Assembly: GCF_028885415.1 (NCBI RefSeq)
Contig: NZ_CP118527.1
Location: 2,852,001-2,916,000, forward strand
Reading direction: 5' to 3'
DNA from: Streptomyces coeruleorubidus
GTDB lineage: Bacteria; Actinomycetota; Actinomycetes; Streptomycetales; Streptomycetaceae
DNA: 64,000 nt
The notes under the pieces: generated by a model
Told to the model about the DNA's origin: nothing
The model's input: the letters and a program-made list of their open reading frames with translations, nothing else
Database searches by the model: none
Program-made: the position numbers and the translations under genes
Part shown: piece by piece, positions 1 through 64,000 of the stretch
Layout of the letters: each line of letters begins with the position of its first letter
How positions within the stretch are numbered: the first letter of the stretch is position 1

Positions 1-1
1 C

Positions 2-1168
2 CTCCGCGCCCACGCCGGGGACGCGGAGTACCTGGACCGCTGGTGCCGAGAGCAGGTCGCCACCCCGTTCACGCTGAACCAGACCCCGCTCTTCCGATTC
101 CGCCTGGCCCGTCTCGCCGAGGACCACTGGGTCATGGTGACGGTCTTCCACCACGCGGTCTGCGACGGCTGGTCCCTGAGCATCATCAGGCGCGACCTAC
201 AGGAGCTGTACAACGCGCGTCGATCCGGTACGGCACTCCAACTGCCCGTCACTGTCGCTCAGTTCACGGACTTCGCCCGATCGGAACACACCCTGCCGGA
301 CAAGCGCAGGACAGCCCTGGAGCACTTCTGGCGCACGGAACTCGACAACGTCCCCCTACGCCCGCCCCTCCCCTACGACCACCCGCACCCGGGCAAGCTC
401 TCCGGCCGGGGCGCCCTGCACACCTGGACCGTCACCGACGACACACCCGCCCGCCTGGCCGGCACGGCAACCCGCCTGGGCACCACCGCCTACACGGTCC
501 TCGCGGCCACGTTCGCCACGTGGCTGGCCGACCTGTGCGGCGAACGAGGCGACATCGTCCTGGCGGCCTCCAGCGCGAACCGCGTGCAACGCGACCGCGC
601 CGAGATCGTCGGCATCCTGGGCGACGCCGTACTCCTACGGGCCCGGCTGTCCGAAGCGGAAACCTTCCCCGACCTGGTGTCCCAACTGAGCAGCACCCTC
701 TTCACGGCCCTCGATCACCAGGAACTGCCCCTGACGGACGTGGTGTCTCTCGTCTCGCCCGAGCTGAAGGACGCCCTGTTCCCCACGGTCCTGTTCACAG
801 TGATCACCACAGAGCCGCCGGCCCTGAACCTCCAGGAGGTCTCCACCACCATCCGCGCCCTCCCCGTCCAGGGCGTGGCCCGCAACGAGCTCTACGTCGT
901 GATCGCCCCCGAGACCGACGCGATCACGGTCACGTTCGAGTACTCGACGGACCTGTTCACCCACGAGACGGTCCAGGCGTGGGCCGGGTCCTTCACCGAG
1001 GCACTGAGGTCGGCGGTGGACTCCGGGAACCAACTCCGGGAACTAAGGGAAACCGCTGCTACAGCGCGTCCACCGCGCTCACCTTCCACCCGTCGCCCGT
1101 GCGGTCCATCGTCATCCGCACCCGGTTCAGGTCCACGCGGGACCCCGAGACCTGGGTGCTCTGGGTGA
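2..1168 (+). CDS. NRPS condensation domain, C-terminal part (gene starts before window)
   Basis: The frame is open from base 2, so the 5' part is missing. The protein shows the condensation-domain active-site motif HHAVCDG (second His catalytic, around bases 149-170), followed by the usual sequence leading to QFTDFA. A condensation domain joins two carrier-bound acyl or peptidyl groups in nonribosomal peptide synthesis. About 350 residues of the domain lie in the window and the protein ends soon after it. It is therefore either a stand-alone C domain or the last domain of a synthetase. The reading frame continues past the end of domain similarity (about base 1055) to a stop at 1168, overlapping the convergent Mce-associated gene by 110 bp. 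That tail is Arg/Pro/Ser-rich and looks like antisense sequence, so the natural terminus may have been altered by a small indel. What is seen is the motif and the open frame; the product of the pathway cannot be told. Confidence 0.85.
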   Translation, partial: LRAHAGDAEYLDRWCREQVATPFTLNQTPLFRFRLARLAEDHWVMVTVFHHAVCDGWSLSIIRRDLQELYNARRSGTALQLPVTVAQFTDFARSEHTLPDKRRTALEHFWRTELDNVPLRPPLPYDHPHPGKLSGRGALHTWTVTDDTPARLAGTATRLGTTAYTVLAATFATWLADLCGERGDIVLAASSANRVQRDRAEIVGILGDAVLLRARLSEAETFPDLVSQLSSTLFTALDHQELPLTDVVSLVSPELKDALFPTVLFTVITTEPPALNLQEVSTTIRALPVQGVARNELYVVIAPETDAITVTFEYSTDLFTHETVQAWAGSFTEALRSAVDSGNQLRELRETAATARPPRSPSTRRPCGPSSSAPGSGPRGTPRPGCSG

Positions 1169-1841
1169 CCTGGTTGACGAAGAGCAGGACCACGACCTTG
1201 TCGGGGGAGGCCGAGACGACGGAGGCGGCCGGGGCGGCGCCGGAGCCGGGGGCGGCGACCGTCGCCTTCACCACGCCGTGGTACTTCCTGGCCGTCGGGG
1301 CGACCACGGTCTTCGTGGTCTTGCCGTACTCGTCGCGGAAGTCGCCGGTCAGGTGCGCGCGGGCCCGGGAGAAGTCCTTGTCCAGGCGGCGGTAGTCGTA
1401 CGACAGGACGATCGGCGCCGCTTTGCGCGCGGCCGCGAGCGCCTCGGTCCGGGCGGTCTCCGTCAGGCGGCCGTCGCGGTACTGCCATCCCAGGGCGGCG
1501 AGCGCGACCAGGCCGACGACGAGCAGGACGGCCAGGACCAGGGTGAGCAGCCTTTGACGGCCGCCGGGGCCGGGCTCGCTCCGCTTCTGCGGCTCGTCCT
1601 CCTCGAACGACTCCGGCGACGGCTCCGGCGGGTCGTCCCAGCCGTCCTTCGGGGCCTCGACGAGGACGGTGCGTCCGGCGGGCGGCAGCTCGGCCCGGCG
1701 CGCGGACTCCTCGTCGCCGGCCGTCGCCGCGCCCGCTTCGCGGTGGCCGCGCTCGGCGCGCTTCGCCGCCGCGCGGGCGGCCGCCGTCATGGTGCGGCGG
1801 GTGCCGGGACCGGGGGCGCGGCCGGTGGTCGTCTTCGGCAT
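1059..1841 (-). CDS. Mce-associated membrane protein (long form)
   Basis: 260 residues. A charged, disordered N-terminus of about 100 residues (rich in Glu, Pro and Arg) is followed by one membrane helix (residues about 98-118) and an extracytoplasmic domain of about 140 residues. The architecture is that of the Mas (Mce-associated) proteins that close mce operons in actinobacteria. These are thought to stabilise the Mce lipid-transfer complex, though their exact role is unclear. It is the last gene of the mce operon, 48 bp downstream of the shorter Mas gene. The extracytoplasmic part resembles that of its neighbour, including the YDYRR / LDYRH-type segment just after the helix, so the two are probably paralogues. 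Family assignment rests on architecture and position. Confidence 0.8.
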   Translation of the reverse strand: MPKTTTGRAPGPGTRRTMTAAARAAAKRAERGHREAGAATAGDEESARRAELPPAGRTVLVEAPKDGWDDPPEPSPESFEEDEPQKRSEPGPGGRQRLLTLVLAVLLVVGLVALAALGWQYRDGRLTETARTEALAAARKAAPIVLSYDYRRLDKDFSRARAHLTGDFRDEYGKTTKTVVAPTARKYHGVVKATVAAPGSGAAPAASVVSASPDKVVVLLFVNQVTQSTQVSGSRVDLNRVRMTMDRTGDGWKVSAVDAL

Positions 1842-1889
1842 GGTGGTACTCCTCGTCGGTGCTTGTCGGTCGGCGAATCGGCCCGTGGA

Positions 1890-2378
1890 TCAGCCGACGA
1901 ACTCGACGTCGGACGTCAGCCAGCGGCCGTCCTTGTGCACGAGGTCGAGCTGGAGCCGGTACGTGCGCGCCTCCCCCTCGGGCACGGCGGTGTTCGTCAC
2001 CTTGCTGTCGGCGACCACCAACACACGGGCCGAGTTCTCGTCCGAGCGGACGATGCCCGCCTCCAGGATCTGGCCCTGCGACACGGACTTGTTCTGGGCC
2101 ACCAGCTTCGTCAACTGGTCCGTCTGTGCGGTGAACTGCTTCTTGAACTCGCCGGTCGCGCCCGCCAGTACGTTCGCGCTGTCACGGCCGTAGTGGCGGT
2201 AGTCCAGGGAGGTGAAGTTCAGTGCCGACTGGCGGGCCGCGGCCAGGATGCCCTGGCGTCGTTGGTCCGCCTCGCGCTGTGTGTAGAGGCCGAAGGCCAG
2301 CCAGAGTGCCAGTGCGGTGGTGATGACGGTCGCCGCGACGAGTCCCGCCGTCAGCGCTCCGGGTCGCACCGGCCTCAT
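1890..2378 (-). CDS. Mce-associated membrane protein (short form)
   Basis: 162 residues with a short N-terminus, one membrane helix (residues about 10-33) and an extracytoplasmic domain ending in DVEFVG. The chosen ATG overlaps the mceF stop as ATGA, the coupling used throughout this operon. A start 10 codons upstream exists but would overlap mceF further. It belongs to the same family as the following gene and probably acts with MceA-F at the membrane. No catalytic residues are expected or seen. Confidence 0.8.
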   Translation of the reverse strand: MRPVRPGALTAGLVAATVITTALALWLAFGLYTQREADQRRQGILAAARQSALNFTSLDYRHYGRDSANVLAGATGEFKKQFTAQTDQLTKLVAQNKSVSQGQILEAGIVRSDENSARVLVVADSKVTNTAVPEGEARTYRLQLDLVHKDGRWLTSDVEFVG

Positions 2379-3652
2379 GCCATGGGGCCGACGAGCAGCC
2401 ATTGCCACGACTCCTTTCCGAACGCGGCCTGCTGGCCGCCCGTCGAGCCGATCTCGACGTTCCTTCCGTCCGGGCCGGTGGTGGTGCCGGTCTCCGGGTC
2501 GTACGGGGTGACGTACGTCGCCTGGTTCGCGCCGCCGTCTGTGGTCGACGCGCCCGGGGCGTTCTGCGCGCCCCGTACCGACGACTCGCTGCCGCGCGGG
2601 AGCGTGCAGCGGGCGTCGGTGTTCGCCTCGCGTGTGCGGGTGTCCGCGGGGTCGCGGCGTGCCGTGCCGTACCCCTTGGTGCAGGCCGGCGGGTCGTCGG
2701 CGTTCAGCACGAGGCCGAAGTGGGTGGTGCCGTCGCCCGGGACGACCGTGTAGCTGCCCGCGACCATCAGCGGGAAGGTGACCAGGGCCTGCTCCACGCC
2801 GGGCAGGCGGGCCAGCGTGACCTGGCCGCCGCTGATCAGGTTGGCCAGCAGGACCGACAGCTGCGGCCCGGTGGACTTCAGCAGCGAGTTCAGCTCCTGC
2901 GCCGCCGGCCGCGCGTTGCCGATCAGCTTGCGCAGGTCCCCGTCGCTGGCCTTCAACTGGGCCGAGAGCGCCGCCAGATCGCGCGCGAACGACTTGATCG
3001 ACGAGCCCTGGTCGGCCTGCGTCTTCAGGACCTTCCGTGAGTCCTCGATCAGGGCGATCGTCTCCGGCAGCGCCTCGGACGCCGACCCGACCAGGGCGTT
3101 GCCCGAGTCCACCAGGCGGCTCAGGTTCGGGCCGGTGCCGGCGAAGGCCTCGCCCAGCTCGTCGACCGTGACCCGCAGGTCGTCCTTGCCGACCGAGTTC
3201 ACGAGGCGGTCCAGGCTGAGGACCATGTCCGTCGCCGGCAGCGGCACCCGCGTGCTCTCGCGCGGGATCGTGCTGCCGTTCAGCAGGTACGGGCCGTTCG
3301 AGGTGCGGGGCTGGAGGTCGACGTACTGCTCGCCCACCGCCGAACGGTTCGCCACCACTGCCAGCGTGTCCGCCGGGATGCGCGGCGCCCCGTCCTCGAT
3401 GTCGAGCGCGACCGAGACCCCGTCCTGGCCGGTCAGGCGCAGTGCGCCGACCTTGCCCACCGGCACCCCGCGATAGGTGACCTCGGCGCCGGGGAAGACG
3501 CCCCCGGAGTCGGCGAAGTCGGCCCGCACGGTGTAGCCGCGGTCCAGGACCTCGTCCACCAGGCCCGTGTACTCGGCGCCGACGTACGACACACCCACGG
3601 CGGTGAGGGCCGCGAAGGCGATCAGTTGTGCCTTGACCGTACGGGTGATCAC
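2375..3652 (-). CDS. Mce-family protein, MceF position
   Basis: 425 residues from a GTG that overlaps the mceE stop (GTGA). One N-terminal membrane anchor (residues about 8-26) precedes a single MlaD/MCE beta-barrel domain (about 32-110, with the GVFPGAEVTYRGVPVGKV signature). A long predicted helical region and a low-complexity tail follow. In mycobacteria six such proteins (A-F) form a hexameric tube carrying lipids or sterols between outer layers and the YrbE/MceG ABC transporter. This is the sixth MCE gene, so it takes the F position. The C-terminus is rich in Gly, Thr and Pro. Confidence 0.88.
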   Translation of the reverse strand: MITRTVKAQLIAFAALTAVGVSYVGAEYTGLVDEVLDRGYTVRADFADSGGVFPGAEVTYRGVPVGKVGALRLTGQDGVSVALDIEDGAPRIPADTLAVVANRSAVGEQYVDLQPRTSNGPYLLNGSTIPRESTRVPLPATDMVLSLDRLVNSVGKDDLRVTVDELGEAFAGTGPNLSRLVDSGNALVGSASEALPETIALIEDSRKVLKTQADQGSSIKSFARDLAALSAQLKASDGDLRKLIGNARPAAQELNSLLKSTGPQLSVLLANLISGGQVTLARLPGVEQALVTFPLMVAGSYTVVPGDGTTHFGLVLNADDPPACTKGYGTARRDPADTRTREANTDARCTLPRGSESSVRGAQNAPGASTTDGGANQATYVTPYDPETGTTTGPDGRNVEIGSTGGQQAAFGKESWQWLLVGPMA

Positions 3653-4956
3653 GGCTGGACCCCCTTCAGCATCAGCTCGGCGAGTTCGAGGTTGATCCCC
3701 TCGGGCCAGTCGCCCCCGGTGCGGTGACCGCCGGAGCCGTAGCCGGCGGTGCACACCGGCGGGCACAGCGGGTCGTCGCCGCCCGAGGGGGCCGACGGGG
3801 ACGACGGCACGCTCGGACCGCTCGGCAGCGCGGTGGGCTTCGGCACGTCCGGCGCATCCGGGAGATCCGGCACGTCCGGGAGATCCGGTGCGTCGGGCAG
3901 GTCCGGGGGCTCGGGAAGCCCGGGAGTGTCCCCGCCGTTCCCGCCGCCCGGCTCGTCCGTCAGGTTGCCGTAGATCCCCGCCAGATCGAGGTCCGCCGTG
4001 ACGTGCAGGTTGACGTAGTCGCCCTTGATGGCGTCCACCACGTTGCGCGGGAACGGGTACGTCGTCAGCAGCTCCAGGGAGTTGGGCAGGTCGCTGCCCG
4101 CCTTGTTGAGCTGTTGCAGGATCGGCCGCAGTTGCCTGAGGTTGGCGACCGTGTCCTCGTGCGAGGCGTTGACCACCTTGGTTCCGGTCTTGCCCAGCTT
4201 GGACAGGGCGGTGAGCATCCTCGTCAGGTCGCGGCGCTGGTCGGCCAGGATCTTCAGGGCGGGCGGCATCGTGTCGACGGCCTCGGCGATCGTCGTCTTC
4301 TCCTTGCCCAGCCGTTCGGCCAGCCGGTCGACGGCCTTCAGCGCGCGGACGATGTCCCGGCGCTGGTCGTCCAGGCCGCCGATGAAGGTGTCGAGTTCCT
4401 TGAGCAGGGACTTGACCCGGTTCTCCCGGCCCTCCAGGGCCTTGTTCAGCTCCGTGGTGATCGTCTTGAGCTGGGCCACGCCACCGCCGTTGAGCAGGGC
4501 GGACAGCGCGGACAGCACCTCCTCGATCTCCGGGTTGCGGCCGCTGCGGGACAGGGGGATCACATCACCGTCGCGGAGCCGGCCGACCGGCGCGCCTTCC
4601 GGCGGCCTGGACAGCGCCACGTACTTCTCGCCGAGCATGCTGGTCTGCCGCAGCTCGGCGATGGCGTTGGCGGGCAGCTTCACGGAGTCGGCGACCCGGA
4701 GGCGGACCCGCGCGTGCCAGCCCTCCAGCTCCACCTTCTCCACCGCGCCCACAGTGACGTTGTTGACCTTGACGGCCGACTGCGGAACCAGGTCGAGGAC
4801 GTCCCGGAACTCGACGGTGACGTGGTAGGCGTGGCCGTCGGCGGCGGCTCCGCCGGGGAGCTGGACGTCGTACCAGCCGTTGAACTCGCAGCCGGACATC
4901 AGCAGCGTCCCGACGGCCGCCCAGGCGACGGCCCCGACCTTGCGCAGCGGCCTCAT
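3649..4956 (-). CDS. Mce-family lipoprotein, MceE position
   Basis: 435 residues. The start chosen overlaps the mceD stop (ATGA). The signal peptide ends in a lipobox (LLMSGC, Cys23), as expected for the lipoprotein member of an mce operon (LprK/MceE type). An MCE domain follows (about residues 45-130), then a helical region. The C-terminal third is a low-complexity tail with repeated Pro-Asp-x triplets (around bases 3839-3935) before a Cys-containing end. The tail's triplets resemble those in the tail of the ECF sigma factor at 12.1-13.2 kb. The lipid anchor would hold the protein on the outer face of the membrane. Confidence 0.9.
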   Translation of the reverse strand: MRPLRKVGAVAWAAVGTLLMSGCEFNGWYDVQLPGGAAADGHAYHVTVEFRDVLDLVPQSAVKVNNVTVGAVEKVELEGWHARVRLRVADSVKLPANAIAELRQTSMLGEKYVALSRPPEGAPVGRLRDGDVIPLSRSGRNPEIEEVLSALSALLNGGGVAQLKTITTELNKALEGRENRVKSLLKELDTFIGGLDDQRRDIVRALKAVDRLAERLGKEKTTIAEAVDTMPPALKILADQRRDLTRMLTALSKLGKTGTKVVNASHEDTVANLRQLRPILQQLNKAGSDLPNSLELLTTYPFPRNVVDAIKGDYVNLHVTADLDLAGIYGNLTDEPGGGNGGDTPGLPEPPDLPDAPDLPDVPDLPDAPDVPKPTALPSGPSVPSSPSAPSGGDDPLCPPVCTAGYGSGGHRTGGDWPEGINLELAELMLKGVQP

Positions 4957-6068
4957 GCGCTCGCCCCCAGGATTCCGCCGAGGGTGCGGTCGACCGTGCC
5001 GGTGACCGCGGTGCCCTGGGGCACTTCGGGCAAAGAGTCGAAGAGGTCCCTCAGGTCCTTGCAGTCGGTCTTCTCCCCTGTTGTCTTCAGGATCGAGCAC
5101 AGCAGTGAGGCCGGATCCTGCGGGTGGTCGGGGTTGTTGCGGGTGTCGAGGGTGCCCGCGGAGGGGTTGTAGGCGTTGTTCAGGTTCGACATGCCGGTCG
5201 GCGCTACCTCCAGCAGCTCCTCCAGTGCCGCCCGTTGGGTGACGAGCACCTTGGTCACCTTGCTCAGGCCCTCCACGTTCGACGTCAGCGACTTCTTGTT
5301 CTTCTTCACGAAGGCGGACACGTCACCGAGCGCCGTGCCGAGGTTCTTCAGCGCGGCCGCCAGGTCCTCCCGTTCGCCCGCGAGTTGCTCGGCGACCTTG
5401 GCGAGGCTGGTGTTGAACGACCGCACGCTCTTGTCGTCGGCCGCCAGCGCCGCCGTGAAGACCTGGAGGTTGCGGACCGTGCCGAACAGGTCCGTGCGGC
5501 CGTCGGAGAGAGTCGTCACCGCCTGGGAGAGGTCCTCGACCGTCTGGTGGAGGTTCTTGCCCTGGCCGTCGAGGTTGTCGGCGCTCACCCCTAGCAGCCG
5601 CGACAGGGAGCCGTCCCTGTTGGCGCCCTTGGGGCCGAACGCCTCGGCCGTGGTGTGCAGGCTGTCGAAGACGCGGTCCAACTCGACCGGTACGGCTGTG
5701 CGCGACTCGGGGATCTCGTCCCCGTCCCGCAGCACCGGACCGCTGCGGTACACCGGCAGCAGCTGCAGGTAACGGTCGCTGACCACCGAGGAGTTGATGA
5801 TCGCGGCCTGCGCGTGAGCCGGGACCTTGCGGCCCGCGTCGTACTCCAGCTCGACCCGCACCCGGCCGCCCTCCGGCGTGATCTTCCTGACCTCGCCGAT
5901 CCGGACGCCGAGCACGCGGACGTCCGAGCCGGGGTAGATGCCGACCGTGCGCGGGAAGTAGGCCGTGACACGGACCGGCTCGGGGCGCGGCCACAGGACG
6001 TAGGTGAGCGCGGCGACCAGGGCCAGGGCGGTCAGTACGGCCAGGTGCTTCTTCGGGCGGTTGCTCAC
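4953..6068 (-). CDS. Mce-family protein, MceD position
   Basis: 371 residues from a GTG overlapping the mceC stop. It has an N-terminal membrane helix (residues about 8-25), an MCE/MlaD domain (about 32-110, with VGIYPGSDVRVLGVRIGEV) and a long helical segment. A short C-terminal region contains two Cys. It is the fourth MCE subunit by order. Spacing by 4-bp overlaps on both sides implies translational coupling with mceC and mceE. Confidence 0.88.
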   Translation of the reverse strand: MSNRPKKHLAVLTALALVAALTYVLWPRPEPVRVTAYFPRTVGIYPGSDVRVLGVRIGEVRKITPEGGRVRVELEYDAGRKVPAHAQAAIINSSVVSDRYLQLLPVYRSGPVLRDGDEIPESRTAVPVELDRVFDSLHTTAEAFGPKGANRDGSLSRLLGVSADNLDGQGKNLHQTVEDLSQAVTTLSDGRTDLFGTVRNLQVFTAALAADDKSVRSFNTSLAKVAEQLAGEREDLAAALKNLGTALGDVSAFVKKNKKSLTSNVEGLSKVTKVLVTQRAALEELLEVAPTGMSNLNNAYNPSAGTLDTRNNPDHPQDPASLLCSILKTTGEKTDCKDLRDLFDSLPEVPQGTAVTGTVDRTLGGILGASA

Positions 6069-7225
6069 TGCGTGCCTCCCGTTCGCGGCACCACCGGGGC
6101 GGCGACCAGGTTCTGGACGTAGGAGTCGAACCAGCGGCCGTTGCCGAGGGTGTTGGTGAAGACCCGCACGTAGGGGGCCAGGAGCTTGATGCTCCGGTCC
6201 AGGTTGGATTGGTTCCGTTCGAGCATCTCCACCACGCGGTTGAGGCCCTTGAGGGCGGGCCCGATCTCCTTTTCGTTGTCCTGGACCAGTCCGGAGAGCT
6301 GGATGCCGAGCGCGGCGGAGGTCTTCAGCAGCTTGTGGATCGCCGCCCGCCGCTTGCTGATCTCCTTGAACAGCTTGTCGCCGTCCTTGACCAGGGCGGT
6401 GAAGTCGCCCGACCGGTCGGCGAGTACGCCCGTGACACCGTTCGCGTGGTCGAGGAGCTCCTTGAGGGCCTTGTCGCGCGAGGCCACCGTCCGGGAGATC
6501 TTCGACAGGCCCTTGATGGACGCCCGTACCTCTTCCGGTGAGTCCTCGAAGGTCGTCGAGATGGTGTCCAGCGCCTTCGCCAGCTGGTCGGTGTCGACCT
6601 TCTCCGTCGTGGTGGTGAGATCGCTGAACGCCTGCACGACGTCGTACGCGGGGACGGTCCGCTTCAGCGGGATCTCACTGCCGGGTTCCAGCCGGCCCCG
6701 CCCCTTGGGGTGCAGGGCGAGGTACTTCGCGCCGAGGATCGTCTTGACCCGGATCGACGCGCCGGTCTCGGTGCCGAACCCCGGCTCGCCCTTGATCTTG
6801 AAGGTGACCTTGACGTGGTCGCCGTCCAGGTCGACCTCCTCGACCTTGCCGACCTTGACCCCGGCGATCCGCACCTCGTCGCCCGGCTTGAGCCCGCCCG
6901 CCTCCGCGAAGGCAGCGCTGTACGTGTCGCCGTCGCCGATGACCGGCAGGCGGTCGGCGTTGAACGCGGCCACGGTCAGCAGCGCGAGGACGGTGAGTCC
7001 GACGGCGCCGATGACGATGGGGTTGCGCTCGCGGAAGGGGCCGAGGTGCGGGCGGCGGAGCCGTAGCCTCGGCAGCTTCGGCGGGTCGACACGGACCTTG
7101 AACATCGGCTGCGGACGCGGCGTGCGGCGCGGCAGGAGCCGTACCTTCGGCAGTCGCACGCGAGGCAGCTTCGGCGGCTCCACCCGCACCTTGAACAGCG
7201 GCTCCGGACGCTTCCTGCGGCTCAT
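6065..7225 (-). CDS. Mce-family protein, MceC position
   Basis: 386 residues from an ATG overlapping the mceB stop. The N-terminus is unusual. Before the membrane helix (about residues 72-90) there are some 65 cytoplasmic residues holding two copies of a basic Pro/Arg-rich unit. These units are FKVRVEPPKLPRVRL and FKVRVDPPKLPRLRL, about 40 residues apart. An MCE domain (about 100-180) and the helical region follow, ending in a conserved-looking NGRWFDSYVQNL segment. The basic repeat may contact the ATPase or the membrane surface; that is inference. Confidence 0.88.
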   Translation of the reverse strand: MSRRKRPEPLFKVRVEPPKLPRVRLPKVRLLPRRTPRPQPMFKVRVDPPKLPRLRLRRPHLGPFRERNPIVIGAVGLTVLALLTVAAFNADRLPVIGDGDTYSAAFAEAGGLKPGDEVRIAGVKVGKVEEVDLDGDHVKVTFKIKGEPGFGTETGASIRVKTILGAKYLALHPKGRGRLEPGSEIPLKRTVPAYDVVQAFSDLTTTTEKVDTDQLAKALDTISTTFEDSPEEVRASIKGLSKISRTVASRDKALKELLDHANGVTGVLADRSGDFTALVKDGDKLFKEISKRRAAIHKLLKTSAALGIQLSGLVQDNEKEIGPALKGLNRVVEMLERNQSNLDRSIKLLAPYVRVFTNTLGNGRWFDSYVQNLVAAPVVPRTGGTQ

Positions 7226-8259
7226 GCCCCACACCTCGCCCTCGCCACGTGCATCTCGGGGGTGAGCACCTGCTTCGTCTTCGGCAGCACGATCCGGCCG
7301 TCGAAGTCGCACAGGTAGAAGTTGAACCACGAGCCGTAGGACGCCGTCCCCGTCAGCTCGTTCAGCTTGTTCGGCAGCCGCTTCAGCACGCCCTCCACGG
7401 TCTTCTCGTTGTCGTTCAGCGTCCCGGTGAGTTCGGTCAGTTCCGCGATGTCGTCCTTGAGCGGCGGACGCGCGTCCTTCAGCAGCCCCGAGGTGGCCCC
7501 CGTCAGATCGCCGATGCTCACCAGCGACTGCCCGATGGGCTTGCGGTCGGCGGACAGGCCCGAGATGATCCGGCGCAGCTGCTTGAGCAGTCCGGAGAAG
7601 CGGGCGCCGCGCTTGTCGAGCGTCTCCAGCACGGTGTTGAGGTTGTCGATCACCGAGCCGATCAGCTTGTCGCGGCCGGCCAGCGTCGTGGTGAGCGACG
7701 CCGTGTGCGTCAGCAGGCTGTTGACGGTGCCGCCCTCGCCCTGGAGGGTCTTGATGATCTCGGTGGCGAGCTGGTTGACGTCCTTCGGGCTGAGCGCGGC
7801 GAACAGCGGCTTGAAGCCGTTCAGCAGCGCGTTCAGGTCGAGGGCGGGCTGGGTGCGCGCGAGCGGGATCGTGCCGCCGGGGCGCAGCCGGGTGCCGTCG
7901 CCGGCGCCCTCGGTCAGCGCGACGTACCGCTGCCCGACCAGGTTGCGGTAGCGGATGACGGCGCCCGTGCCGGTGAGCAGGGGCCGGTCCTGGCTGACCG
8001 TGAAGGTGACCTCGGCCAGCGTCCGGTCCTTGATCCGGATGCCCTCGACCTCGCCGACCCGCACTCCGGCCACCCGGATGTCGTCGCCCTCCTCCAGGCC
8101 GGTGACGTCGCTGAAGACCGCGCGGTACTCGTGCTCGGGGGTGAAGGAGATGTTCACGATGGTGGCGGCGAGCAGGGCCGTCGCCAGGACCGTCACCAGC
8201 GCGAAGAGGCTGAACTTGATCAGCGGGGCGGCGGTCTGCCGGGCTCCTGTGGTGCTCAT
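7222..8259 (-). CDS. Mce-family protein, MceB position
   Basis: 345 residues; the start overlaps the mceA stop (ATGA). It has an N-terminal membrane helix (about residues 14-35), an MCE domain (about 40-120, with VTGLEEGDDIRVAGVRVGEV) and a long predicted helical region with regularly spaced Leu. The end carries the SWFNFYLCDFDG segment common near the C-terminus of MceB proteins. Length and order match the family. Confidence 0.9.
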   Translation of the reverse strand: MSTTGARQTAAPLIKFSLFALVTVLATALLAATIVNISFTPEHEYRAVFSDVTGLEEGDDIRVAGVRVGEVEGIRIKDRTLAEVTFTVSQDRPLLTGTGAVIRYRNLVGQRYVALTEGAGDGTRLRPGGTIPLARTQPALDLNALLNGFKPLFAALSPKDVNQLATEIIKTLQGEGGTVNSLLTHTASLTTTLAGRDKLIGSVIDNLNTVLETLDKRGARFSGLLKQLRRIISGLSADRKPIGQSLVSIGDLTGATSGLLKDARPPLKDDIAELTELTGTLNDNEKTVEGVLKRLPNKLNELTGTASYGSWFNFYLCDFDGRIVLPKTKQVLTPEMHVARARCGA

Positions 8260-9509
8260 GCGACGCTCACCGCCGTCCCGCGCGCCATCGGTCCGAACAG
8301 CAGCGTGGCGACCGGCGGCACCTCGTCCGCGGGCACGTCCAGCACCGGCGCCACGAGCGAGCCGACGGCCCGCTGCTCGGCCCGGGTGGCGGAGACGCCG
8401 AGCGGGCCGCCCGAGGTCGGACTCCCCTTCTTGGAACCGTCGTCGAGGTGGGCACCGGGTGCCGGCACCGGAGGATGGGGCAGATCACGGCAGTTGGGAC
8501 CGGACCGCTCGCCGTAGCGCGGTTCCTCACCCGGTTCGTACGCCCCCTGCGGCCGTACGACCTCCAGCGTGATGTGCATCTTGCCGCCCCGGAAGGCCTC
8601 CTCGGACACCTTCTCCTGCCGGACCAGGCCGGCCAGCAGGCAGGGGTACTGAGGGGAGTACCGGGCGAACAGCTCCAGCGTGGGGCGGGAGACCTGGCCG
8701 AGGGTGATCAGCCGGTCGCCGTTGGCGTCGAGGAAGTCGTCCGCGGTGCCCGCGACGGTGGCCGTGGTCTTCAGCGCCGCCGCCAGCTGGTCCTTCTGCT
8801 CGACGATCGTGCGGCTGGTGGTGACGGTGTTGCGCAGGATCTCCATCAGGTCGGGCGCCGCGTCGCCGTAGACCTCGGCGACGTCGGCGAAGCGTGCGAT
8901 GTCCTCTTTCAGGGACGGCAGGTGCGGATTGAGGCGGCGCAGATAGGCCTCCAGGCGCGTGAGGTTGTCGCCGATCCGGTCGCCGCGTCCCTCCAGGGCG
9001 GTGGCGAACGCGGAGAGCGTGGCGTTGAGCTTGCCGGGCTGGACCGTCCGCAGCAGGGGCAGCAGGTCGTTCATCAGCTGCTGGAGCTCGATGCCGACGC
9101 GGGTGCGGTCCTGGGTGATGACGTCACCGGCGCGGATGGGCCGGCCCGACGAGCCGCGCGGCGCGACCAGGTCGACGTACTTCTCGCCGAACAGCGTCTT
9201 GGGCAGCAGGCGGGCGTGCACGTCGGACGGGATGTGGGCGATGTGCTCCGGCTTGAGCGCGATGTCGAGCGTCGCCTTCGTCCCGTCGGCCCGGACCTCG
9301 CGCACCTCGCCGACCAGCAGCCCGCGCAGCTTGACGTCGGCGCGCGGATCGAGCTGGTTGCCGAGGCTGTCGGCCTCCAGGGTGATCCGCACGACCGGCG
9401 TGAACACCTGCCGGTAGACGGCGACGGACAGGGACAGCAGCAGTGCCAGAACGGCGATGAAGACGACGCCGTACAACCTCAGTCTCAATACCCTCATCGG
9501 GCGGCTCAC
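8256..9509 (-). CDS. Mce-family protein, MceA position
   Basis: 417 residues if translation starts at the GTG at 9509, which overlaps the upstream permease stop (GTGA) like the other junctions here. An ATG at 9497 four codons later is an alternative. There is an N-terminal membrane helix (about residues 10-30), an MCE domain (about 38-120, with DVKLRGLLVGEV) and a helical stretch. A Pro/Gly-rich C-terminal region contains two Cys. It is the first MCE subunit, placed directly after the two permeases as in mycobacterial mce operons. Confidence 0.88.
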   Translation of the reverse strand: MSRPMRVLRLRLYGVVFIAVLALLLSLSVAVYRQVFTPVVRITLEADSLGNQLDPRADVKLRGLLVGEVREVRADGTKATLDIALKPEHIAHIPSDVHARLLPKTLFGEKYVDLVAPRGSSGRPIRAGDVITQDRTRVGIELQQLMNDLLPLLRTVQPGKLNATLSAFATALEGRGDRIGDNLTRLEAYLRRLNPHLPSLKEDIARFADVAEVYGDAAPDLMEILRNTVTTSRTIVEQKDQLAAALKTTATVAGTADDFLDANGDRLITLGQVSRPTLELFARYSPQYPCLLAGLVRQEKVSEEAFRGGKMHITLEVVRPQGAYEPGEEPRYGERSGPNCRDLPHPPVPAPGAHLDDGSKKGSPTSGGPLGVSATRAEQRAVGSLVAPVLDVPADEVPPVATLLFGPMARGTAVSVA

Positions 9510-10321
9510 CCCGCTATCCGTACGGTCGTGCTGGCGCCCCAGATCGCGAGCGACAGGAAGAAGTCCAGGACGTTGATGGCCACGATCGAGGTCCGCACCG
9601 CACGGCCCACGGCCACGCCGACGCCTGCCGGGCCGCCGCTGGCGTAGTAGCCGTAGAAGCAGTGCACCAGGATGATCAGGACGGCGAAGACGAGCACCTT
9701 GCCGAAGGACCACAGCACGTCGACCGGGGGCAGGTACTGGTGGAAGTAGTGGTCGTAGGTGCCCGCCGACTGGCCGTAGTAGACGGTGGTGATGGTGCGG
9801 GCGGCGAGGTAGGAGGACAGCAGGCCGATCACGTACAGCGGGATGACGGCCACGAACCCGGCGATCATCCGCGTCGTCACCAGGAACGGCAGCGAGGGCA
9901 CGCCCATGACCTCCAGGGCGTCTGTCTCCTCGCTGATCCGCATCGCGCCGAGCTGGGCGGTGAACCCGGCTCCGACGGTCGCGGAGAGCGCGAGCCCGGC
10001 CACCAGCGGGGCTATCTCGCGGGTGTTGAAGTACGCCGAGAGGAAGGCGACGAAGTTGGAGGTGCCGAGCTGGTTCAGGGCCGCGTAGCCCTGCAGGCCG
10101 ACCTCCGTGCCGGTGAAGAACGACAGGAAGGCGATCACGCCGACGGTGCCGCCCACGACGGCGAGCGCGCCCCGGCCGAAGCTCACCTCGGCGAGCAGCC
10201 GCAGGATCTCCTTCTTGTAGCGGCGCAGGGTGCGCCCGGTCCACGCCAGCGAGCGGCCGTAGAAGGAGAGTTGGGCGCCCAGCGCCTCGAGGGACTTCAG
10301 TGGGCGGTCGATGAGTCTCAT
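9506..10321 (-). CDS. YrbE/MlaE-family permease, second of two
   Basis: 271 residues with several hydrophobic membrane segments and the MlaE-family region containing the EETDALEVMGV coupling motif (about residues 130-145). That motif contacts the ABC ATPase. In mce systems the YrbEA/YrbEB heterodimer forms the membrane channel through which MceA-F deliver lipid. It follows YrbEA after a 3-bp gap and is coupled to mceA. Confidence 0.92.
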   Translation of the reverse strand: MRLIDRPLKSLEALGAQLSFYGRSLAWTGRTLRRYKKEILRLLAEVSFGRGALAVVGGTVGVIAFLSFFTGTEVGLQGYAALNQLGTSNFVAFLSAYFNTREIAPLVAGLALSATVGAGFTAQLGAMRISEETDALEVMGVPSLPFLVTTRMIAGFVAVIPLYVIGLLSSYLAARTITTVYYGQSAGTYDHYFHQYLPPVDVLWSFGKVLVFAVLIILVHCFYGYYASGGPAGVGVAVGRAVRTSIVAINVLDFFLSLAIWGASTTVRIAG

Positions 10322-10324
10322 CGG

Positions 10325-11095
10325 CTAACCCCTCTGCGGAACGACTTGGAAGTACACGGCGGTCATCACGAAGTTGGTCACGAACAGCAACATGAAGGTG
10401 ATCACCACCGACTGGTTCACCGCGTCGCCCACACCCTTCGGCCCGCCCTTCGCGGTCAGTCCCTTGTACGAGGCGACGATCCCGGCGATCGCGCCGAACA
10501 CCAGCGCCTTGACCTCGGCCGCCCACAGGTCGGACAGCTGGGCGAGCGTGGTGAAGGAGGCGAGATAGGCGCCCGGAGTGCCGTTCTGGAGAACGACGTT
10601 GAAGAAGTAGCCGCCCGCCACGCCGACCACCGACACCAGGCCGTTGAGCAGCACCGCCACCAGCATCGACGCCAGTACGCGGGGGACGACCAGCCGGTGG
10701 ATGGGGTCGATGCCCAGCACCTGCATCGCGTCGATCTCGTCGCGGATCTTCCGCGCCCCGAGGTCGGCGCAGATCGCCGTGCCGCCGGCGCCCGCGATCA
10801 GCAGCGCGGTGACGATCGGCGAGGCCTCGCGCAGGACGGCGAGCACGGAGGCGGCCCCGGAGAAGGACTGGGCGCCCAGCTGCCGGGTCAGACTGCCGAT
10901 CTGCAGCGCGATGACCGCCCCGAAGGGGATGGAGACCAGGGCCGTCGGCATGATCGTCACACTCGCGACGAACCACGCCTGCTGGATGAACTCCCGCGCC
11001 TGGAACGGCCGTCGGGGGATCGTCCGGACGACGTCCAGCGCCATCGCGAAGAGGCTGCCCGAGTGCCGCAGCCCTCCGATGGGTGACAGGCTCAT
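10325..11095 (-). CDS. YrbE/MlaE-family permease, first of two
   Basis: 256 residues, multi-spanning, with the MlaE motif DEIDAMQVLGIDP (about residues 138-150). The start overlaps the ATPase stop as ATGA. It pairs with the next gene to form the membrane domain of the Mce ABC importer. Length and motif are typical. Confidence 0.92.
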   Translation of the reverse strand: MSLSPIGGLRHSGSLFAMALDVVRTIPRRPFQAREFIQQAWFVASVTIMPTALVSIPFGAVIALQIGSLTRQLGAQSFSGAASVLAVLREASPIVTALLIAGAGGTAICADLGARKIRDEIDAMQVLGIDPIHRLVVPRVLASMLVAVLLNGLVSVVGVAGGYFFNVVLQNGTPGAYLASFTTLAQLSDLWAAEVKALVFGAIAGIVASYKGLTAKGGPKGVGDAVNQSVVITFMLLFVTNFVMTAVYFQVVPQRG

Positions 11096-12021
11096 GCGCC
11101 GGCCACCGCCTTCTGGCGCAGCGCGGCCTCGCGCCGGGCGATCGCCTCCCAGCGGGGTGGCCGGGAGATGCCCGGCCCCGGCAGCAGGCGGGGAGTCAGC
11201 TCCTGAACGCGCGCGGTGTCGTCGATCTGCGCCAGCTCCTGCTCGACCTGGGCCGCGTCCTTCTCCTCCGCCATCCCGATCGGGCCCTGCATCCGGCCGT
11301 TCAGGAACTGCCGCACGACCGGCTCGTCGCTGGTCAGCAGCTCCTCGCGCGGGCCGAACATCACCAGCTCGCGGCGGAACAGCAGTCCGATGTTGTCCGG
11401 CACCTGGCGGGCCGAGGCGATGTCGTGCGTGACGATCAGGAAGGTCGCGTCGATCTGGGCGTTCAGGTCGACGATCAGCTGGTTGAGGTAGGCCACGCGG
11501 ACCGGGTCGAGGCCGGAGTCGGGTTCGTCGAAGAGGATGATCTCGGGATCCAGCACCAGGGCCCGGGCCAGCCCGGCGCGCTTGCGCATCCCGCCGGAGA
11601 TCTCGCCGGGCAGCTTCCCCTCGGCGCCGATCAGCCCGACCATGTCCATCTTCTCCAGCACGATGCGCCGGATGTCGCTCTCGGACTTACGGGTGTGCTC
11701 GCGCAGCGGGAAGGCGATGTTGTCGTACAGGTTCATCGAGCCGAACAGCGCGCCGTCCTGGAACAGCACGCCGAAGAGCTTGCGCACCTCGTACAGGTCG
11801 TGCTCGCGCAGCTTCGTGATGTCCCGGCCCTGGATCGTGATCGAGCCGCGCTCCGGCTTCAGCAGGCCGACGAGCGTCTTGAGGAACACCGACTTGCCCG
11901 TGCCGGAGGGGCCGAGCATGACCGAGACCTCCCCGGCGGGCAGCGTCAGCGAGACGTCCTGCCAGATGACCTGGTGGCCGAAGGACTTGGTCAGCCCTTC
12001 CACACAGATCTCGACACCCAT
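11092..12021 (-). CDS. Mce/Mla-type ABC transporter ATPase (MceG-like)
   Basis: 309 residues. Walker A is GPSGTGKS (about residues 37-44), the signature is SGGMRKRAGLARAL, and Walker B is IILFDEPDSGLDP, with a later switch His (THD). The SGGMRKR signature is characteristic of MlaF/MceG ATPases. The ATG at 12021 is preferred because a GAAGG ribosome-binding site sits 9 nt upstream; a GTG at 12030 lies too close to it. The last 70 residues are an extension also seen in mycobacterial MceG. The ATPase is the first gene of the operon here, whereas in mycobacteria mceG is usually unlinked. Confidence 0.92.
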   Translation of the reverse strand: MGVEICVEGLTKSFGHQVIWQDVSLTLPAGEVSVMLGPSGTGKSVFLKTLVGLLKPERGSITIQGRDITKLREHDLYEVRKLFGVLFQDGALFGSMNLYDNIAFPLREHTRKSESDIRRIVLEKMDMVGLIGAEGKLPGEISGGMRKRAGLARALVLDPEIILFDEPDSGLDPVRVAYLNQLIVDLNAQIDATFLIVTHDIASARQVPDNIGLLFRRELVMFGPREELLTSDEPVVRQFLNGRMQGPIGMAEEKDAAQVEQELAQIDDTARVQELTPRLLPGPGISRPPRWEAIARREAALRQKAVAGA

Positions 12022-12060
12022 CCGGTTCACCCTTCAGCCCGAGGAGCAGCTCTGACATCT

Positions 12061-12090
12061 GCTCTACGGGGAGGGGCGGAGCGTCCGTCG
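12061..12090 (-). promoter_or_regulatory. promoter-like motif upstream of the mce operon
   Basis: Read on the minus strand, GCGACGGAC is followed, 14 nt after its last base, by CGTAGAGC, which ends 39 nt before the mceG start. The same two blocks with the same 14-nt spacing occur 35 nt before the lytic transglycosylase gene (14389-14418). The layout resembles a two-block extracytoplasmic-function sigma promoter, and an ECF sigma gene lies between the two sites. The match and spacing are seen; the sigma assignment is inference. Confidence 0.5.
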
Positions 12091-12128
12091 CTCGAGTGTC
12101 GAATTTTTTTCGAGCGGGTTTCCGGGCG

Positions 12129-13223
12129 CTACGGAAGCGGACGCGCCGTGGGCTCGGGGAGCGAGGTGGACGGTGCGGCGGGATCCACCGGAGCCTCCGG
12201 GACCGCCGGGACCGCTGTGTCCGTCGGCACGGCGGAGGGCTCCACCGGCAGGTCGGGGACATCGGGCTGCGGCACGTCGGGCACCTGCGGGACCTCCGGC
12301 GAGGGCAGCAAGGGCAACGGCGACACCGTGACGTCCGGAACATCCGGTACGTCCGGGATCTCCGGCAGCGACGGCACGGACAGCGGGAGGAACGATTCGC
12401 CGGCGGGGGACCCGGCCGCTGTGGGCTCGGCTGACGCAGCCGTGGGCTCGTCCCCCCGAGGCGTACGACCCCCGCCCCCGCCGTCCCGCCGCAACGTCTC
12501 CGCGTCCGGCGAGGCGACCGCAGGCCGAGGCGCCGTACCGCCCCCGCCCCCGCCGTCGAGGGCGTACGGCAGCACGAACCCCGCCACCGCCAGGGACGCC
12601 GCCGTCGAGGCGACGGCCACGGACTGCGCCCTGCCGACTCCGCGCGGCCGGCCCCATCCGATCAGGAACAGCGCGAACCCGAAGGTGGCCGCCAGCGACT
12701 GCCGCAGCGTCCGCCGGGCCCGGGCCAGCAGCGACTCGACGGTGCGGTAGCTCAGCCCCATCCGGACAGCGACCTGCCCGACGTCGAGGTCCTCCGACTT
12801 CAGCCGCAGCGCCTCGGCCTGCCGCGCGGGCAGCTCACCACTGCGCACCGCCAGCCACTTCGCCTCGGCCCGGTCGCACACCGCCTCCTCGACGGGCACC
12901 GGGCCGGGGGCGATGAGCGTCGGGCTGGTACGCACCTCGGCCTCGCGGTTCACCTGCCGGTAGCGGTCGACGCACAGCCGCATCGTGACCGTCGTCAGCC
13001 AGGCCGCGAGCCGCTCCTCGTCCAGGTCGGGCCGCTCGGCGGCGCGCAGCATCGCCTCGTGCACCGCGTCCTCGGCGTCCTCCGCACTCATCGACCTGCG
13101 CCGGGCCACCTTGAGCAAGTGCTCGCGGTGGCTCCACATGCGCCGCCACCGCTCGTCGGCCGCGTGCATCTCCGCAGGTGTCTCTGCCTCTGCGGGCATG
13201 TCCGCAGGCATGTCCGTCGCCAT
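12129..13223 (-). CDS. ECF-type sigma factor with C-terminal membrane segment and Pro-rich tail
   Basis: 364 residues from an ATG with a GAAGGGG site 6 nt upstream. Sigma region 2 covers about residues 25-95 (AEDAEDAVHEAM, then LTTVTMRLCVDRYR). Region 4 covers about 118-172 (LPARQAEALRLK, then VAVRMGLSYRTVESLL). A hydrophobic segment (about 200-221) is followed by a 140-residue Gly/Pro/Asp-rich tail with repeated Pro-Asp-Val triplets. With the sigma domains inside, the tail would lie outside the membrane. No separate anti-sigma gene is adjacent, so the tail may itself control the factor. Targets could include the shared motif in front of mceG and the transglycosylase gene; this is inference from position. 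Confidence 0.85.
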   Translation of the reverse strand: MATDMPADMPAEAETPAEMHAADERWRRMWSHREHLLKVARRRSMSAEDAEDAVHEAMLRAAERPDLDEERLAAWLTTVTMRLCVDRYRQVNREAEVRTSPTLIAPGPVPVEEAVCDRAEAKWLAVRSGELPARQAEALRLKSEDLDVGQVAVRMGLSYRTVESLLARARRTLRQSLAATFGFALFLIGWGRPRGVGRAQSVAVASTAASLAVAGFVLPYALDGGGGGGTAPRPAVASPDAETLRRDGGGGGRTPRGDEPTAASAEPTAAGSPAGESFLPLSVPSLPEIPDVPDVPDVTVSPLPLLPSPEVPQVPDVPQPDVPDLPVEPSAVPTDTAVPAVPEAPVDPAAPSTSLPEPTARPLP

Positions 13224-13276
13224 GAGGACCCCTTCGCGCTCACCACCGGTCTCGTGCTGTCCGGCGGTGGGCGACA

Positions 13277-14353
13277 TTACCGCCCAGTATCGGCGGTTGT
13301 GGAGGGGGAGGCGGTCATCGAGTCCGCGCTGTTACTGGTGAGTGGGGCGCCGCTGGGCAGCAGGTCGTCGCCGGGGAGCTCGATGTCCGGTGCGGGGGTG
13401 GGCAGTCGTGGCTCGTCCGGCTTCCCGGGTTCGGTGGCCGGGCGGGTTCTGGTCGGGGCCGGAGAGGCAGGGGCCGACGGAGTACGGGACGGCGGGGCAC
13501 TCCGCCGGGCGGAGGGTGCCGGCGAGGCCTCCTTCGGCTTCGAGGGGGATCGCGACGGCTCCGGGCGCGCGGAGGAGGACCCGGCGGAGCCGTCCGGCAC
13601 CACCCGGTGCCCTTCCAGGAAGTACGCGTACCAGGCCCTGACCGTGCGCAGATAGGCCGTCGACTGGTTGTAGCCGAGGATCGCCCGGTCCAGCTGGGCG
13701 GGGACGGACAGGTCCCGGCCCCCGGCACACAGATACCGTCCGGCGGCGAGTGCCGCGTCGAAGACGTTGTTCGGATCCGTACGCCCGTCGCCGTTGCCGT
13801 CCGCGCCCCAGCGGGCCCAGGTCGACGGGATGAACTGCATCGGCCCGACCGCGCGGTCGTAGGCCGTGTCCCCGTCGTGAGCGCCGCCGTCGGTGTCCCG
13901 GATCAGCGCGAAGGCCACGCCGTCCAGCCGCGGCCCGAGGATCGGCGCCACGGTCGTACCGTCCGACGTCACCCTGCCGCCCCGCGCCTGGCCCGACTCC
14001 ACCTGCCCGATCGCCGCCAGCAGCTGCCAGCGCAGCCGGCATCCGGGCGCCTCGCGCGCGAGCCGCTCCTCGGCCCGCCGATAGGCGGCGAACACACTCG
14101 CCGGCAGCGCACCGCCCAGCACCTGGTGACCCGCCCCGCCGCCCGCGCCCTTCCCGGTTCGCAGCGGCGGAAGCTCGGTGCGGTACGGTGCGTCGCCGGA
14201 CACGCTCGGCCCGTCCTGGGCGGGTGCCTGCCTGGGCGCCGGCACGGAGGCCCGTGCCGGGAACGCCCCCGGCGCCTGTGACGCGGTGAGCGCCGCCATC
14301 GCCACCAATGCGGCCGCCGTACCTGTGACGCGTTTACCCCTGTGCCCCGCCAC
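13277..14353 (-). CDS. secreted lytic murein transglycosylase (SLT/MltB-like)
   Basis: 358 residues from a GTG. A signal peptide (hydrophobic stretch about residues 10-30) and a linker precede the catalytic domain (about 85-250). This contains AIGQVESG with the likely catalytic Glu, then AVGPMQFIPSTW and a DGRTDPNNVFDAA segment typical of the MltB/SLT fold. The last 100 residues are Pro/Ser/Ala-rich and probably span the wall. The enzyme would cut glycan strands of peptidoglycan. It has its own promoter-like motif at 14389-14418. Confidence 0.88.
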   Translation of the reverse strand: MAGHRGKRVTGTAAALVAMAALTASQAPGAFPARASVPAPRQAPAQDGPSVSGDAPYRTELPPLRTGKGAGGGAGHQVLGGALPASVFAAYRRAEERLAREAPGCRLRWQLLAAIGQVESGQARGGRVTSDGTTVAPILGPRLDGVAFALIRDTDGGAHDGDTAYDRAVGPMQFIPSTWARWGADGNGDGRTDPNNVFDAALAAGRYLCAGGRDLSVPAQLDRAILGYNQSTAYLRTVRAWYAYFLEGHRVVPDGSAGSSSARPEPSRSPSKPKEASPAPSARRSAPPSRTPSAPASPAPTRTRPATEPGKPDEPRLPTPAPDIELPGDDLLPSGAPLTSNSADSMTASPSTTADTGR

Positions 14354-14388
14354 GTCCTGCTCCCCTCCCTGTGAGCTGTCTGTCGTTT

Positions 14389-14418
14389 GCTCTACGGGGG
14401 AGGGGGGTGGGTCCGTCG
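14389..14418 (-). promoter_or_regulatory. promoter-like motif upstream of the lytic transglycosylase gene
   Basis: On the minus strand, GCGACGGAC, then 14 nt after its last base CGTAGAGC, ending 35 nt before the GTG start. It is the second copy of the element at 12061-12090, with identical spacing. The two genes are probably co-transcribed by the same sigma factor; that has not been shown. Confidence 0.5.
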
Positions 14419-14567
14419 CGGGGGTTTGCGCAGGTTGCCGCTACGGCGGTTTCCGCAGGCGGGTGGAACGAGCACCCCAAGCCCTTCGTCCGGATCAAGG
14501 ACGCCGACGAGATCCCTCGACAAAGTCGCCGCCAACTGCCGACGAATCTCTGACTCAGGTCACCAGG

Positions 14568-17432
14568 TCACTCCTCATCCCTGTCATCGAGGTCGAAGTC
14601 AAAGATCAACTGGCCCGACAGAGTCGGGTCCGACGCGGCCGGGGCCTGGGGCTCCGGGTCCAAGACGTCCTCTACTTCGTGTGGCAGAGCGTAATCGTCC
14701 GCAAGCCGCGCAAGATGCAAGATCAAGGGCAGAGCCAACCCCTCGCGACCAGCACGGTAGTCCTCGCTGAAACGCTGCTGGTGGACGAATGCGGCCCATG
14801 CCTCCGCATCGTCACCGGGCTGAAGGCACGCGACGGTCAGCTCGAGGAGGTCCGGGTTCCAGGCGTTCACCGTCGGCCGGTAAGCGTTGTTGCCCGAGGC
14901 GTTGGTGTGCGGAGTCAGTTTGGCGTCGTCGTTGGTGAGCTTCGACTGCGTGCCGGACTTGCCGATCGTGCTGTAGAAGACGCGGTCGGAGTCACCCCGC
15001 ACCCCGGACCGCCACAGCCCCATCGCGATGCCCCCGCGCTGCTTACCCTCCAGCTCGGGCGAGAGTTCCTCACGCTCGGCCCAGCACTGCGCTGTCTCGT
15101 CCCGGCTGCCGTCGGCGATCCGGACGACACGAAGCTGCTTGCCGTACAGACCAATCCGCTGAACGGGACCTCCGTCGAGGCCGAGCCTGTCCCGTTCCAG
15201 ACCGTCGTTCCTCAGCCACGGCCAGCGCTTCCTGACGTCCTGAGCGTGGGCCAGAACGAGCGTCGGGGTGCTGCGCAGCTGCGCGAGTGTCTTCTTGATG
15301 AAGGCCGCCGTGAGGGCCGACTGCTCCGCACTGTTCTTCCTGCCTTCGACCCGGCCCGTCAACGACTTGAGGAGTTCGGGGTACGGCACCCATTCGTGCA
15401 TGTCGGCCGACTTACCCAGCACGCACTTCGCGCCCGGCCGGATGAGCACCGCGATCGGCGTGAACTGCTGCTTGCCCGTGGGACCGTCAAGGCGGCGTTC
15501 CACGAGGTGGAAGGCCACCTGGTTCAGGTTCGCGGGGATGAGCGTGTCACCGAGCGTGTGCTGAGGCACCAGCCGCATACCGGTCTGGCGCAGGCCGTCC
15601 GACCAGGCTGCGGCTGCACGCAGCCCTGCATCGGCGAGAGCCTCGTCCGTCTCCACATCCGGGTCCGGTGGACGGATGAACTGGGTCACCAGGCCTGCGT
15701 CCGCGCAGCCGAGGCGGATCGCATGCTTGGGGTCGCTCCGTCGCTTGGCATGGCGGAAGGCGTCCTGCCCGTCGAGCTCCACGAAGGCCAGCCGCACCCC
15801 GGGGACGGCTTCCCGCAGTGCGGCCATGGAGCGCGCGACACCGGTACGGCGCTCCTCGATGGCCTTGTCGTGTTCCTGCCCCCGGCGCGGCACGCTGTCG
15901 CCTCCCAGCGGTGCACCGAGACTCCCCAGGGGCCGAGCGTGCAGCCGGACGGTCAGCTCCTCGGCCTCCCACACCCAGGTATCGGGGCCGTGCACACGCC
16001 GGAGCCCGGCCAGCCCCAGCCCCGTCTCCGCCGCGGCGATCATCTGATCGCGGATGGCGTCGTTCTGGTGGAGCACGACCGCGGTGAGGTCTTTGCCTTC
16101 AAGTGCTTCGGCCAGGCGTGCCCGCAGAACCTGAGCGTTGTGGGCCGCGTTCAGCTCACGCTCATCCAGGATGACCGCGAGGTCTTCGGGATTCTTCTTT
16201 TCCATGTTCTTGGGAATGGACGGCAGCTTCTTGAGCTGTTTCTTGGGTGGCCGCGCGTATGCACTGCGCTCGAGCTTCGAAACGGGCACGAACTCGGGAG
16301 CGATCGCCTGCTCCGCCCACTCGATCAGCCGTCGGCGTTCACTGGGCATCAGTCCGGTGCCGATCGTGTGCCTGCCCATGGCCGCCTGGTGCCCGATCGC
16401 GATCCGGATTCCGTCCCGGCCGTGGATCCAGTGGTCGGCCTCCTTCACCAGCCGGTCCGGGGACGGCAGTGCGTCGAGTGCGCTGATCCGGGCGAGCATC
16501 CCTTCTGCTCCGCCCTGACGCCAGTCCGTGGTGCCGTTCTTCCACTCCAGCATGGCGACCGCGAAGCGCTGCGGCTGCGGGCCGTCGTGGACGAGGGAGT
16601 CGTCCGGGAGCAGGTAGGCGGACACACCCTTGCCGTACGGCATGTAGACCTTGCCGGTGACGAACCGGCGCACGCCGGCGGCCACGTGGACGCGCGGGAC
16701 GGGTGAGAAAGGAACGGTGCGCACGGTGATGCGGAGGGTCGCCGCGTAGTAGGCCGGCTTGCCGTCGCCGCCACCGCGCCGCCTGGGTACGTACTCGATC
16801 AGGTTCGACATCAGCTCGGCACCCCCGCTTCCCTGACCCCGGGCACCCGTGCGGCCGGCCACCTGCCGGAACGTCAGCTGCTGCCCGTGGTGTTCGTACG
16901 GTCCCTGGCGCGCGATCCGTTCGCCGAGGACGTCGGGAAGCAACCGGTACACGTGGGGCGCGGGCAGAGCGGTTCCTCCGGGCGACACCTTCTGCTCGAG
17001 GAGGTCGACGCTGCCGGGCCGCCAGCTGAGGGCCGCGGTGTCGAGGTCACGGAAGCAGTTCATCAGCAGGGCCGTGGTCTCGGGATCGTCGGCATCGCGC
17101 GGGAGGCTCTTGAGCCACGCGGCGATGTAGAGGTTCGTCACCGCCATCGGGTACGCCTCCTGGCAGTACAGCCATGGGTTCTCCGAGCCGAAGCGTGCCG
17201 TGGAGTCGACCGTGACGATGTCCGGCGCGGTGGCGCGCATCAGCTGGTTGACCGCCGCTGTGGGTACGCGGCGCCGTCGCTCGGCCTGCCCCTCGGTCAT
17301 TCCGCCGTGGTAGAGGCGCAGGAGTGGTTCCTCCCAGTGGGCGGGCAGGGAGAGCGTGTGCATCGGGACGACGAAGGGGCCCTGTGCCGGGTCGGTCAGG
17401 TACGCCGCCGGACGGTTGTACTGGTAGGCCAT
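14568..17432 (-). CDS. pPIWI-RE family protein (prokaryotic Argonaute relative)
   Basis: 954 residues; ATG with GAGGAGA 9 nt upstream. Size, gene order and sequence character match the bacterial pPIWI-RE family described by Burroughs, Iyer and Aravind (2013). That family has an N-terminal X-type domain, a MID-like middle and a C-terminal RNase H-fold PIWI domain. The C-terminal half contains a VELDG strand (about residues 550-555), usual for the first acidic position of an RNase H fold, and an NAWNPDLLEL segment near 856-866. The conserved R and E that name the family cannot be assigned without an alignment. The protein is predicted to bind a guide strand and recognise a target. It follows the helicase gene after 97 bp and is the last gene of the leftward arm. 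Confidence 0.82.
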   Translation of the reverse strand: MAYQYNRPAAYLTDPAQGPFVVPMHTLSLPAHWEEPLLRLYHGGMTEGQAERRRRVPTAAVNQLMRATAPDIVTVDSTARFGSENPWLYCQEAYPMAVTNLYIAAWLKSLPRDADDPETTALLMNCFRDLDTAALSWRPGSVDLLEQKVSPGGTALPAPHVYRLLPDVLGERIARQGPYEHHGQQLTFRQVAGRTGARGQGSGGAELMSNLIEYVPRRRGGGDGKPAYYAATLRITVRTVPFSPVPRVHVAAGVRRFVTGKVYMPYGKGVSAYLLPDDSLVHDGPQPQRFAVAMLEWKNGTTDWRQGGAEGMLARISALDALPSPDRLVKEADHWIHGRDGIRIAIGHQAAMGRHTIGTGLMPSERRRLIEWAEQAIAPEFVPVSKLERSAYARPPKKQLKKLPSIPKNMEKKNPEDLAVILDERELNAAHNAQVLRARLAEALEGKDLTAVVLHQNDAIRDQMIAAAETGLGLAGLRRVHGPDTWVWEAEELTVRLHARPLGSLGAPLGGDSVPRRGQEHDKAIEERRTGVARSMAALREAVPGVRLAFVELDGQDAFRHAKRRSDPKHAIRLGCADAGLVTQFIRPPDPDVETDEALADAGLRAAAAWSDGLRQTGMRLVPQHTLGDTLIPANLNQVAFHLVERRLDGPTGKQQFTPIAVLIRPGAKCVLGKSADMHEWVPYPELLKSLTGRVEGRKNSAEQSALTAAFIKKTLAQLRSTPTLVLAHAQDVRKRWPWLRNDGLERDRLGLDGGPVQRIGLYGKQLRVVRIADGSRDETAQCWAEREELSPELEGKQRGGIAMGLWRSGVRGDSDRVFYSTIGKSGTQSKLTNDDAKLTPHTNASGNNAYRPTVNAWNPDLLELTVACLQPGDDAEAWAAFVHQQRFSEDYRAGREGLALPLILHLARLADDYALPHEVEDVLDPEPQAPAASDPTLSGQLIFDFDLDDRDEE

Positions 17433-17529
17433 GGTGCCGTTCTCCTCGGGGCAAGCGTGCAGTGTTCGGACGCGACGCGGACACGTCGTGGATGCGGTGC
17501 GGTGTCGTGGGGCGGGGTGACGGATGCCG

Positions 17530-20500
17530 TCAGCCCATGTCCACCAGGGCGCGGTAGAGCGGTTCGTACAGCTCACGGACAAGGGACTTGTCGATCGGGG
17601 CGGGGGCCCGCTGCGCCGTGTTCCCGTCCTCGAAGTAGGGGGCGAGCACCTCACGCATGCTCGCGAGCAGACTGGTGTCGGGGGTGTCCGCGTCCTGGAA
17701 CCCGGCTTCTCGCGGGGAGAAGGCCGCGTCGACGAAGACCACCCGGGCCGGCACGCCACCGCGCACCAGACGACCGATGACCTGCCACATGACGACGAGC
17801 TGGTCCCAGGTGAACGCCGCCTTCTCCTCGTCCCGCAGGCTGGACCAGGCCAGACGCCGGGTGAGGAAGCGGTTCCACTGACGGCGTGCGCGGCTGCGGA
17901 ACGCCACGGCCGCCTGGTCGGGGGTGGCAGCGGCGAGCGCGTTGTGCCGGAAGGCCCCGTCGATATCTCGGAGTTGGCGTACGGCCCAGTCGTTGATGGA
18001 CTGAATGGCGAGTGAGATGTCGTCGGGCCGAGGGTGGGGGCGTGCCAGGAAGTAGACCGTGCCGATGGCGGCCTTGCCACCGCGCAAGACGATGTTGTGT
18101 CCTCGCTCCACGGCGAGCAGCGGCGCGACGAGGATGTCGCCGCCGACCGAGGGGAAGGCTTTCACGTCACCGCGGGGCAGGGTCCGTGCGGTGGCATCCT
18201 CCGGCAGCCGGGTCCAGGCGGTGTCGGAGTCCGCGTCGTCGGACACGAGTCGGGTGACGCGGCCGTTCCACTCGGGGATCTGGTTGAGGTACTCGGCGGC
18301 CCGGCGTGCCTCGTCGTAGCTGCCGACGAGCAACAGGACGCGGCGGCGGTCCGGATCGTCGATCTCCTTCAGCTCGGCGTCCAGCATGCTCACGGCGTCA
18401 GGCAGGCTCCGGTCGGGCACCGCGAGCTGGTGCAGCATGTGCAGAAGGGCCTGCGGTCGTTCCTCGAGGTCGCAGCCGGACAGGCGCAGCGGCTTGGGCC
18501 GGTCGTTTCCGGGCCAGTACAGGAACTCCTTGCGGAACTCGCTGCCCAGGACGGCTTCGACTTCCTCGTCGTGAGGACGCAGAACGGCACCGACCTCGGC
18601 GTGCACGTGGTACCTGCTCGACGTGCCCGCCCAGCTCGTCGCGGACATGAGCAGGACGTGCGGGCCCGGACGGCCGTCCACGGCGCACAGGTCGCCGAGC
18701 CGCATGAGCAGTTCGCGGCCCACGCCGTTGCAGTGGAAGAAGCGCAGTTCACCGCTGCGGTCACCATCGCGCTCACGGTCGTCGTGGCGGAACTGGAAGC
18801 CGAGCACGTTACCCATGGGCGACTCGGGGATGACCGCCTCGTAGTCCTTGGGGGGCCTGCGGGAGAGCACGTTCGAGGCACTCTCGAGATTGAGGGCGGC
18901 CTCGACGCGCGGCCACAGCGTGGTCATGAAGTCGAGACGGCTGTGCAGGGCGGAAAGGAGCAGGGTGAACTCGAAGCGCCGGGCCTGGAGTTCGGCGTCC
19001 GCGAGCACTGTGCTGTCGTCTCCGACGATGCCGGTGAGCGTGTCGCGCAGCCTCTCACGCGTCCGTGCTCCCTGGGGCGCGTGCAGGAGCTCCAGGGTGA
19101 GGTGGACGAAGGTGTTCACCAAGGGTGTCACTTCGTCGTCGTCATCCAAGCTCTGCTGTTCGTGCAGCGGGTCGTCGCGGAACCGGCCGAGCGCACCGTC
19201 CAGCGTCCGGGCCGCCGCAGGCGGGCGTTCGCCCTCCTTCCGCCCCGGGAACCAGCTGTCCAGCAGCAGGTTGTGGAGGGTGAAGGCGCTGAAGTAGTCG
19301 ACGCTGATCCACTGCCTGAGCTTGTCGTCCTTGACGAGCAGGGCGAAGAGGCGGTCGGTGGCGGCGCTGACCGTGTTGACGGCGTTGGTCCAGTCGTCGA
19401 CGTCACGGGCGGACAGCTGGAGCCGGCCGTCCCGGGCCATCTGCTGGAACTTGTGGACGGCGACCTCGTCGAACCAGGAGTTCGGGGCCTTGCCCACCAG
19501 CGTGCCGGCCGGCGCGAAGGCCGTGTCGAGCTGCATCTGCACCCGGTCCGCCTCGTCGACGATGATCAGGTCGCTGACTCGGCACGCGAGTTCGAGGTAC
19601 CGGAGCTGTTCCTGGTGCTGGTGCAGCGGGACGGAACTGTGCACCAGACCGGCCGGGGTGGCGACCCACACCTGTGCGTCGACCAGATCACGAGCCCCGC
19701 GGTGGCGCGGACAGCGGTTCCATAACGGGCACAGTCTCCGCTGCGGCTTCGGGCCTTGTGCGTCACGCTGCGTGCTGTTCTCCTCGTCGAGGAGTGGATC
19801 GCCGTCCGTGGCCTCCTGCTCGGGGACGGTGTACAGCGTGATGCACGGTGCTTCACGGACGCCGAGCGGGCGGCGGGCTTCCAGGCCGCGCAGCACGTCG
19901 ACGGGGCAGGCACTGCTGAGGTAGGCGAAGCCCGCGTGGTCGTGCCCGAGCATGGTGGCGGCGCCGGCCGTGGCGGTGCGGCGGTGCAGCCGGTTGATGT
20001 TGCGTTCCCGGGTGGAGTGCCCGAGGATCGGTGCCGCCCGCACACCGAGCCGGTTGAACTGCTCCACCACGGCGAGCGTCTCGGCCACGTCCCCGACGAC
20101 GATGGTGACCCGGCGGGGTGTCCGGGTGACGAGGTGGTAGGTCAGGATGTCCCGGAGTGTGGACTTGCCGGCTCCCACCATGCCCACGAGGTGCAGCAGC
20201 CGGTCGATCCTCAGCCGTCCCTGTTCGGTGAAGCGGCCGAGTTCCGCGTCGCGCACGAGCAGTTTCACCCGCCGGAGCCGCCCGGCCCAGCCGTTGCTCG
20301 GCCCATCCGGCACCGTCGCCTCGACGGCGTCCATCTCGTCGGCGGCCTTTTCGAGCTCTTCCCAGGTGACGTCGACGGGCTCGCCGCACCCGGCCGGTGG
20401 TGCGTCGAGCGCGTGGGCGCGCGGCAGGGTGTCCGTCAGCAGTTCCTCGTCGAACACCACGGAGTGGGTACGGTCCTGCACCCGAAAGGTGTGTTCCCCC

Positions 20501-20967
20501 TCCTCGGCGAACGGAATGGATCGTGTCGCGAACCGCGGAGCGGTGCTGAGCAGTTCTTCGAAGATCTCGAACCGGCGTGCGGCGCGCGACGGCTCGCGAC
20601 GGCGCGGCACGGATCCGGGCCGGTCGATGTCGTATCCCCGCAGGTGCTGGGGGACTTTCAGGTAGTCGGCCAGCGCCTCCGACCAGGCGTGCCGTCGCCG
20701 CATGTCCCACAGGTAGTGGCGGGCGCGCAGAACGCGCAGCCGCTGTTCGTCGGTGCGGACGTCTCCGAACACCTCGCTGTACGGGTAACCGCCCAGCAGC
20801 GGCCAGACATCGGCGGCCGTGCGGGTGGGCGTCACGTCCTGCAGGAGGTACAGGCCCAGTTCGACGTCGAGAAGGTCGCCGGGGCGGAAGCTGCCGAGGT
20901 TCGCCGGCCACACCTCGGTGAGCTGCTGCGGCGAACAGCGCCGGTGCCATCCTCTGCGGTCACGCAC
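17530..20967 (-). CDS. DinG/XPD-type helicase of the pPIWI-RE locus
   Basis: 1145 residues. The GTG at 20967 is chosen for its strong GAAGGAGG site 5 nt upstream; it overlaps the nuclease stop by 8 bp. An N-terminal domain of about 230 residues (probably the Z-type domain of this system) precedes Walker A (GMVGAGKST, 262-270) and a DEAD box (471-474). Four cysteines between them (C354, C375, C413, C419) are placed like the Fe-S cluster ligands of XPD/DinG helicases. A later SATS motif marks motif III. DinG helicases unwind forked DNA and R-loops, which underlies the published proposal that pPIWI-RE systems act on transcribed invading DNA. The C-terminal part carries QVIGRLVRGG, a motif VI-like arginine segment. 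Confidence 0.88.
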   Translation of the reverse strand: MRDRRGWHRRCSPQQLTEVWPANLGSFRPGDLLDVELGLYLLQDVTPTRTAADVWPLLGGYPYSEVFGDVRTDEQRLRVLRARHYLWDMRRRHAWSEALADYLKVPQHLRGYDIDRPGSVPRRREPSRAARRFEIFEELLSTAPRFATRSIPFAEEGEHTFRVQDRTHSVVFDEELLTDTLPRAHALDAPPAGCGEPVDVTWEELEKAADEMDAVEATVPDGPSNGWAGRLRRVKLLVRDAELGRFTEQGRLRIDRLLHLVGMVGAGKSTLRDILTYHLVTRTPRRVTIVVGDVAETLAVVEQFNRLGVRAAPILGHSTRERNINRLHRRTATAGAATMLGHDHAGFAYLSSACPVDVLRGLEARRPLGVREAPCITLYTVPEQEATDGDPLLDEENSTQRDAQGPKPQRRLCPLWNRCPRHRGARDLVDAQVWVATPAGLVHSSVPLHQHQEQLRYLELACRVSDLIIVDEADRVQMQLDTAFAPAGTLVGKAPNSWFDEVAVHKFQQMARDGRLQLSARDVDDWTNAVNTVSAATDRLFALLVKDDKLRQWISVDYFSAFTLHNLLLDSWFPGRKEGERPPAAARTLDGALGRFRDDPLHEQQSLDDDDEVTPLVNTFVHLTLELLHAPQGARTRERLRDTLTGIVGDDSTVLADAELQARRFEFTLLLSALHSRLDFMTTLWPRVEAALNLESASNVLSRRPPKDYEAVIPESPMGNVLGFQFRHDDRERDGDRSGELRFFHCNGVGRELLMRLGDLCAVDGRPGPHVLLMSATSWAGTSSRYHVHAEVGAVLRPHDEEVEAVLGSEFRKEFLYWPGNDRPKPLRLSGCDLEERPQALLHMLHQLAVPDRSLPDAVSMLDAELKEIDDPDRRRVLLLVGSYDEARRAAEYLNQIPEWNGRVTRLVSDDADSDTAWTRLPEDATARTLPRGDVKAFPSVGGDILVAPLLAVERGHNIVLRGGKAAIGTVYFLARPHPRPDDISLAIQSINDWAVRQLRDIDGAFRHNALAAATPDQAAVAFRSRARRQWNRFLTRRLAWSSLRDEEKAAFTWDQLVVMWQVIGRLVRGGVPARVVFVDAAFSPREAGFQDADTPDTSLLASMREVLAPYFEDGNTAQRAPAPIDKSLVRELYEPLYRALVDMG

Positions 20968-22135
20968 GGCGTCCTCCTTCGGTACGCGGGGCCCCGGTCT
21001 TGTCGCGCGGGGTGGAGATCTCATCGGCGACCAGCCGCAGGAAGGCCTGGTCGTCCAGAAGGGTGACCCGGTCGGCCAGGTCCTCCGGGAGGTTGCGGCG
21101 GAACTGCCGCCCGTACGCCTCGTTGTCGCGGAAGCGGTAGCGGGGCACGACGAGGAACGCCCGGTCGTACGGCGGCTCGTTCCTGAACGGCGTGAGGGAA
21201 CGCGCCAGGAGTACGGGGTTCACCCGATCCTTGACGTCCACCGCCCAGTGCCGTCGCCCCGGCAGGGGGACGCGCAGGTCGTACGCGTCGTAGTTGGGCC
21301 ACATCTCGGCGGTGATTGCGAACTTCGTCTCCAGGGCGGCTTGCAGATCGGTCTCCGCGAGCCCGGGGCTGGTGATGAACATCCGCAGGGGGCGGCTGAG
21401 CTGGAAGACCCCGCCTTTGTCGGCACTGAGCGGCCTGCCTTCGTCCGAGGTGCCGTCGCGGCGGCACCGGTCCAGTTCGCACCGGTGGCCGCCGTGCAGC
21501 AGCGGCACCATCAGGCAGTGGCAGCGGGCACACTGCCGGTACGTGCCGCCCCGCAGGTAGGACGCGGGCACGGGCTCGTAACACCGCTTGATCACGCTGT
21601 GCAGCAGCATCCCGCATTCCGGATCGCCGCCGAGCAGCGCCAGCTCGGCAGCGGTCAGCACGGGCCTGGAAGTCAGCAGGGCCCGGAACGCGGTGTACGC
21701 CTGCGGGGCCTTGGCCGCACGGCACACGGCGAGTGCTTCCCGGATGCGCTCGTTCTCGAAGAGCTCGGCGGCCGGGTCGGCCGCGCTCACCTCCCACTCC
21801 AGGCACAGCTGGTGCGGCAGCCGGGTCTCCGGATCGACGAGCAGGGCCGTACCCGGAAAGTTCTCGGGCGATAGCTCCAACGGCCACGCCATCAGCGGCC
21901 GTTCACAAGCCCATCGGATCATCTGCGGCACACTGCCCGGCGGTTCCTCGCCCCGGCGCAGGCAGTGCAGGACGAGTCGGTTGTACGCGTTCTGCACCTT
22001 GGCCGGGTAGGCCGGGTTCGGTACGGTCCTCTGCCGGGACAGGCACGCCAGGGCGCTGGCGATCTGGCGAAGCAGCCCCTCGTCCGTGCCGACGGCGCCC
22101 TCGGGCCGTGCGTCCCTCATGCCGGTCGTGGTCAC
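20960..22135 (-). CDS. restriction endonuclease-fold protein of the pPIWI-RE locus
   Basis: 391 residues from a GTG overlapping the upstream nuclease stop (GTGA). An N-terminal helical domain (about 1-190) is followed by a zinc-ribbon-like set of Cys (C202, C205, C219, C224). A C-terminal PD-(D/E)XK core follows, with D286 and the DVKD strand (D300-V-K302). This is the third member of the pPIWI-RE triad (Y-type domain plus REase). It is predicted to cut DNA at sites located by the PIWI protein. An alternative ATG lies five codons downstream. Confidence 0.85.
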   Translation of the reverse strand: MTTTGMRDARPEGAVGTDEGLLRQIASALACLSRQRTVPNPAYPAKVQNAYNRLVLHCLRRGEEPPGSVPQMIRWACERPLMAWPLELSPENFPGTALLVDPETRLPHQLCLEWEVSAADPAAELFENERIREALAVCRAAKAPQAYTAFRALLTSRPVLTAAELALLGGDPECGMLLHSVIKRCYEPVPASYLRGGTYRQCARCHCLMVPLLHGGHRCELDRCRRDGTSDEGRPLSADKGGVFQLSRPLRMFITSPGLAETDLQAALETKFAITAEMWPNYDAYDLRVPLPGRRHWAVDVKDRVNPVLLARSLTPFRNEPPYDRAFLVVPRYRFRDNEAYGRQFRRNLPEDLADRVTLLDDQAFLRLVADEISTPRDKTGAPRTEGGRRA

Positions 22136-23772
22136 GCCTCCCCCTTTCCCGCGACGGCGCCGTCAGGCGCGGCGTTCGGACACCACCGGGACACCGGACA
22201 GGACCGGCAATGCGGTCCGGGGCGGGCGTCCCATGTCTCGTCCTCCCGCCACGGACCGACGTATCGCCGCAGTACCGACAGCGCCTTCCCCTGCCGGCCG
22301 GGGTCCGTCGGGTCGATCACGTGCGCATCGGAACCATCCGGCCGGAGGATCTCCACCTCGACGCGCGACCCGTCCGGATCGCCGCCCAGCGCCCCCACCG
22401 CCAGGAGCGTGACGGCCAGGGCGAGTTGGGGGTAGGTGTCGAGAGGGTCCTCGTGGTGGCGGCGCCGCTTCCGTGTCGTCTTGAGCTCCCGCCACACCCA
22501 CGAGCCGTCCTCCTGATAGAGCAGGTCGGGTTTGGCGATGACGACGGCCTGCGCCGCGGTGTCGTGGACGACTCGGAGCGCTTCGGGCTCGACCCGCTGG
22601 ATGAGGGCGGCGTCCTGGAAGGGGCAGGCGTCGACGTGGTGGAGCAGCATGTCCCGACCGGTCGCGGCGTCCTCGTCGGAGACCCGCCAGCGTCCCTCTG
22701 TCCAGTTCTCGCCCTCCGGGGGCATGTCGCCGGCTGTGCACGGCGGCCAGCCCGGGCGCCGGTGCAGCTCCTCGATCCAGCCGTGCACCGCCTGGCCGAG
22801 CCTGGCCGCGCTGCCGTACTCGTCGGACTTGGGCAGGTGCAGGGCACGGAGGAATCCCTGTGCGGGGCAGGCCGCGTGATAGCGCAGATCGCTGACCGAC
22901 ACCTTCCTCAGCGGTGCCACCCGCGAGGAGAGTCCAAGGACGCCGGGCCTGCGCGGCACGGCCTCGCAGCCCGTGAACTGCTTGCAGTCGACGCAGGACG
23001 AGCCGGGTACCGGCCTTCCGCCCGACACGACACGGGCCACGTGCGCGTGCCCGTGCTCGGCGTAGTACGCCTCGGCCTCCTCGGCCGTCCCGTCGAACTG
23101 CACGCGCGGCCGTCCGTCGGCGAGCCCGACTTCGACGACACGCACCCGCTCGGGCCGGGCGACGGGTCCGGACGGCTGGAACGCGCGCGCCCACTTCCGG
23201 GGCCAGGCCGCCTGGCGCCCGTGAACGGCCACGTACGCGGCGATGGCGATCTCGCCGGGCTCGCAGTCCTTGGCCTCGCCGTGCCGCAGCCGCCGGTACT
23301 CACGCAGTCGTCCGCATGCCGACTCGTACCTGCGCCACCAGGCGTACATCTCCCAGAACTTGCCGTTCTCCCGCTGGGCCACCCAGTACGGACGGACCGG
23401 CTGGAGCCGCTGCTCACCGTCGTCGGCGCACGCTCCCACGTACGTACGGAGGGCGTGCTCGGCATACGTCAGGTGACCGGGATGGAGGGCGGGGGTGCGG
23501 GAGCGCAGCCCCGCCAGGGCCTGGTCGGGTGTCTCACCGTGGAACTCGACCCGGTCGACGGCGTCCATGACCGGCCCGAGGGTGAACGTCTCGAGCTCCG
23601 GCTTCGGCAGCCGGAAACGCCGGGCCGGCAAGAGACCGGGCCGGGCCTTGGCGGCGGCGTGCGAGGGGCAGGTGTGCTCGTCACTCCCGCCCGTACCGGG
23701 CCCCACGCGAACGAGGCCGTCGTTCCCGGTCAGCCAGTGCGGGTTGTGCCATGCCGTCGTGTCGTGACTCAT
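22132..23772 (-). CDS. RecB/AddB-like PD-(D/E)XK nuclease with Fe-S cluster motif, first gene of the pPIWI-RE arm
   Basis: 546 residues; ATG with GGGAGG just upstream. The C-terminal half is a RecB-family nuclease: H330 in GQAVHGWIEE, D416 in AKPDLL, E429-L-K431 as the ExK motif, and a Gln-containing helix after it. C302 together with C522, C525 and C531 gives the Cys-x(n)-CxxC-x5-C arrangement that binds an iron-sulphur cluster in AddB and Cas4. A second Cys group lies upstream (C260, C263, C269). It is coupled to the pPIWI-RE nuclease by GTGA and so belongs to the same transcript. It is not one of the three published core genes of the pPIWI-RE operon. Confidence 0.8.
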   Translation of the reverse strand: MSHDTTAWHNPHWLTGNDGLVRVGPGTGGSDEHTCPSHAAAKARPGLLPARRFRLPKPELETFTLGPVMDAVDRVEFHGETPDQALAGLRSRTPALHPGHLTYAEHALRTYVGACADDGEQRLQPVRPYWVAQRENGKFWEMYAWWRRYESACGRLREYRRLRHGEAKDCEPGEIAIAAYVAVHGRQAAWPRKWARAFQPSGPVARPERVRVVEVGLADGRPRVQFDGTAEEAEAYYAEHGHAHVARVVSGGRPVPGSSCVDCKQFTGCEAVPRRPGVLGLSSRVAPLRKVSVSDLRYHAACPAQGFLRALHLPKSDEYGSAARLGQAVHGWIEELHRRPGWPPCTAGDMPPEGENWTEGRWRVSDEDAATGRDMLLHHVDACPFQDAALIQRVEPEALRVVHDTAAQAVVIAKPDLLYQEDGSWVWRELKTTRKRRRHHEDPLDTYPQLALAVTLLAVGALGGDPDGSRVEVEILRPDGSDAHVIDPTDPGRQGKALSVLRRYVGPWREDETWDARPGPHCRSCPVSRWCPNAAPDGAVAGKGEA

Positions 23773-23852
23773 TGCCTCCCCCTTGTCTCGGAACAGACGG
23801 CACCCTTCGGACCGGGCCGGGTGCGCCGCCGCATTCGACCGTAGCAGGAATC

Positions 23853-23892
23853 TTGGAACTCATTGGAAATTCTTGGCACAGGTTGGCTCCTG
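23853..23892. promoter_or_regulatory. four 10-bp iterated TTGG blocks between the divergent defence arms
   Basis: TTGG occurs at 23853, 23863, 23873 and 23883, exactly one block per 10 bp, with the first two blocks reading TTGGAA. The third TTGG is also the start of the -35 hexamer of the rightward gene. A 23-bp core here (23854-23876) matches 36041-36063 upstream of the RloC-like gene at 21 positions. Same-face spacing on the helix suggests head-to-tail binding of a regulator. The winged-helix protein encoded next to it is a natural candidate. Confidence 0.6.
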
Positions 23893-23901
23893 CGCTAAGC
23901 T
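23873..23901 (+). promoter_or_regulatory. rightward promoter giving a leaderless transcript
   Basis: TTGGCA (23873-23878), then 17 bp, then TAAGCT (23896-23901). This fits the Streptomyces vegetative pattern TTGAC-N17-TAnnnT. The expected transcription start, 7-8 nt after the -10 box, falls on or next to the ATG at 23909, so the message would be leaderless. No Shine-Dalgarno sequence precedes that ATG. Confidence 0.6.
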
Positions 23902-23908
23902 GCCCCAC

Positions 23909-24784
23909 ATGGCGGCATCACTGGAGGAGCTCGAGCAGCGCCTGTCCCACCTGCGCACCGAGCTGCGCGGTGCCGTGCGCGCACGGGACAAGGCCGAAAC
24001 CACGCGCATCCGTCGTGCGCTACGCGAGGCCGAGGCCGCGTGGGAGCACGCTCTCGAGTCCGAGGCGGGACCGGACGGCGAGGCACTCCTGACCGACCCC
24101 CCGGCCCCGCAAGCGTCGGCGACCACAGGCGCACCACGCCAGAAGGAGCGCCCGACGCACGGCTCCATCCCGATCCGCGAACAGGTCCACCAGGCGCTCA
24201 CCCTGCTGGGTGCCCCCGCCTCCCCCAAGCTCATCTCGTCCACGTACGAGGCGTTCTTCACCGAGCCGCTGGTCGCCACCAAACTCGCGTCGCTCCGCCG
24301 CGACGAGGAGCGCTCCTTCACGGCGCAGGGCTACGCCCGCCCGTACTACATCTGCGCGGCGCTGACCCACGACCGCCTCGTCCCCGCACGTGGACTCCTT
24401 GCCCTGTCCACCTGGCCCGTGGAACGGCGGATCATCGGCCCGCTCAGCCCGCGCGCCGACTTCCTCACCCACGCGGTGGGGACCGCCGAGCAGATCCAGC
24501 GGCTCACCACCGCGGGGCATCCGGCCCCGGACGCGGCCTGGCGGCTGCTGCGCCGTTTCGCCCTCACGATCCCCGGTGCCCACGACGCCGCGGCCCCGGA
24601 ACCCGATCCCGCCCGCGTGATCGCGGCTGCCCGCGCCGAAGCGGCCGTCCACCAGCAGGAGGACGACCAGCAGCGGCAAGCGGCAGCGCAGCGCGCCCGT
24701 GCCCAACTCGCCGACACACAGCAGCTGTTCGGTGCGGCACCGATGCGTGACGCCCTGCGTGACGCGAGTGGGACCCTGTCCTGA
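23909..24784 (+). CDS. coiled-coil plus winged-helix-like protein, first gene of the rightward arm
   Basis: 291 residues. Residues about 4-50 form a charged coiled coil. After a disordered stretch, residues about 88-136 read as a winged helix-turn-helix: helix REQVHQALTLLG, helix SPKLISSTYEAFF, helix VATKLASLRRDEERSF. A following globular part and a Gln/Ala-rich C-terminal helix complete it. I do not recognise the family by name. The ATG at 23909 is chosen because a promoter places the RNA start there; an upstream in-frame start would lie inside the promoter. Its position beside the 10-bp repeats suggests it regulates both arms. A structural role in the complex is equally open. Confidence 0.7.
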   Translation: MAASLEELEQRLSHLRTELRGAVRARDKAETTRIRRALREAEAAWEHALESEAGPDGEALLTDPPAPQASATTGAPRQKERPTHGSIPIREQVHQALTLLGAPASPKLISSTYEAFFTEPLVATKLASLRRDEERSFTAQGYARPYYICAALTHDRLVPARGLLALSTWPVERRIIGPLSPRADFLTHAVGTAEQIQRLTTAGHPAPDAAWRLLRRFALTIPGAHDAAAPEPDPARVIAAARAEAAVHQQEDDQQRQAAAQRARAQLADTQQLFGAAPMRDALRDASGTLS

Positions 24785-24873
24785 CGCCCCCTTCCCGCCA
24801 GCGATGACGTCAGACGCCTCGCACGCCGGTGAGCTCCCGAAGACGTACTGAAGACGTTCCCGAAGTAGAGACG

Positions 24874-25992
24874 ATGCCCTCGCAGCAGTCCGAACCTCCC
24901 GACGACCGACTCGCGCGGCTGCGCGGACCGCAGCCCCCTCAGCCGTACACCGCCCGCAAGATCACCGCCCTGACCGCCAATCCCGCCTGCGCCCGCCGCG
25001 CCGTCCTCGACGCCGCCGGGGTGGACAAGGCGTTACTCGCCCAACAGGTCGGGTACGAGCCGCGCTTCGGCCAGTCGCCCTTCGCCCTCGCCCGCGAACA
25101 GGCGTTCCACGGCCTGGTGAAGTGGGGCGGCTACGCCGAGCTCATCCGGCTGCTGCGCGAGCAGCTCTCCGTCCCCGTGGCAGAGGCCCATGTCACCGAC
25201 CTCAACGAGGTGGGGGGTAACACGGCCCTGCCCGTGCGCGAGCGGGAGACCCGCCGCCTCATCGCGCACGTGGCCTCCGGCCAGGACGTGCGGCTCATCC
25301 TCGACCGCCCCGTGCTCGCCCTCGAAGTCGCCGGTCAGACGGCGTACTTGGAACCGGACGCGCTCACCCACCGCATCGAGGGGAAGTTCCACGTCGTCCT
25401 GATCCGCTCGTTCGCGGCGATCGACGGCCAGGCCAACCCGACCGCCGTCGCCGAGGCGGCCAAGCAGGCAGCGGTGTACGTCCTCGCCCTGCGCCGCGCC
25501 TTCGACACCGCCGGCCTGCCCATCGAGCAGATCTCCCACAAGTTCCTGCTCGTCTGTCCCAAGGACTTCTCCAACCGCCCCTACGGCCGCCTGATCGACC
25601 TCCGGCAGGAACTCGACGCCCTCCAGTTCCAGCTCTCCCGGCTGCGGCGCGCCGAGGACCTCGCGGCCGGGCTCCCCGAGACGGCGACCCTGGACACGAC
25701 CCGAAGCACGGACGAACTCTCCTCCTCCATAGAGGCGTTGGACGCGTCTTACACACCCTCCTGCTTGTCCTTCTGCGAAATGGCGCGTTACTGCCGCGAC
25801 GAGGCCGACGGATGCGCCTCACCGGCCCGCCTGGGCAACGGCGTACGCAACGACCTGCCGGGCATCGACTCCACCCGCACCGCGCTCGACTACCTGGACG
25901 GCGTCGCCGCCCCGGGAGAGGCCGAGGTGGAAGCCGCCGACCTGCTGCGCGCCGCCGCCCGGCTGCGCCGACTCCGCCGGGGGGCCGCATGA
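24874..25992 (+). CDS. RecB/Cas4-fold protein with Fe-S Cys set but degenerate nuclease motif
   Basis: 372 residues. C39 near the N-terminus and C297-x3-C301-x5-C307 near the C-terminus form a Cas4/AddB-like Fe-S ligand set. H79 in EQAFHGLV and D162 in LEPDAL match RecB-family nuclease motifs. The expected ExK strand instead reads HVVLIRSF, so the Glu and Lys are missing. A QAAVYVLAL helix matches the last RecB motif. It is probably an inactive or altered nuclease with a structural or DNA-binding role, paired with the active-looking enzyme on the other arm. Codon 54 is TTA, which in Streptomyces needs the bldA tRNA. The ATG is chosen over a GTG at 24829, which has no ribosome-binding site. 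Confidence 0.7.
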   Translation: MPSQQSEPPDDRLARLRGPQPPQPYTARKITALTANPACARRAVLDAAGVDKALLAQQVGYEPRFGQSPFALAREQAFHGLVKWGGYAELIRLLREQLSVPVAEAHVTDLNEVGGNTALPVRERETRRLIAHVASGQDVRLILDRPVLALEVAGQTAYLEPDALTHRIEGKFHVVLIRSFAAIDGQANPTAVAEAAKQAAVYVLALRRAFDTAGLPIEQISHKFLLVCPKDFSNRPYGRLIDLRQELDALQFQLSRLRRAEDLAAGLPETATLDTTRSTDELSSSIEALDASYTPSCLSFCEMARYCRDEADGCASPARLGNGVRNDLPGIDSTRTALDYLDGVAAPGEAEVEAADLLRAAARLRRLRRGAA

Positions 25993-27506
25993 GCGTCCTG
26001 TCCACCGTCGCGGCGCTCACGGCGTCCCGTACCGGCCGTGCCGAACCACTGACGACCGTCCGCCACCAGCACCTGGACGAGAAGCCGTTCGTCCTGGTAC
26101 CGCTCACCCTCGCCGGCGAAACATGCGCGCCCCTGGCCGCGCTCGCGGGTACGGACCCCGAGCACCCGACCCTCCTCACCGTCCGCCAGCCGCGCAACCG
26201 CGCCGAACGCTTCCGGTTCGCCGAGCGCCTCGCCGCACTCCTCCTCGCGTACATAGAGGGGTGCCGGACGGAGACGGAGCCCTACACCGCCGGCCGCGGC
26301 AAGGAGAAGGAGGAACGCCTGCGCTTCCAGCGGGCCCCGCAGCTCCTCCTGCCGAACGGCGAGGGCATCGCCTACGTTCGCCTGCTCGGCCGACTGACCA
26401 GACTGCGCGCCACCGAGGGGCCGTACGCGGTCGACCCGTCCGTGCCCGCCCTCGGCAAGTGGCTGACCTGGTTCGCGGAGCTGGCCGAGTTCCCGAACTC
26501 CGGTGTGCTGCTCGCGATGACCCGGCTGCTCGCCGCGCACTGGGCCACGGGCCAGAGCCCTTCCGAGGACTCCCACCTCGCGTCCCTGCTCGCCTGGATC
26601 GATCCACCGGAGGGCAGCGACGGCGCGCGGGTGGCACGGGAGGCGGAGGACCCCGCCGTGTGGCCGCCGGCCGGTCCGTCCACGGACCCGGTCTTCGACC
26701 GGACCCTCCACGAACTGATGACGCGCTACGACGAGGCGTCCGACGACCGCGGACGCGAGGCGGTCGGCCGCCAGATCGACCGTGAGCTGAGCGGCCAGAT
26801 GCTGCCCACCTGGCGGCTGATGTGGCGCGGCGTGGAGCTGCTCCGCGATCTGCCGGAGGGGGCCCACGTCCCCGGCCGCTGGGCCCTCGACCGGCGCTGG
26901 TTCTCCGAGTACGCCGAGTACCTGGACGCCGACGGCCGCCCGCAGGCCCGTCGCGACCAGGCCGTCAGAGCCGCCCGCCGCCTGGCCCGGCTGGAGGACG
27001 CGGTCGCCCGCTACGAGGCGGAGCGCGCGTACGACGACCCGCTGGTGATGGCGGAGTACGAGCTGACCGGCGAGGCGTTCACGGGCACGGTGACTGCCAG
27101 GGACGAGGACCGCTTCGTCCCCGGCGACCGTCCCGGCTCCCAGGTGTGGCGCCCGACGATCACACTCCGCACCAGCACCGACACCCGCGTCGGTCTCGCG
27201 GTCGGCACGGAGGTGAAGTCCCCCGCCCGGCCCGGCCAAGGAGCCCGGATCCTCGACATACGGCAGGAGGACGACGGCAGCCACGTCGTGGTGCTCCAGC
27301 TCAAAGGCGGCTTCGCACGGAAGCAGAAGCCGCCCGCACCGGCCGGCACCCTCGCGGAGACCGGCGAGGAACTGACGTACACCACGCTCAACCCCACGGC
27401 CATGCCGTCCGCCCTGCCCGACGAGGAGAACACCCCCTGGACCCACGGCGGTCCGCCCCAGCCGTACGAACCCACCGACGAGGACGCAGAGGAGACCTGG
27501 GAGTGA
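25989..27506 (+). CDS. unknown protein of the pPIWI-RE rightward arm
   Basis: 505 residues; ATG overlaps the previous stop (ATGA). No family is recognised. The protein is mostly alpha-helical by composition. Its middle (about 250-370) is rich in charged helices, and a C-terminal part of about 80 residues has beta-rich character (VWRPTITLRTST, then an RILDIRQEDDGSHVVVLQLKGG strand pair), which could be an OB- or SH3-like barrel. The last 60 residues are acidic and Pro-rich. It is coupled at both ends, so it is very likely a stoichiometric partner of the SF1 helicase that follows. Confidence 0.65.
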   Translation: MSVLSTVAALTASRTGRAEPLTTVRHQHLDEKPFVLVPLTLAGETCAPLAALAGTDPEHPTLLTVRQPRNRAERFRFAERLAALLLAYIEGCRTETEPYTAGRGKEKEERLRFQRAPQLLLPNGEGIAYVRLLGRLTRLRATEGPYAVDPSVPALGKWLTWFAELAEFPNSGVLLAMTRLLAAHWATGQSPSEDSHLASLLAWIDPPEGSDGARVAREAEDPAVWPPAGPSTDPVFDRTLHELMTRYDEASDDRGREAVGRQIDRELSGQMLPTWRLMWRGVELLRDLPEGAHVPGRWALDRRWFSEYAEYLDADGRPQARRDQAVRAARRLARLEDAVARYEAERAYDDPLVMAEYELTGEAFTGTVTARDEDRFVPGDRPGSQVWRPTITLRTSTDTRVGLAVGTEVKSPARPGQGARILDIRQEDDGSHVVVLQLKGGFARKQKPPAPAGTLAETGEELTYTTLNPTAMPSALPDEENTPWTHGGPPQPYEPTDEDAEETWE

Positions 27507-28864
27507 CCGCCCTCCTTCCCGACACCGGGGAGCCCGAAGCCCTCACCCCCGGCGAAAGCGCGGACCGCGCGGTCGCGGGGATCCTGACCAGCCTCGACAC
27601 CGCGCCCGGCCGGGGCGTGGTCGTGGACTCGCCTCCCGGAGCCGGCAAATCCACGCTGGTAGTGCGGGCCACCGGGCACCTGACCTCCGCGGGCCACCAG
27701 CTCATGATCGTCGCGCAGACCAACGAGCAGGTCGACGACCTCGTGGACCGCATCGCGCGTGAACACCCCGGGCTGGCGCTCGGCCGCCTCCACGCCCGCG
27801 GCCACACCCTCCCGCCCCGCGTCACCCGGCACCCCAGCGTCACCGGGAGCAGCGAGGTGACGAACCTGCGCGACCTGCCCGTCGTGGTGTCCACCGCGAA
27901 GAAGTGGTCGTTCGTCACCCCGGACAAGTGCGCGCCGTGGCGGTGGGCCATCGTCGACGAGGCGTACCAGATGCGCTCGGACGGGCTCCTGGCGACGGCC
28001 CCGCTGTTCGCCCAAGACGACTCGCAAGTCCTCTTCGTCGGCGACCCCGGCCAGCTCGACCCCTTCGCCACCGTGGAGACCGACCGCTGGCACGGCCTGA
28101 CCTGGGACCCCCTGCGCAACGCGGTCGACGTCACCCTCGCCCACAACCCCGACCTCTTACGCCACCAGCTCCCCGTCTCCTGGCGCCTCCCGGAGACGGC
28201 AGCGCCCCTGGTCGAACGAGCCTTCTACCCCTTCTACCGGTTCGTCCCCGGCACGACGGCACCGGAGCGCGTGCTGTCCTACGCCAGCCTGTCCCACGGC
28301 ACCGGCCCGCTGGACGACGTCCTCGCCCGGGCCGCCGACTCCGGCTGGGGCCACCTGGAACTCCCCGCCCGCCACACGCTCGACCAGGACCCGGAGGTGG
28401 CGGATGCCCTCGCGGCGACGGCGGCCCGGCTTCTGGAGCGCGGTGCGCTGGTCAACGGCGATCCCCTGACGGCGGACCGCATCGCGATCGGCACGGCACG
28501 CACTGTGCAGGCGGACGCGGTCCGCACCCGCCTCGCCTCCCGCGGCCTGACCGGCATCACGGTGGACACCGCCAACCGCCTCCAGGGCCGCGAGTTCGAC
28601 GTCACCCTCGTCTGGCACCCGCTGTCCGGCCGCCAGGACGCCTCCGACTTCCACCTGGAGACGGGCCGCCTGTGCGTCCTGCTCTCCCGGCACCGCTTCG
28701 CCTGCATCGTGGTGGCCCGCGCCGGCATCCGCGACCTGCTGGACCGGCATCCGCGGAGCAGCCCTGTGTATCTGGACGTGCCGCCTAAGTTTCCGGATGG
28801 GTGGCGGGCGCATCAGGTGGTTATGGGGTGGCTGGAGCGGGGGGAGCACAGAACACGTGGCTGA
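27503..28864 (+). CDS. superfamily 1 (Upf1/Dna2-like) helicase
   Basis: 453 residues from a GTG overlapping the previous stop (GTGA). It has Walker A (SPPGAGKST, 43-51), a DEAY-type motif II in AIVDEAYQM, motif III FVGDPGQLDP, and a motif V-like TANRLQGREFD. A short final segment includes LLSRHRFACIVV as motif VI. The motif set is that of UvrD/Upf1-class helicases acting on single-stranded nucleic acid. Codon 219 is TTA. It closes the rightward arm. Together with the DinG-type enzyme this gives the locus two helicases of different superfamilies. Confidence 0.85.
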   Translation: MTALLPDTGEPEALTPGESADRAVAGILTSLDTAPGRGVVVDSPPGAGKSTLVVRATGHLTSAGHQLMIVAQTNEQVDDLVDRIAREHPGLALGRLHARGHTLPPRVTRHPSVTGSSEVTNLRDLPVVVSTAKKWSFVTPDKCAPWRWAIVDEAYQMRSDGLLATAPLFAQDDSQVLFVGDPGQLDPFATVETDRWHGLTWDPLRNAVDVTLAHNPDLLRHQLPVSWRLPETAAPLVERAFYPFYRFVPGTTAPERVLSYASLSHGTGPLDDVLARAADSGWGHLELPARHTLDQDPEVADALAATAARLLERGALVNGDPLTADRIAIGTARTVQADAVRTRLASRGLTGITVDTANRLQGREFDVTLVWHPLSGRQDASDFHLETGRLCVLLSRHRFACIVVARAGIRDLLDRHPRSSPVYLDVPPKFPDGWRAHQVVMGWLERGEHRTRG

Positions 28865-29040
28865 CGGGCGCGCCCCGTGTCGTGCCGCAAGCGTCACCGA
28901 GAATGTGCGATCCCCCTCCGCCACGTCAGTGCTGCCGATGAACAGCGGCATTCCTGTTGGTCGTTCAGTCCTCGTCACATCGTCTCAGTCGGTGTCACTC
29001 TCACCACGCCCGGCCGTGTTCACCGATGCGGCTGATGGAC

Positions 29041-30111
29041 TCAGCTCTCCGTCCACAGTGTTTTCATCAGATGCCGCCTGTCATCGGGTGCCGGAACTCT
29101 CCGAAAGACGCCGGGAGATACCCGGTGAATGCAATCGACGCCATACCGGTGCAGCAACTGAAGTTCCCGCTCAGCGGGCGCATCAGGGAGCAGCACGGCA
29201 AGCCGGTCCACAGGACGCGGACTGTGCGGGGCGTAGTCCAATAACTGGGAGAGGGCTTCACGCACGTACGCGTGATCGGTGCGGCTCTTCGCTTCGATCA
29301 CCTCCACACTGTCAGCCCCCTGTATATAGATGTCACAAAGGCCGACTGGGGATCGGAAACGCTCAGCAGCGACAGCGAGCGTGGCGCAGAACTCCATGAC
29401 CAACGGCTGTTCCTCACGCCTGTAGAGGGTCCTCGCCGCCGAGCGCTCGAAGCTGACGACCGGCGTGTGCTGCTGTTCCAATGCAGCCCGCTGAACCGAG
29501 AGCGGATCGCGGGCAGGCAGCTCCTCGATGCCGAGTTGCTCCAACACCGTTCTGGTGGTTATGCGCAAACCCTCGATGACAGCGCGGGCTTTGTCACCTT
29601 CGAGCACCAACTGGCCGGGAAAGCCGTAGTTCTTGGAATATCCGATCAGTTCAGCCAGTTCCTCGTAGGGAACCTCTGCTGGGACGAAGTCCCGCAGGCT
29701 GTAAACGGTATGCCAACTCTTACCTCCGGGTGATGGCGGCCAGAGCGTGTCGGCGACCTCGCGGTTGACGAAGATGACGCCGACTTCTCCTACAGCCAGC
29801 ACCTTCTTCGCCCCAGTGAACAGAGCCACGTCGCCTGTACGAACGCTGGACATGGCCTTGTCATGAGCCGATGTGGCACCCCAGAAGCGGGCCACACCTG
29901 CGGGATGAAAGCGGCTGAGCTGCTCAAGTTGGCGAGGCGACAGATGCCTCGCCAAGGCCTCATCAGTGAAGGGCACTTCCTGCTCAAGCGTGTCGTGCCA
30001 ATGTCTCCGCGACTCCTTGCTTCCGTATGCCGGACACACGAGCACTCGCGCTTCGAAGTCGACGTCCGGCACGGAGCCTGCCGCGCCCTGGATGAGATCA
30101 GCCGCACACAC
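29041..30111 (-). CDS. PUA-like domain fused to a PD-(D/E)XK nuclease (candidate restriction factor)
   Basis: 356 residues read from a GTG in a GTGTGTG run; the exact start is uncertain. Residues about 85-175 have the look of a PUA/EVE/ASCH-class fold (TGDVALFTGAKKVLAVGEVG, then a Trp-rich SWHTVYSLRDF). Such folds often read modified bases. The C-terminal part is a nuclease core: Glu in MEF, D260 in LCDIYI, then VIEAKS (E273-A-K275) and a YVREALSQLLDYA helix. The domain order suggests modification-dependent restriction. A TTA codon lies at 29242-29244. It stands alone, convergent with the SF1 helicase gene. The PUA reading is less certain than the nuclease. Confidence 0.7.
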   Translation of the reverse strand: MCAADLIQGAAGSVPDVDFEARVLVCPAYGSKESRRHWHDTLEQEVPFTDEALARHLSPRQLEQLSRFHPAGVARFWGATSAHDKAMSSVRTGDVALFTGAKKVLAVGEVGVIFVNREVADTLWPPSPGGKSWHTVYSLRDFVPAEVPYEELAELIGYSKNYGFPGQLVLEGDKARAVIEGLRITTRTVLEQLGIEELPARDPLSVQRAALEQQHTPVVSFERSAARTLYRREEQPLVMEFCATLAVAAERFRSPVGLCDIYIQGADSVEVIEAKSRTDHAYVREALSQLLDYAPHSPRPVDRLAVLLPDAPAERELQLLHRYGVDCIHRVSPGVFRRVPAPDDRRHLMKTLWTES

Positions 30112-30424
30112 ACAGTGATCATATCCGTAGATCAGCTAATCATACTAGCTATTGCAGTCTGGCAGCGGTTCCTGTCCGGGCGCGACCGAGGGGACTCCTG
30201 TCGCTCCTTCGGTGCTCGGAAAGTGACCACCACGACCGCCTGTGGACTCAATGAAGGCCAGACCACCTGCTGGGACTTCGTAGATGCGCTGGGCCCTGAT
30301 CAGCATGCTCGCCCCCACCGTCCTCGTCGTCACCCGGTCCCGCACCAACGCTCCCGCACCGGCCCCCGACAGCGCCCGATCACCCTTCCGACTACTCCGG
30401 GCCGCCGTGCTGCTGCACCACCGC
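30112..30424. other. AT-richer spacer with a short inverted repeat
   Basis: No convincing gene. Bases 30121-30160 are markedly AT-richer than the surroundings. They hold an inverted repeat AGCTA (30134-30138) / TAGCT (30146-30150) with a TATGAT-like box on the minus strand, suitable as the promoter region of the nuclease gene at 29041-30111. A minus-strand open stretch of 67 codons (30145-30348) exists but has no recognisable family or clear start signal. Confidence 0.4.
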
Positions 30425-30945
30425 TCACACGTCCGTCATGAACCCCACGAACCGCGACCACTCCTCGCAGCCAACAGAGAAGTGAGGACGCGTCACATCC
30501 TTGGAGTCCCGTACGCACACGGCGTGTTCGGTGACCGCGACCTCGACGTAGTCGTCGCCCGAGCTGCCGCTGTTTCGGGTCAGAGATCAACCGGCCGTTC
30601 CCCTGCCCTTCGGAGTACGCCAGCCGGCGCCCCTTCGGTGTCTCCAAGAGGCGTACGGGACCGTCCATGCAAGCACGGAACTCCGCACCCAACGGCATGA
30701 CTTGCAGCGTCATGTTGCGAGCGCAGTACGTTCCGGCACGTAGTCCAACTGGCGACACCACACGTCACGACCGACGGGCCTGCGCCGGAATACGACCTCC
30801 TCCACAATGAAGTGGAAGGGAACAGTGGGCCGCTCCGACAGCATCCTCTGCCGATCCAGCCTCGCCACCACCTGAGCCTCCAACTGCTCGTCGGTCAGTA
30901 CGGGAATGCGGTTCTCGAACAAGGCCCGCGCATACCTGCGCGACC
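30425..30945 (-). pseudogene. decayed XRE/DUF5753 regulator fused to a DUF397 remnant
   Basis: Minus-strand pieces in different frames resemble the C-terminal DUF5753 domain of Streptomyces XRE-type regulators. YARALFENRIPVLTDEQLEA and RQRMLSERPTVPFHFIVEE lie in one frame near 30770-30940. MTLQVMPLGAEF, VRLLETPKGRRLAY and LISDPK lie in another near 30590-30715. Immediately after, in a third frame, comes the C-terminal half of a DUF397 protein (YVEVAVTEHAVCVRDSKD, ending FVGFMTDV with a stop at 30425). These two families normally sit as adjacent genes. Here a deletion has joined the end of one to the middle of the next, and the N-terminal helix-turn-helix is gone. No function is expected. Confidence 0.7.
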
Positions 30946-31086
30946 CCCGGCTCGGACACGCACAGCGGGCGGATCTGACCACGACGGCGGGGCGCGGTTC
31001 ACCCGGTACGCGCCAGGCGGCTGAGCACACCCCTCCTCCACGGCCGATGAGTTCAGACCTGACGCCCGAGTGAGCCGCCGCCGCAC

Positions 31087-31218
31087 TTGAACCGGTTCAA
31101 CGAGGGGCACTGGGAGGTGCTGACAGCGGTCTCCGCAGTCGATGAGGCGAACCGCAACGGCTCCGAACCTGGACAGGTAGGAGCTGTTCGGGAAAACGCA
31201 CCAGAACCGGCAGCCTGA
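31087..31218 (+). pseudogene. short coding fragment of unknown origin
   Basis: A 43-codon stretch from a TTG reads as ordinary protein sequence (FNEGHWEVLTAVSAVDEANR) but is cut off upstream by stops. It has no ribosome-binding site. It looks like the remnant of a larger gene, possibly a helix-turn-helix protein. The rest of 30946-31262 shows nothing clear. Confidence 0.3.
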
Positions 31219-31262
31219 GTGGGAAACTCAGCTAGGACGTAACGACCTGAGGAGTTCAAGGC

Positions 31263-31952
31263 ATGGCAACAGGTGCCCACGACGAACCGGTTCCGGCAGA
31301 AGACGGACGTGGGCAGCGAGTCCTCGACCTCCTGGACAAGGCAATCGACAGCCAAAGCCAATTGGTACGCAAGAACATCGCCCGGGCCCGCCAGCGGAAC
31401 CCGGAGGCGACACCAGACCAGGTAATCCGCAATCTGGAGCGGATGTACGTCAGCGCCTTGACCGGGACGGGTGCTGCGGTTGGAGGAACCGCAGCCGCGC
31501 CCGGCGTCGGCACGGGAGTCGCACTGGCACTGTCGGCAGGCGAGGCTCTCTCGTCTCTTGAACTGAGCGCCCTCTTCGCGCTCTCGCTCGCCGAAGTCCA
31601 CGGAGTCCCCATCGACGAGATCGAGCGCCGCCGAACGATCGTGATGGGAATCATGCTCGGCGGGAGCGGCTCCGCCACCATTACCAAGGTCGCCGAGCGT
31701 ACGGGGCAACACTGGGGTCGTCAGGTTGTGGCCAAGGTGCCTGTCGAGACGTTGCGTCAGATCAACAAGATCTTGGGGAAGAACTTCATCACCAAGTACG
31801 GGACCAAGCAGGGAATCATCGTTCTCGGTCGAGTGGCACCGTTCGGTATCGGCGCTGTGATTGGTGGTGGCGCCAACGCTGCCATGGCCACTCTGGCCGT
31901 GAGGGCCGGTCGTCGCGCATTTGGCCCACCCCCGACGTCGTGGCATGACTGA
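31263..31952 (+). CDS. EcsC-like glycine-rich amphipathic protein
   Basis: 229 residues; ATG preceded by GAGGAG. After a charged N-terminus come Gly/Ala-rich helices (GTGAAVGGTAAAPGVGTG about 70-87, and GGGANAAMATLAVRAGRRAFG near the end). Between them is a conserved-looking helix pair (ELSALFALSLAEVHGVPIDEIERR). This pattern resembles the EcsC family, whose members are membrane-associated and of unclear function. Some occur in defence or competition loci. Assignment is by general resemblance only. The gene is flanked by decayed genes and a toxin-antitoxin pair. Confidence 0.5.
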   Translation: MATGAHDEPVPAEDGRGQRVLDLLDKAIDSQSQLVRKNIARARQRNPEATPDQVIRNLERMYVSALTGTGAAVGGTAAAPGVGTGVALALSAGEALSSLELSALFALSLAEVHGVPIDEIERRRTIVMGIMLGGSGSATITKVAERTGQHWGRQVVAKVPVETLRQINKILGKNFITKYGTKQGIIVLGRVAPFGIGAVIGGGANAAMATLAVRAGRRAFGPPPTSWHD

Positions 31953-32044
31953 CGCGCAGCACATCGCCAAGTCCGAGAAGCCGACGGAGCTCGTTCACCG
32001 CCCCGCGCGGCCATTGGGACCGGACGGGGCGTAACTCTCAGTCA

Positions 32045-32531
32045 TCAGACAGCGACCACGTGCACGTCCGTCGGCGCGAGGACCGTCAGGTAGGCCTGGA
32101 TGTCCCCCGGGTTCGGTCGTGAAGATCACCGCGCTGCCGTGCCGGGCCGCTGCCAGTGCCACCCAGGCGTCCACCGCGTCCGGCCGCTTCTTCGCCGGCA
32201 GGGCGGCCCGCCCCAGAGCGGTGCCGATGCGCCGCCAGTCCGCGAGGTCCGGGCCCGTCGCGCAGGCCAGACACTCCGGACGGCCCGCCTTCGTCTCACG
32301 CATCGGCGGCTCGGATGTACGGGCCTGAGGGACCGTGCAGTCCTTCAGGACACCGGACAGGGCGTGCACCAGCGCCGGCTGGGGGCGCCACACCTGGGCG
32401 AGGACCGGTCCGAGCACCAGCGCCCGGTGCGGGACCGTGCGCAGTCCCTCGTGGAGAGCCACCGCCTTCGCCTTGCGGTCGGCGAGTGCGATGAGCATGC
32501 CGGTGTCGTAGACCGGCACCCGTGCGCTCAC
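32045..32531 (-). pseudogene. PIN-domain toxin (VapC-like), frameshifted near its C-terminus
   Basis: The GTG at 32531 overlaps the antitoxin stop (GTGA). The frame begins VPVYDTGMLIALAD, with the first PIN-domain Asp, and continues to DAVDAWVALAAARHGSAVIFTTE. There, in a C/G homopolymer run at about 32103-32112, the frame shifts. One base fewer would restore a typical VapC ending (GDIQAYLTVLAP, then a stop at 32045). As it stands the frame runs on to a stop at 31995 with an unrelated Arg/Gly-rich tail. VapC toxins are ribonucleases. Either the toxin is inactivated or the run contains a sequencing error. Confidence 0.65.
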
Positions 32532-32857
32532 GCGGCGTTTCCCGGACGGCGGCCTTGCCGGTCCCGGCCGTGGACGAGGCCAAGGGCCTCCTCGACCTCG
32601 CGGCGTTCCTCCTCCGTCAGCTCCGCGTCCGGTTCCGGGGCGGGCTCGGCAGGCAGCCCGTCCGCTGCCCGCTCCGCCCGGGCGATGAGTGCGTCCACCT
32701 CGGCGAACTGTTCCTCTATGGCATCGCTCTCGGCCATCTGGCGCGTTGCGGCGTGCACCAGGTATGCCGAGACGTCCATGCCCGCCCGTTCCGCGTGCTG
32801 CCTGATGCGTTCGGCCTGGTCCTGCTCCAAGCTGATGGTGATGCGCGCCTTTGCCAC
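32528..32857 (-). CDS. ribbon-helix-helix antitoxin (VapB-like)
   Basis: 109 residues from a GTG. The N-terminus (ARITISLEQDQAERIRQHAERAGMD) has the strand-helix-helix pattern of a ribbon-helix-helix DNA-binding domain. The C-terminal part is acidic and helical, suited to covering a PIN toxin. It is coupled to the toxin gene by GTGA. It would normally neutralise VapC and repress the operon. It appears intact although its toxin partner is frameshifted. Confidence 0.75.
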   Translation of the reverse strand: MAKARITISLEQDQAERIRQHAERAGMDVSAYLVHAATRQMAESDAIEEQFAEVDALIARAERAADGLPAEPAPEPDAELTEEERREVEEALGLVHGRDRQGRRPGNAA

Positions 32858-33016
32858 GAAAGCATCGTAATACGCGTATGACGGCAGCGCGAGTGCAGGC
32901 GGTGGGGCCAACCGCGCACGTCTCCCCTCTCCCCGGCGCCCCGTTCCGTACCGCCCCCCCTACCGCAGATCCGCCTCCCGCCCCGCGCGGCGGACCCGCG
33001 GTACGACGGCGATCCG

Positions 33017-33466
33017 TCACAGCGTCCGGGGCGCCAAGGCCCCGATCACCCGCTCGACGTCGTCCCGCCACGCACACAGTTCCGCCTGCGTGGGAGCCAG
33101 CTCGTACCCGTGGTAGTGGCAGGCCCGGCTGAGGCCGGCCCAGGTCGCCGACCAGCGGCGGGCCGTGTCGCAGTCGGCGTAGGCCTCCAGGCACAGGGCC
33201 TGGGCGTGCGGCGGGCAGCGGGCCAGCTGCGGCTTGCGGGCCTGCCAGTAGCGGCGCAGGGCCTCTTCGAGGGCGTGGCGCAGCAGCAGTGCCACGGCGC
33301 GCGGCCAGACGCCTGTGGTGGAGGCGGTGGCCGTCCCGAGCAACCGGTCCGCGCCCGCGAGCAGTTCCTCGGGGGTCGAGGTGGACGGCGGCGGAGGCGG
33401 GAGGGGTGCGGGGAGCCGGGGCGGGCGCGCGGGCGGGACGGGTGTGGCCGGGTGGATCGTGGTCAC
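33017..33466 (-). CDS. small HEPN-like protein paired with an SMC-like ATPase
   Basis: 149 residues from a GTG overlapping the ATPase stop (GTGA). A Pro-rich N-terminus (about 1-32) is followed by four likely helices, including AVALLLRHALEEALRRYW. The segment SRACHYHGYE contains R114-x4-H119, matching the Rx4-6H motif of HEPN ribonucleases. HEPN proteins are common effectors in defence and toxin systems. The fold call rests on the helical pattern and this motif and needs structural support. Confidence 0.55.
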   Translation of the reverse strand: MTTIHPATPVPPARPPRLPAPLPPPPPSTSTPEELLAGADRLLGTATASTTGVWPRAVALLLRHALEEALRRYWQARKPQLARCPPHAQALCLEAYADCDTARRWSATWAGLSRACHYHGYELAPTQAELCAWRDDVERVIGALAPRTL

Positions 33467-35886
33467 AGGGATCGCACCGCCTTCGCGAGGTCCGCCGTGC
33501 GGCGGATGATCTCCTCCACGTCGTCGACGGGCACGGCTTCGTGGGAGCCCTTGTTGCACCACCGGATGTGGTCGGTGGCCTGCTGGCCGTAGGCCCGGGT
33601 GAGGTCGGTCATGGCCTCGCCCACCCGGTCGGTCTCACCGTAGAGGGCGAGGGAGGCCAGTTCGGTGAGCCTGTGGGCCTTGGCGATGCGCTGCTCGATC
33701 TCGGCGTGCGGCAGGCCCGTGCCGAGGAGCCGGCGCCGGGCCGGTTCGAGGAGGGCGGCCTCCAGGGCGGTGCGGCACAGGCCGGGCAGGACCCGGGCGG
33801 CGACGTCGCCGGGCAGGTCGCGGGTCCTGGCGAGCGCCCTCGCATCGTGCAGGGCCTGCTTGACGGGGTCGTCGCCGGAGCGGACGCGTACGGCGGAGCG
33901 CTCGCGGCGGTCGACGGTGAGGACGGTGGCTGGCAGCCGCAGGTACTTCAGGGCCTGCGGCAGGCGGGTGTCGTGGGTGAAGACGACGACCTGGCGGTGC
34001 TCGGCGAGGAGAGCGAGGACGCGGGCGAGGCCGTCCACCTTGGCGGGGTCCATGGACTGCACCGGGTCGTCGATGACCAGGAACCGGAAGGGGTTCTCCG
34101 GCAGGAAGGTGCGCGGGAGGAAGAGGGACAGGGCGAGGGAGTGCAGTTCCCCCTGGCTCATCACGCCGAGCGCGGGGGCGTCGATGTCGTCGACGGTCAC
34201 GTCGAGGGCGACCTTGCGCTGGGTTGCGGAGCCGCTCAGGCGGACCGGGCCGAGGGCGACGTTGCTCTGCTGGCGCAGGTTGGACCAGATGCGCTGGGCG
34301 TCCTCGGCGATGGGCCGCATCCGGTCGGCGCGGATCTCGTCGTGGGTGGCCTTGAGCCATTTCTGGGCGGCCTTGACGCGGGTCAGGCGTGGGGCCGCCT
34401 GCTCGGCTGCGTGGGCCTTGTCGAGCCAGGCGGCGAGCGCCCGCGCGGCGTCACGCCAGGTGTCGTCCTGGTCGGCGAGGCGCCCCGCGGCATCTTGGCG
34501 GGTGACCCGTGCGGCGTCGGCGGCGGTCCGTGCGGCGTTCTCGGAGCCGGTCGCCAGCACGGCCGGGTCGGAGACGGTGCGGCAGCGCAGCCAGTCGTCC
34601 CAGGCGGCGGCGATCTCGGGCGGCAGCCAGTCGGGGGGCGGGACGGCCAGGTCCCGGACGGCCTGCGCGGCCGCGTCGAGTTCCCTGCGGGCGGTGAGGA
34701 CCTGTTCGGCCTCGGCGCGCAGCCGGTGTTCCTGCTCGGCGGCGTCGCGTGCCCATTCCTCGTCGAGGCGGGCCGCACCGCCGCACACCGGACAGGTGTC
34801 GAGGTCGGGCTGGGCGCGGTGGTGGGCGAGCGCGCGGGCGAGGAGTTCGGCGCGGCGCAGCGCGTCCTCGGCGGACGTGCCCCGCAGATCCTCGGCGGAG
34901 GCGATGGCTTCGCGCAGCCGGGTCACGGCCGTGGCGACCGCCTCGGTGTCGGGTCCGGTCAGGGTGGAGCGGCGGCGCAGGTCGAACAGGAGGGACTCGT
35001 CCGCCACGCCGGTCCCGGCGGCCAGTTCGGCCGCTCGCGCGAGGTCCGGGCGCCGCCCGCTCAGTGCGGCGTGGGCGGCCGTGGCGCGGAGGTCTTCAGT
35101 GCTGTCCAGGAGAGCGAGCAGGGCGGGCAGTTCGGCCTTGGCCGCCTTGGCGGGTGCCTCGTACTCGCGGGCCAGCTCGCGCAACCGCTTGTCGGCGGCG
35201 GCGAGTTGCTCCAGCCCGAGGATGGAGGCGACGGCGTCGTACATCTCGCTGGGCTTGCCGCCGATCACCTGACCGAGCTCGGAGTACGACAGGAAGGGGC
35301 GGTAGGTCGCCAGGTCCTCCTGCCAGCCGAGGTCCGGAAGCGGGACGGGGTCGTGGCCGGGCCGGTCGAGTTCGGCGGTGGAGTCGGCGACGTCGTCCCC
35401 GTGCCAGGTGCGCAGCACGGTGGCGGGCTCCGGATCGCCGTCGATGCGCAACTCCACTGCGACCTGTGGTTCCTGGCCGTGGTGGAGGTTGCGCCAGCTC
35501 TTGCGCCAGATGTCGCTGCGGCCGCGCCAGCGGGCGTTGTCGCCGGTCAGCGCGATCTCGACGGCCTCCGCGAAGCTCGACTTGCCGGAGCCGTTGCGGC
35601 CGGTGACCAGGGTGAGTCCCGGCCCGGGGGTGAGGGGGAGGCGTGCGGTGCGGCCGATGCCGCGGAAGCCGCTGACCGTGACGGACTGCAGGTAGGCGCC
35701 CGGCATGCGGCCGCGTACCGGGGCCTCGTCCTTGAAGGCGGTGAGCAGGACGGCCCGGGTCTCCTCGTCGAGGTCCGAGCCGGCGAGCCGCCCGTCGATG
35801 AGGTGGGCGAGGGTGCCGACGGGCGGATCGTGGGCGGGCGGCCCCATGGGAGACGCGTCCGGTGCGGGACCGGCGGATACGGACAT
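33463..35886 (-). CDS. SMC/Rad50-like ATPase with zinc hook and HEPN-like C-terminus (RloC-like)
   Basis: 807 residues; ATG with GGGAG 7 nt upstream. Walker A is TGRNGSGKSS (95-103). Long coiled-coil arms flank a zinc hook (C365-P-V-C368). The ABC signature is MSQGELHSLAL and Walker B is VIDDPVQSMDP (about 600-615). The last 100 residues are helical and contain RWCNKGSHE (R775-x6-H782), a HEPN-type Rx4-6H motif. RloC, a phage-defence anticodon nuclease, has the same overall plan: hook-bearing ATPase plus C-terminal ribonuclease. This protein may sense DNA ends or damage and trigger RNA cleavage, alone or through the small HEPN-like partner. A 10-bp iterated element lies 150-190 bp upstream. 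Confidence 0.75.
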   Translation of the reverse strand: MSVSAGPAPDASPMGPPAHDPPVGTLAHLIDGRLAGSDLDEETRAVLLTAFKDEAPVRGRMPGAYLQSVTVSGFRGIGRTARLPLTPGPGLTLVTGRNGSGKSSFAEAVEIALTGDNARWRGRSDIWRKSWRNLHHGQEPQVAVELRIDGDPEPATVLRTWHGDDVADSTAELDRPGHDPVPLPDLGWQEDLATYRPFLSYSELGQVIGGKPSEMYDAVASILGLEQLAAADKRLRELAREYEAPAKAAKAELPALLALLDSTEDLRATAAHAALSGRRPDLARAAELAAGTGVADESLLFDLRRRSTLTGPDTEAVATAVTRLREAIASAEDLRGTSAEDALRRAELLARALAHHRAQPDLDTCPVCGGAARLDEEWARDAAEQEHRLRAEAEQVLTARRELDAAAQAVRDLAVPPPDWLPPEIAAAWDDWLRCRTVSDPAVLATGSENAARTAADAARVTRQDAAGRLADQDDTWRDAARALAAWLDKAHAAEQAAPRLTRVKAAQKWLKATHDEIRADRMRPIAEDAQRIWSNLRQQSNVALGPVRLSGSATQRKVALDVTVDDIDAPALGVMSQGELHSLALSLFLPRTFLPENPFRFLVIDDPVQSMDPAKVDGLARVLALLAEHRQVVVFTHDTRLPQALKYLRLPATVLTVDRRERSAVRVRSGDDPVKQALHDARALARTRDLPGDVAARVLPGLCRTALEAALLEPARRRLLGTGLPHAEIEQRIAKAHRLTELASLALYGETDRVGEAMTDLTRAYGQQATDHIRWCNKGSHEAVPVDDVEEIIRRTADLAKAVRSL

Positions 35887-36039
35887 GAAGGAACTCCCGT
35901 GGAGGCGACGACTGCTGAGCGAGTGGCCGGGCAGGCCGGCGGCGGCGACTGAGCGGCAGGGGACACACGGGTACGGCGGAGTGACACGCGGACCGTGGGC
36001 CGTGCGATGTCGATGACCATAGTCCACACAAGCCCAACC

Positions 36040-36079
36040 ATGGAACTCATTGGAATTTCATGGAGACCTTTGGTATCGG
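36040..36079. promoter_or_regulatory. four 10-bp iterated (A/T)TGG blocks upstream of the RloC-like gene
   Basis: ATGG at 36040, TTGG at 36050, ATGG at 36060 and TTGG at 36070, one per 10 bp. Bases 36041-36063 match the pPIWI-RE intergenic repeat (23854-23876) at 21 of 23 positions. The element lies between the DUF262 gene stop and the ATPase start, about 154 bp upstream of that ATG. On the minus strand a TATGGT box follows about 13 bp downstream of the element. It is probably an operator shared with the pPIWI-RE locus. Confidence 0.6.
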
Positions 36080-36107
36080 ACCGAGACGCCATGTCCCCGG
36101 TCCGCAC

Positions 36108-37781
36108 TCACAGACGCCACTCCGCGGCGAGCATGCCCAGCAGCTCCTCCTGCCTGGCCTTGAGCGACTCGGGGGTCCACTCGGCGTGCTGGAGCACCTG
36201 GCTGGTCAGCGCGAAGGGGACCACTCCCCCGCGTCCGGTGAAGTACTTGGCCCTCTTGGCGGCGAAGTCGTAGTTCTGGGCCGCCGAGTTCTTGGCGCGG
36301 TTCAGCAGAACCAGGTTTCCCAGGCGGTGCGTCCACTGAGCGCGCTGCTCCTCATCGAACAGCTCGACCCACTGCGAGTCGTCACTCGGACTCTGTGGCA
36401 GAACGTGCTCCACGGTGATGAGCGGGTGGTCGTACGTCACCCCCTGCCCTCGGGCCAGCAACTCGTCGAGGCGAAGTAGAACGTACTTACGGATCCTGCG
36501 GACGAGATAGAGATCGCCGTCGAGCAAGGTAAGAGTGTCCGCCTTCTCGTCATCCCTCAGTTCGAGAGCTGGGGAGTCCAGGCCCTGGCCTTCGTCGAGC
36601 TGCCGGAGCAGCTCGGCATAGCGTGTGACGCGAGGCGTCGTATAGACGCGTCGGATGAACATGCTGGCCGACAGGCGCTCCAAAGCCCGCATGAACGCGT
36701 CGAGCCATGCCGGGTCGCCCTCATGGTGGCGCAGCGCCCAGAGAGCGGCCGGTCGCCAGTCGTAGTTGTCGATCTGATGGAGCCTCCTGAACCATGCGTT
36801 GACCGCCTCCGCGCCCGAAGCCGACTCATAACGAGCCTCCTTGATCTGGGCGTAGGCCTCGGCATATGGACGAACGACCTCATGGACGAACACCTCGGCC
36901 CTGTCGGGGAGGTAGTGGCTGAGCACCTGCTCCGGGAACTCCTTGAGCAGCTCCTGCTCCGCCCGCTTCTTGGCGAAGATCAACCGCAGATGGAGGAAGA
37001 GTTCCGCGAAGTCGTCGCGCCCCAGCATCTCCTCCGCGTCCTCCCAGGTGGTGGCGCACGCATCGGACGCCTCCGCATCGAGGTCACCGATGATCTGCGA
37101 CTTGAAGATGTCGGTGGGCGACAGGTCCAGGCCGCGGGAGTTCATGACGCTGAAGATCCGGTGGGCGCTGTCGAGGTCGGGAGTACTGACGAGGACCAGG
37201 AATGTCCGCTCGGCGAGCATCTGCGCCAGTTCCAGCCGGCGCTCCTCGGTCAGCGCGGTGAGGCTGCGGTGCAGGACCGTCGCGTTGCGGAGGATGGCCT
37301 TCTGCGCGTCGGTCCGCAGGGCGTCCTCCTTGAGCGCCAGCAGCGTGTCCACCGCGCCCTTCGTCTGCACGTACTTCTCGAAGAAGTCCTTGTCGCGGTA
37401 TCGCAGGGTGAGCCGTGGCCTCGGGGCGAGGCCACGGATCTTGGCGCCCGGCTCCATCACCAGCCGGTCGAGATCACCCCGCAGTTCCGCATCCTCGGTG
37501 AGGTCGCGCAGGACCGACAAGAGGATGGTGAGGGTGGTGAGCCGCTGCTGGCCGTCGATGACTTCCGCCTTGGGGGCCCCGCCGTCCTTGACGAGTACGA
37601 CGGATCCGAGGAAGTACGGCTCGTCCGTACCGCGGTCCAAAGCCTCCTGCAGGTCGGTCAGCAGCTGAGACGCCTGCTCCTCCTGCCAGGCGTACGGGCG
37701 CTGGTAGTCGGGGATCTGGAAGTCGTAGTCGCTGCTGAACACCTTGTGCAGGGGCATCTCGTGCGCCTCGAGTTTTTGCAT
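36108..37781 (-). CDS. DUF262/DUF1524 protein (GmrSD-type, type IV restriction family)
   Basis: 557 residues from an ATG at 37781. The N-terminal DUF262 domain carries IPDYQRPYAW and the diagnostic DGQQRLTTL (76-84). A long helical middle follows. The C-terminal DUF1524 domain carries EHVLPQSP (near residue 455) and LGNLVLLNRAKNS, the His-Asn layout of an HNH-like nuclease. GmrSD enzymes cut phage DNA with glucosylated hydroxymethylcytosine using NTPs, and other family members take part in phosphorothioate-linked restriction. Both halves are fused in one chain here, as in many actinobacteria. It lies at the right end of the defence island. Confidence 0.88.
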   Translation of the reverse strand: MQKLEAHEMPLHKVFSSDYDFQIPDYQRPYAWQEEQASQLLTDLQEALDRGTDEPYFLGSVVLVKDGGAPKAEVIDGQQRLTTLTILLSVLRDLTEDAELRGDLDRLVMEPGAKIRGLAPRPRLTLRYRDKDFFEKYVQTKGAVDTLLALKEDALRTDAQKAILRNATVLHRSLTALTEERRLELAQMLAERTFLVLVSTPDLDSAHRIFSVMNSRGLDLSPTDIFKSQIIGDLDAEASDACATTWEDAEEMLGRDDFAELFLHLRLIFAKKRAEQELLKEFPEQVLSHYLPDRAEVFVHEVVRPYAEAYAQIKEARYESASGAEAVNAWFRRLHQIDNYDWRPAALWALRHHEGDPAWLDAFMRALERLSASMFIRRVYTTPRVTRYAELLRQLDEGQGLDSPALELRDDEKADTLTLLDGDLYLVRRIRKYVLLRLDELLARGQGVTYDHPLITVEHVLPQSPSDDSQWVELFDEEQRAQWTHRLGNLVLLNRAKNSAAQNYDFAAKRAKYFTGRGGVVPFALTSQVLQHAEWTPESLKARQEELLGMLAAEWRL

Positions 37782-37873
37782 GCTCCGATGATGACGGAAA
37801 AAGGCGCTCAATCGTCCCAACTTGCCCGTTCTCAACGGCGGTTACGAGGAGGCCATTCCCCGGTGGCCCAGGG

Positions 37874-37900
37874 GGCAGACGAGTCGGGCTGCACGCCGGG
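37874..37900. repeat. direct repeat, copy of the rnpB 3' end (att-like), left copy
   Basis: A 27-bp stretch beginning GGCAGACGAGTCGGGCTG is identical, apart from one base, to 53770-53796, which is the 3' end of the RNase P RNA gene. Both copies have the same orientation and lie 15.9 kb apart, bracketing the type VII secretion locus. Similarity stops abruptly on either side. Such duplicated RNA-gene ends are typical scars of site-specific integration, though no integrase is present. Confidence 0.65.
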
Positions 37901-38062
37901 GAGTGCCCTGCTCAGGGAGCGATCGCGAACGAACAGTTCAGAGGCCTCGCCCGGCACCTCCGTTCCAAGGTCTCTTTCAGCGATGTCAGAGGAGGGACGT
38001 TCGAGGCACTTTTCGCCACCCGAGGTGGCGAGCCACCAGATCAAGCCACTTCGGACTCTTTT

Positions 38063-38080
38063 ACGTTGCGCCTGCAACGT
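38063..38080. promoter_or_regulatory. inverted repeat upstream of the type VII operon (first)
   Basis: ACGTTGC (38063-38069), 4-nt spacer, GCAACGT (38074-38080), a perfect 7-bp inverted repeat about 107 bp before the first secretion gene. The half-site also occurs in the operator-like palindrome before the MerR gene (56620-56640), with a different spacer. The 405-bp gap 37782-38186 otherwise holds only the att-like repeat and the next palindrome. Confidence 0.4.
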
Positions 38081-38113
38081 GAGGTGCGGAAGGATGTTCG
38101 AACGGACTGTGAG

Positions 38114-38130
38114 TCACACGTGACGTGTGA
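38114..38130. promoter_or_regulatory. inverted repeat upstream of the type VII operon (second)
   Basis: TCACACG (38114-38120), TGA, CGTGTGA (38124-38130): a perfect 7-bp palindrome with a 3-bp centre, 56 bp before the first ESAT-6-like gene. Its form suits a dimeric repressor. No regulator gene is adjacent. Confidence 0.45.
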
Positions 38131-38186
38131 GTACGCTGCAGTGATCGCGCATCGCCGCTGCGCAACACGCTTACGGGGGTAGGGGT

Positions 38187-38519
38187 ATGAAGTTCGACAT
38201 GGGGTCGACGACCCTTTCGGATCTCGGGAAGAGCACCGTCGGCTCGAGTGAGGATCTGGGCACGTTGATCGCGTTGCTGATCCAGGCGGCGGAGCCGTTG
38301 GAGGGGAAGTTCAACGGGGCGGGCAAGGCCGCGTTCGACAGGTTCAAGTTGCATGCCGACGAGACCACGGATGCGCTGAACAGCTCACTGAATGCGATCC
38401 TGGGCGGTCAGTCCGGCATGGACACCGCATTCGGGACCGGTGACGTGGAGTTGGAAGACAACGCCCACCAGAACATGGGTGCCGCCAACTTCGACGCGGC
38501 CCGCTTCGGCGCACGGTAA
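38187..38519 (+). CDS. ESAT-6/WXG100-size secreted protein
   Basis: 110 residues; ATG after a purine-rich GGGGTAGGGGT. Two likely helices surround a turn that reads FNGAGK, where WxG is expected. The position and the following AAFDRFK helix fit the WXG100 superfamily as found in Streptomyces. It would be a small substrate or chaperone of the type VII system encoded downstream. The Trp of the motif is replaced by Phe. Confidence 0.7.
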   Translation: MKFDMGSTTLSDLGKSTVGSSEDLGTLIALLIQAAEPLEGKFNGAGKAAFDRFKLHADETTDALNSSLNAILGGQSGMDTAFGTGDVELEDNAHQNMGAANFDAARFGAR

Positions 38520-38590
38520 CCACGGAGGCGCGTAGACGCCCGTCGGCCGTAGCCACCTTCACCGTCACCGTTTTCAAGGGGAATCCGACC

Positions 38591-38902
38591 ATGGGGCAGA
38601 ACCAGGACCGCCGTTCTTACGACACCGACGCCTCCAGCGAGGTCCAGATCAGCCTGCACGCCGTCATCGGACAGCTGGAGCGGGTACTGACCGACCGCGA
38701 CCGCGCAGTGAAGGCCGCGATGGCCGACTTCACCGCGGACGGCGTCGCCGATGAGTACCACGGCAAGGAGATGCGCTGGCACCGCGCCGCCGGTGAGGTC
38801 CGCGAGATCATCCGGCTGGTGCGCACGACGATGGAGCAGAACGACGGGACCGCGCAGACGACCCTGGCCAAGGCACGGGCGGCCGTCGACAACATCGGCT
38901 GA
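38591..38902 (+). CDS. second ESAT-6-like small helical protein
   Basis: 103 residues, helix-turn-helix hairpin by composition, with a turn around VADEYHGKEMRW and the helical C-terminal half typical of WXG100 partners. It lies 71 bp after the first and probably forms a heterodimer with it. No signal peptide is present, as expected for type VII substrates. Confidence 0.65.
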   Translation: MGQNQDRRSYDTDASSEVQISLHAVIGQLERVLTDRDRAVKAAMADFTADGVADEYHGKEMRWHRAAGEVREIIRLVRTTMEQNDGTAQTTLAKARAAVDNIG

Positions 38903-38963
38903 CGCCGGACGTGCAGCGGTGGCAGTAGTAGCAGTAAAGGGAGAGGGAAACGGGGGCTGACGC

Positions 38964-39356
38964 ATGCCGGCGTGGGACATCTCTCCGTCCGGGGTCCAAA
39001 GTGTGGTCTCGAACGTGAGTGACGTCATGAAGGTCCTGGACGAGATCGTCCAGGCGTACTCGGGTGACGTGCAGGGGGCGGCCACCTCGGCCGGGACGAT
39101 CGCTCCGGGTGGGGCGGGCGGTGAGCACAAAGGGCAGACCGGGTTGGTGGCCGCCGCCCTCGCGGAGTTCATGGAGGGCACCGCGGACGAGCTGAAGTTC
39201 ATCGGCGTGCGGGTCGGCAGATCGGTCAACGGCGCGGTGGAGGCCACGGTGGCGTACCGGGACGGCGACCTGGAGATGGCCGCGGAAGTGCAGCGGCGGG
39301 CGGCCGGACTGGTCAGGCCCGACATGCCGGACGGCTGGAAGGCCGGCCGCCTGTGA
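38964..39356 (+). CDS. small type VII-associated protein (DUF6507-like)
   Basis: 130 residues with a strong AGGGAGAGGG stretch upstream. It starts WDISPSGVQSVV and is helical throughout. It resembles the DUF6507 proteins that stand before polymorphic toxins in Streptomyces secretion loci; this is recalled, not checked. Its stop overlaps the toxin start, so it likely serves as a targeting or chaperone partner for the toxin. Confidence 0.6.
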   Translation: MPAWDISPSGVQSVVSNVSDVMKVLDEIVQAYSGDVQGAATSAGTIAPGGAGGEHKGQTGLVAAALAEFMEGTADELKFIGVRVGRSVNGAVEATVAYRDGDLEMAAEVQRRAAGLVRPDMPDGWKAGRL

Positions 39357-41716
39357 TCAAGCCGGAGTCCATCCCGCTGTTCACCGGCGATCTCGGTCAG
39401 CTGGAACAGCACATCGACGCCCTGCGGGACGAGGCGGACGGTATCCGCCGGGCCGGCGGGGAGGCCCACCGGCAGTTCCAGGGGCTGTCGGCCTTCTACC
39501 AGGCGCCGGAGGCGGAGGATCTGTTCGCCTCCACGGCGCCGGTACGCGACGCCGCCGACAGGTTCGGGGACAAGGTCGCCACGGTGGCCGACGCGCTGCG
39601 GACCTACGCGGCCGAAGTCGCGCCGATCGCAAAGCGGTTGGAGCAGTTACAGAGCCAGGCAACCACCTTTGTGGCAGGGCTGAAGACCAGCAGCGGGGAG
39701 TTCGACGAGAACTGGACCGATGACGCGGACAAGGTCTCGGAGCACCAAGCTCTGATGCATGACGTGGCCGTCGCGCAGGCGGCGTTCACTGCTGCCGAGA
39801 TCGCCTGCAACAACAAGATCACGGCGCTGGTCGGCGGCACCCAGTACGTGATGAACACCGGGGCCAAGCAGTTCACGCCGCGTGGCGCGGAACTCTACGG
39901 CTACAGCGCCGAGGTGCTGGATCAGGCCAAGGAACTCCCCTGGGGCACGCCGGTCACGCAGTCGCACGACTGGTGGGACCCGGACGACCTCGGCTACTAC
40001 GCCAAGAGCTTCTTCTGGGACGGGATCATCGTCGACAACGTCTGGGGCACCGTCGACGGCCTCGCGACCCTCGCCGGGTTCCATGGCTCGGACAGTGCGG
40101 GCCAGGCCTGGGAAGGCCTGGTCCGGGCGGTGGTCGGGGCCGAGACGTATCTCATGGAGTCCGGCGGCCGGAAACCCACCGGGGTCTTCGCCTCCGACTT
40201 CGCCCAGGACAGCAAGGCGCACGCCAAGGAGTTCGCCAAGGGCTTCGTCGCCTGGGACATGTGGGAGGAGAACCCGTCCCGCGCCGCGGCCACCGTCGTC
40301 TTCAATGGACTCACCCTGGGCGCCGGCCCGCTCAAGGTCGCCTCTGCGGGCAAGGCCGGCGCCGCAGCGAAGGTCGCCACCACGGTCGCGAAGGTCGGCG
40401 ACGCGATCGACCCGATCGGCGCGGTGGCCAAGGTGACAGGCCATGCCATACCCAGGATCGCCCAGGTCACGGAAAACCTGCGCGGCGTGAACAACGTCCC
40501 CGAACTGCGCACTCCGCACAGCGTCCTAGAGTTCTCCGACGCGTCCGGACGCTCCGTGCTCGTCGTCGAGGACGGTAGGTTCCTCGTCCTCAAGGACGGC
40601 AAGGTCGTCAGCGATGTGCCGATGCGGGAGCGTTCCGTCACGGCGGAGACATCGCCAGTGAGAGAGCGGGACCTCGCTGCGGTTGGCGCGACGCCCCGCA
40701 CAGCGGAGGCCACCGCACAAGTCGGGGACAACCTTCCGCCCCGACCGAGTCACGAGACACCCTCCGGCCAAAGCGGCGGGGAGGCGCACCCGAGGACAGG
40801 GGAAGCACCCGGCGGGCCCGGAGTCGCACACACTGTCGGTTCTGAGGCACCCACGTCAGGTGCTGGAACGGTCGGCAATAGTCATGTCAGTACCGGTTCT
40901 GGCAGTCATGTCCCAGGGCACGGTCCATCGGCGAGTCCCGAAGGGCCTGCCGACCGCGACGGGCCGACGGGCAGCGGAGACCACACCCCCGCGCATCCCG
41001 GCCCCACAGGGGCGACCGGTGCGTCGCCACCCAACCTTGTCGACGAAATCGCTCCGGAGCGGTACAGCAGGACAACAGAGACTGCGGGGTCGCCCTCCGA
41101 ACCGATGCGTCCCGAGCAAGAAGCAGGGCTCATCGAGGAGCTAAGCCGAGCAAAGATACCCCCCCAGGACCAGGCTCGTGTGCTCCGCACTCTGAGCAAA
41201 GAGCCATACGGCGCCGAAGTCGCGGACCTGATCTCTCATGGCCACCTGAGCGGAGTGAAGAACTACGACGAGATCCTCAAGATGTGCAAGCAGGGCGCCA
41301 GCAAGGCCAACAAGAGCATGGTTCCTGCTGCGTACATGGCTTTGAGCCATGCCACAGAATTGCAGAGCCGTGGCTGCTCCCGCCTTGCGTTCGAGCTCAA
41401 GGACGACGCGACCGGGCTCGATCTGGACGTCACAACGCTCCACGCCGACGGGACACCGCATTACGGCTACCAGCTGAAGGACGTGGACAACATCGAGGGG
41501 ATCAAGAGCGCGGCCAAGAAGGCCGCTAGCCAACTCAAAGGCGGTACGGCCGACGCGAAGATCGCCATCCTGGATGTGCATCGATCGGTCGCAGACCTCA
41601 ACGCTAAGATGTTCAAGGAGGCCGAGTTCCAGGCCAGGAGGGCAGGAGCCACGTTTCACTTGCGCTTCACTGACGGATCTGTCACGGTCCCGCCCAACGG
41701 CCCTGTTTTCCCGTAA
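39353..41716 (+). CDS. type VII-secreted polymorphic toxin with C-terminal PD-(D/E)XK nuclease domain
   Basis: 787 residues from a GTG coupled to the previous gene. An N-terminal helical domain of about 150 residues (LXG/WXG-like) is followed by a middle region with hydrophobic Ala/Gly-rich helices. A Pro/Gly/Ser-rich linker spans about 450-590. The C-terminal toxin (about 630-787) carries D690 and D692 in LDLDV and Q707-L-K709 in YGYQLKD. This is a PD-(D/E)XK arrangement found in contact-dependent nuclease toxins (CdiA-CT type), which cut tRNA or DNA. Codon 99 is TTA. The next gene is the immunity candidate. Confidence 0.75.
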   Translation: MIKPESIPLFTGDLGQLEQHIDALRDEADGIRRAGGEAHRQFQGLSAFYQAPEAEDLFASTAPVRDAADRFGDKVATVADALRTYAAEVAPIAKRLEQLQSQATTFVAGLKTSSGEFDENWTDDADKVSEHQALMHDVAVAQAAFTAAEIACNNKITALVGGTQYVMNTGAKQFTPRGAELYGYSAEVLDQAKELPWGTPVTQSHDWWDPDDLGYYAKSFFWDGIIVDNVWGTVDGLATLAGFHGSDSAGQAWEGLVRAVVGAETYLMESGGRKPTGVFASDFAQDSKAHAKEFAKGFVAWDMWEENPSRAAATVVFNGLTLGAGPLKVASAGKAGAAAKVATTVAKVGDAIDPIGAVAKVTGHAIPRIAQVTENLRGVNNVPELRTPHSVLEFSDASGRSVLVVEDGRFLVLKDGKVVSDVPMRERSVTAETSPVRERDLAAVGATPRTAEATAQVGDNLPPRPSHETPSGQSGGEAHPRTGEAPGGPGVAHTVGSEAPTSGAGTVGNSHVSTGSGSHVPGHGPSASPEGPADRDGPTGSGDHTPAHPGPTGATGASPPNLVDEIAPERYSRTTETAGSPSEPMRPEQEAGLIEELSRAKIPPQDQARVLRTLSKEPYGAEVADLISHGHLSGVKNYDEILKMCKQGASKANKSMVPAAYMALSHATELQSRGCSRLAFELKDDATGLDLDVTTLHADGTPHYGYQLKDVDNIEGIKSAAKKAASQLKGGTADAKIAILDVHRSVADLNAKMFKEAEFQARRAGATFHLRFTDGSVTVPPNGPVFP

Positions 41717-41725
41717 GGATTCCCC

Positions 41726-42370
41726 ATGTCTACTCTGATGCGCGCTCCGCGTGAATGCGGTTCATGGTTTTGGGACCTCGATGAAGTAGCTGCTCCTGGC
41801 CTTGCATCCGCACTGGTGGTGGCGTCCAAGATGACAGAGCTTCTCCGAAGGCATGAGCTCCTTACACCGCACAGGCTCGAATACGACTGGTACGTACTCG
41901 ACTCCGGTGGCGTCGGAATCACGACCAGCTTGGCGTTGACCGTTCCGCTTGAGGACCCTCGTCTCCCGGAACGAGTTCTCAGCAGTCGGCCTGCAGGCTA
42001 CCCGGATGCTGAAGTCGATGACGTCCACGTGGTAGGGGCAGGGGCCTGGATCGACGCCGAAGGAAAGCCTCATCTCGAACCTCGGCTTGTCGATCTGTCC
42101 GTCTCCCCCGCTCCCGTTGGCCTTTCGGCCGAGATTTCCGTCCACCATGACATCTGGGGCTGGTTCGACTTCTCAGGCCGGCCCCATCCAGACGTGCACC
42201 AACACAACGCTCCGCGTCTTGCTGCGGCGTTGCAGGAAATCAATTCCATGCTGGGCGTAAAGGGGGAGCCGGGTGAGGTCACATACTTCGGTTTCGCTAC
42301 GGAACTCGGCATCGGAACCCCCGACGCACTCGACGACGGCTCCGGCCCCGACGTGACGGACAAGCTCTGA
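41726..42370 (+). CDS. candidate immunity protein for the nuclease toxin
   Basis: 214 residues, starting 9 bp after the toxin stop. Soluble and acidic, it has no signal peptide and no recognised family. The N-terminal RECGSWFWDLDE and central EISVHHDIWGWFD segments suggest a compact alpha/beta fold. The role is inferred from position directly after the toxin. Confidence 0.6.
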   Translation: MSTLMRAPRECGSWFWDLDEVAAPGLASALVVASKMTELLRRHELLTPHRLEYDWYVLDSGGVGITTSLALTVPLEDPRLPERVLSSRPAGYPDAEVDDVHVVGAGAWIDAEGKPHLEPRLVDLSVSPAPVGLSAEISVHHDIWGWFDFSGRPHPDVHQHNAPRLAAALQEINSMLGVKGEPGEVTYFGFATELGIGTPDALDDGSGPDVTDKL

Positions 42371-42435
42371 ATGGGGCCCCGCTCGATTCCGTCGAGCAGC
42401 CGTGTGGAGGGATCGAGTCCTCTCGTATCCGTGAC

Positions 42436-43296
42436 GTGAGTCGCATCGTCCGGGTGATGCCCCCTGATGCGGAGGCCGCTGCCGTTCTACGAGAGTGGGT
42501 CGAGCAAGCGGACTCGCTTCTGGACGTCTCGGCCCTCGACCTGTCCGGGGCCGACCTGTCAGGTGCGGACCTCGCCATGGCACTGCTGACCCAGACGGTC
42601 CTCCGGGGCGCCAAACTCGGCGGCACCGATCTCTACCGGGCGCATCTGGAAGGCGCCATGCTCGATGATGCTGACCTCTCTCATGCGTCGCTGGTCAAGG
42701 CTGAACTTGACGAGGCTTCCCTGCGTGGTGCCAATTTGGACGAAGCAGACCTGGGAAGTACCAGCCTCTGGGCGGTCGATGCTCGGTCGGCTCGCTTCCG
42801 GGCAGCGAAGCTCCATGGCGCTTCCTTGATCGACGTCAGGCTGGAGGGCGCCGACCTCACCAACGCGTCTGTGCGCGAGACGTCCTTGAAGGCAGTACTC
42901 GACGAGCACACAGTCGTACGAGGGCTCTCCGGCACACTCTTCGGCCCCGCAGTCATCGACCATGCAGGTGTGCGGCGCGAGATCAGCGGACTGGACCTCG
43001 AGCGGTGGCTGAACAGCCGCGGAGCGAAGGTGCGTGTTCTCGACCCACGCTCTGATGAGATCACCTACTACGCCAAGTTCAGTGAGGGTTACTCGCGCAG
43101 CAATCCTCAGGGCATCGTCAGACGCCGCATGGTGAACGGCGTAGCACATGACGAGGCATTCACCAGGAACCTGCGCTGGGAACCGACCGAGTACCTTCGG
43201 CTCCACGAGCTGGGGCACAACGAGGTGGACCACGTGGAGATCAGTGAAGCGGAAGCGGTCGCGTTCATCGAAGAGATCACGGGACAGAACACATAG
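42436..43296 (+). CDS. pentapeptide-repeat protein with C-terminal extra domain
   Basis: 286 residues from a GTG. Residues about 30-165 are pentapeptide repeats of the A(D/N)Lxx type (LSGADLSGADLAMALL, LRGANLDEADL), forming a right-handed beta-helix. The last 110 residues are a separate domain beginning around LDLERWLNSRG and ending with an acidic helix. Pentapeptide proteins can mimic DNA and protect its targets. Next to a nuclease toxin this one may be a second immunity factor. Confidence 0.7.
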   Translation: MSRIVRVMPPDAEAAAVLREWVEQADSLLDVSALDLSGADLSGADLAMALLTQTVLRGAKLGGTDLYRAHLEGAMLDDADLSHASLVKAELDEASLRGANLDEADLGSTSLWAVDARSARFRAAKLHGASLIDVRLEGADLTNASVRETSLKAVLDEHTVVRGLSGTLFGPAVIDHAGVRREISGLDLERWLNSRGAKVRVLDPRSDEITYYAKFSEGYSRSNPQGIVRRRMVNGVAHDEAFTRNLRWEPTEYLRLHELGHNEVDHVEISEAEAVAFIEEITGQNT

Positions 43297-43355
43297 CCAG
43301 CCCAGCAGGCACAGGTAGTGACAGCTGGGAAGCGAAGGGCGGATGGCAGGTAACC

Positions 43356-43646
43356 GTGACAGCGCAGGACTACGACAACCAACTCCTCGAGTCGGTGTCC
43401 GTCCGCCGCCGTCGCCTCCGTGACGCCCTCCTCTTCGGGGCGCAGCGGCAGCGGCGGTCGCTCGATGAGCGGGTGGGGAAGATGTTCGCCGGGGTGGTGA
43501 TCGCGGCGGTGGTGTGTGCCGGGTGTGTGGGGTGGTCGTTCGTGTCGCACAAGGTCATCGGAAAGAGCCCGCACGGGGCGTCTGTGCCGTCCTCGGGTCA
43601 GAACTCCCCCAACTCTGCCGCCCCGTCTGCCTCTTCTTCTCGGTGA
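43356..43646 (+). CDS. small single-span membrane protein of the type VII locus
   Basis: 96 residues: a basic N-terminus with RRRRLRDALLFG, one membrane helix (about 46-65) and a Ser/Pro-rich outer tail. The start is a GTG. Short proteins of this form stand before eccD in other Streptomyces loci. The role is unknown; it may be a scaffold or accessory component. Confidence 0.6.
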   Translation: MTAQDYDNQLLESVSVRRRRLRDALLFGAQRQRRSLDERVGKMFAGVVIAAVVCAGCVGWSFVSHKVIGKSPHGASVPSSGQNSPNSAAPSASSSR

Positions 43647-43659
43647 TAGGTTCGAACGC

Positions 43660-45042
43660 GTGATGTCCACGGGGCCTTTGAGTCGTTCGGCGACCAGCAG
43701 CCGTACGGCGCTGAGCCGGATCACCCTGGTCGGTGAGCGGCGTCGGGTCGACCTCGTACTGCCTTCGCGGGAGCCCGTCGGGGTTCTGCTGCCGGAGGTC
43801 ATGCGACTCCTGGACGACCGCGTAGGAGACCGGCCCGAGTTACGGCATCTGGTCACTCCGGACGGGTCCGCGCTCGCGCACGACAGCACCCTGGAGTCGG
43901 CGGGTGTGGCCGACGGGACCGTGTTGCGGCTCGTGCGAGTGGAGGATGCCCCTTCCGCGCCTGTCGTCCATGACGTCACCGACGAAGTCGCCGACGATCT
44001 CGACCTGCGGGTCTGGCGGTGGCGGCCTGCGGTTCGGCGCGTTGTCGCCGCGTGTGCAACCGTCCTCTGGGCCTTCGCCGCCGGGCTCCTGGCCCGTGGC
44101 CACTTCGCCCTGTCCGCAGTAGGCGCGGGACTTCTCGCCGTTGCCGTGGCATGTGCCGTAGCCGGTGTCCTCCTCGGGCGCGCCCGGCGGCACGCACTCG
44201 CCGCCACCCTGATCGTCACGGCCGCCGCCCTGGCCGTCCTGTCGACCTGGACCTGCGCCGATGCCTACGGCTGGGGCGGTGCGGAGCGGCTGGCGGGTGT
44301 CGCGGCGGGCGTGGTGCTCGCGCTGTTGCTCGCCGGATGGTTCACGCCGTTGGGGCGCGGGGCGCTGATCGGCGCCGGGGCTGTCGCCGGCTGCCTGGTG
44401 GTGTGGGAAGCGGCCCTCGGGCTGCAGGGCGGGGCAGGGACCGCCGCCCAGCAGGCCCGGGTGGGCGCGCTGCTCGCCGTCGCTTCCGTCGTCGTCCTCG
44501 GGGTGCTGCCGCGGCTCGCGCTGATGGCGTCGGGGCTGACCGGGCTGGACGACCGGCGTACGGGTGGGGTGTCGGTTAGCCGGTACCAGGTGGGTACGGC
44601 GCTCGCGGCCACCCACCGTGGGCTGGTGCTGGCCACCGTTGTCCTCGCCGCCTCCGCGGGGGCGGCCGGCGTGCTCGTCCTGCGCACGGTGTCGGTGTGG
44701 ACGGTGTCGCTCAGCGTCGTCGTGATGGTGGTTCTCGCCTTGCGAGCGCGTGCTTTTCCGCTCACCGCCGAGGTCGTGGTGCTGCTCGTCGCGGCGGCCG
44801 TCGTCGCCGTGCGGCTCGTCGTGGTGTGGGATAAGCACACCGCAGCCGCTGGTCCCGTCGCCGTGCTCGGGCTCCTCGCTGTCGTACCTCTGGTGGTGCT
44901 GGCCGTGGAGCCGGCCGAGCATGTGCGGGTGAGGCTGCGGCGGGCCGGTGACCTCCTGGAGTCCGTGGCCGTGATCGCCCTGTTCCCGTTGGTGATCGGC
45001 GTGTTCGGGGTGTACGGGCGGCTGCTCGGCACCTTCGCGTAG
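43660..45042 (+). CDS. eccD: EccD-like type VII secretion membrane protein
   Basis: 460 residues if started at the GTG (an ATG follows immediately). Residues about 20-100 form the ubiquitin-like YukD domain (ITLVGERRRVDLVLP, then a GVLLPEVM helix). From about 130 on there are about eleven hydrophobic segments. That is the EccD plan: cytosolic ubiquitin-like domain plus a multi-span membrane core that lines the ESX complex. It is followed by the MinD-like ATPase after 6 bp. Confidence 0.85.
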   Translation: MMSTGPLSRSATSSRTALSRITLVGERRRVDLVLPSREPVGVLLPEVMRLLDDRVGDRPELRHLVTPDGSALAHDSTLESAGVADGTVLRLVRVEDAPSAPVVHDVTDEVADDLDLRVWRWRPAVRRVVAACATVLWAFAAGLLARGHFALSAVGAGLLAVAVACAVAGVLLGRARRHALAATLIVTAAALAVLSTWTCADAYGWGGAERLAGVAAGVVLALLLAGWFTPLGRGALIGAGAVAGCLVVWEAALGLQGGAGTAAQQARVGALLAVASVVVLGVLPRLALMASGLTGLDDRRTGGVSVSRYQVGTALAATHRGLVLATVVLAASAGAAGVLVLRTVSVWTVSLSVVVMVVLALRARAFPLTAEVVVLLVAAAVVAVRLVVVWDKHTAAAGPVAVLGLLAVVPLVVLAVEPAEHVRVRLRRAGDLLESVAVIALFPLVIGVFGVYGRLLGTFA

Positions 45043-45048
45043 GGCAGG

Positions 45049-46170
45049 GTGACCGGCATGGCAGGGGGAGGGGACTGGCAGCGCGACGTGCTGCGCGAGC
45101 TCACCGACGGCAATCCGGACCCGGTTGCCCCCGCCGTGCCCGAGGAGGGTGCAGCCCAGGCTGCACCCGAACCGCCGCAGCCCTCACCCCCGCCTGCCTC
45201 CGCACCGCCCCCGGCCCCCTACCGGGCGCGTGACCCTCGTGTCCCTGCCCCGGTCCCTGAGTCCCTCCCCACGGTCGATCCGCGCCTCGCCCTCGCCCTG
45301 GGCAGCCCGCAGCACGGTGACTCGGCCGCACGCCGCGCCGGGGCCTCCCTGCGCCGGCTCACCGCCTCCGCCACCCAGGAGGTCACCGAACAGACCCGCC
45401 TCGCGCAGGAGGTGCAGCAGCCCGTCACCACCGGACGGGTCATCGCCGTCACCTCGATCCGTGGCGGCGTCGGCAAGTCCACCATCGCCGCGCTGCTCGG
45501 CCGTACCTTCAACCACTACCGGCACGACCCGGTGCTCACCCTGGAGGCCGACGCGGCCTTGGGCACGCTCCCGGTACGGATGGGTGCGGACACGGTGCGC
45601 TGGTGTTGCGCCGACCTCGCCCGGATCCTGACGCCGGCGATGCAGCTCACGGACATCACGGGCTACCTGGTGCCCGTGGCCGATGGCGGCTGGCTGCTGC
45701 CCGCGAGCCAGGGACGGGTCGGTGCCCCCATGGACATGCGCACCTACCGGACGGTGACGCTGGCCCTGCGCCGGTACTTCGCGGTGACGGTGGTGGACTG
45801 CGAGACACTGCCCGGCGAGGTGGCCCGTACGGCGATGGACACCGCCCACGCACGAGTCGTCGTCGCCCCGATGACCGCCGAGGGCATCCACGGAACTCGC
45901 CAGGTCCTCGACTGGCTCGGCCAGTTGCCGCACTCCGCGCTCGCCACCACCGTGGTCGCCCTCAGCGCGAACTCCCCCGACACCACCCTCGACCCGAAGA
46001 CGGCCGCCGCCCACCTGCGCGAGCCCGGCGTGCCCGTCGTCCTGCTCCCCTACGATCGTCATCTCGCCCAAGGAGGCCCCATCCACACCGCCATGCTGGG
46101 CCGGAGCACCCGGGACGCGGCCGTCCGCCTGGCGGCCGAGGCGATGCAGCGGGCGGTGAGGGTGCGATGA
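45049..46170 (+). CDS. MinD/ParA-like ATPase with Pro-rich N-terminus (EspI-like)
   Basis: 373 residues. A Pro/Ala-rich disordered N-terminus (about 20-75) precedes a deviant Walker A (SIRGGVGKST, about 137-146) and a VVVDCETLPG region. EspI-type ATPases with this layout occur in mycobacterial ESX loci and modulate secretion. It is coupled to eccC by ATGA. Confidence 0.8.
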   Translation: MTGMAGGGDWQRDVLRELTDGNPDPVAPAVPEEGAAQAAPEPPQPSPPPASAPPPAPYRARDPRVPAPVPESLPTVDPRLALALGSPQHGDSAARRAGASLRRLTASATQEVTEQTRLAQEVQQPVTTGRVIAVTSIRGGVGKSTIAALLGRTFNHYRHDPVLTLEADAALGTLPVRMGADTVRWCCADLARILTPAMQLTDITGYLVPVADGGWLLPASQGRVGAPMDMRTYRTVTLALRRYFAVTVVDCETLPGEVARTAMDTAHARVVVAPMTAEGIHGTRQVLDWLGQLPHSALATTVVALSANSPDTTLDPKTAAAHLREPGVPVVLLPYDRHLAQGGPIHTAMLGRSTRDAAVRLAAEAMQRAVRVR

Positions 46171-49100
46171 CCCAGCAGGTGATCCACCGGCCCGCCCGCA
46201 GCACCCGCCCCCTCGAGCCCGCCGCACCCCGCACCATCGAGGCGCCCCCGAACCTCCCGGAGGGCAAGGTCGGCAACGCCGCCACCGCGCTGCTGCCCAT
46301 GGCCGGTGTCGTCAGCTCGGTCGTGCTGATGACGGTCATCCGCAACAGCCAGTTCGCCGCGATCGGCGCTATCGTGCTGGTCGTCGCCCTGCTGGGAGCG
46401 GTGGCGCTGTTCTTGTCCCAGCGCGGCAAGGCGCAGCGCACCCGGCGCGTCCAGCGTGAGCGCTATCTGGAGTACCTGGAGGAACTGCGCGAGGAACTGG
46501 GCGCCGCCGAGCGGGAACGGCGGCAGGCGGCGCGCGAGCTGAACCCACCGCCCGAGGCCCTGTACGACCTCGTCAGGGACCCGGCCAGGCTGTGGGAGCG
46601 GCGACGCCCGGACGCCGACTTCCTCTCGGTGCGGGCCGGCACCGGCGACGTACCGGCTCAGGAGCTGGCCATCGCGCAGAACAGCACCGGCGGTGTCCTC
46701 ACCCCGCCGGACCCGTTCATGCTGAACGAGGCCCGCGCCCTCCAGGGCCGCTTCGGAACGGCCACCGACTTCCCGCTCACCGTGCCGCTGGACCGGGCAG
46801 GGAACGTCAGCATCATCGGCGACCGGGTAGACGTCCTCCGCGTCGCCCGCACGCTGCTGCTCCAGACCGCCGTGACGCACGCGCCGGACGATGTCGCCGT
46901 CGCGCTCGGCACCGGCGACGAGCCGTCGTGGGCGTGGGCCAAGTGGCTGCCCCACGTCCTCGATCCACAGACGTACGACGGCCCGGTCGCCGCCCGCCGC
47001 ATCGCTCCCGACCTCGCGGAGCTGGCCCGGCTGTGCGGCCCCGACCTTCGGCAGCGTGCCGCGTACGCGGCCGAGGTGCGCCGCGGCCTGTCCGGCAGGA
47101 CCAAGGACGCGCTGCGCCTGACCTCCCGCATGCTCCTGATCAGCGACTCGTACGGCGACACCGCTACCGAACTCCCGCGCCCCGACTCGACGATCGGGCT
47201 GCCGGAGATGGGCGTCACCGTGCTCCACCTGCTTCAGCAGCAGGTGCACGAGCCCGACCAGGTCAGCGTGCGCATCACCGTTGACGGCGACCGGATCACC
47301 ATGGACGACTTGCGCGCCCCGAACGCGCCCTCCGCCCACGGCACGGTCGACGCGGTGACCACGGCTGGAGCCGAGGGCGTGGCCCGCATGCTCGCCCCAC
47401 TGCGCCTGTCGGCCGAGTCGGCGGCCGAGGGCACGCCCGTGTCCGGCCCGGTCGACTTCCCCGCGCTACTGGGCATCGACGACCCGGCCACCCTAGACCT
47501 GCACAGTCTCTGGGCGCCCCGGGGCGAGCGGGACTTCCTGCGCGTCCCCATCGGCCTCACCGACCACCACGAGCCGGTACTGCTGGACCTCAAGGAGTCC
47601 TCGCAGCTCGGCATGGGCCCGCACGGACTGTGCGTGGGCGCCACCGGCTCCGGCAAGAGCGAGCTGCTGCGCACCCTCGTCCTCGCGCTCGCCGCCACCC
47701 ATTCCCCGGAAGATCTGGCCCTCGTCCTGGTCGACTACAAGGGCGGCGCCACCTTCGCCCCCTTCGCCGAACTCCCCCACGTGGCCGGCGTGATCACCAA
47801 CCTGGAGAACCAGGCCGGCCTCGTCGAACGCGTCCACTCCAGCCTGGCCGGCGAGGTCAAACGCCGCCAGCAAGCACTCAAAGACGCCGGGAACATCGCC
47901 GACATCGGCCACTACACCGCCCTGCGCGCCACGACCCGCACCGACCTGGAACCCCTCCCCCATCTGTTCGTCGTCATCGACGAGTTCGGCGAACTCATCA
48001 CCGCCAAACCGGACTTCATCGACCTGTTCCTGTCCATCGGCCGCATCGGCCGCTCCATCGGCGTCCACCTGCTGCTGTCCAGCCAGCGCATCGAGGGCGG
48101 CAAGCTCAAGGGCCTGGAAACCTATCTGTCGTACCGGCTCGGCCTGCGCACCTTCTCCGCCGACGAGTCCCGCACGGTCCTCGACACCACCGACGCCTTC
48201 CACCTGCCGCCGCTGCCCGGCTTCGGCTACCTCAAGGTCGACACCTCCACCTACGAGCGCTTCAAGGCCGGATACGTCTCGGGTCCCTACCGCGGACCGG
48301 CCCAGCGCGACCAACGCGACGACGAGCCACTCGCCCGCCTCTACCCGGCGTACAACACCCCGCCGGGCACCGAGACGGAGCAGGACCCCGTCGCCACCCA
48401 GCGGGAGACCGACCCGACAGTCCTGTCCGTCATGGTCGACCAGCTCGCCGCGGCAGCACCACCGGTACGACGCATCTGGCTGCCCCCACTGCCCGACGCC
48501 ACCACCCTCGACACGGCCGCAGGCCCCCTCCAAGCCGACACGGACGGTGTGCGCCTCACCCACACAAGCGGCCCGATGAACGCCCCGCTCGGCGTCCTGG
48601 ACGACCCGGCCCGGCAGAGGCAGCAGCCGTGGCAGCTCGACCTGACCGTCGCCGGCGGGCACGCGGCCGTCATCGGAGGCCCGCAGTCCGGCAAGACCAC
48701 CCTCCTGCGCACCCTCGCCCTCTCCCTGGCCCTCACCCACACCCCGTACGACGTCGCCGTGTACGGCCTCGACCTGGCAGGCGGCGGCCTGTCCGCCCTG
48801 TCCGGCCTGCCACACGTCGGCGGCGTCGCCTCCCGCGCCGACCACGAGCGGGCCGCCCGCACGGTCGCCGAGGTACGCACCATGCTCACCCAGCGTGAGG
48901 AACTGTTCCGTGAGCACGGCATCGACTCCGTCGACCAGCTGCGCCACCTGCGGTCCAAGAAGCGCCTACCCGAGTTGGCCGCCACCGACATCGTGCTGCT
49001 CATTGACGGATACGGCGCCCTGCGCGACGAGTTCGCCGACCTCGACGACCCGGTGGCCGACCTGCTCAAGCGCGGCGGAGGCTACGGCATCCACGTCGTC

Positions 49101-50147
49101 GCCGGCATGCTGCGCTGGAACGACGTCCGCATCGCCACCCAGTCGATGTTCGGCACCCGCATCGAACTGCGCCTCAACGACCCGGCCGACTCCTCCATCG
49201 ACCGCAAACTGTCCGAGACTCTCGCCCCCGACACCCCCGGCCGCGTCCTGACCGACGGCAAGCTGTTCGCGCAGGTCGCGCTACCCCGCATCGACAACCG
49301 GCCGACGGCAGGCGACCTGGGCCCGGCCCTCGAACACACCGCCCGCACCATCCGCGCCTCCTGGCACGGCGAACTCGCCCCGCCCGTACGGGTACTGCCC
49401 ACCCGCCTGTCCACAGCCAAGCTGCCGGCACCGGCCGCCGAACCGGCGATGATCCCCGTAGGCGTCGACCAGGAGGCCCTGGCGCCGGTCCTGCTCGACC
49501 TGTTCAGCACCGACCAGCACCTGCTGATCCTCGGCGACAACGAGTGCGGCAAGACGAACCTGCTGAAACTCATCGCCACCCAGCTCGTCCGGCGATACAG
49601 CGACAAGGAACTCGTCTTCGGTGTCTGCGACCCCCGCCGCGGCCTGCGCGGCGTCATCCCCGAGCCCTACCGTGGCGGCTACGCCCACAACGCCAAACTC
49701 GCCGCTGCCCTGTCCACCGGCATCGCCACAGAGCTGGAGAAACGCCTGCCGGAGACGGCGGACCCCGACGCTCCGACGACCACCGAGCCCGACTTCACCG
49801 GGCCCCGCATCGTCATCCTGGTCGACGACTACGACATCCTCACCACGGCCGGCCAACAGCCGCTGGCACCCTTCCTGCCGTACGTCTCCTCCGCCCAGGA
49901 CATCGGCCTGCACTTCGTCATCGCCCGCCGCACCGCAGGCGCCTCCCGCGCACTCTACGAGCCCCTGCTGACCACCCTGCGCGAAACCGGCACCACCGCA
50001 CTCGTCATGACCGGCGACCGCACCGAAGGCCAGCTCTTCCCCGGCCTGTACGCGTCCCAACTACCGCCCGGCCGGGGCACACTCGTCCGCCGCGGACGCC
50101 CCCACCAGCTCATCCAGACCGCCCTCGCAGATGAAGAAAGCCCGTGA
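46167..50147 (+). CDS. eccC: EccC FtsK/SpoIIIE-type secretion ATPase
   Basis: 1326 residues; ATG overlaps the previous stop. Two N-terminal membrane helices (about 38-90) precede three ATPase domains, with Walker A GATGSGKSE, GGPQSGKTT and GDNECGKTN. Domain 1 has a DYKGGA strand and a VVIDEFGEL Walker B. Domain 3 has VILVDDYD. Three FtsK-like domains in one chain is the fused EccC form; mycobacterial ESX-1 splits them. EccC powers export and recognises the C-terminal signal of substrates. Confidence 0.92.
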   Translation: MTQQVIHRPARSTRPLEPAAPRTIEAPPNLPEGKVGNAATALLPMAGVVSSVVLMTVIRNSQFAAIGAIVLVVALLGAVALFLSQRGKAQRTRRVQRERYLEYLEELREELGAAERERRQAARELNPPPEALYDLVRDPARLWERRRPDADFLSVRAGTGDVPAQELAIAQNSTGGVLTPPDPFMLNEARALQGRFGTATDFPLTVPLDRAGNVSIIGDRVDVLRVARTLLLQTAVTHAPDDVAVALGTGDEPSWAWAKWLPHVLDPQTYDGPVAARRIAPDLAELARLCGPDLRQRAAYAAEVRRGLSGRTKDALRLTSRMLLISDSYGDTATELPRPDSTIGLPEMGVTVLHLLQQQVHEPDQVSVRITVDGDRITMDDLRAPNAPSAHGTVDAVTTAGAEGVARMLAPLRLSAESAAEGTPVSGPVDFPALLGIDDPATLDLHSLWAPRGERDFLRVPIGLTDHHEPVLLDLKESSQLGMGPHGLCVGATGSGKSELLRTLVLALAATHSPEDLALVLVDYKGGATFAPFAELPHVAGVITNLENQAGLVERVHSSLAGEVKRRQQALKDAGNIADIGHYTALRATTRTDLEPLPHLFVVIDEFGELITAKPDFIDLFLSIGRIGRSIGVHLLLSSQRIEGGKLKGLETYLSYRLGLRTFSADESRTVLDTTDAFHLPPLPGFGYLKVDTSTYERFKAGYVSGPYRGPAQRDQRDDEPLARLYPAYNTPPGTETEQDPVATQRETDPTVLSVMVDQLAAAAPPVRRIWLPPLPDATTLDTAAGPLQADTDGVRLTHTSGPMNAPLGVLDDPARQRQQPWQLDLTVAGGHAAVIGGPQSGKTTLLRTLALSLALTHTPYDVAVYGLDLAGGGLSALSGLPHVGGVASRADHERAARTVAEVRTMLTQREELFREHGIDSVDQLRHLRSKKRLPELAATDIVLLIDGYGALRDEFADLDDPVADLLKRGGGYGIHVVAGMLRWNDVRIATQSMFGTRIELRLNDPADSSIDRKLSETLAPDTPGRVLTDGKLFAQVALPRIDNRPTAGDLGPALEHTARTIRASWHGELAPPVRVLPTRLSTAKLPAPAAEPAMIPVGVDQEALAPVLLDLFSTDQHLLILGDNECGKTNLLKLIATQLVRRYSDKELVFGVCDPRRGLRGVIPEPYRGGYAHNAKLAAALSTGIATELEKRLPETADPDAPTTTEPDFTGPRIVILVDDYDILTTAGQQPLAPFLPYVSSAQDIGLHFVIARRTAGASRALYEPLLTTLRETGTTALVMTGDRTEGQLFPGLYASQLPPGRGTLVRRGRPHQLIQTALADEESP

Positions 50148-51547
50148 CCAAGGACGTCATCGCCCTCACCCCCAAGATGCCGGACCTGCCCACCCTGCTC
50201 GCGGGCCTCTACGCCGGCGGCCCCGAGCTCGGCGTGAACACCACGGCCGACGGGGCAGTCGTCCAGCTCTGCGGCCCCGACGGCCGTCCCCTGGTCTCGG
50301 TGGAGGCACCCATCCTCATCCAGGTCCCCGGCGAGACCACCCGCCTGCTGGACCACGCGGTCGAGGACGGGCCGGTGTGGTGGACCGAGGCCCGCGCCTC
50401 CACCGCCGTCGCGGAAGCCGGACGACTCGCGGGCTCCTTCGCGGGACGGCTGGCCACCGTGCTCGGCGGCACGGTCTGGCCGCCGCAGGCCGCCACCACC
50501 GACGTCGTCCCCCTCACCACCGACGTCTCGGCGATCCCGGCCCCCGCCACCACCGCCCCTGCCGTGGACGTCCTCACCGCCAGCACCGCCGTGGTCATCC
50601 AGGACCGCCCCCTGATCGCCATGACCAGCTGGCTCTCCGACGCCCTGCGCACCGCGGCCACCGCCGACCGCGCCCTGCAGATCGTCACCCCGCCCACCGC
50701 ACGCCTCACCCTCCCCACCCGCGCAGCCCTACGCGGCCTGCCCAACCGCTGGGTCGTCCAGGACCCCGAGCACGGCTACTACGACGGCCTGTCCGGCGCC
50801 GTACTCCACTGGAAGAACGGGACCTTCACCCCCGTACACGACGAGCAAGGCGCCACCAGGGTCGCCGAGGCCTTCGCCCCCGCCCCCGAAACCGGTGACC
50901 GCCAGCTGATCCTCACCCTGCGCACCCGCCACCCCGCCGACGAGAACCTCGTCCTCGGCCGCGCCCTCGAAACCGCCTTCCAGCACTTCACCGGCGCACC
51001 GCCCGCAGGATGGAGCACCGCCGAACCCGTCAACCTCCCCTGGTCCACCCGCCAGTTGACCGACCTGGCCCGCGCCCGCGCGCCCCGGCCCACCTGGCTC
51101 ATCGCCGTCGGGCACCCCGACCGGCCCACCCTCGCCACCGTCCGTGTGCTCCGCACACCGGCGGGCGTCGAAGAGGACATCACCCTCGCGCTCGGTTACG
51201 GCGAGAACGACACACCGCCCCTGCAAGCCATCGAGGCTCTCGCGGCCGAACTCGACGCTGAGCACGGTCTCGTCACCCTGCTCACGGCCCTCCGTGCCGC
51301 CCGCCGCGACCTCACCGTCCCCGCACGGCTCGACTCCCCTCCGATCCCCGTCACCTTCACGCTCGGCCACGACGAGGCCAGGCGCATCGGTCCACCCCGC
51401 GCCGAGCACCCGCCCTTCGGCCCCACCCCCACGCGGCTCGGCGCCCCGGCCGGGCCGGCCCTCCACTACCCCCTGGGGAATGGAACCGACCCCCACGCCT
51501 GGTCCACCTTCCAGCAGCTCACGCAGCACCTGAAACAGCAGGCGTGA
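50144..51547 (+). CDS. type VII locus protein of unknown function (DUF6177-like)
   Basis: 467 residues from a GTG coupled to eccC (GTGA). No membrane helix, nucleotide-binding motif or signal is seen. The middle carries NRWVVQDPEHGYYDGL. It resembles the DUF6177 proteins that follow eccC in Streptomyces; this is recalled, not checked. It ends the operon. The locus shows no eccB, eccE or mycosin gene. Confidence 0.6.
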   Translation: MTKDVIALTPKMPDLPTLLAGLYAGGPELGVNTTADGAVVQLCGPDGRPLVSVEAPILIQVPGETTRLLDHAVEDGPVWWTEARASTAVAEAGRLAGSFAGRLATVLGGTVWPPQAATTDVVPLTTDVSAIPAPATTAPAVDVLTASTAVVIQDRPLIAMTSWLSDALRTAATADRALQIVTPPTARLTLPTRAALRGLPNRWVVQDPEHGYYDGLSGAVLHWKNGTFTPVHDEQGATRVAEAFAPAPETGDRQLILTLRTRHPADENLVLGRALETAFQHFTGAPPAGWSTAEPVNLPWSTRQLTDLARARAPRPTWLIAVGHPDRPTLATVRVLRTPAGVEEDITLALGYGENDTPPLQAIEALAAELDAEHGLVTLLTALRAARRDLTVPARLDSPPIPVTFTLGHDEARRIGPPRAEHPPFGPTPTRLGAPAGPALHYPLGNGTDPHAWSTFQQLTQHLKQQA

Positions 51548-51629
51548 CCGGGCCGCCCTCGGCGTAGGACCACCGGAACGACATTGCTTCCGACGTCGAC
51601 AACCGGCGACCGGTGTCAGAGACGATCGG

Positions 51630-53150
51630 CTATGCGAGCCGAGGCGCACCGCTTACCTGATCGGGAAACTGGGGCAGCGTGACCTTGATCTGCAGGAAGA
51701 ACTCGGGCCTGTTGGTCGGGCTTTCACCTGCGGCGGCTGCGAGCGTTGCGGCGGTGGTACTCCCCAACCACATACCTGCGGTCAGATCTGTAAGGTACTG
51801 CGCGAGGCTGATGGCAGCGTGCCGGATTTCGCGGTGGCCAACGGTGAACCCGGAGTCGCGGCCTCCTTTCGCGGCGCCGATGGCAGCCAAGAGCTTCGCC
51901 GGCACAGCGTAGACGTCGCCGCTGCGGGGAATGAGCCAGTACGTCGCCGTCGGACTGAGCTCCAACAGGGTGTCAAGCTGCGGACGGTCGATCTTCCAGG
52001 CGTCACGCTGCGAAGCACTGGGGATCAGGGCGTTGGCCTTCTTGACCTGGACCAGATCGCCGATCCTCGTTGTCAACTGGCCGGGGACGGTGACTTCCAG
52101 GATGATGCCGATGTCCGCCCCGGTCCCTTTCTCCGCATTCTTGGTCTCCTGACGGCTTGCCAGCGCCATCTCCGGTGAGCCGGGCTCCTGCCACCTCCCG
52201 GCCCCCGATCCGGCGGCGAACCGCTGCACGAGCTTCTCCAGCAGGCGCGCGGTGAGCATTTCCTCATCCTGCGCGCCGGACCGGGACGCGAAGTCCATGA
52301 AGTCCTTCACCGCGGCCGCCACTGCCCCACGGGTCAGACCTTCCAGGCCGGTGCTGGCCAACCATGTGGACGCCGGGGCATCGAGGGGTCTCGGGAAGAT
52401 GTCGCGTCGGGCGTCCAACGAGCTCCCTAGCGCATCAAGCAGCTTGAGCTCGACAGGGCCGCTGCCCCGGGCCAGTTCCCTAATACCTTCTGCCCGCCGT
52501 TGAACCTCTCCGACCTCGTTTCGCGCGCTCGTCTTCAAAGCACCTCGTACCGAGCTGTGCTTCTCCGCCAGCGTCAGCGAAAGGGCGACGTCGAGACCAT
52601 CCAGGTGGCGGCCGACTGCAAGAAGCCACGGAAGCGACCTGGCCCACAGCTTTGGTCGACGGCTGGCCTTCCTTTCCACCCGAGCCCGGAGTCCTGCGGC
52701 TTCCACGGGGTAGCGTTCAGTACTGAGCAGAGTCAGGTCGCGCCACAGGTCGACCAACCTGTCTTCGGTGAACGGCGACAGACGCTCCACCACTTTCGCA
52801 GCCCAGAAGTCGCCATAACTGCGCTCCAGCAAGCCCGAGGCAACACCTACGGCTATTGCGGCAGGAATCGGCAAAGCCTCGGCAACATGAGCGGGTGACT
52901 TGAGCTTGGCCATCCAGCGCACCAGGTCCGAGGCCGACGGCTGTCGGGAGCCATCGATGAACCCGCCCCTGACCACCAACCGCAGCAGGTGCCGTTCAAC
53001 GAGAGAGCCGTACTCGACTACCAGCGCTTCAAGTCCGCTCGCCGCCGCGAGGCTGTGAGCTTCAGAAGGGCCGGCGAGTAGGGCGTCATAACAGCAACGG
53101 GGACAGTCGTCGTCCTGGGAGGAGTAGTGGCGGTGCGGGACGTGATCCAT
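51630..53150 (-). CDS. large protein with a PD-(D/E)XK-like nuclease core (candidate defence factor)
   Basis: 506 residues from the ATG at 53150; a GTG at 53189 is the alternative. A TACAGT box (53157-53162) puts the RNA start on the ATG, so it may be leaderless. The N-terminus carries DDDCPRCC, a possible metal site. A helical region of some 300 residues follows. Residues about 343-372 read GADIGIILEV, then LVQVKKAN: D346 and Q368-V-K370 fit a PD-(D/E)XK core with Gln in place of Glu. The C-terminal part may read DNA. No family name is known to me. Phased ~11-bp repeats lie just upstream. Confidence 0.6.
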   Translation of the reverse strand: MDHVPHRHYSSQDDDCPRCCYDALLAGPSEAHSLAAASGLEALVVEYGSLVERHLLRLVVRGGFIDGSRQPSASDLVRWMAKLKSPAHVAEALPIPAAIAVGVASGLLERSYGDFWAAKVVERLSPFTEDRLVDLWRDLTLLSTERYPVEAAGLRARVERKASRRPKLWARSLPWLLAVGRHLDGLDVALSLTLAEKHSSVRGALKTSARNEVGEVQRRAEGIRELARGSGPVELKLLDALGSSLDARRDIFPRPLDAPASTWLASTGLEGLTRGAVAAAVKDFMDFASRSGAQDEEMLTARLLEKLVQRFAAGSGAGRWQEPGSPEMALASRQETKNAEKGTGADIGIILEVTVPGQLTTRIGDLVQVKKANALIPSASQRDAWKIDRPQLDTLLELSPTATYWLIPRSGDVYAVPAKLLAAIGAAKGGRDSGFTVGHREIRHAAISLAQYLTDLTAGMWLGSTTAATLAAAAGESPTNRPEFFLQIKVTLPQFPDQVSGAPRLA

Positions 53151-53189
53151 CAGGCGACTGTATGCCCCGGTTCTGACTCCGTTCCTCAC

Positions 53190-53245
53190 GAGGGACTTTT
53201 CAGCGACTTCCAGCGCTGTCCGAGGGACTTCCGAGGGACCTTTGG
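53190..53245. promoter_or_regulatory. ~11-bp iterated element upstream of the solitary nuclease
   Basis: On the minus strand, five consecutive units of 10-11 bp share the form (GG/AA)AAGTCCCTC: AAAGGTCCCTC, GGAAGTCCCTC, a diverged unit, GGAAGTCGCTG, AAAAGTCCCTC. They end at the putative GTG and lie about 30-80 bp upstream of the proposed -10 box. Helical phasing suggests cooperative binding of a regulator. The following stretch 53246-53446 shows nothing I can support. Confidence 0.5.
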
Positions 53246-53446
53246 CCGCCTAACGCGGCAAGCCCCGGAAAGAGTGCCCCGCCCTGTGTAGACGAGCAGC
53301 CGGACCGTCACCCTGCGCCCGACCTCGCGTTCGAGGCCGGGATCCTCGGGATCCAGCCATACTGTTGGTCCGGGCCGGATTTCGCCTGCCGGACACTCAG
53401 GTTCGGGCGGCCGCAGGGCGCGTGGGTTCCTCCCGCGGCTGCACGG

Positions 53447-53701
53447 TCATGACCAGGTTCTCGGCCGGACGGTGGCCCGGGCCACGGAACGGAGGGTCTG
53501 GCCGGCCGCGAGGTCGAGCCGGACTGCGCGGACGATCGTCGCTACCGCAGTGATGAGCTCAGTGAGTGCGAAGTGGTCGCCGATGCACTTGTGCTTGCCC
53601 GCGCCGAACGGAAGGAACGCCCCCGTGGGCGGCGGCTGGGCGTTGTCCAGCCAGCGATCGGGATCCGTGCACCATCGCTCCACGCACGGCAACAGCGACA
53701 T
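53447..53701 (-). pseudogene. cytochrome P450, C-terminal fragment
   Basis: The stretch contains the P450 haem-binding loop (FGAGKHKCIGDHFA, the Cys being the haem ligand) preceded by DPDRWL, and continues to a normal-looking C-terminus. Only about 80 residues of the usual 400 are present. Upstream sequence towards rnpB has no P450 similarity. It is a truncated remnant and would not fold as an enzyme. It may have been cut when DNA was inserted next to rnpB. Confidence 0.75.
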
Positions 53702-53754
53702 GCGCTATCGCTCGAAACCAGCCTCCATCGCAGATCAGAGGCCCTTTCCGAGGC

Positions 53755-53771
53755 AAAACCGCAGGTAGCGG
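53755..53771 (-). terminator. Rho-independent terminator of rnpB
   Basis: On the minus strand CCGC-TACCT-GCGG is followed by TTTT directly after the mature 3' end of RNase P RNA. The stem is short (4 bp, GC only), but the T run and position support termination here. Confidence 0.55.
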
Positions 53772-53796
53772 CAGACGAGTCGGGCTGTACGCCGGG
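53770..53796. repeat. direct repeat at the rnpB 3' end (att-like), right copy
   Basis: Same 27-bp element as 37874-37900, one mismatch. It forms the 3' strand of helix P1 of RNase P RNA, so it is the functional copy, while the left copy is a detached duplicate. Confidence 0.65.
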
Positions 53797-54180
53797 TTCT
53801 GTTCCGAAGGGTCCTCGCGGGCCCCTCGGCGACGGCCATCCATCTAGGGCCGGCGTTGCCACCGGCCTCGTGCGGTCTACCCGCGGACTCGGGCGGGCAG
53901 CCCTCGAGCGTCCGCGCAGAGACACCGAAGTGTCTCCTCTTGACCTTGCTCCGGGTGGGGTTTACCTAGCTGCCTGAGTCACCCCAGGCACTGGTGGTCT
54001 CTTACACCACCGTTTCACCCTTACCGAGGGCCGGAGCCCTCGGCGGTTTGCTTTCTGTGGCACTGTCCCGCGGGTCACCCCGGGTGGCCGTTAGCCACCA
54101 CCCTGCCCTGTGGAGCCCGGACGTTCCTCGGGGAGCTCCCCGTCAGGGGGACTCCACGCGGCCGTCCGCCCGGCTCGTCT
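53773..54180 (-). ncRNA. rnpB: RNase P RNA (bacterial type A)
   Basis: About 408 nt. The 5' end (AGACGAGCCGGGC on the minus strand, near 54180) pairs with the 3' end (GCCCGACTCGTCT, near 53773) as helix P1. Conserved core sequences are visible on the minus strand: GAGGAACGTCCGGGCTCCACAGGGCAGGGTGGTGGCTAAC is represented at about 54089-54129, GGTGAAACGGTGGTGTAAGA at about 54001-54020, and the 3' core near AACAGAACCCGGCGTACAG. The RNA is the catalytic subunit that matures tRNA 5' ends. The transporter gene's last 38 bp overlap its 5' end. Confidence 0.93.
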
Positions 54181-55072
54181 GCCGTGTCGACCATGGTACC
54201 GGGCGGGAACGGGGCCGCGGACCGGCGGCGGTCGCCAGTACCGAACCCGCGAGGATCAGGGTGAAGGCCGCGATGATGCCGGGGGTCAGGCGCTCGTCGA
54301 GGAACAGTGCCCCTGCCGCCACCGCCACCGCCGGGTTGACGTAGGTGATCACTGTCGCCCGGGTCGGGCCCGCCTCCCTGATCAGTTCGAGGAAGGCGAC
54401 GAAGGCGATCGCCGTGCAGAGCACTCCCAGTCCGGCCAGGGCGGCCAGGACCTCGGGGGCGGGGACCGAGGACGGCCAGGTGAGCGCGGCCGCCGGGGCG
54501 TAGACGAGTGCGGCCAGGGTCAGGCAGAACGCCGTGAGCTGGAGGGACGGGACCTCCTTCAGGCGCCGGGCGGCTATCAGGGGGGCCGTCGCGTAGCCGA
54601 GGACCGTCAGGAGGACCTCGCCCAGGGAGCGGGCGTCGCCGCCGGTGAGGTGCGGGACGGTGAGGACTCCTACGCCGCCCAGGCCCAGCGCGAGGCCTGT
54701 CACGCGGCGTACGCCGAGCCGTTCCGTGTCGCCGAAGAAGCGGGCGAAGACGACCCCGACGATGGGGACGCCCGCGATCAGCAGGCCGGCCGTGGAGCTG
54801 GACAGGTGGCGTTCGGCGTCTGTCAGCGTCCACCAGGGGCCGATGATCTCGATGCACGCGAAGGCCAGGAGAGGGCGCCAGTGGGTGCGGACCGTGCGGG
54901 TCAGGCCGCCCTGGCGCAGGGCGAAGGGGAGCAGGATCGCGGCGCCCAGCGCGCAGCGCGTGAACACCACCATGGACGGGGACACGGCGTCCACCGCCAC
55001 CTTGATCATCAGGTAGGGGACGCCCCAGACCACTCCCATCAGGGAGAACAGGAACCAGCCGCGTGCAGTCAT
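54143..55072 (-). CDS. EamA/DMT-family transporter
   Basis: 309 residues with ten predicted membrane helices in two repeated EamA halves (starts WFLFSLMGVVWGVPYLMIK; second half from about residue 145). Members export amino acids, metabolites or drugs; the substrate cannot be told. The C-terminal tail is basic and overlaps the start of rnpB by about 38 bp on the same strand. Confidence 0.88.
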   Translation of the reverse strand: MTARGWFLFSLMGVVWGVPYLMIKVAVDAVSPSMVVFTRCALGAAILLPFALRQGGLTRTVRTHWRPLLAFACIEIIGPWWTLTDAERHLSSSTAGLLIAGVPIVGVVFARFFGDTERLGVRRVTGLALGLGGVGVLTVPHLTGGDARSLGEVLLTVLGYATAPLIAARRLKEVPSLQLTAFCLTLAALVYAPAAALTWPSSVPAPEVLAALAGLGVLCTAIAFVAFLELIREAGPTRATVITYVNPAVAVAAGALFLDERLTPGIIAAFTLILAGSVLATAAGPRPRSRPVPWSTRQTSRADGRVESP

Positions 55073-55091
55073 ACGGCGAGTCTCGGCCGCC

Positions 55092-55931
55092 TCACCCCGC
55101 CGCGTCTTGAACGCTGTTGCGGTACGCCGCCGGGGTCACGCCCAGCACGCGGCGGAACCAGCGGGTGAGATGCGCCTGGTCGGCGAAGCCGACGAGGCCC
55201 GCGACCTCGGCGGGGCGCAGGCCGGTTTCCAACAGGCCGCGGGCCCTGGCCACGCGGTGCTGGGCGAGCCAGGCGTAGGGCGGTACGCCCATCGTCGTGC
55301 GGAAGGCGCGCAGCAGCTGGTAGCGGGACACGCCCAGGTCGGTGGCGAGGTCGGCCAGGGAGGGGGGTTCCACGAGCTCGTCCGCGAGGCGGTCGCGTAC
55401 GGCCCTGGCGATGTGGCCGGCGCCGGGCACGGTGTCCTCGCTCGCCCGGGCCGTGGAGTGCCGGCGGGCCAGGGCCGTGAGCAGCCAGGGCAGCCGGGAC
55501 TCGGCCTCCAGCGGGTCGGGGCAGGCGCTGATGTCGGTGTGGGCGGCGCGCAGGGCGGTGGCCAGTTCGGGGTCGTGCAGGACGGGGTCGCGGAAGTGCG
55601 GGGGGCCGCCGAGCGTGCCGTCGGTGAGGAGGGACGGATCGGCGTACAGGGCCTGGTAGGCGTAGCCCTCGCAGGCGGCCGGGCCGCCGGTGTGCATCTC
55701 GCCGGGTTCCAGCACGACGATCGAGCCCGGGTAGGAGTGGATCAGGCCGCCCCGGTACGCGATGACCTCCGACCCGCCGACCGTGACGCCGATGGTGAAT
55801 TCGTGGTGGGCGTGCGGAGCGTAGACGTGCCGGTCGAAGTGGGCGGTGAGCAGGTCCAGGGGCGGGCCGCCCCGCCCCAGCCGTGCCCTGGCCCAGCGGG
55901 CCTGCTCTCGTATCCGCCCCCGTGTGCCCAC
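55092..55931 (-). CDS. AraC-family transcriptional regulator
   Basis: 279 residues from a GTG with GGGAGGGAG upstream. The N-terminal cupin-like sensor domain contains HAHHEFTIG and PGSIVVLEPGEMHTG. The C-terminal 100 residues hold two helix-turn-helix motifs (LADLATDLGVSRYQLLRAFR and VAGLVGFADQAHLTRWFR). It lies 19 bp upstream of the EamA transporter gene in the same direction, so it probably shares a transcript with it and may control it. Confidence 0.9.
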   Translation of the reverse strand: MGTRGRIREQARWARARLGRGGPPLDLLTAHFDRHVYAPHAHHEFTIGVTVGGSEVIAYRGGLIHSYPGSIVVLEPGEMHTGGPAACEGYAYQALYADPSLLTDGTLGGPPHFRDPVLHDPELATALRAAHTDISACPDPLEAESRLPWLLTALARRHSTARASEDTVPGAGHIARAVRDRLADELVEPPSLADLATDLGVSRYQLLRAFRTTMGVPPYAWLAQHRVARARGLLETGLRPAEVAGLVGFADQAHLTRWFRRVLGVTPAAYRNSVQDAAG

Positions 55932-55960
55932 CTCGTACTCCCTCCCCGCCTCACAGGGGA

Positions 55961-56527
55961 TCAGAGGAAGTCGGTGGTGTCCAGGTCGAAGGCGAAGGGG
56001 TCCGGGAGGGTGAGCGGTCTGCCGAAGGCCGCGGTGCTGAGTCGGAGGTAGTCGTCTTTCTCCGGCTCGCTGAACAGGGTTGTCGAGGAGGTGTCGCGGT
56101 CGACGAGCAGGTAGAAAGGGATACCGCCACGTGCGTAGCAACGGCGCTTGGCCACTCGGTCGATCTCCGGCCTGGTGAACGTCACTTCCAGCACCATGGT
56201 GACTCCCTCGCAGGGCATCCAGGGGGGCGCGCCCCGGAAGAGCCGTGGTGCGCGGGCAACGATCGTGCCGTCCGGGATCACGTGGTCCTGGGGGTGGCCG
56301 TCCCCGTTCCCCAGCTTCAGGCCCTTGTTGCCGGAGAACTGGAGGTCGGGCTCGGAGCGCCGGTAGAGCTGATTCACGATCCTGCTGATGCAGTGCTCGT
56401 GGTGACCGTCCGGCAGCGGTGTGAGGATGAACTCGCCCTCGACCAGCTCCGCACGAAAGCCCTCCGGAGTGTCCAGCTCGACGAACCAGTCCAGCAGCAA
56501 CTGCTGCGTGTACGGATCCTGCGCCAT
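55961..56527 (-). CDS. Uma2-family (DUF820) PD-(D/E)XK protein
   Basis: 188 residues. The Uma2 fold is indicated by ELVEGEFILTP near the start, then VIPDGTIV (Asp) and MVLEVTF followed by KRRCYARGGIPFYLLVDRD. These are the D...ExT-type nuclease-like strand pattern and the conserved K-x-x-Y-x-x-x-G-I-P-x-Y segment. These proteins are common and often multicopy in Streptomyces and cyanobacteria; their biological role is not established. Confidence 0.88.
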   Translation of the reverse strand: MAQDPYTQQLLLDWFVELDTPEGFRAELVEGEFILTPLPDGHHEHCISRIVNQLYRRSEPDLQFSGNKGLKLGNGDGHPQDHVIPDGTIVARAPRLFRGAPPWMPCEGVTMVLEVTFTRPEIDRVAKRRCYARGGIPFYLLVDRDTSSTTLFSEPEKDDYLRLSTAAFGRPLTLPDPFAFDLDTTDFL

Positions 56528-56619
56528 GGCGATGCTCCCCTTCCGCGATCACCGACCAGACTGGGACACGGCACGCATCACGTCCGTGGATCGAGTGCCG
56601 TTCCCTCGATCGTGGTTCC

Positions 56620-56650
56620 TTGACGTTGCCGCAACGTCAACGTCTTCACT
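56620..56650 (+). promoter_or_regulatory. MerR-type operator/promoter
   Basis: TTGACGTTGC-C-GCAACGTCAA (56620-56640) is a perfect 10-bp palindrome whose first six bases serve as a -35 (TTGACG). A TTCACT -10 box follows after 19 bp (56645-56650). Long 19-bp spacing with a palindrome in the spacer is the hallmark of MerR-regulated promoters. The expected RNA start is the ATG at 56657, so the message would be leaderless. Confidence 0.7.
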
Positions 56651-56656
56651 GGTCCC

Positions 56657-57412
56657 ATGCGGATCGGAGAACTCGCCGACGTCGTCGGTGTCACCACGCG
56701 GGCCGTGCGGCACTACCACCATCTGGGGCTGTTGCCCGAGCCGGAGCGGCGGGCGAACGGGTATCGGGAGTACGGGCTGCGGCACGCTGTCGTGCTGGCG
56801 CGGATCCGGCGGCTGACCGAGTTGGGGCTGGGGCTCGCCGAGGTGCGGGATGTGCTGGCGGACGACGCGGGGAAGGACCTCGCCGAGGTGCTGACCGAGC
56901 TGGACGAGGATCTGGCGCGGCAGGAGGAGGCCATCCGGGAGCGGCGGGGGCGGTTGCGGGCGTTGCTGGAGGCGGAGGGCGGGCTGCCCGCCGAAGGGCC
57001 GGTGTCGCCCGAGCTGGCCGCGTTGTTCGCCGGGACCGCGCATCTGTCGGACTCGCCCATGGCCGCCAAGGACCGCGAGATCATCGCCTTCCTGGAGACG
57101 GCCATGCCCCCCGAGGCCCGGCAGCAGCTCGTGTCGTCGCTGGGGGAGGTGCTCGGCACGCCGGGAGCCGTGGCGCGGGCCGACGAGGTGTATGCCCGGC
57201 TCGACGCGCTCGCCGACGCGGAGCCGGACGATCCGCGCGTCGCAGAGGCCGCTCGGGCCCTCGCCGACTGCATTCCCCCGGGCCTGTTCCCGGAGATCGG
57301 GGAGCTCGACCACGACGGCAGTGTCCTGCGCGCCTTCTACGCGGACCTGGCCCCGGCCCAGGCGGAGGCGATCCGCCGGACGCTGCGCATCCTCACCGAG
57401 GAGCGGCGATGA
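56657..57412 (+). CDS. MerR-family transcriptional regulator
   Basis: 251 residues. The N-terminal winged helix is typical (MRIGELADVVGVTTRAVRHYHHLGLLPEPER, shown only to residue 31 as the MerR signature, then NGYREYG). A dimerisation helix and a 120-residue helical effector domain without the metal-binding Cys of classic MerR follow. It probably autoregulates through the palindrome at 56620. It is coupled to the next gene by ATGA, so the membrane protein may be its target or partner. Confidence 0.9.
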   Translation: MRIGELADVVGVTTRAVRHYHHLGLLPEPERRANGYREYGLRHAVVLARIRRLTELGLGLAEVRDVLADDAGKDLAEVLTELDEDLARQEEAIRERRGRLRALLEAEGGLPAEGPVSPELAALFAGTAHLSDSPMAAKDREIIAFLETAMPPEARQQLVSSLGEVLGTPGAVARADEVYARLDALADAEPDDPRVAEAARALADCIPPGLFPEIGELDHDGSVLRAFYADLAPAQAEAIRRTLRILTEERR

Positions 57413-57987
57413 GGATCGCGCGTCTGCTGGTGAGGCACGATGTGCGGCTGCTCGTGAGTCTCGTGCTGTGGGTGGTGCGGCGTACCGACGGGACGAGGAG
57501 TGGGCGGGCTTTCGGGTACGCGCGCGGGCAGGGCGCGATGATGCTGGGGTTCGGGTTCGTGTGCCTCGTCGAGACCGTCGCCATGTCCGTGCTGCTGCGG
57601 GACTGGCCGACCGCGCACGCCGTGCTTCTCTTCCTGGACGTGTACGGCATCGTCATCGTCGTCGCGCTGCACGCCTCGTCCGTCGTACGCCCGCACGTGC
57701 TGGATACGGACGACGGCTCGCTGCGGATCCGCCGGTACATCCATGTCGACCTGCGGGTGCCGCTGGAGCGGATCGCCTCGGTGCGGCGCGAGCTGCGGAT
57801 GACGCACGAGCGGGCCGACGGCGAGCTGAACGTCGAGGTGGGGTCCCAGACCACCGTCACGCTCGAACTGACGGAACCCGTCACGCACGTCACCTTCTTC
57901 GGGCGGCGCCGCGAGGTGCGGGTCGTCCGCTTCCACGCCGACGACGCCGACGGTCTGGTCCGCGCCCTCGGCCGGACGCGCGTCTGA
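57409..57987 (+). CDS. membrane protein with PH-like cytoplasmic domain
   Basis: 192 residues; ATG overlaps the MerR stop. Three hydrophobic segments (about 12-25, 43-63, 68-90) precede a C-terminal beta-rich part (SLRIRRYIHVDLRVPLERIASV, then TVTLELTEPVTHVTFFG) like bacterial PH domains. The function is unknown. The operon with a MerR regulator suggests it answers an envelope or drug signal. Confidence 0.65.
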   Translation: MRIARLLVRHDVRLLVSLVLWVVRRTDGTRSGRAFGYARGQGAMMLGFGFVCLVETVAMSVLLRDWPTAHAVLLFLDVYGIVIVVALHASSVVRPHVLDTDDGSLRIRRYIHVDLRVPLERIASVRRELRMTHERADGELNVEVGSQTTVTLELTEPVTHVTFFGRRREVRVVRFHADDADGLVRALGRTRV

Positions 57988-58029
57988 GGCCCCCGTACGC
58001 TGTCCCGGAGTTCGATCGAAGGAGTACGC

Positions 58030-58812
58030 GTGCTTGTCCTGCTGCCGCCGTCCGAAGGCAAGGCCTCCTCCGGCCGCGGTGCCCCGCTGAAGCCTGAGGC
58101 GCTGTCGCTGCCGGGGCTGACCGCCGCCCGGGAGGCCGTCCTCACCGAGTTGGTCGAGCTGTGCGCCGGCGACGAGGACAAGGCGCGCGAGGTGCTCGGG
58201 CTGAGCGAGGGGCTGCGGGGCGAGGTCGCCAAGAACGCGGAGCTGCGCACGGCGGGGACCCGGCCGGCCGGGGAGATCTACACCGGGGTGCTGTACGACG
58301 CCCTCGGCCTGGTGTCCCTGGACGCCTCCGCCAAGCGGCGTGCCGCGCGGTCGCTGCTGGTCTTCTCCGGGCTGTGGGGAGCGGTCCGGGTGACGGACCG
58401 GATTCCGTCCTACCGGTGCTCGATGGGTGTGAAGCTGCCGGGTCTCGGTGCGCTGGGCGCGCACTGGCGTGCGCCGATGGCGTCGGTGCTTCCCGAGGTC
58501 GCCGGGGACGGGCTGGTGCTGGATCTGCGGTCCGCCGCGTACGCCGCCGCGTGGAAGCCGAAGGGCGAGGTCGCCGGGCGGACGGCGTCCGTACGGGTGC
58601 TGCACGCGCCGACCCGGAAGGTCGTCAGCCACTTCAACAAGGCGACGAAGGGACGGATCGTGCGCAGCCTGCTGACCGCGGGGGCCGCCCCGAAGGGGCC
58701 GGCCGAGCTGGTGGAGGTGCTGCGGGATCTCGGATACGTGGTGGAGGAGACGGCGCCCGCGAAGGCGGGGCAGCCGTGGTCGCTGGATGTGCTGGTGACC
58801 GAAGTCCACTGA
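58030..58812 (+). CDS. yaaA: YaaA-family peroxide stress protein
   Basis: 260 residues from a GTG. It begins LVLLPPSEGK, the YaaA signature, and has SYRCSMGVKLPGLG and VSHFNKATKGRIVR further on. YaaA lowers free iron under peroxide stress in E. coli and binds DNA. Length matches the family. Confidence 0.9.
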   Translation: MLVLLPPSEGKASSGRGAPLKPEALSLPGLTAAREAVLTELVELCAGDEDKAREVLGLSEGLRGEVAKNAELRTAGTRPAGEIYTGVLYDALGLVSLDASAKRRAARSLLVFSGLWGAVRVTDRIPSYRCSMGVKLPGLGALGAHWRAPMASVLPEVAGDGLVLDLRSAAYAAAWKPKGEVAGRTASVRVLHAPTRKVVSHFNKATKGRIVRSLLTAGAAPKGPAELVEVLRDLGYVVEETAPAKAGQPWSLDVLVTEVH

Positions 58813-58823
58813 GCGTGTGGTTG

Positions 58824-58853
58824 CAGCATGCGCAATGAGCTTTGCGCATGCTG
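58824..58853. promoter_or_regulatory. 12-bp perfect inverted repeat between yaaA and the aldolase gene
   Basis: CAGCATGCGCAA (58824-58835), 6-nt spacer, TTGCGCATGCTG (58842-58853). No T run follows on either strand, so an operator 24 bp before the aldolase start is more likely than a terminator. GntR- or TetR-class repressors use sites of this kind. Confidence 0.5.
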
Positions 58854-58877
58854 TTGAAACGGCGGCAGGATACGGCC

Positions 58878-59525
58878 ATGGCCTCTCCCCCGCCCGCCTC
58901 CGTGCTGGACCTCGCGCCCGTCGTGCCTGTCGTCGTCGTCGAGGATGCCGTGGACGCCGTACCGCTGGCGCGGGCGCTGGTCGCCGGCGGGCTGCCCGCG
59001 ATCGAGGTGACCTTGCGGACGCCGACGGCTCTGGAGGCGATCCGGGGGATCGCCGGGCGGGTGCCGGAGGCGGTGGTCGGTGCCGGGACGGTGATCAGTC
59101 CCGGGCAGGTCACGGACGCGGTGGCCGCGGGCGCCCGCTTCCTGGTCAGTCCCGGCTGGACGGACGTGCTGCTGGAGGCGATGCGGGCGTCGGACGTGCC
59201 GTTCCTGCCGGGGGTGTCGACCACCTCGGAGGTCGTGGCGCTGCTGGAGCGCGGGGTGCGGGAGATGAAGTTCTTCCCGGCCGAGGCCGCGGGCGGTACG
59301 GCATATCTGAGGTCGCTGGCGGGGCCGCTCCCGCAGGCCCGGTTCTGCCCCACGGGCGGGATCGGCCCGGCCTCCGCGCCGGACTATCTGGCCCTGCCCA
59401 ACGTCGCCTGCGTGGGCGGGAGCTGGATGCTGCCGCGGGAGGCGGTCGCGGCGCGCGACTGGGGCCGTGTCGAGGCGCTGGCCCGCGAGGCGGCGGCGTT
59501 CAGCGCAGGTGTGACGTGTCGTTGA
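58878..59525 (+). CDS. eda: KDPG/KHG aldolase
   Basis: 215 residues. The ATG at 58878 has AGGA 8 nt upstream and starts at the conserved fold; an upstream in-frame start at 58842 would lie in the palindrome. The motif IEVTLRTPTALEAI contains the Glu of the active site, and MKFFPAEAAGG contains the Schiff-base Lys. TGGIGP near the C-terminus binds phosphate. The enzyme cleaves 2-keto-3-deoxy-6-phosphogluconate to pyruvate and glyceraldehyde 3-phosphate. Its 3' end overlaps the convergent RNase H gene by 26 bp. Confidence 0.92.
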   Translation: MASPPPASVLDLAPVVPVVVVEDAVDAVPLARALVAGGLPAIEVTLRTPTALEAIRGIAGRVPEAVVGAGTVISPGQVTDAVAAGARFLVSPGWTDVLLEAMRASDVPFLPGVSTTSEVVALLERGVREMKFFPAEAAGGTAYLRSLAGPLPQARFCPTGGIGPASAPDYLALPNVACVGGSWMLPREAVAARDWGRVEALAREAAAFSAGVTCR

Positions 59526-61245
59526 GGAGCCGGACGCTGGCGTTGCCGTCCGCGTAGTACGCGACGACCGACAAGGACGCGGCCGACAGTTCCATCCGGA
59601 ACAGGGACTCCGGCGGGGCGCCGAGGGCGAGCCGGACGAACGTCTTGATCGGGGTCACGTGCGTGACGAGCAGGACGGTGCGGCCCGTGTACGCCGCGAT
59701 CAGCTTGTCCCTGGTGGCGGCGATCCGGGTGGCGGTCGCCGTGAAGCTCTCGCCGCCGCCGGTGGGTTCGGCGTCCGGGGAGGCCAGCCAGGCGTTCAGG
59801 TCGTCGGGGTGGCGCTCGCGCACCTCGGCGAAGGTGAGGCCCTCCCAGGCGCCGAAGTCCGTCTCGCGCAGCCCGTCGTCGACGCTCACGTCGAGGCCGA
59901 GCCGGGCGGCGATGATACCGGCGGTCTCCCGGGTGCGGGCGAGCGGCGACGACACGATCGCCTGGATCGTGCCCCGCCGGGCGAGCAGGGCGGCGGCTCG
60001 CTCGGCCTGCTCCCGGCCGGCGTCGGAGAGAGAGGGGTCGGTACCACCACTACCGGAGAACCGCTTCTGCGGCGTCAACGGCGTCTCCCCGTGCCGCAGC
60101 AGCACGAAGGTGGCGGGGGCGCCCATGTCGGCGGGCGCCCACCCCTGGGTGGCGACGGCCTTGGCTGCACGGGCGTCGGCGTCCGCCTTGTCCGCGCGAA
60201 GGTCGGCGTCCGTCTTGCCGGCACGGGCGGCCGCGTCCGCCTTGTCCGCGCAAGCGTCAGCGCCCGCCTTGGGGGCACGCGCGTCCGCGTCCGCCTTGGC
60301 ACCACGAACGTCGGAGTCCGCCCTGGCGCCACGAACATCCGCGCCCGCCCTGGCGCCACGAACGCCCTCCTCCGCCGTCACCGAGCCGACGTCAGCACCG
60401 GCCTCGGCGGGAGCCCCGCCCCCCGTCGCGACGTCCTTGGCGGCACGGGCGTCGGCATCCGCCCTCGCCGCCCGGGCATCGGCGCCCGCCCTGGCGGCAC
60501 GGACGTCAGCGTCCGCGTTGGCCGCGCGAGCGTCCGCGCCCGTCCTAGCGCCACGAACGTCGGAGTCCGTCTTCGCCGAGCCGGCACCAGTGCCGGCCGA
60601 CGCGCCCTCGCCGCCCCGCTGCTCTGCCGCTCCCGGGACGGAAGGCGGCACGGGAGAAGGAGGCCCGGCTTCCGGATCCGAGCCGGTCGGCGTGGCGGAG
60701 GCGGCGCGACCCGTCGCCAGGGCTTCGCGGGCCCTCGCGGCGCCCGCCGCCGCGTCACCGGGCGGGCCCTGCGGGGCGACGGACCCGGCGGAGGTGTCCA
60801 GCTCCGCCGTCGAAGTCGAAGCCGACCACTGCTCTCCCCTGGCCCCGGCGTCCATAGCCTCGTTGGCCAGCCGGTCCGCGTGCTTGTTGCGCTCTCGCGG
60901 GATCCACTCGTACGTCACGCGCCCGGGCGGGAAGATCCGGGCCGCGTCCGCGGCCAGTGGCTTCATGTCGGGGTGCTTGATCTTCCAGCGGCCCGACATC
61001 TGCTCGATCACGAGCTTGGAGTCCATCCGGACGTGCACCGTCGCGGCCGGGTCCAGTTCGTGGGCGGCGCGCAGGCCGGCGAGGAGGCCGCGGTACTCGG
61101 CGACGTTGTTCGTGGCGACGCCGAGGTACTCGGCGGCCTCCCGCAGCGTCTCGCCCGTCGCCGCGTCGCTCACCACGGCCCCGTAGCCCGCGGGCCCCGG
61201 GTTGCCCCGCGACCCGCCGTCGGCCTCGACGATGAACTCCCGCAC
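59500..61245 (-). CDS. bifunctional RNase H / histidine phosphatase with expanded repeat linker
   Basis: 581 residues. Residues 1-135 are an RNase HI-type domain (IVEADGGSRGNPGP with the first Asp, NNVAEYRGL with Glu, VRMDSKLV with Asp, HADRLAN with the last Asp). Residues about 378-581 are a histidine phosphatase (LLRHGET with catalytic His, then ETDFGAWEGL and VTHVTPI). Mycobacterial Rv2228c has the same fusion and joins RNA-DNA hybrid cleavage with an alpha-ribazole phosphatase activity. The 240-residue linker is unusually long and contains 9-residue tandem repeats (see separate entry). It starts 19 bp downstream of the zinc-ribbon gene. Confidence 0.92.
   Translation of the reverse strand: MREFIVEADGGSRGNPGPAGYGAVVSDAATGETLREAAEYLGVATNNVAEYRGLLAGLRAAHELDPAATVHVRMDSKLVIEQMSGRWKIKHPDMKPLAADAARIFPPGRVTYEWIPRERNKHADRLANEAMDAGARGEQWSASTSTAELDTSAGSVAPQGPPGDAAAGAARAREALATGRAASATPTGSDPEAGPPSPVPPSVPGAAEQRGGEGASAGTGAGSAKTDSDVRGARTGADARAANADADVRAARAGADARAARADADARAAKDVATGGGAPAEAGADVGSVTAEEGVRGARAGADVRGARADSDVRGAKADADARAPKAGADACADKADAAARAGKTDADLRADKADADARAAKAVATQGWAPADMGAPATFVLLRHGETPLTPQKRFSGSGGTDPSLSDAGREQAERAAALLARRGTIQAIVSSPLARTRETAGIIAARLGLDVSVDDGLRETDFGAWEGLTFAEVRERHPDDLNAWLASPDAEPTGGGESFTATATRIAATRDKLIAAYTGRTVLLVTHVTPIKTFVRLALGAPPESLFRMELSAASLSVVAYYADGNASVRLLNDTSHLR
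60160..60570 (-). repeat. 27-bp tandem repeats encoding 9-residue units in the RNase H linker
   Basis: Two blocks of head-to-tail 9-residue units: residues 226-270 (five units, e.g. TGADARAAN, ADADVRAAR, AGADARAAR) and residues 300-362 (seven units, e.g. ADSDVRGAK, ADADARAPK, TDADLRADK). The consensus is near A-D-A-D-A-R-A-A-K. Alternating Asp and Arg/Lys in Ala-rich sequence suggests a charged single helix or a flexible spacer. Copy number is likely to vary between strains. Confidence 0.85.
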
Positions 61246-61264
61246 CGCAAGGGCTCCCAGCGAC

Positions 61265-62008
61265 CTAGAGACCGGACTCGGACGTGCGCACCAGGATGCG
61301 GCGGCAGTTCTCGCAGCGGATCACCCTGTCGGGCGCCGCGCTGCGGATCTCGCTCAGCTCCGTGATGGCGAGCTCCTGCCGGCAGCCCTGGCAGCTGCGC
61401 GCGTACAGCTTCGCCGCGCCGACGCCGCCCTGCTGCTCGCGCAGCTTCTCGTAGAGCTTGAGCAGGTCGGCGGGGATCGAACCGGCGATGACCTCGCGCT
61501 CCTTGGTGACCGTGGCGATCTCGCCGTCGATCTGCTCGAAGGCCGCGTCACGCCGCGCGGTCGCGTCGTCGATCTTCGACTGGACGGATCCGACCCGCTC
61601 GGTCAGCTCGGCGACCCGCTGCTGCGCGGACTCCCGGCGCTCCATGACCTCCAGCACCACGTCCTCCAGATCGCCCTGCCGCTTGGCGAGCGAGGCGATC
61701 TCGTGCTGGAGGTTCTCCAGGTCCTTGGGGGAGGTGACGGCGCCGGAGTCCAGGCGCTGCTGGTCGCGGGCGGCACGCTGGCGCACCTGGTCCACGTCCT
61801 GCTCGGCCTTGGTCTGCTCGCGGGCGCAGTCGCTCTCCTCGGTCTGCGCGGCCACGAGCAGGTCGCGCAGCTGGGTGTGGTCCTTGGTCAGCGACTCGAT
61901 CTCGGCGTGCTCGGGCAGCGACCTCCGCCGGTGGGCCAGCTGCTGGAGGCGGACGTCGAGGTCCTGGACGTCGAGGAGACGGATCTGGTCGGCGGGCTCG
62001 GCGTTCAG
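61265..62008 (-). CDS. C4-type zinc-ribbon coiled-coil protein, CTG start
   Basis: 247 residues. Residues about 1-180 form a long coiled coil, and the C-terminus has a four-Cys zinc ribbon (SCQGCR, then CENCRR). This is the CT398/zf-RING_7-like family found next to Nif3 in many actinobacteria; its function is unknown. The only start that retains the expected N-terminus (NAEPADQIRLLDVQDLDVR) is a CTG at 62008. It overlaps the Nif3 stop as CTGA and has GGGAG 7 nt upstream. The first in-frame ATG/GTG (at 61855) would delete 51 conserved-looking residues. Confidence 0.85.
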   Translation of the reverse strand: MNAEPADQIRLLDVQDLDVRLQQLAHRRRSLPEHAEIESLTKDHTQLRDLLVAAQTEESDCAREQTKAEQDVDQVRQRAARDQQRLDSGAVTSPKDLENLQHEIASLAKRQGDLEDVVLEVMERRESAQQRVAELTERVGSVQSKIDDATARRDAAFEQIDGEIATVTKEREVIAGSIPADLLKLYEKLREQQGGVGAAKLYARSCQGCRQELAITELSEIRSAAPDRVIRCENCRRILVRTSESGL

Positions 62009-62910
62009 TTCGGGGCTCCCAGGGGGTCAGAAGAGGAAGGCGGGCGCGAAGCGCTCGTCGGAAGGGTGGTGGCGGGCGACGGGTGGGCGGAGGCCGCGTG
62101 GGCGGTCCAGGGGTCGGTGACCGTTTTCGAGACGTGGACGCGCAGGTCCCATCCGTGCCGGTCGGAGATCTCGTCGAGCTGGCTCGCGGCCAGCTCGCAC
62201 CAGGGCCACTCGGTGGCCCAGTGCGCCGCGTCGAGCAGCGCGAGGGGGCTGTGGGCGCGGGCCTCGGAGACGGGGTGGTGGCGCAGGTCCGCCGTGAGGA
62301 AGGCGTCGACGCCCGCCGCGCGTACCTGGTCGAAGAGGCTGTCGCCGGAGCCGCCGCTGACGGCTACGGTGCGCAGCACCGCCTCGGGGTCGCCGGCGAC
62401 CCGGATGCCCTGCGCGGTGGCGGGCAGCCGCTCGGCGGCACGGGCGGCGAACTCGCGGACGGTCAGCGGATGGTCGAGGGCGCAGACGCGGCCCAGCCCC
62501 CGGCGGCCCTCGGGGTCGGTCGGGTCCGGTACCAGCGGCCCGGTGATCCGCAGGTCCAGGGCGCCCGCGAGGGCGTCGGAGACGCCGGGGTCGGCGGTGT
62601 CGGCGTTGGTGTGGGCGACGTGCAGCGCGATGTCGTTCTTGATGAGCGTGTGGACGACACGGCCCTTGAAGTGCGTCGCCGCGACCGTCGTCGTGCCGCG
62701 CAGATAGAGCGGGTGGTGGGTGACGAGCAGGTCGGCGCCCAGCTTCACCGCCTCGTCGACGATCTCCTGGACCGGGTCGACGGCGAACAGCACGCGCGTG
62801 ACCTCCTGGTCCGGGTCGCCCACGACGGTGCCGACCGCGTCCCAGGACTCGGCCCGCTCGGCGGGCCACAGGCTCTCCAGCGCGGCGATGACTTCAGACA
62901 GACGGGGCAC
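62005..62910 (-). CDS. Nif3-like dinuclear metal-centre protein (DUF34)
   Basis: 301 residues. The metal-binding LVTHHPLYLRG motif (about 61-71) and later SGGSGDSLFDQVRAAGVDAFLTADLRHH place it in the Nif3/YqfO family. This is a widespread protein with a di-metal site and often GTP cyclohydrolase-like naming. The C-terminal 30 residues are Ser/Pro/Thr-rich and variable. It is translationally coupled to the zinc-ribbon gene. Confidence 0.9.
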   Translation of the reverse strand: MPRLSEVIAALESLWPAERAESWDAVGTVVGDPDQEVTRVLFAVDPVQEIVDEAVKLGADLLVTHHPLYLRGTTTVAATHFKGRVVHTLIKNDIALHVAHTNADTADPGVSDALAGALDLRITGPLVPDPTDPEGRRGLGRVCALDHPLTVREFAARAAERLPATAQGIRVAGDPEAVLRTVAVSGGSGDSLFDQVRAAGVDAFLTADLRHHPVSEARAHSPLALLDAAHWATEWPWCELAASQLDEISDRHGWDLRVHVSKTVTDPWTAHAASAHPSPATTLPTSASRPPSSSDPLGAPN

Positions 62911-63145
62911 GGGTGCAAGGCTACCCGGCTGATCTGTGACGTTGAACCGCCACCGCCGCCCCCACTGCCGTCGTCACCGCCACCGCCCCCTGCCCCCTCA
63001 CCCGGCTGTCGCCCCGCCCAGCACACAAGCCCGCACATCCTCAGGCGAATCGTTCCTGGAACACCCTTATGTGTGAAGTCGGGAGCCAGCGGATTCCCCG
63101 CCCGCACGTACGAAAACTACGTTCGTCACTGGAGGTGACCGAACG

Positions 63146-64000
63146 ATGACAGCGTGTGTGATCGAGCCTTCGGCGGGACACGAGGACGCCGAGGCCGCGC
63201 CGGCAGGATGCACACTCACCGCGGACGGTGCCTACGCCGCACGCCTCGCGTCGGCCGGCGACTCCTGGTTCCCGGAGCGCTGGACCCTGGACGGTCCCGA
63301 GCCGTACGCGGTGCCCCTGCCCCGCAACCAGCCGGAGGAACCCGGCACCGAGGTGCAGCCGATGGGCGACGGGCGGGTCCTCATCCACCGCCTGGTGGCC
63401 GGGCGGCACGCCTTCTCGCTGCTGTACCCGACCGGGCCCGGCACCGGCGAGCTGGCCCTGGGCGTGGTCGAGTGCCCGGACGACACGGCCCGGCTGCGGC
63501 TGCTGCCGCCCGCTCCCGGCGGCCGGCGGGCGTACGCCCTGGCCGTCGGCCCGCGTTCGACGACGGTGTGGCTGGTGGCGGGCGGTGCCTTCGGGCCCGA
63601 GCGGCTGGCCGAGTTGCCCGGCCGCTGCTCGGGCGGGGTCTGGCTGGACCGTACGGGGCGGCTGCTGGCACTGGACCGGGAGACGGGCGGACGCACCAAG
63701 GCCGTCGTGGTGGACCTGGAGCGCGGCGGCGAGGTGTCGCCGCTGCTCCAGATCGCCGCCGACAGCGACGACCGGCTGCTGCTCGCCGACCACGACAGCG
63801 GGCTGCTGCTCATCCGCTCGGACGCGCCCTCGCCGGGGCAGGACCGGCTGGGCTGGGGTGTCCTGGGCAGCACAATGCCGGTGCGCTTCCCGGAGTGCCT
63901 GCGACTGCGGGACTGCACCGTCACGCCGTTCGCGATCCAGCCGGGGCAGATGCTGACGCCGGAGAGCTGCGCGGTGGCGCTGCGCGTCGACGGGCCGCGC
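63146..64000 (+). CDS. protein of unknown function, 5' part (continues past window)
   Basis: At least 285 residues from an ATG with GGAGGTGACC upstream. No signal peptide is present. The sequence has repeated beta-strand segments ending in Asp/Gly turns (VWLDRTGRLLALDRETGG, DSDDRLLLADHDSGLLLIRSD), suggesting a beta-propeller. No family is recognised. It is transcribed away from the Nif3 gene. The 235-bp gap 62911-63145 presumably contains both promoters, but I see no clear boxes. Confidence 0.65.
   Translation, partial: MTACVIEPSAGHEDAEAAPAGCTLTADGAYAARLASAGDSWFPERWTLDGPEPYAVPLPRNQPEEPGTEVQPMGDGRVLIHRLVAGRHAFSLLYPTGPGTGELALGVVECPDDTARLRLLPPAPGGRRAYALAVGPRSTTVWLVAGGAFGPERLAELPGRCSGGVWLDRTGRLLALDRETGGRTKAVVVDLERGGEVSPLLQIAADSDDRLLLADHDSGLLLIRSDAPSPGQDRLGWGVLGSTMPVRFPECLRLRDCTVTPFAIQPGQMLTPESCAVALRVDGPR

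Follow-up and report, generated by a model that had tools for sequence, protein, structure and literature searches.

The question raised by this locus is whether eight genes arranged divergently around an Argonaute relative form a single machine or a composite of separable parts. The window analysed is a 64,000-nucleotide stretch of Streptomyces coeruleorubidus contig NZ_CP118527.1, and all coordinates are counted from its first letter. The initial annotation proposed an eight-gene divergent pPIWI-RE locus, and this layout was confirmed: all eight open reading frames are present in the orientations first stated, and a codon-usage gene caller returned an identical set. The left arm (minus strand) comprises genes for a PDDEXK nuclease, a REase, a DinG-type helicase and a pPIWI-RE protein; the right arm (plus strand) comprises genes 1 to 4. 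Together they make up a Ppr operon of four genes and, divergent from it, a portable helicase module, also of four genes, with a single TTGG array between the two.

The first gene of the left arm (22132..23772, minus strand) encodes a Cas4/AddB-like Fe-S PDDEXK nuclease (PF12705, 79 bits; PprPDDEXK, 344 bits) in which the D, E-K and Q residues and four cysteines occur in 22 of 22 copies, leaving the active site intact by motif. It overlaps by 4 bp (22132-22135) the gene for a REase-fold protein with a Y domain (20960..22135, minus strand; PF18156 and PF18154; PprRE, 263 bits), which retains D and DxK in all 21 copies called in eight-gene loci. The gene for the DinG-type helicase with a pPIWI_RE_Z domain (17530..21024, minus strand; PF18155, 152 bits; PprDinG, 850 bits) overlaps the REase gene by 65 bp, or lies 46 bp from it if translation begins at 20913, the start preferred by the codon-usage caller. 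Its Walker A motif and DEAD box are intact in the 22 copies from eight-gene loci. Given that caller's start for pPIWI-RE, a gap of 97 bp precedes the last gene (14568..17432, minus strand), whose product has X, MID and RNase H-like domains, all above the Pfam cut-offs (PF13111, 305 bits; PF18157, 101 bits; PF13032, 231 bits), and matches PADLOC PprPIWI at 564 bits. Each left-arm gene matches one 'Ppr' model of PADLOC-DB 2.0.0, with scores of 263-850 bits. The genes beyond the published three-gene operon are real, but the PDDEXK gene is not new, because the Ppr models already cover all four left-arm genes. A literature search found no paper describing Ppr under the PADLOC model names; one term matched unrelated words.

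An R and an E are conserved in the PIWI sheet of the pPIWI-RE family, and only a subset of the family has the catalytic aspartates found in PsPIWI-RE (D525 and D610). Our alignment of 57 proteins contains conserved R and E columns (e.g., R734 and E864, each in 56 of 57), which are not anchored to published positions. The candidate beta1 strand carries a conserved E instead of D across these 57 proteins, a set that includes no active reference. An Asp lies just past candidate beta4 in the eight-gene copies, at a position not conserved in the family, and a reading of the protein as catalytically dead was dropped on account of this residue.

Gene 1 of the right arm (23909..24784, plus strand) encodes a 291-aa helical protein with an N-terminal coiled coil, a candidate regulator. 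Its initial assignment as a winged-helix protein was not confirmed: the predicted structure is all-helical, at low confidence (mean pLDDT 72), and the fold search gave no significant match, with nothing below E 1.8; a winged helix is still possible. Gene 2 follows after 44 or 89 bp, depending on its start (24829 or 24874, to 25992, plus strand), and encodes an Fe-S PDDEXK-like protein with the Cas4/AddB/Dna2 pattern, as judged from alignments and motif counts. Its description as a degenerate nuclease-fold protein is correct because other residues stand in place of the catalytic E and K, although the four cysteines are retained. The D-E-K triad is intact in none of 22 PIWI-linked copies; it is intact in the copy at locus L078, which has no PIWI-RE arm. 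We predict that the gene 2 nuclease is dead in the PIWI-linked form. The suggested count of up to three nuclease-fold proteins therefore calls for caution, also because PIWI-RE may or may not be catalytic; two nucleases, both in the left arm, have intact motifs. A PDB sequence search with gene 2 returned two designed proteins and a viral envelopment protein, none accepted as a relative, and profile comparison with the left-arm PDDEXK protein revealed no significant homology.

Gene 3 (25989..27506, plus strand), previously listed as an unknown 505-residue protein, has that length and now also a confident AlphaFold2 model (pLDDT 90). Structure comparison shows that residues 30-350 of the model resemble the exonuclease region of family-B polymerases, and that residues 357-468 form a barrel with its best match in the 1B barrel of Sen1/SETX. 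Neither a PDB sequence search (E up to 1) nor a comparison with phage records gave a match to this protein. Gene 4 (27503..28864, plus strand) encodes a Dna2/SMUBP-2-like SF1 helicase (PF13086, PF13604 and PF13245 above cut-off), with profile matches of its SF1B core to SMUBP-2 (5.2e-12) and DNA2 (6.6e-11); the helicase motifs that were checked are intact in all 22 copies. As first described, both junctions after gene 1 and its gap overlap by 4 bp (25989-25992 for genes 2/3 and 27503-27506 for genes 3/4).

The arms are separated by a 136-bp intergenic region (23773..23908) containing an operator-like array of four TTGG boxes with an exact 10-bp period (23853..23886, plus strand), which ends 22 bp before the first ATG of the right arm. 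At no more than one mismatch, the only match to this array in the 9.4-Mb genome is the one between the two arms, and it was found in none of 100 shuffles of the window. At least three YTGG boxes occur upstream of gene 1 in 22/22 PIWI-linked copies and in 43/84 of all distinct copies; in a comparison set, only 1 of 1631 unlabelled genes has them. Consensus promoters were not found in the intergenic region. By eye, TTGGCA and TAAGCT, 17 bp apart, overlap the array. Also present in the window is a second array-like site with two mismatches (36040..36073, plus strand), upstream of a gene for an SMC/RecF-type ATPase (33463..35847, minus strand). This ATPase is 71% identical to one that, in another Streptomyces (locus L186), is encoded by the divergent partner of the right arm, and its 149-aa partner (33017..33466, minus strand) shows 76% identity over 118 aa to the L186 counterpart.

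The five genes added to the published triad differ in how often they neighbour pPIWI-RE. The PDDEXK gene is common, present in 40 of 57 PIWI loci (fetched loci with a PIWI protein of >600 aa, rather than a random sample), the remaining 17 being of the three-gene type; the right arm is rare, with gene 1 adjacent to PIWI-RE in 11 of 110 PIWI-RE-bearing Streptomyces genomes. In a genome scan that counted 212 relatives, the four-gene right arm is complete in 73 of the 80 loci among the matches listed. PIWI-RE adjoins it in 16, and 57 of the 73 complete units listed have a different neighbour, i.e., they occur as a complete unit without pPIWI-RE. Alternative divergent partners include SbcD-SbcC, an SMC-type ATPase, DUF6119 (in place of PIWI-RE on contig G366) and an Hsp70-NYN set. 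Wadjet genes lie near the right arm in three Streptomyces loci, one near a contig end (L078), one near the end of a linear plasmid (L277) and one on a plasmid recorded as circular (L278). The right arm is divergent from SbcD-SbcC-type genes in the first two, and on the divergent side of L278 the annotation shows several short ORFs. We rejected ttrA as a subtelomeric neighbour; the genes are of SbcC-SbcD type. These findings suggest that the right arm is a portable module in actinobacteria, placed beside differing DNA-sensing or defence genes. As a general description, a fixed eight-part machine does not hold, because the right arm rarely adjoins PIWI-RE and occurs complete elsewhere; what stands of that proposal is co-inheritance in one Streptomyces clade and the single array between the arms. 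The DNA2-like helicase profile and the SbcCD, SMC and Wadjet neighbours speak for the suggested end-processing character. Overall, the initial interpretation is partly supported, and the data suggest that the DNA-processing part is common to several systems and its partners are exchangeable, rather than that all belong to one fixed machine.

Within that clade the eight genes are inherited as a unit and diverge in step. Homology to the window ends at both block edges in 19 of 21 loci, and the inter-locus distances of the two arms correlate (r=0.96) up to 21-38% protein difference. As for mobile carriage of the block, the sole plasmid record matched covers 1% of it. The arms could be two independent defence systems, co-transferred through linkage alone with neither needing the other, given that either occurs complete by itself (the left with a divergent kinase-type gene or N6 methyltransferase, the right in the 57 listed units) and that, depending on the genome, the right arm is followed by one or another known type of defence operon (type III R-M-like, Hma, SNF2-methylase, Wadjet or Hhe). 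We consider this unlikely, although it is the strongest of the alternatives: the shared block edges and the co-divergence argue against it, as does the variation of the operon on the right arm's far side while the left arm stays constant, and so does the loss of the gene 2 triad in every PIWI-linked copy.

A single integrated eight-protein machine, performing DNA end resection or making guides for an interfering Argonaute, would fit a co-inherited block with two helicases and two nucleases, all intact by motif, and the partnering of the right arm elsewhere with SbcCD, an end-processing complex, but we regard it as improbable, as most PIWI-RE-bearing Streptomyces genomes lack the right arm, the right arm's own triad is lost and nothing seen points to guide making. 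Just as doubtful is a replication or DNA repair role, in which PIWI-RE aids survival of replication stress and the right arm derives from duplication of a repair helicase: a PIWI-RE knockout of P. stutzeri survived ciprofloxacin ~15 times worse than wild type, according to PMC10991935, and relatives of the 505-aa protein occur in 377 of 392 Streptomyces genomes, with relatives of genes 2, 3 and 4 at the two core loci read (L062 and L080), but the distribution is patchy, the flanks are mostly unshared and defence neighbours recur.

The best explanation, which as a whole we judge about evenly poised between right and wrong, is a composite block in which a portable Dna2-like module serves an interchangeable recogniser in defence. 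The right arm would be a Dna2-like DNA-processing complex split across separate proteins: an Fe-S nuclease-like subunit, an exonuclease-like subunit with a barrel, an SF1 motor and a small DNA-binding regulator or adaptor. The recogniser would recruit it to the target. Elsewhere, SbcCD or an SMC-type ATPase would sense DNA ends or structures; here, PIWI-RE and DinG would sense RNA-DNA hybrids. When paired with PIWI-RE, the right arm would act only as a translocase or unwinder, because its own nuclease site is lost; the left-arm PDDEXK and REase, both intact by motif, would do the cutting, whether or not PIWI-RE contributes. Judging from sequence, defence against phage or plasmid DNA is the most likely role. 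More tentatively, and with somewhat less than an even chance, the right arm may be a hitherto undescribed 'plug-in' DNA processor of actinobacteria, encoded by four genes: a Dna2-like helicase complex split among several proteins and regulated through its own TTGG array. It would swap divergent operons among SbcCD, SMC-type ATPases, DUF6119, Hsp70-NYN and PIWI-RE, and in the pairing with PIWI-RE it would have given up its nuclease to become a motor for the Argonaute side. In the open-licence literature we found no account of an Argonaute relative that makes use of a Dna2-type helicase. If this is correct, different defence loci can rely on a common DNA-processing module, with the sensing operon ahead of it exchanged. 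The function of pPIWI-RE becomes testable by comparing one helicase module across its SbcCD, SMC-type and PIWI-RE partners, and gene 1 and the TTGG array are a concrete candidate regulator-operator pair.

The published three-gene pPIWI-RE system consists of a REase, a DinG-type helicase and pPIWI-RE (Burroughs, Iyer & Aravind, 2013, PMC3702460). The gene order on one strand and the overlapping or close spacing are in common with it; the PDDEXK first gene and the divergent helicase module are additional here. PprPDDEXK, PprRE, PprDinG and PprPIWI of the PADLOC system all occur together here; the right arm has no models in that system, and its four-gene set has no counterpart in PADLOC-DB or NCBIfam. 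The Wadjet-side modules have the four right-arm genes in unchanged order but lack the PIWI-RE arm. TIGR03491, the TM0106 family of RecB-like nuclease-helicases in one polypeptide, scores above cut-off in 0 of 60 genomes (order draw) and 30 of 118 (class draw). Gene 4 matches its helicase part with 98% probability (hhalign), and genes 2 and 3 have no significant profile match to it; a split TM0106 protein was rejected as the exact ancestor on these grounds and is kept as an analogy only. The likeness to eukaryotic DNA2, SMUBP-2 and Sen1/Senataxin lies in the SF1 motor (by profile), the barrel (by structure, as a possible 1B domain beside the motor) and the Fe-S PDDEXK-like subunit (by motif). 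Unlike in DNA2-type proteins, these parts are encoded by three genes that are not fused, and the nuclease residues are lost. Eukaryotes pair Mre11-Rad50 with Dna2, and the module described here may be a bacterial parallel to that pairing.

The eight genes that the initial annotation placed at 14568-28864 were borne out by an ORF check and gene calling; the host genome is one contig of 9.41 Mb. The left arm is on the minus strand, with the transcript order PDDEXK nuclease, REase-fold protein, DinG-type helicase and pPIWI-RE. These proteins match the PADLOC-DB models PprPDDEXK (344 bits), PprRE (263 bits), PprDinG (850 bits) and PprPIWI (564 bits), respectively, and each also matches its own Pfam domains. 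Genes 1-4 of the right arm (plus strand) encode proteins of 291, 387, 505 and 453 aa. For genes 1-3 there is no Pfam match above the cut-off, nor any PADLOC or NCBIfam match with E ≤ 1. Gene 4 was identified by Pfam as an SF1 helicase, with weak PADLOC matches only and nothing above the NCBIfam cut-off. The nearest named relatives of the 505-aa protein come from Streptomyces.

Nucleotide homology between the window and 21 other eight-gene loci spans all eight genes. It ends at 14565-14668 and 28825-28851 in 19 of the 21 (L071 and L167 share more flank), the left flank in many of the compared stretches being a few hundred bases only. Pairwise protein distances are correlated from arm to arm (Mantel r 0.964; none of 5000 permutations was as high). 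Such a correlation shows co-inheritance, not interaction; the main rival explanation, that the arms are two neighbours with shared travel, we consider possible but unlikely. In a quickly built tree from genes 3 and 4, four changes are required to account for PIWI linkage, and the non-PIWI loci L185, L173 and L183 fall inside or beside PIWI clades. One of these, L173 of S. acidicola, retains both the right arm and the array of TTGG boxes between the arms at 93% identity, with DUF6119 substituting for the left arm. Thus, given the block edges, arm co-divergence, the tree and this swap, we conclude that the usual unit is all eight genes and that replacement of its divergent side can occur close to the array.

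PF13032, an RNase H-like domain, occurs in 110 of 392 Streptomyces genomes, and PprPDDEXK in 23 of the 296 genomes of a class draw. Stretches of up to 20 kb were fetched around part of the PF13032 matches and around the PprPDDEXK loci of this draw. A PIWI protein longer than 600 aa is encoded in 57 fetched loci, a non-random sample for which better matches and those adjoining right-arm relatives were picked; 40 are four-gene loci (PDDEXK first) and 17 are three-gene loci with low similarity. In the 29 four-gene loci that lack the right arm, the gene located 5' of PDDEXK is a divergent gene of cluster c0 in 23 (three scanned members are Ser/Thr kinases), belongs to a cluster with N6-methyltransferase members in two (L074, L162) and is another gene in three; the stretch end was reached in one. 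The divergent kinase-cluster gene, sometimes with an N6-methyltransferase-type gene nearby, is seen in L107-L109, L128-L141 and others. A different conserved gene (cluster c1) precedes REase in 16 three-gene loci (L072, L073, L142, L150 and others), and two scanned c1 members have no Pfam match. PprPDDEXK homologues with no REase, DinG or PIWI-RE within the fetched stretch occur in other actinobacteria (L111-L124).

Of 7996 candidates scored against the 505-aa protein, 3697 are homologues. A relative is encoded in 377 of 392 Streptomyces genomes, mostly at 43-50% identity among the matches listed; in core loci L062 and L080 it is flanked by relatives of genes 2 and 4, and gene 1 is missing. 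The close clade (at least 63% identity) is present in 14 of the 392, with PF13032 about 10-12 kb away in 11 and none in G366, G333 and G329. In G333 (locus L185), the place of the PIWI-RE arm is taken by genes for proteins of 679 and 217 aa and for an Hsp70-NYN protein. Gene 1 was identified in 18 of the 110 PIWI-RE-positive Streptomyces genomes and adjoins PIWI-RE in 11. It is 13-16 kb from a low-scoring PIWI-RE in G094 (C18) and G109 (C1), and in the remaining five it is farther away or on a separate contig.

A collection of 84,980 species, each represented by a single genome, was scanned with a gene 1 alignment (A1), yielding 332 stretches and 212 relatives; because the rows of A1 are mostly Streptomyces, the scan is biased toward PIWI-linked loci. 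All four right-arm genes were called in 73 of the best 80 of the 212 loci. The immediate divergent neighbour in these best 80 is PprPDDEXK in 16, a small gene cluster in 13 (one scanned member has an NYN domain), an SMC/RecF-type ATPase (cluster c16) in five, SbcD in four and DUF6119 in two; many other neighbours are codirectional or single genes. Ordinary-looking neighbours also occur, such as acyl-CoA dehydrogenase in Nocardia. Thus, in many actinobacteria the four-gene unit has stable surroundings that include no defence partner. Defence-type operons 3' of the SF1 helicase vary (L169, L176, L171, L066), and include type III R-M-like, SNF2 helicase plus methylase, HmaAB and Hhe-like forms.

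The array, TTGG-N6-TTGG-N6-TTGG-N6-TTGG, is at 23853-23886, 22 bp upstream of the gene 1 ATG. It occurs once in the genome at up to one mismatch (control matches, 0). Among 84 distinct copies of gene 1, 43 have at least three YTGG boxes upstream, spaced 9-11 bp apart: 22/22 PIWI-linked (mutually related, not independent), 1/1 G333-type, 4/7 SbcCD-linked, 3/5 c16-linked and 13/49 others. Before unlabelled genes of the same loci the figure is 1/1631, and no YTGG array was found close to PDDEXK in 15 left arms that lack the right arm, or before two core copies. An array-like site with two mismatches is present at 36040-36073, upstream of genes for an SMC/RecF-type ATPase and a small partner (33017-35847) that share 71% and 76% identity, respectively, with the genes divergent to the right arm in L186. 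The site resembles a relic, or else an additional target for the candidate regulator of the first array. Adjoining it at 36108-37781 is a GmrSD-type restriction endonuclease (PADLOC Orf5-like). Also encoded in the window, at 43801-51547, is a type VII secretion-like set (EccD-like, ParA-like, a 1326-aa FtsK/SpoIIIE-like protein and DUF6177).

The four cysteines of gene 2 are kept in all 22 PIWI-linked copies. None retains the D-E-K nuclease triad, which is instead D-L-R (15), Q-E-R (5), D-V-R (1) or H-E-R (1). The triad is intact in 8/8 SbcCD-linked copies, 4/5 c16-linked copies, 4/4 copies for which no gene 1 was called (two core, two others) and 38/49 others (the 49 include the S. acidicola copy, by descent in the PIWI clade); it is altered in the one G333-type copy. 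Because L185, L183, L186 and L188 are altered too, the loss began in the broader Streptomyces clade. Each of the eight genes has a median pairwise dN/dS of 0.14-0.21 (from 112-196 pairs per gene inside the chosen pS range), so gene 2, a predicted dead nuclease, is still kept as a protein. In the left arm, D, E-K and Q of PDDEXK (22/22) and D and D-K of REase (21/21) are conserved. The motifs of DinG and of the right-arm SF1 helicase are intact. The candidate beta1 residue of PIWI-RE is E in the 57 aligned proteins. After candidate beta4, eight-gene copies and L074 have Asp, and most others lack it. Few PIWI-RE proteins are described as keeping catalytic residues (PMC10991935).

Beyond the architecture, co-inheritance, partner exchange, array and motif status established here, PIWI-RE and DinG may recognize RNA-DNA hybrids, as proposed in 2013 (PMC3702460). 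The right arm would provide unwinding or translocation, and cutting would be carried out by the left-arm PDDEXK and REase.

The pPIWI-RE system described in the 2013 paper has three genes (PMC3702460), so the fourth left-arm gene joined the public library later; a literature search found no paper using the Ppr names. The four-gene left arm, taken alone, is already known. The form with all eight genes is a new variant; the novel part is the right arm, viewed as a module in shared use. In the subtelomeric copies of G300 and G092 (L078, L079), the right arm is divergent to SbcD-SbcC-type genes, and in G300 DUF3375 and SMC-like genes of Wadjet type are downstream. The same SbcCD/right arm/Wadjet order, with JetD annotated, is found near the end of a linear plasmid of Streptomyces NBC_01244 (L277). 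A Streptomyces WAC00288 plasmid (L278, recorded as circular) has the right arm and Wadjet order with JetD, its divergent side annotated as short ORFs. Wadjet-type genes follow the four-gene module in all three of these Streptomyces loci (L078, L277 and L278), and SbcCD-type genes are divergent to it in L078 and L277.
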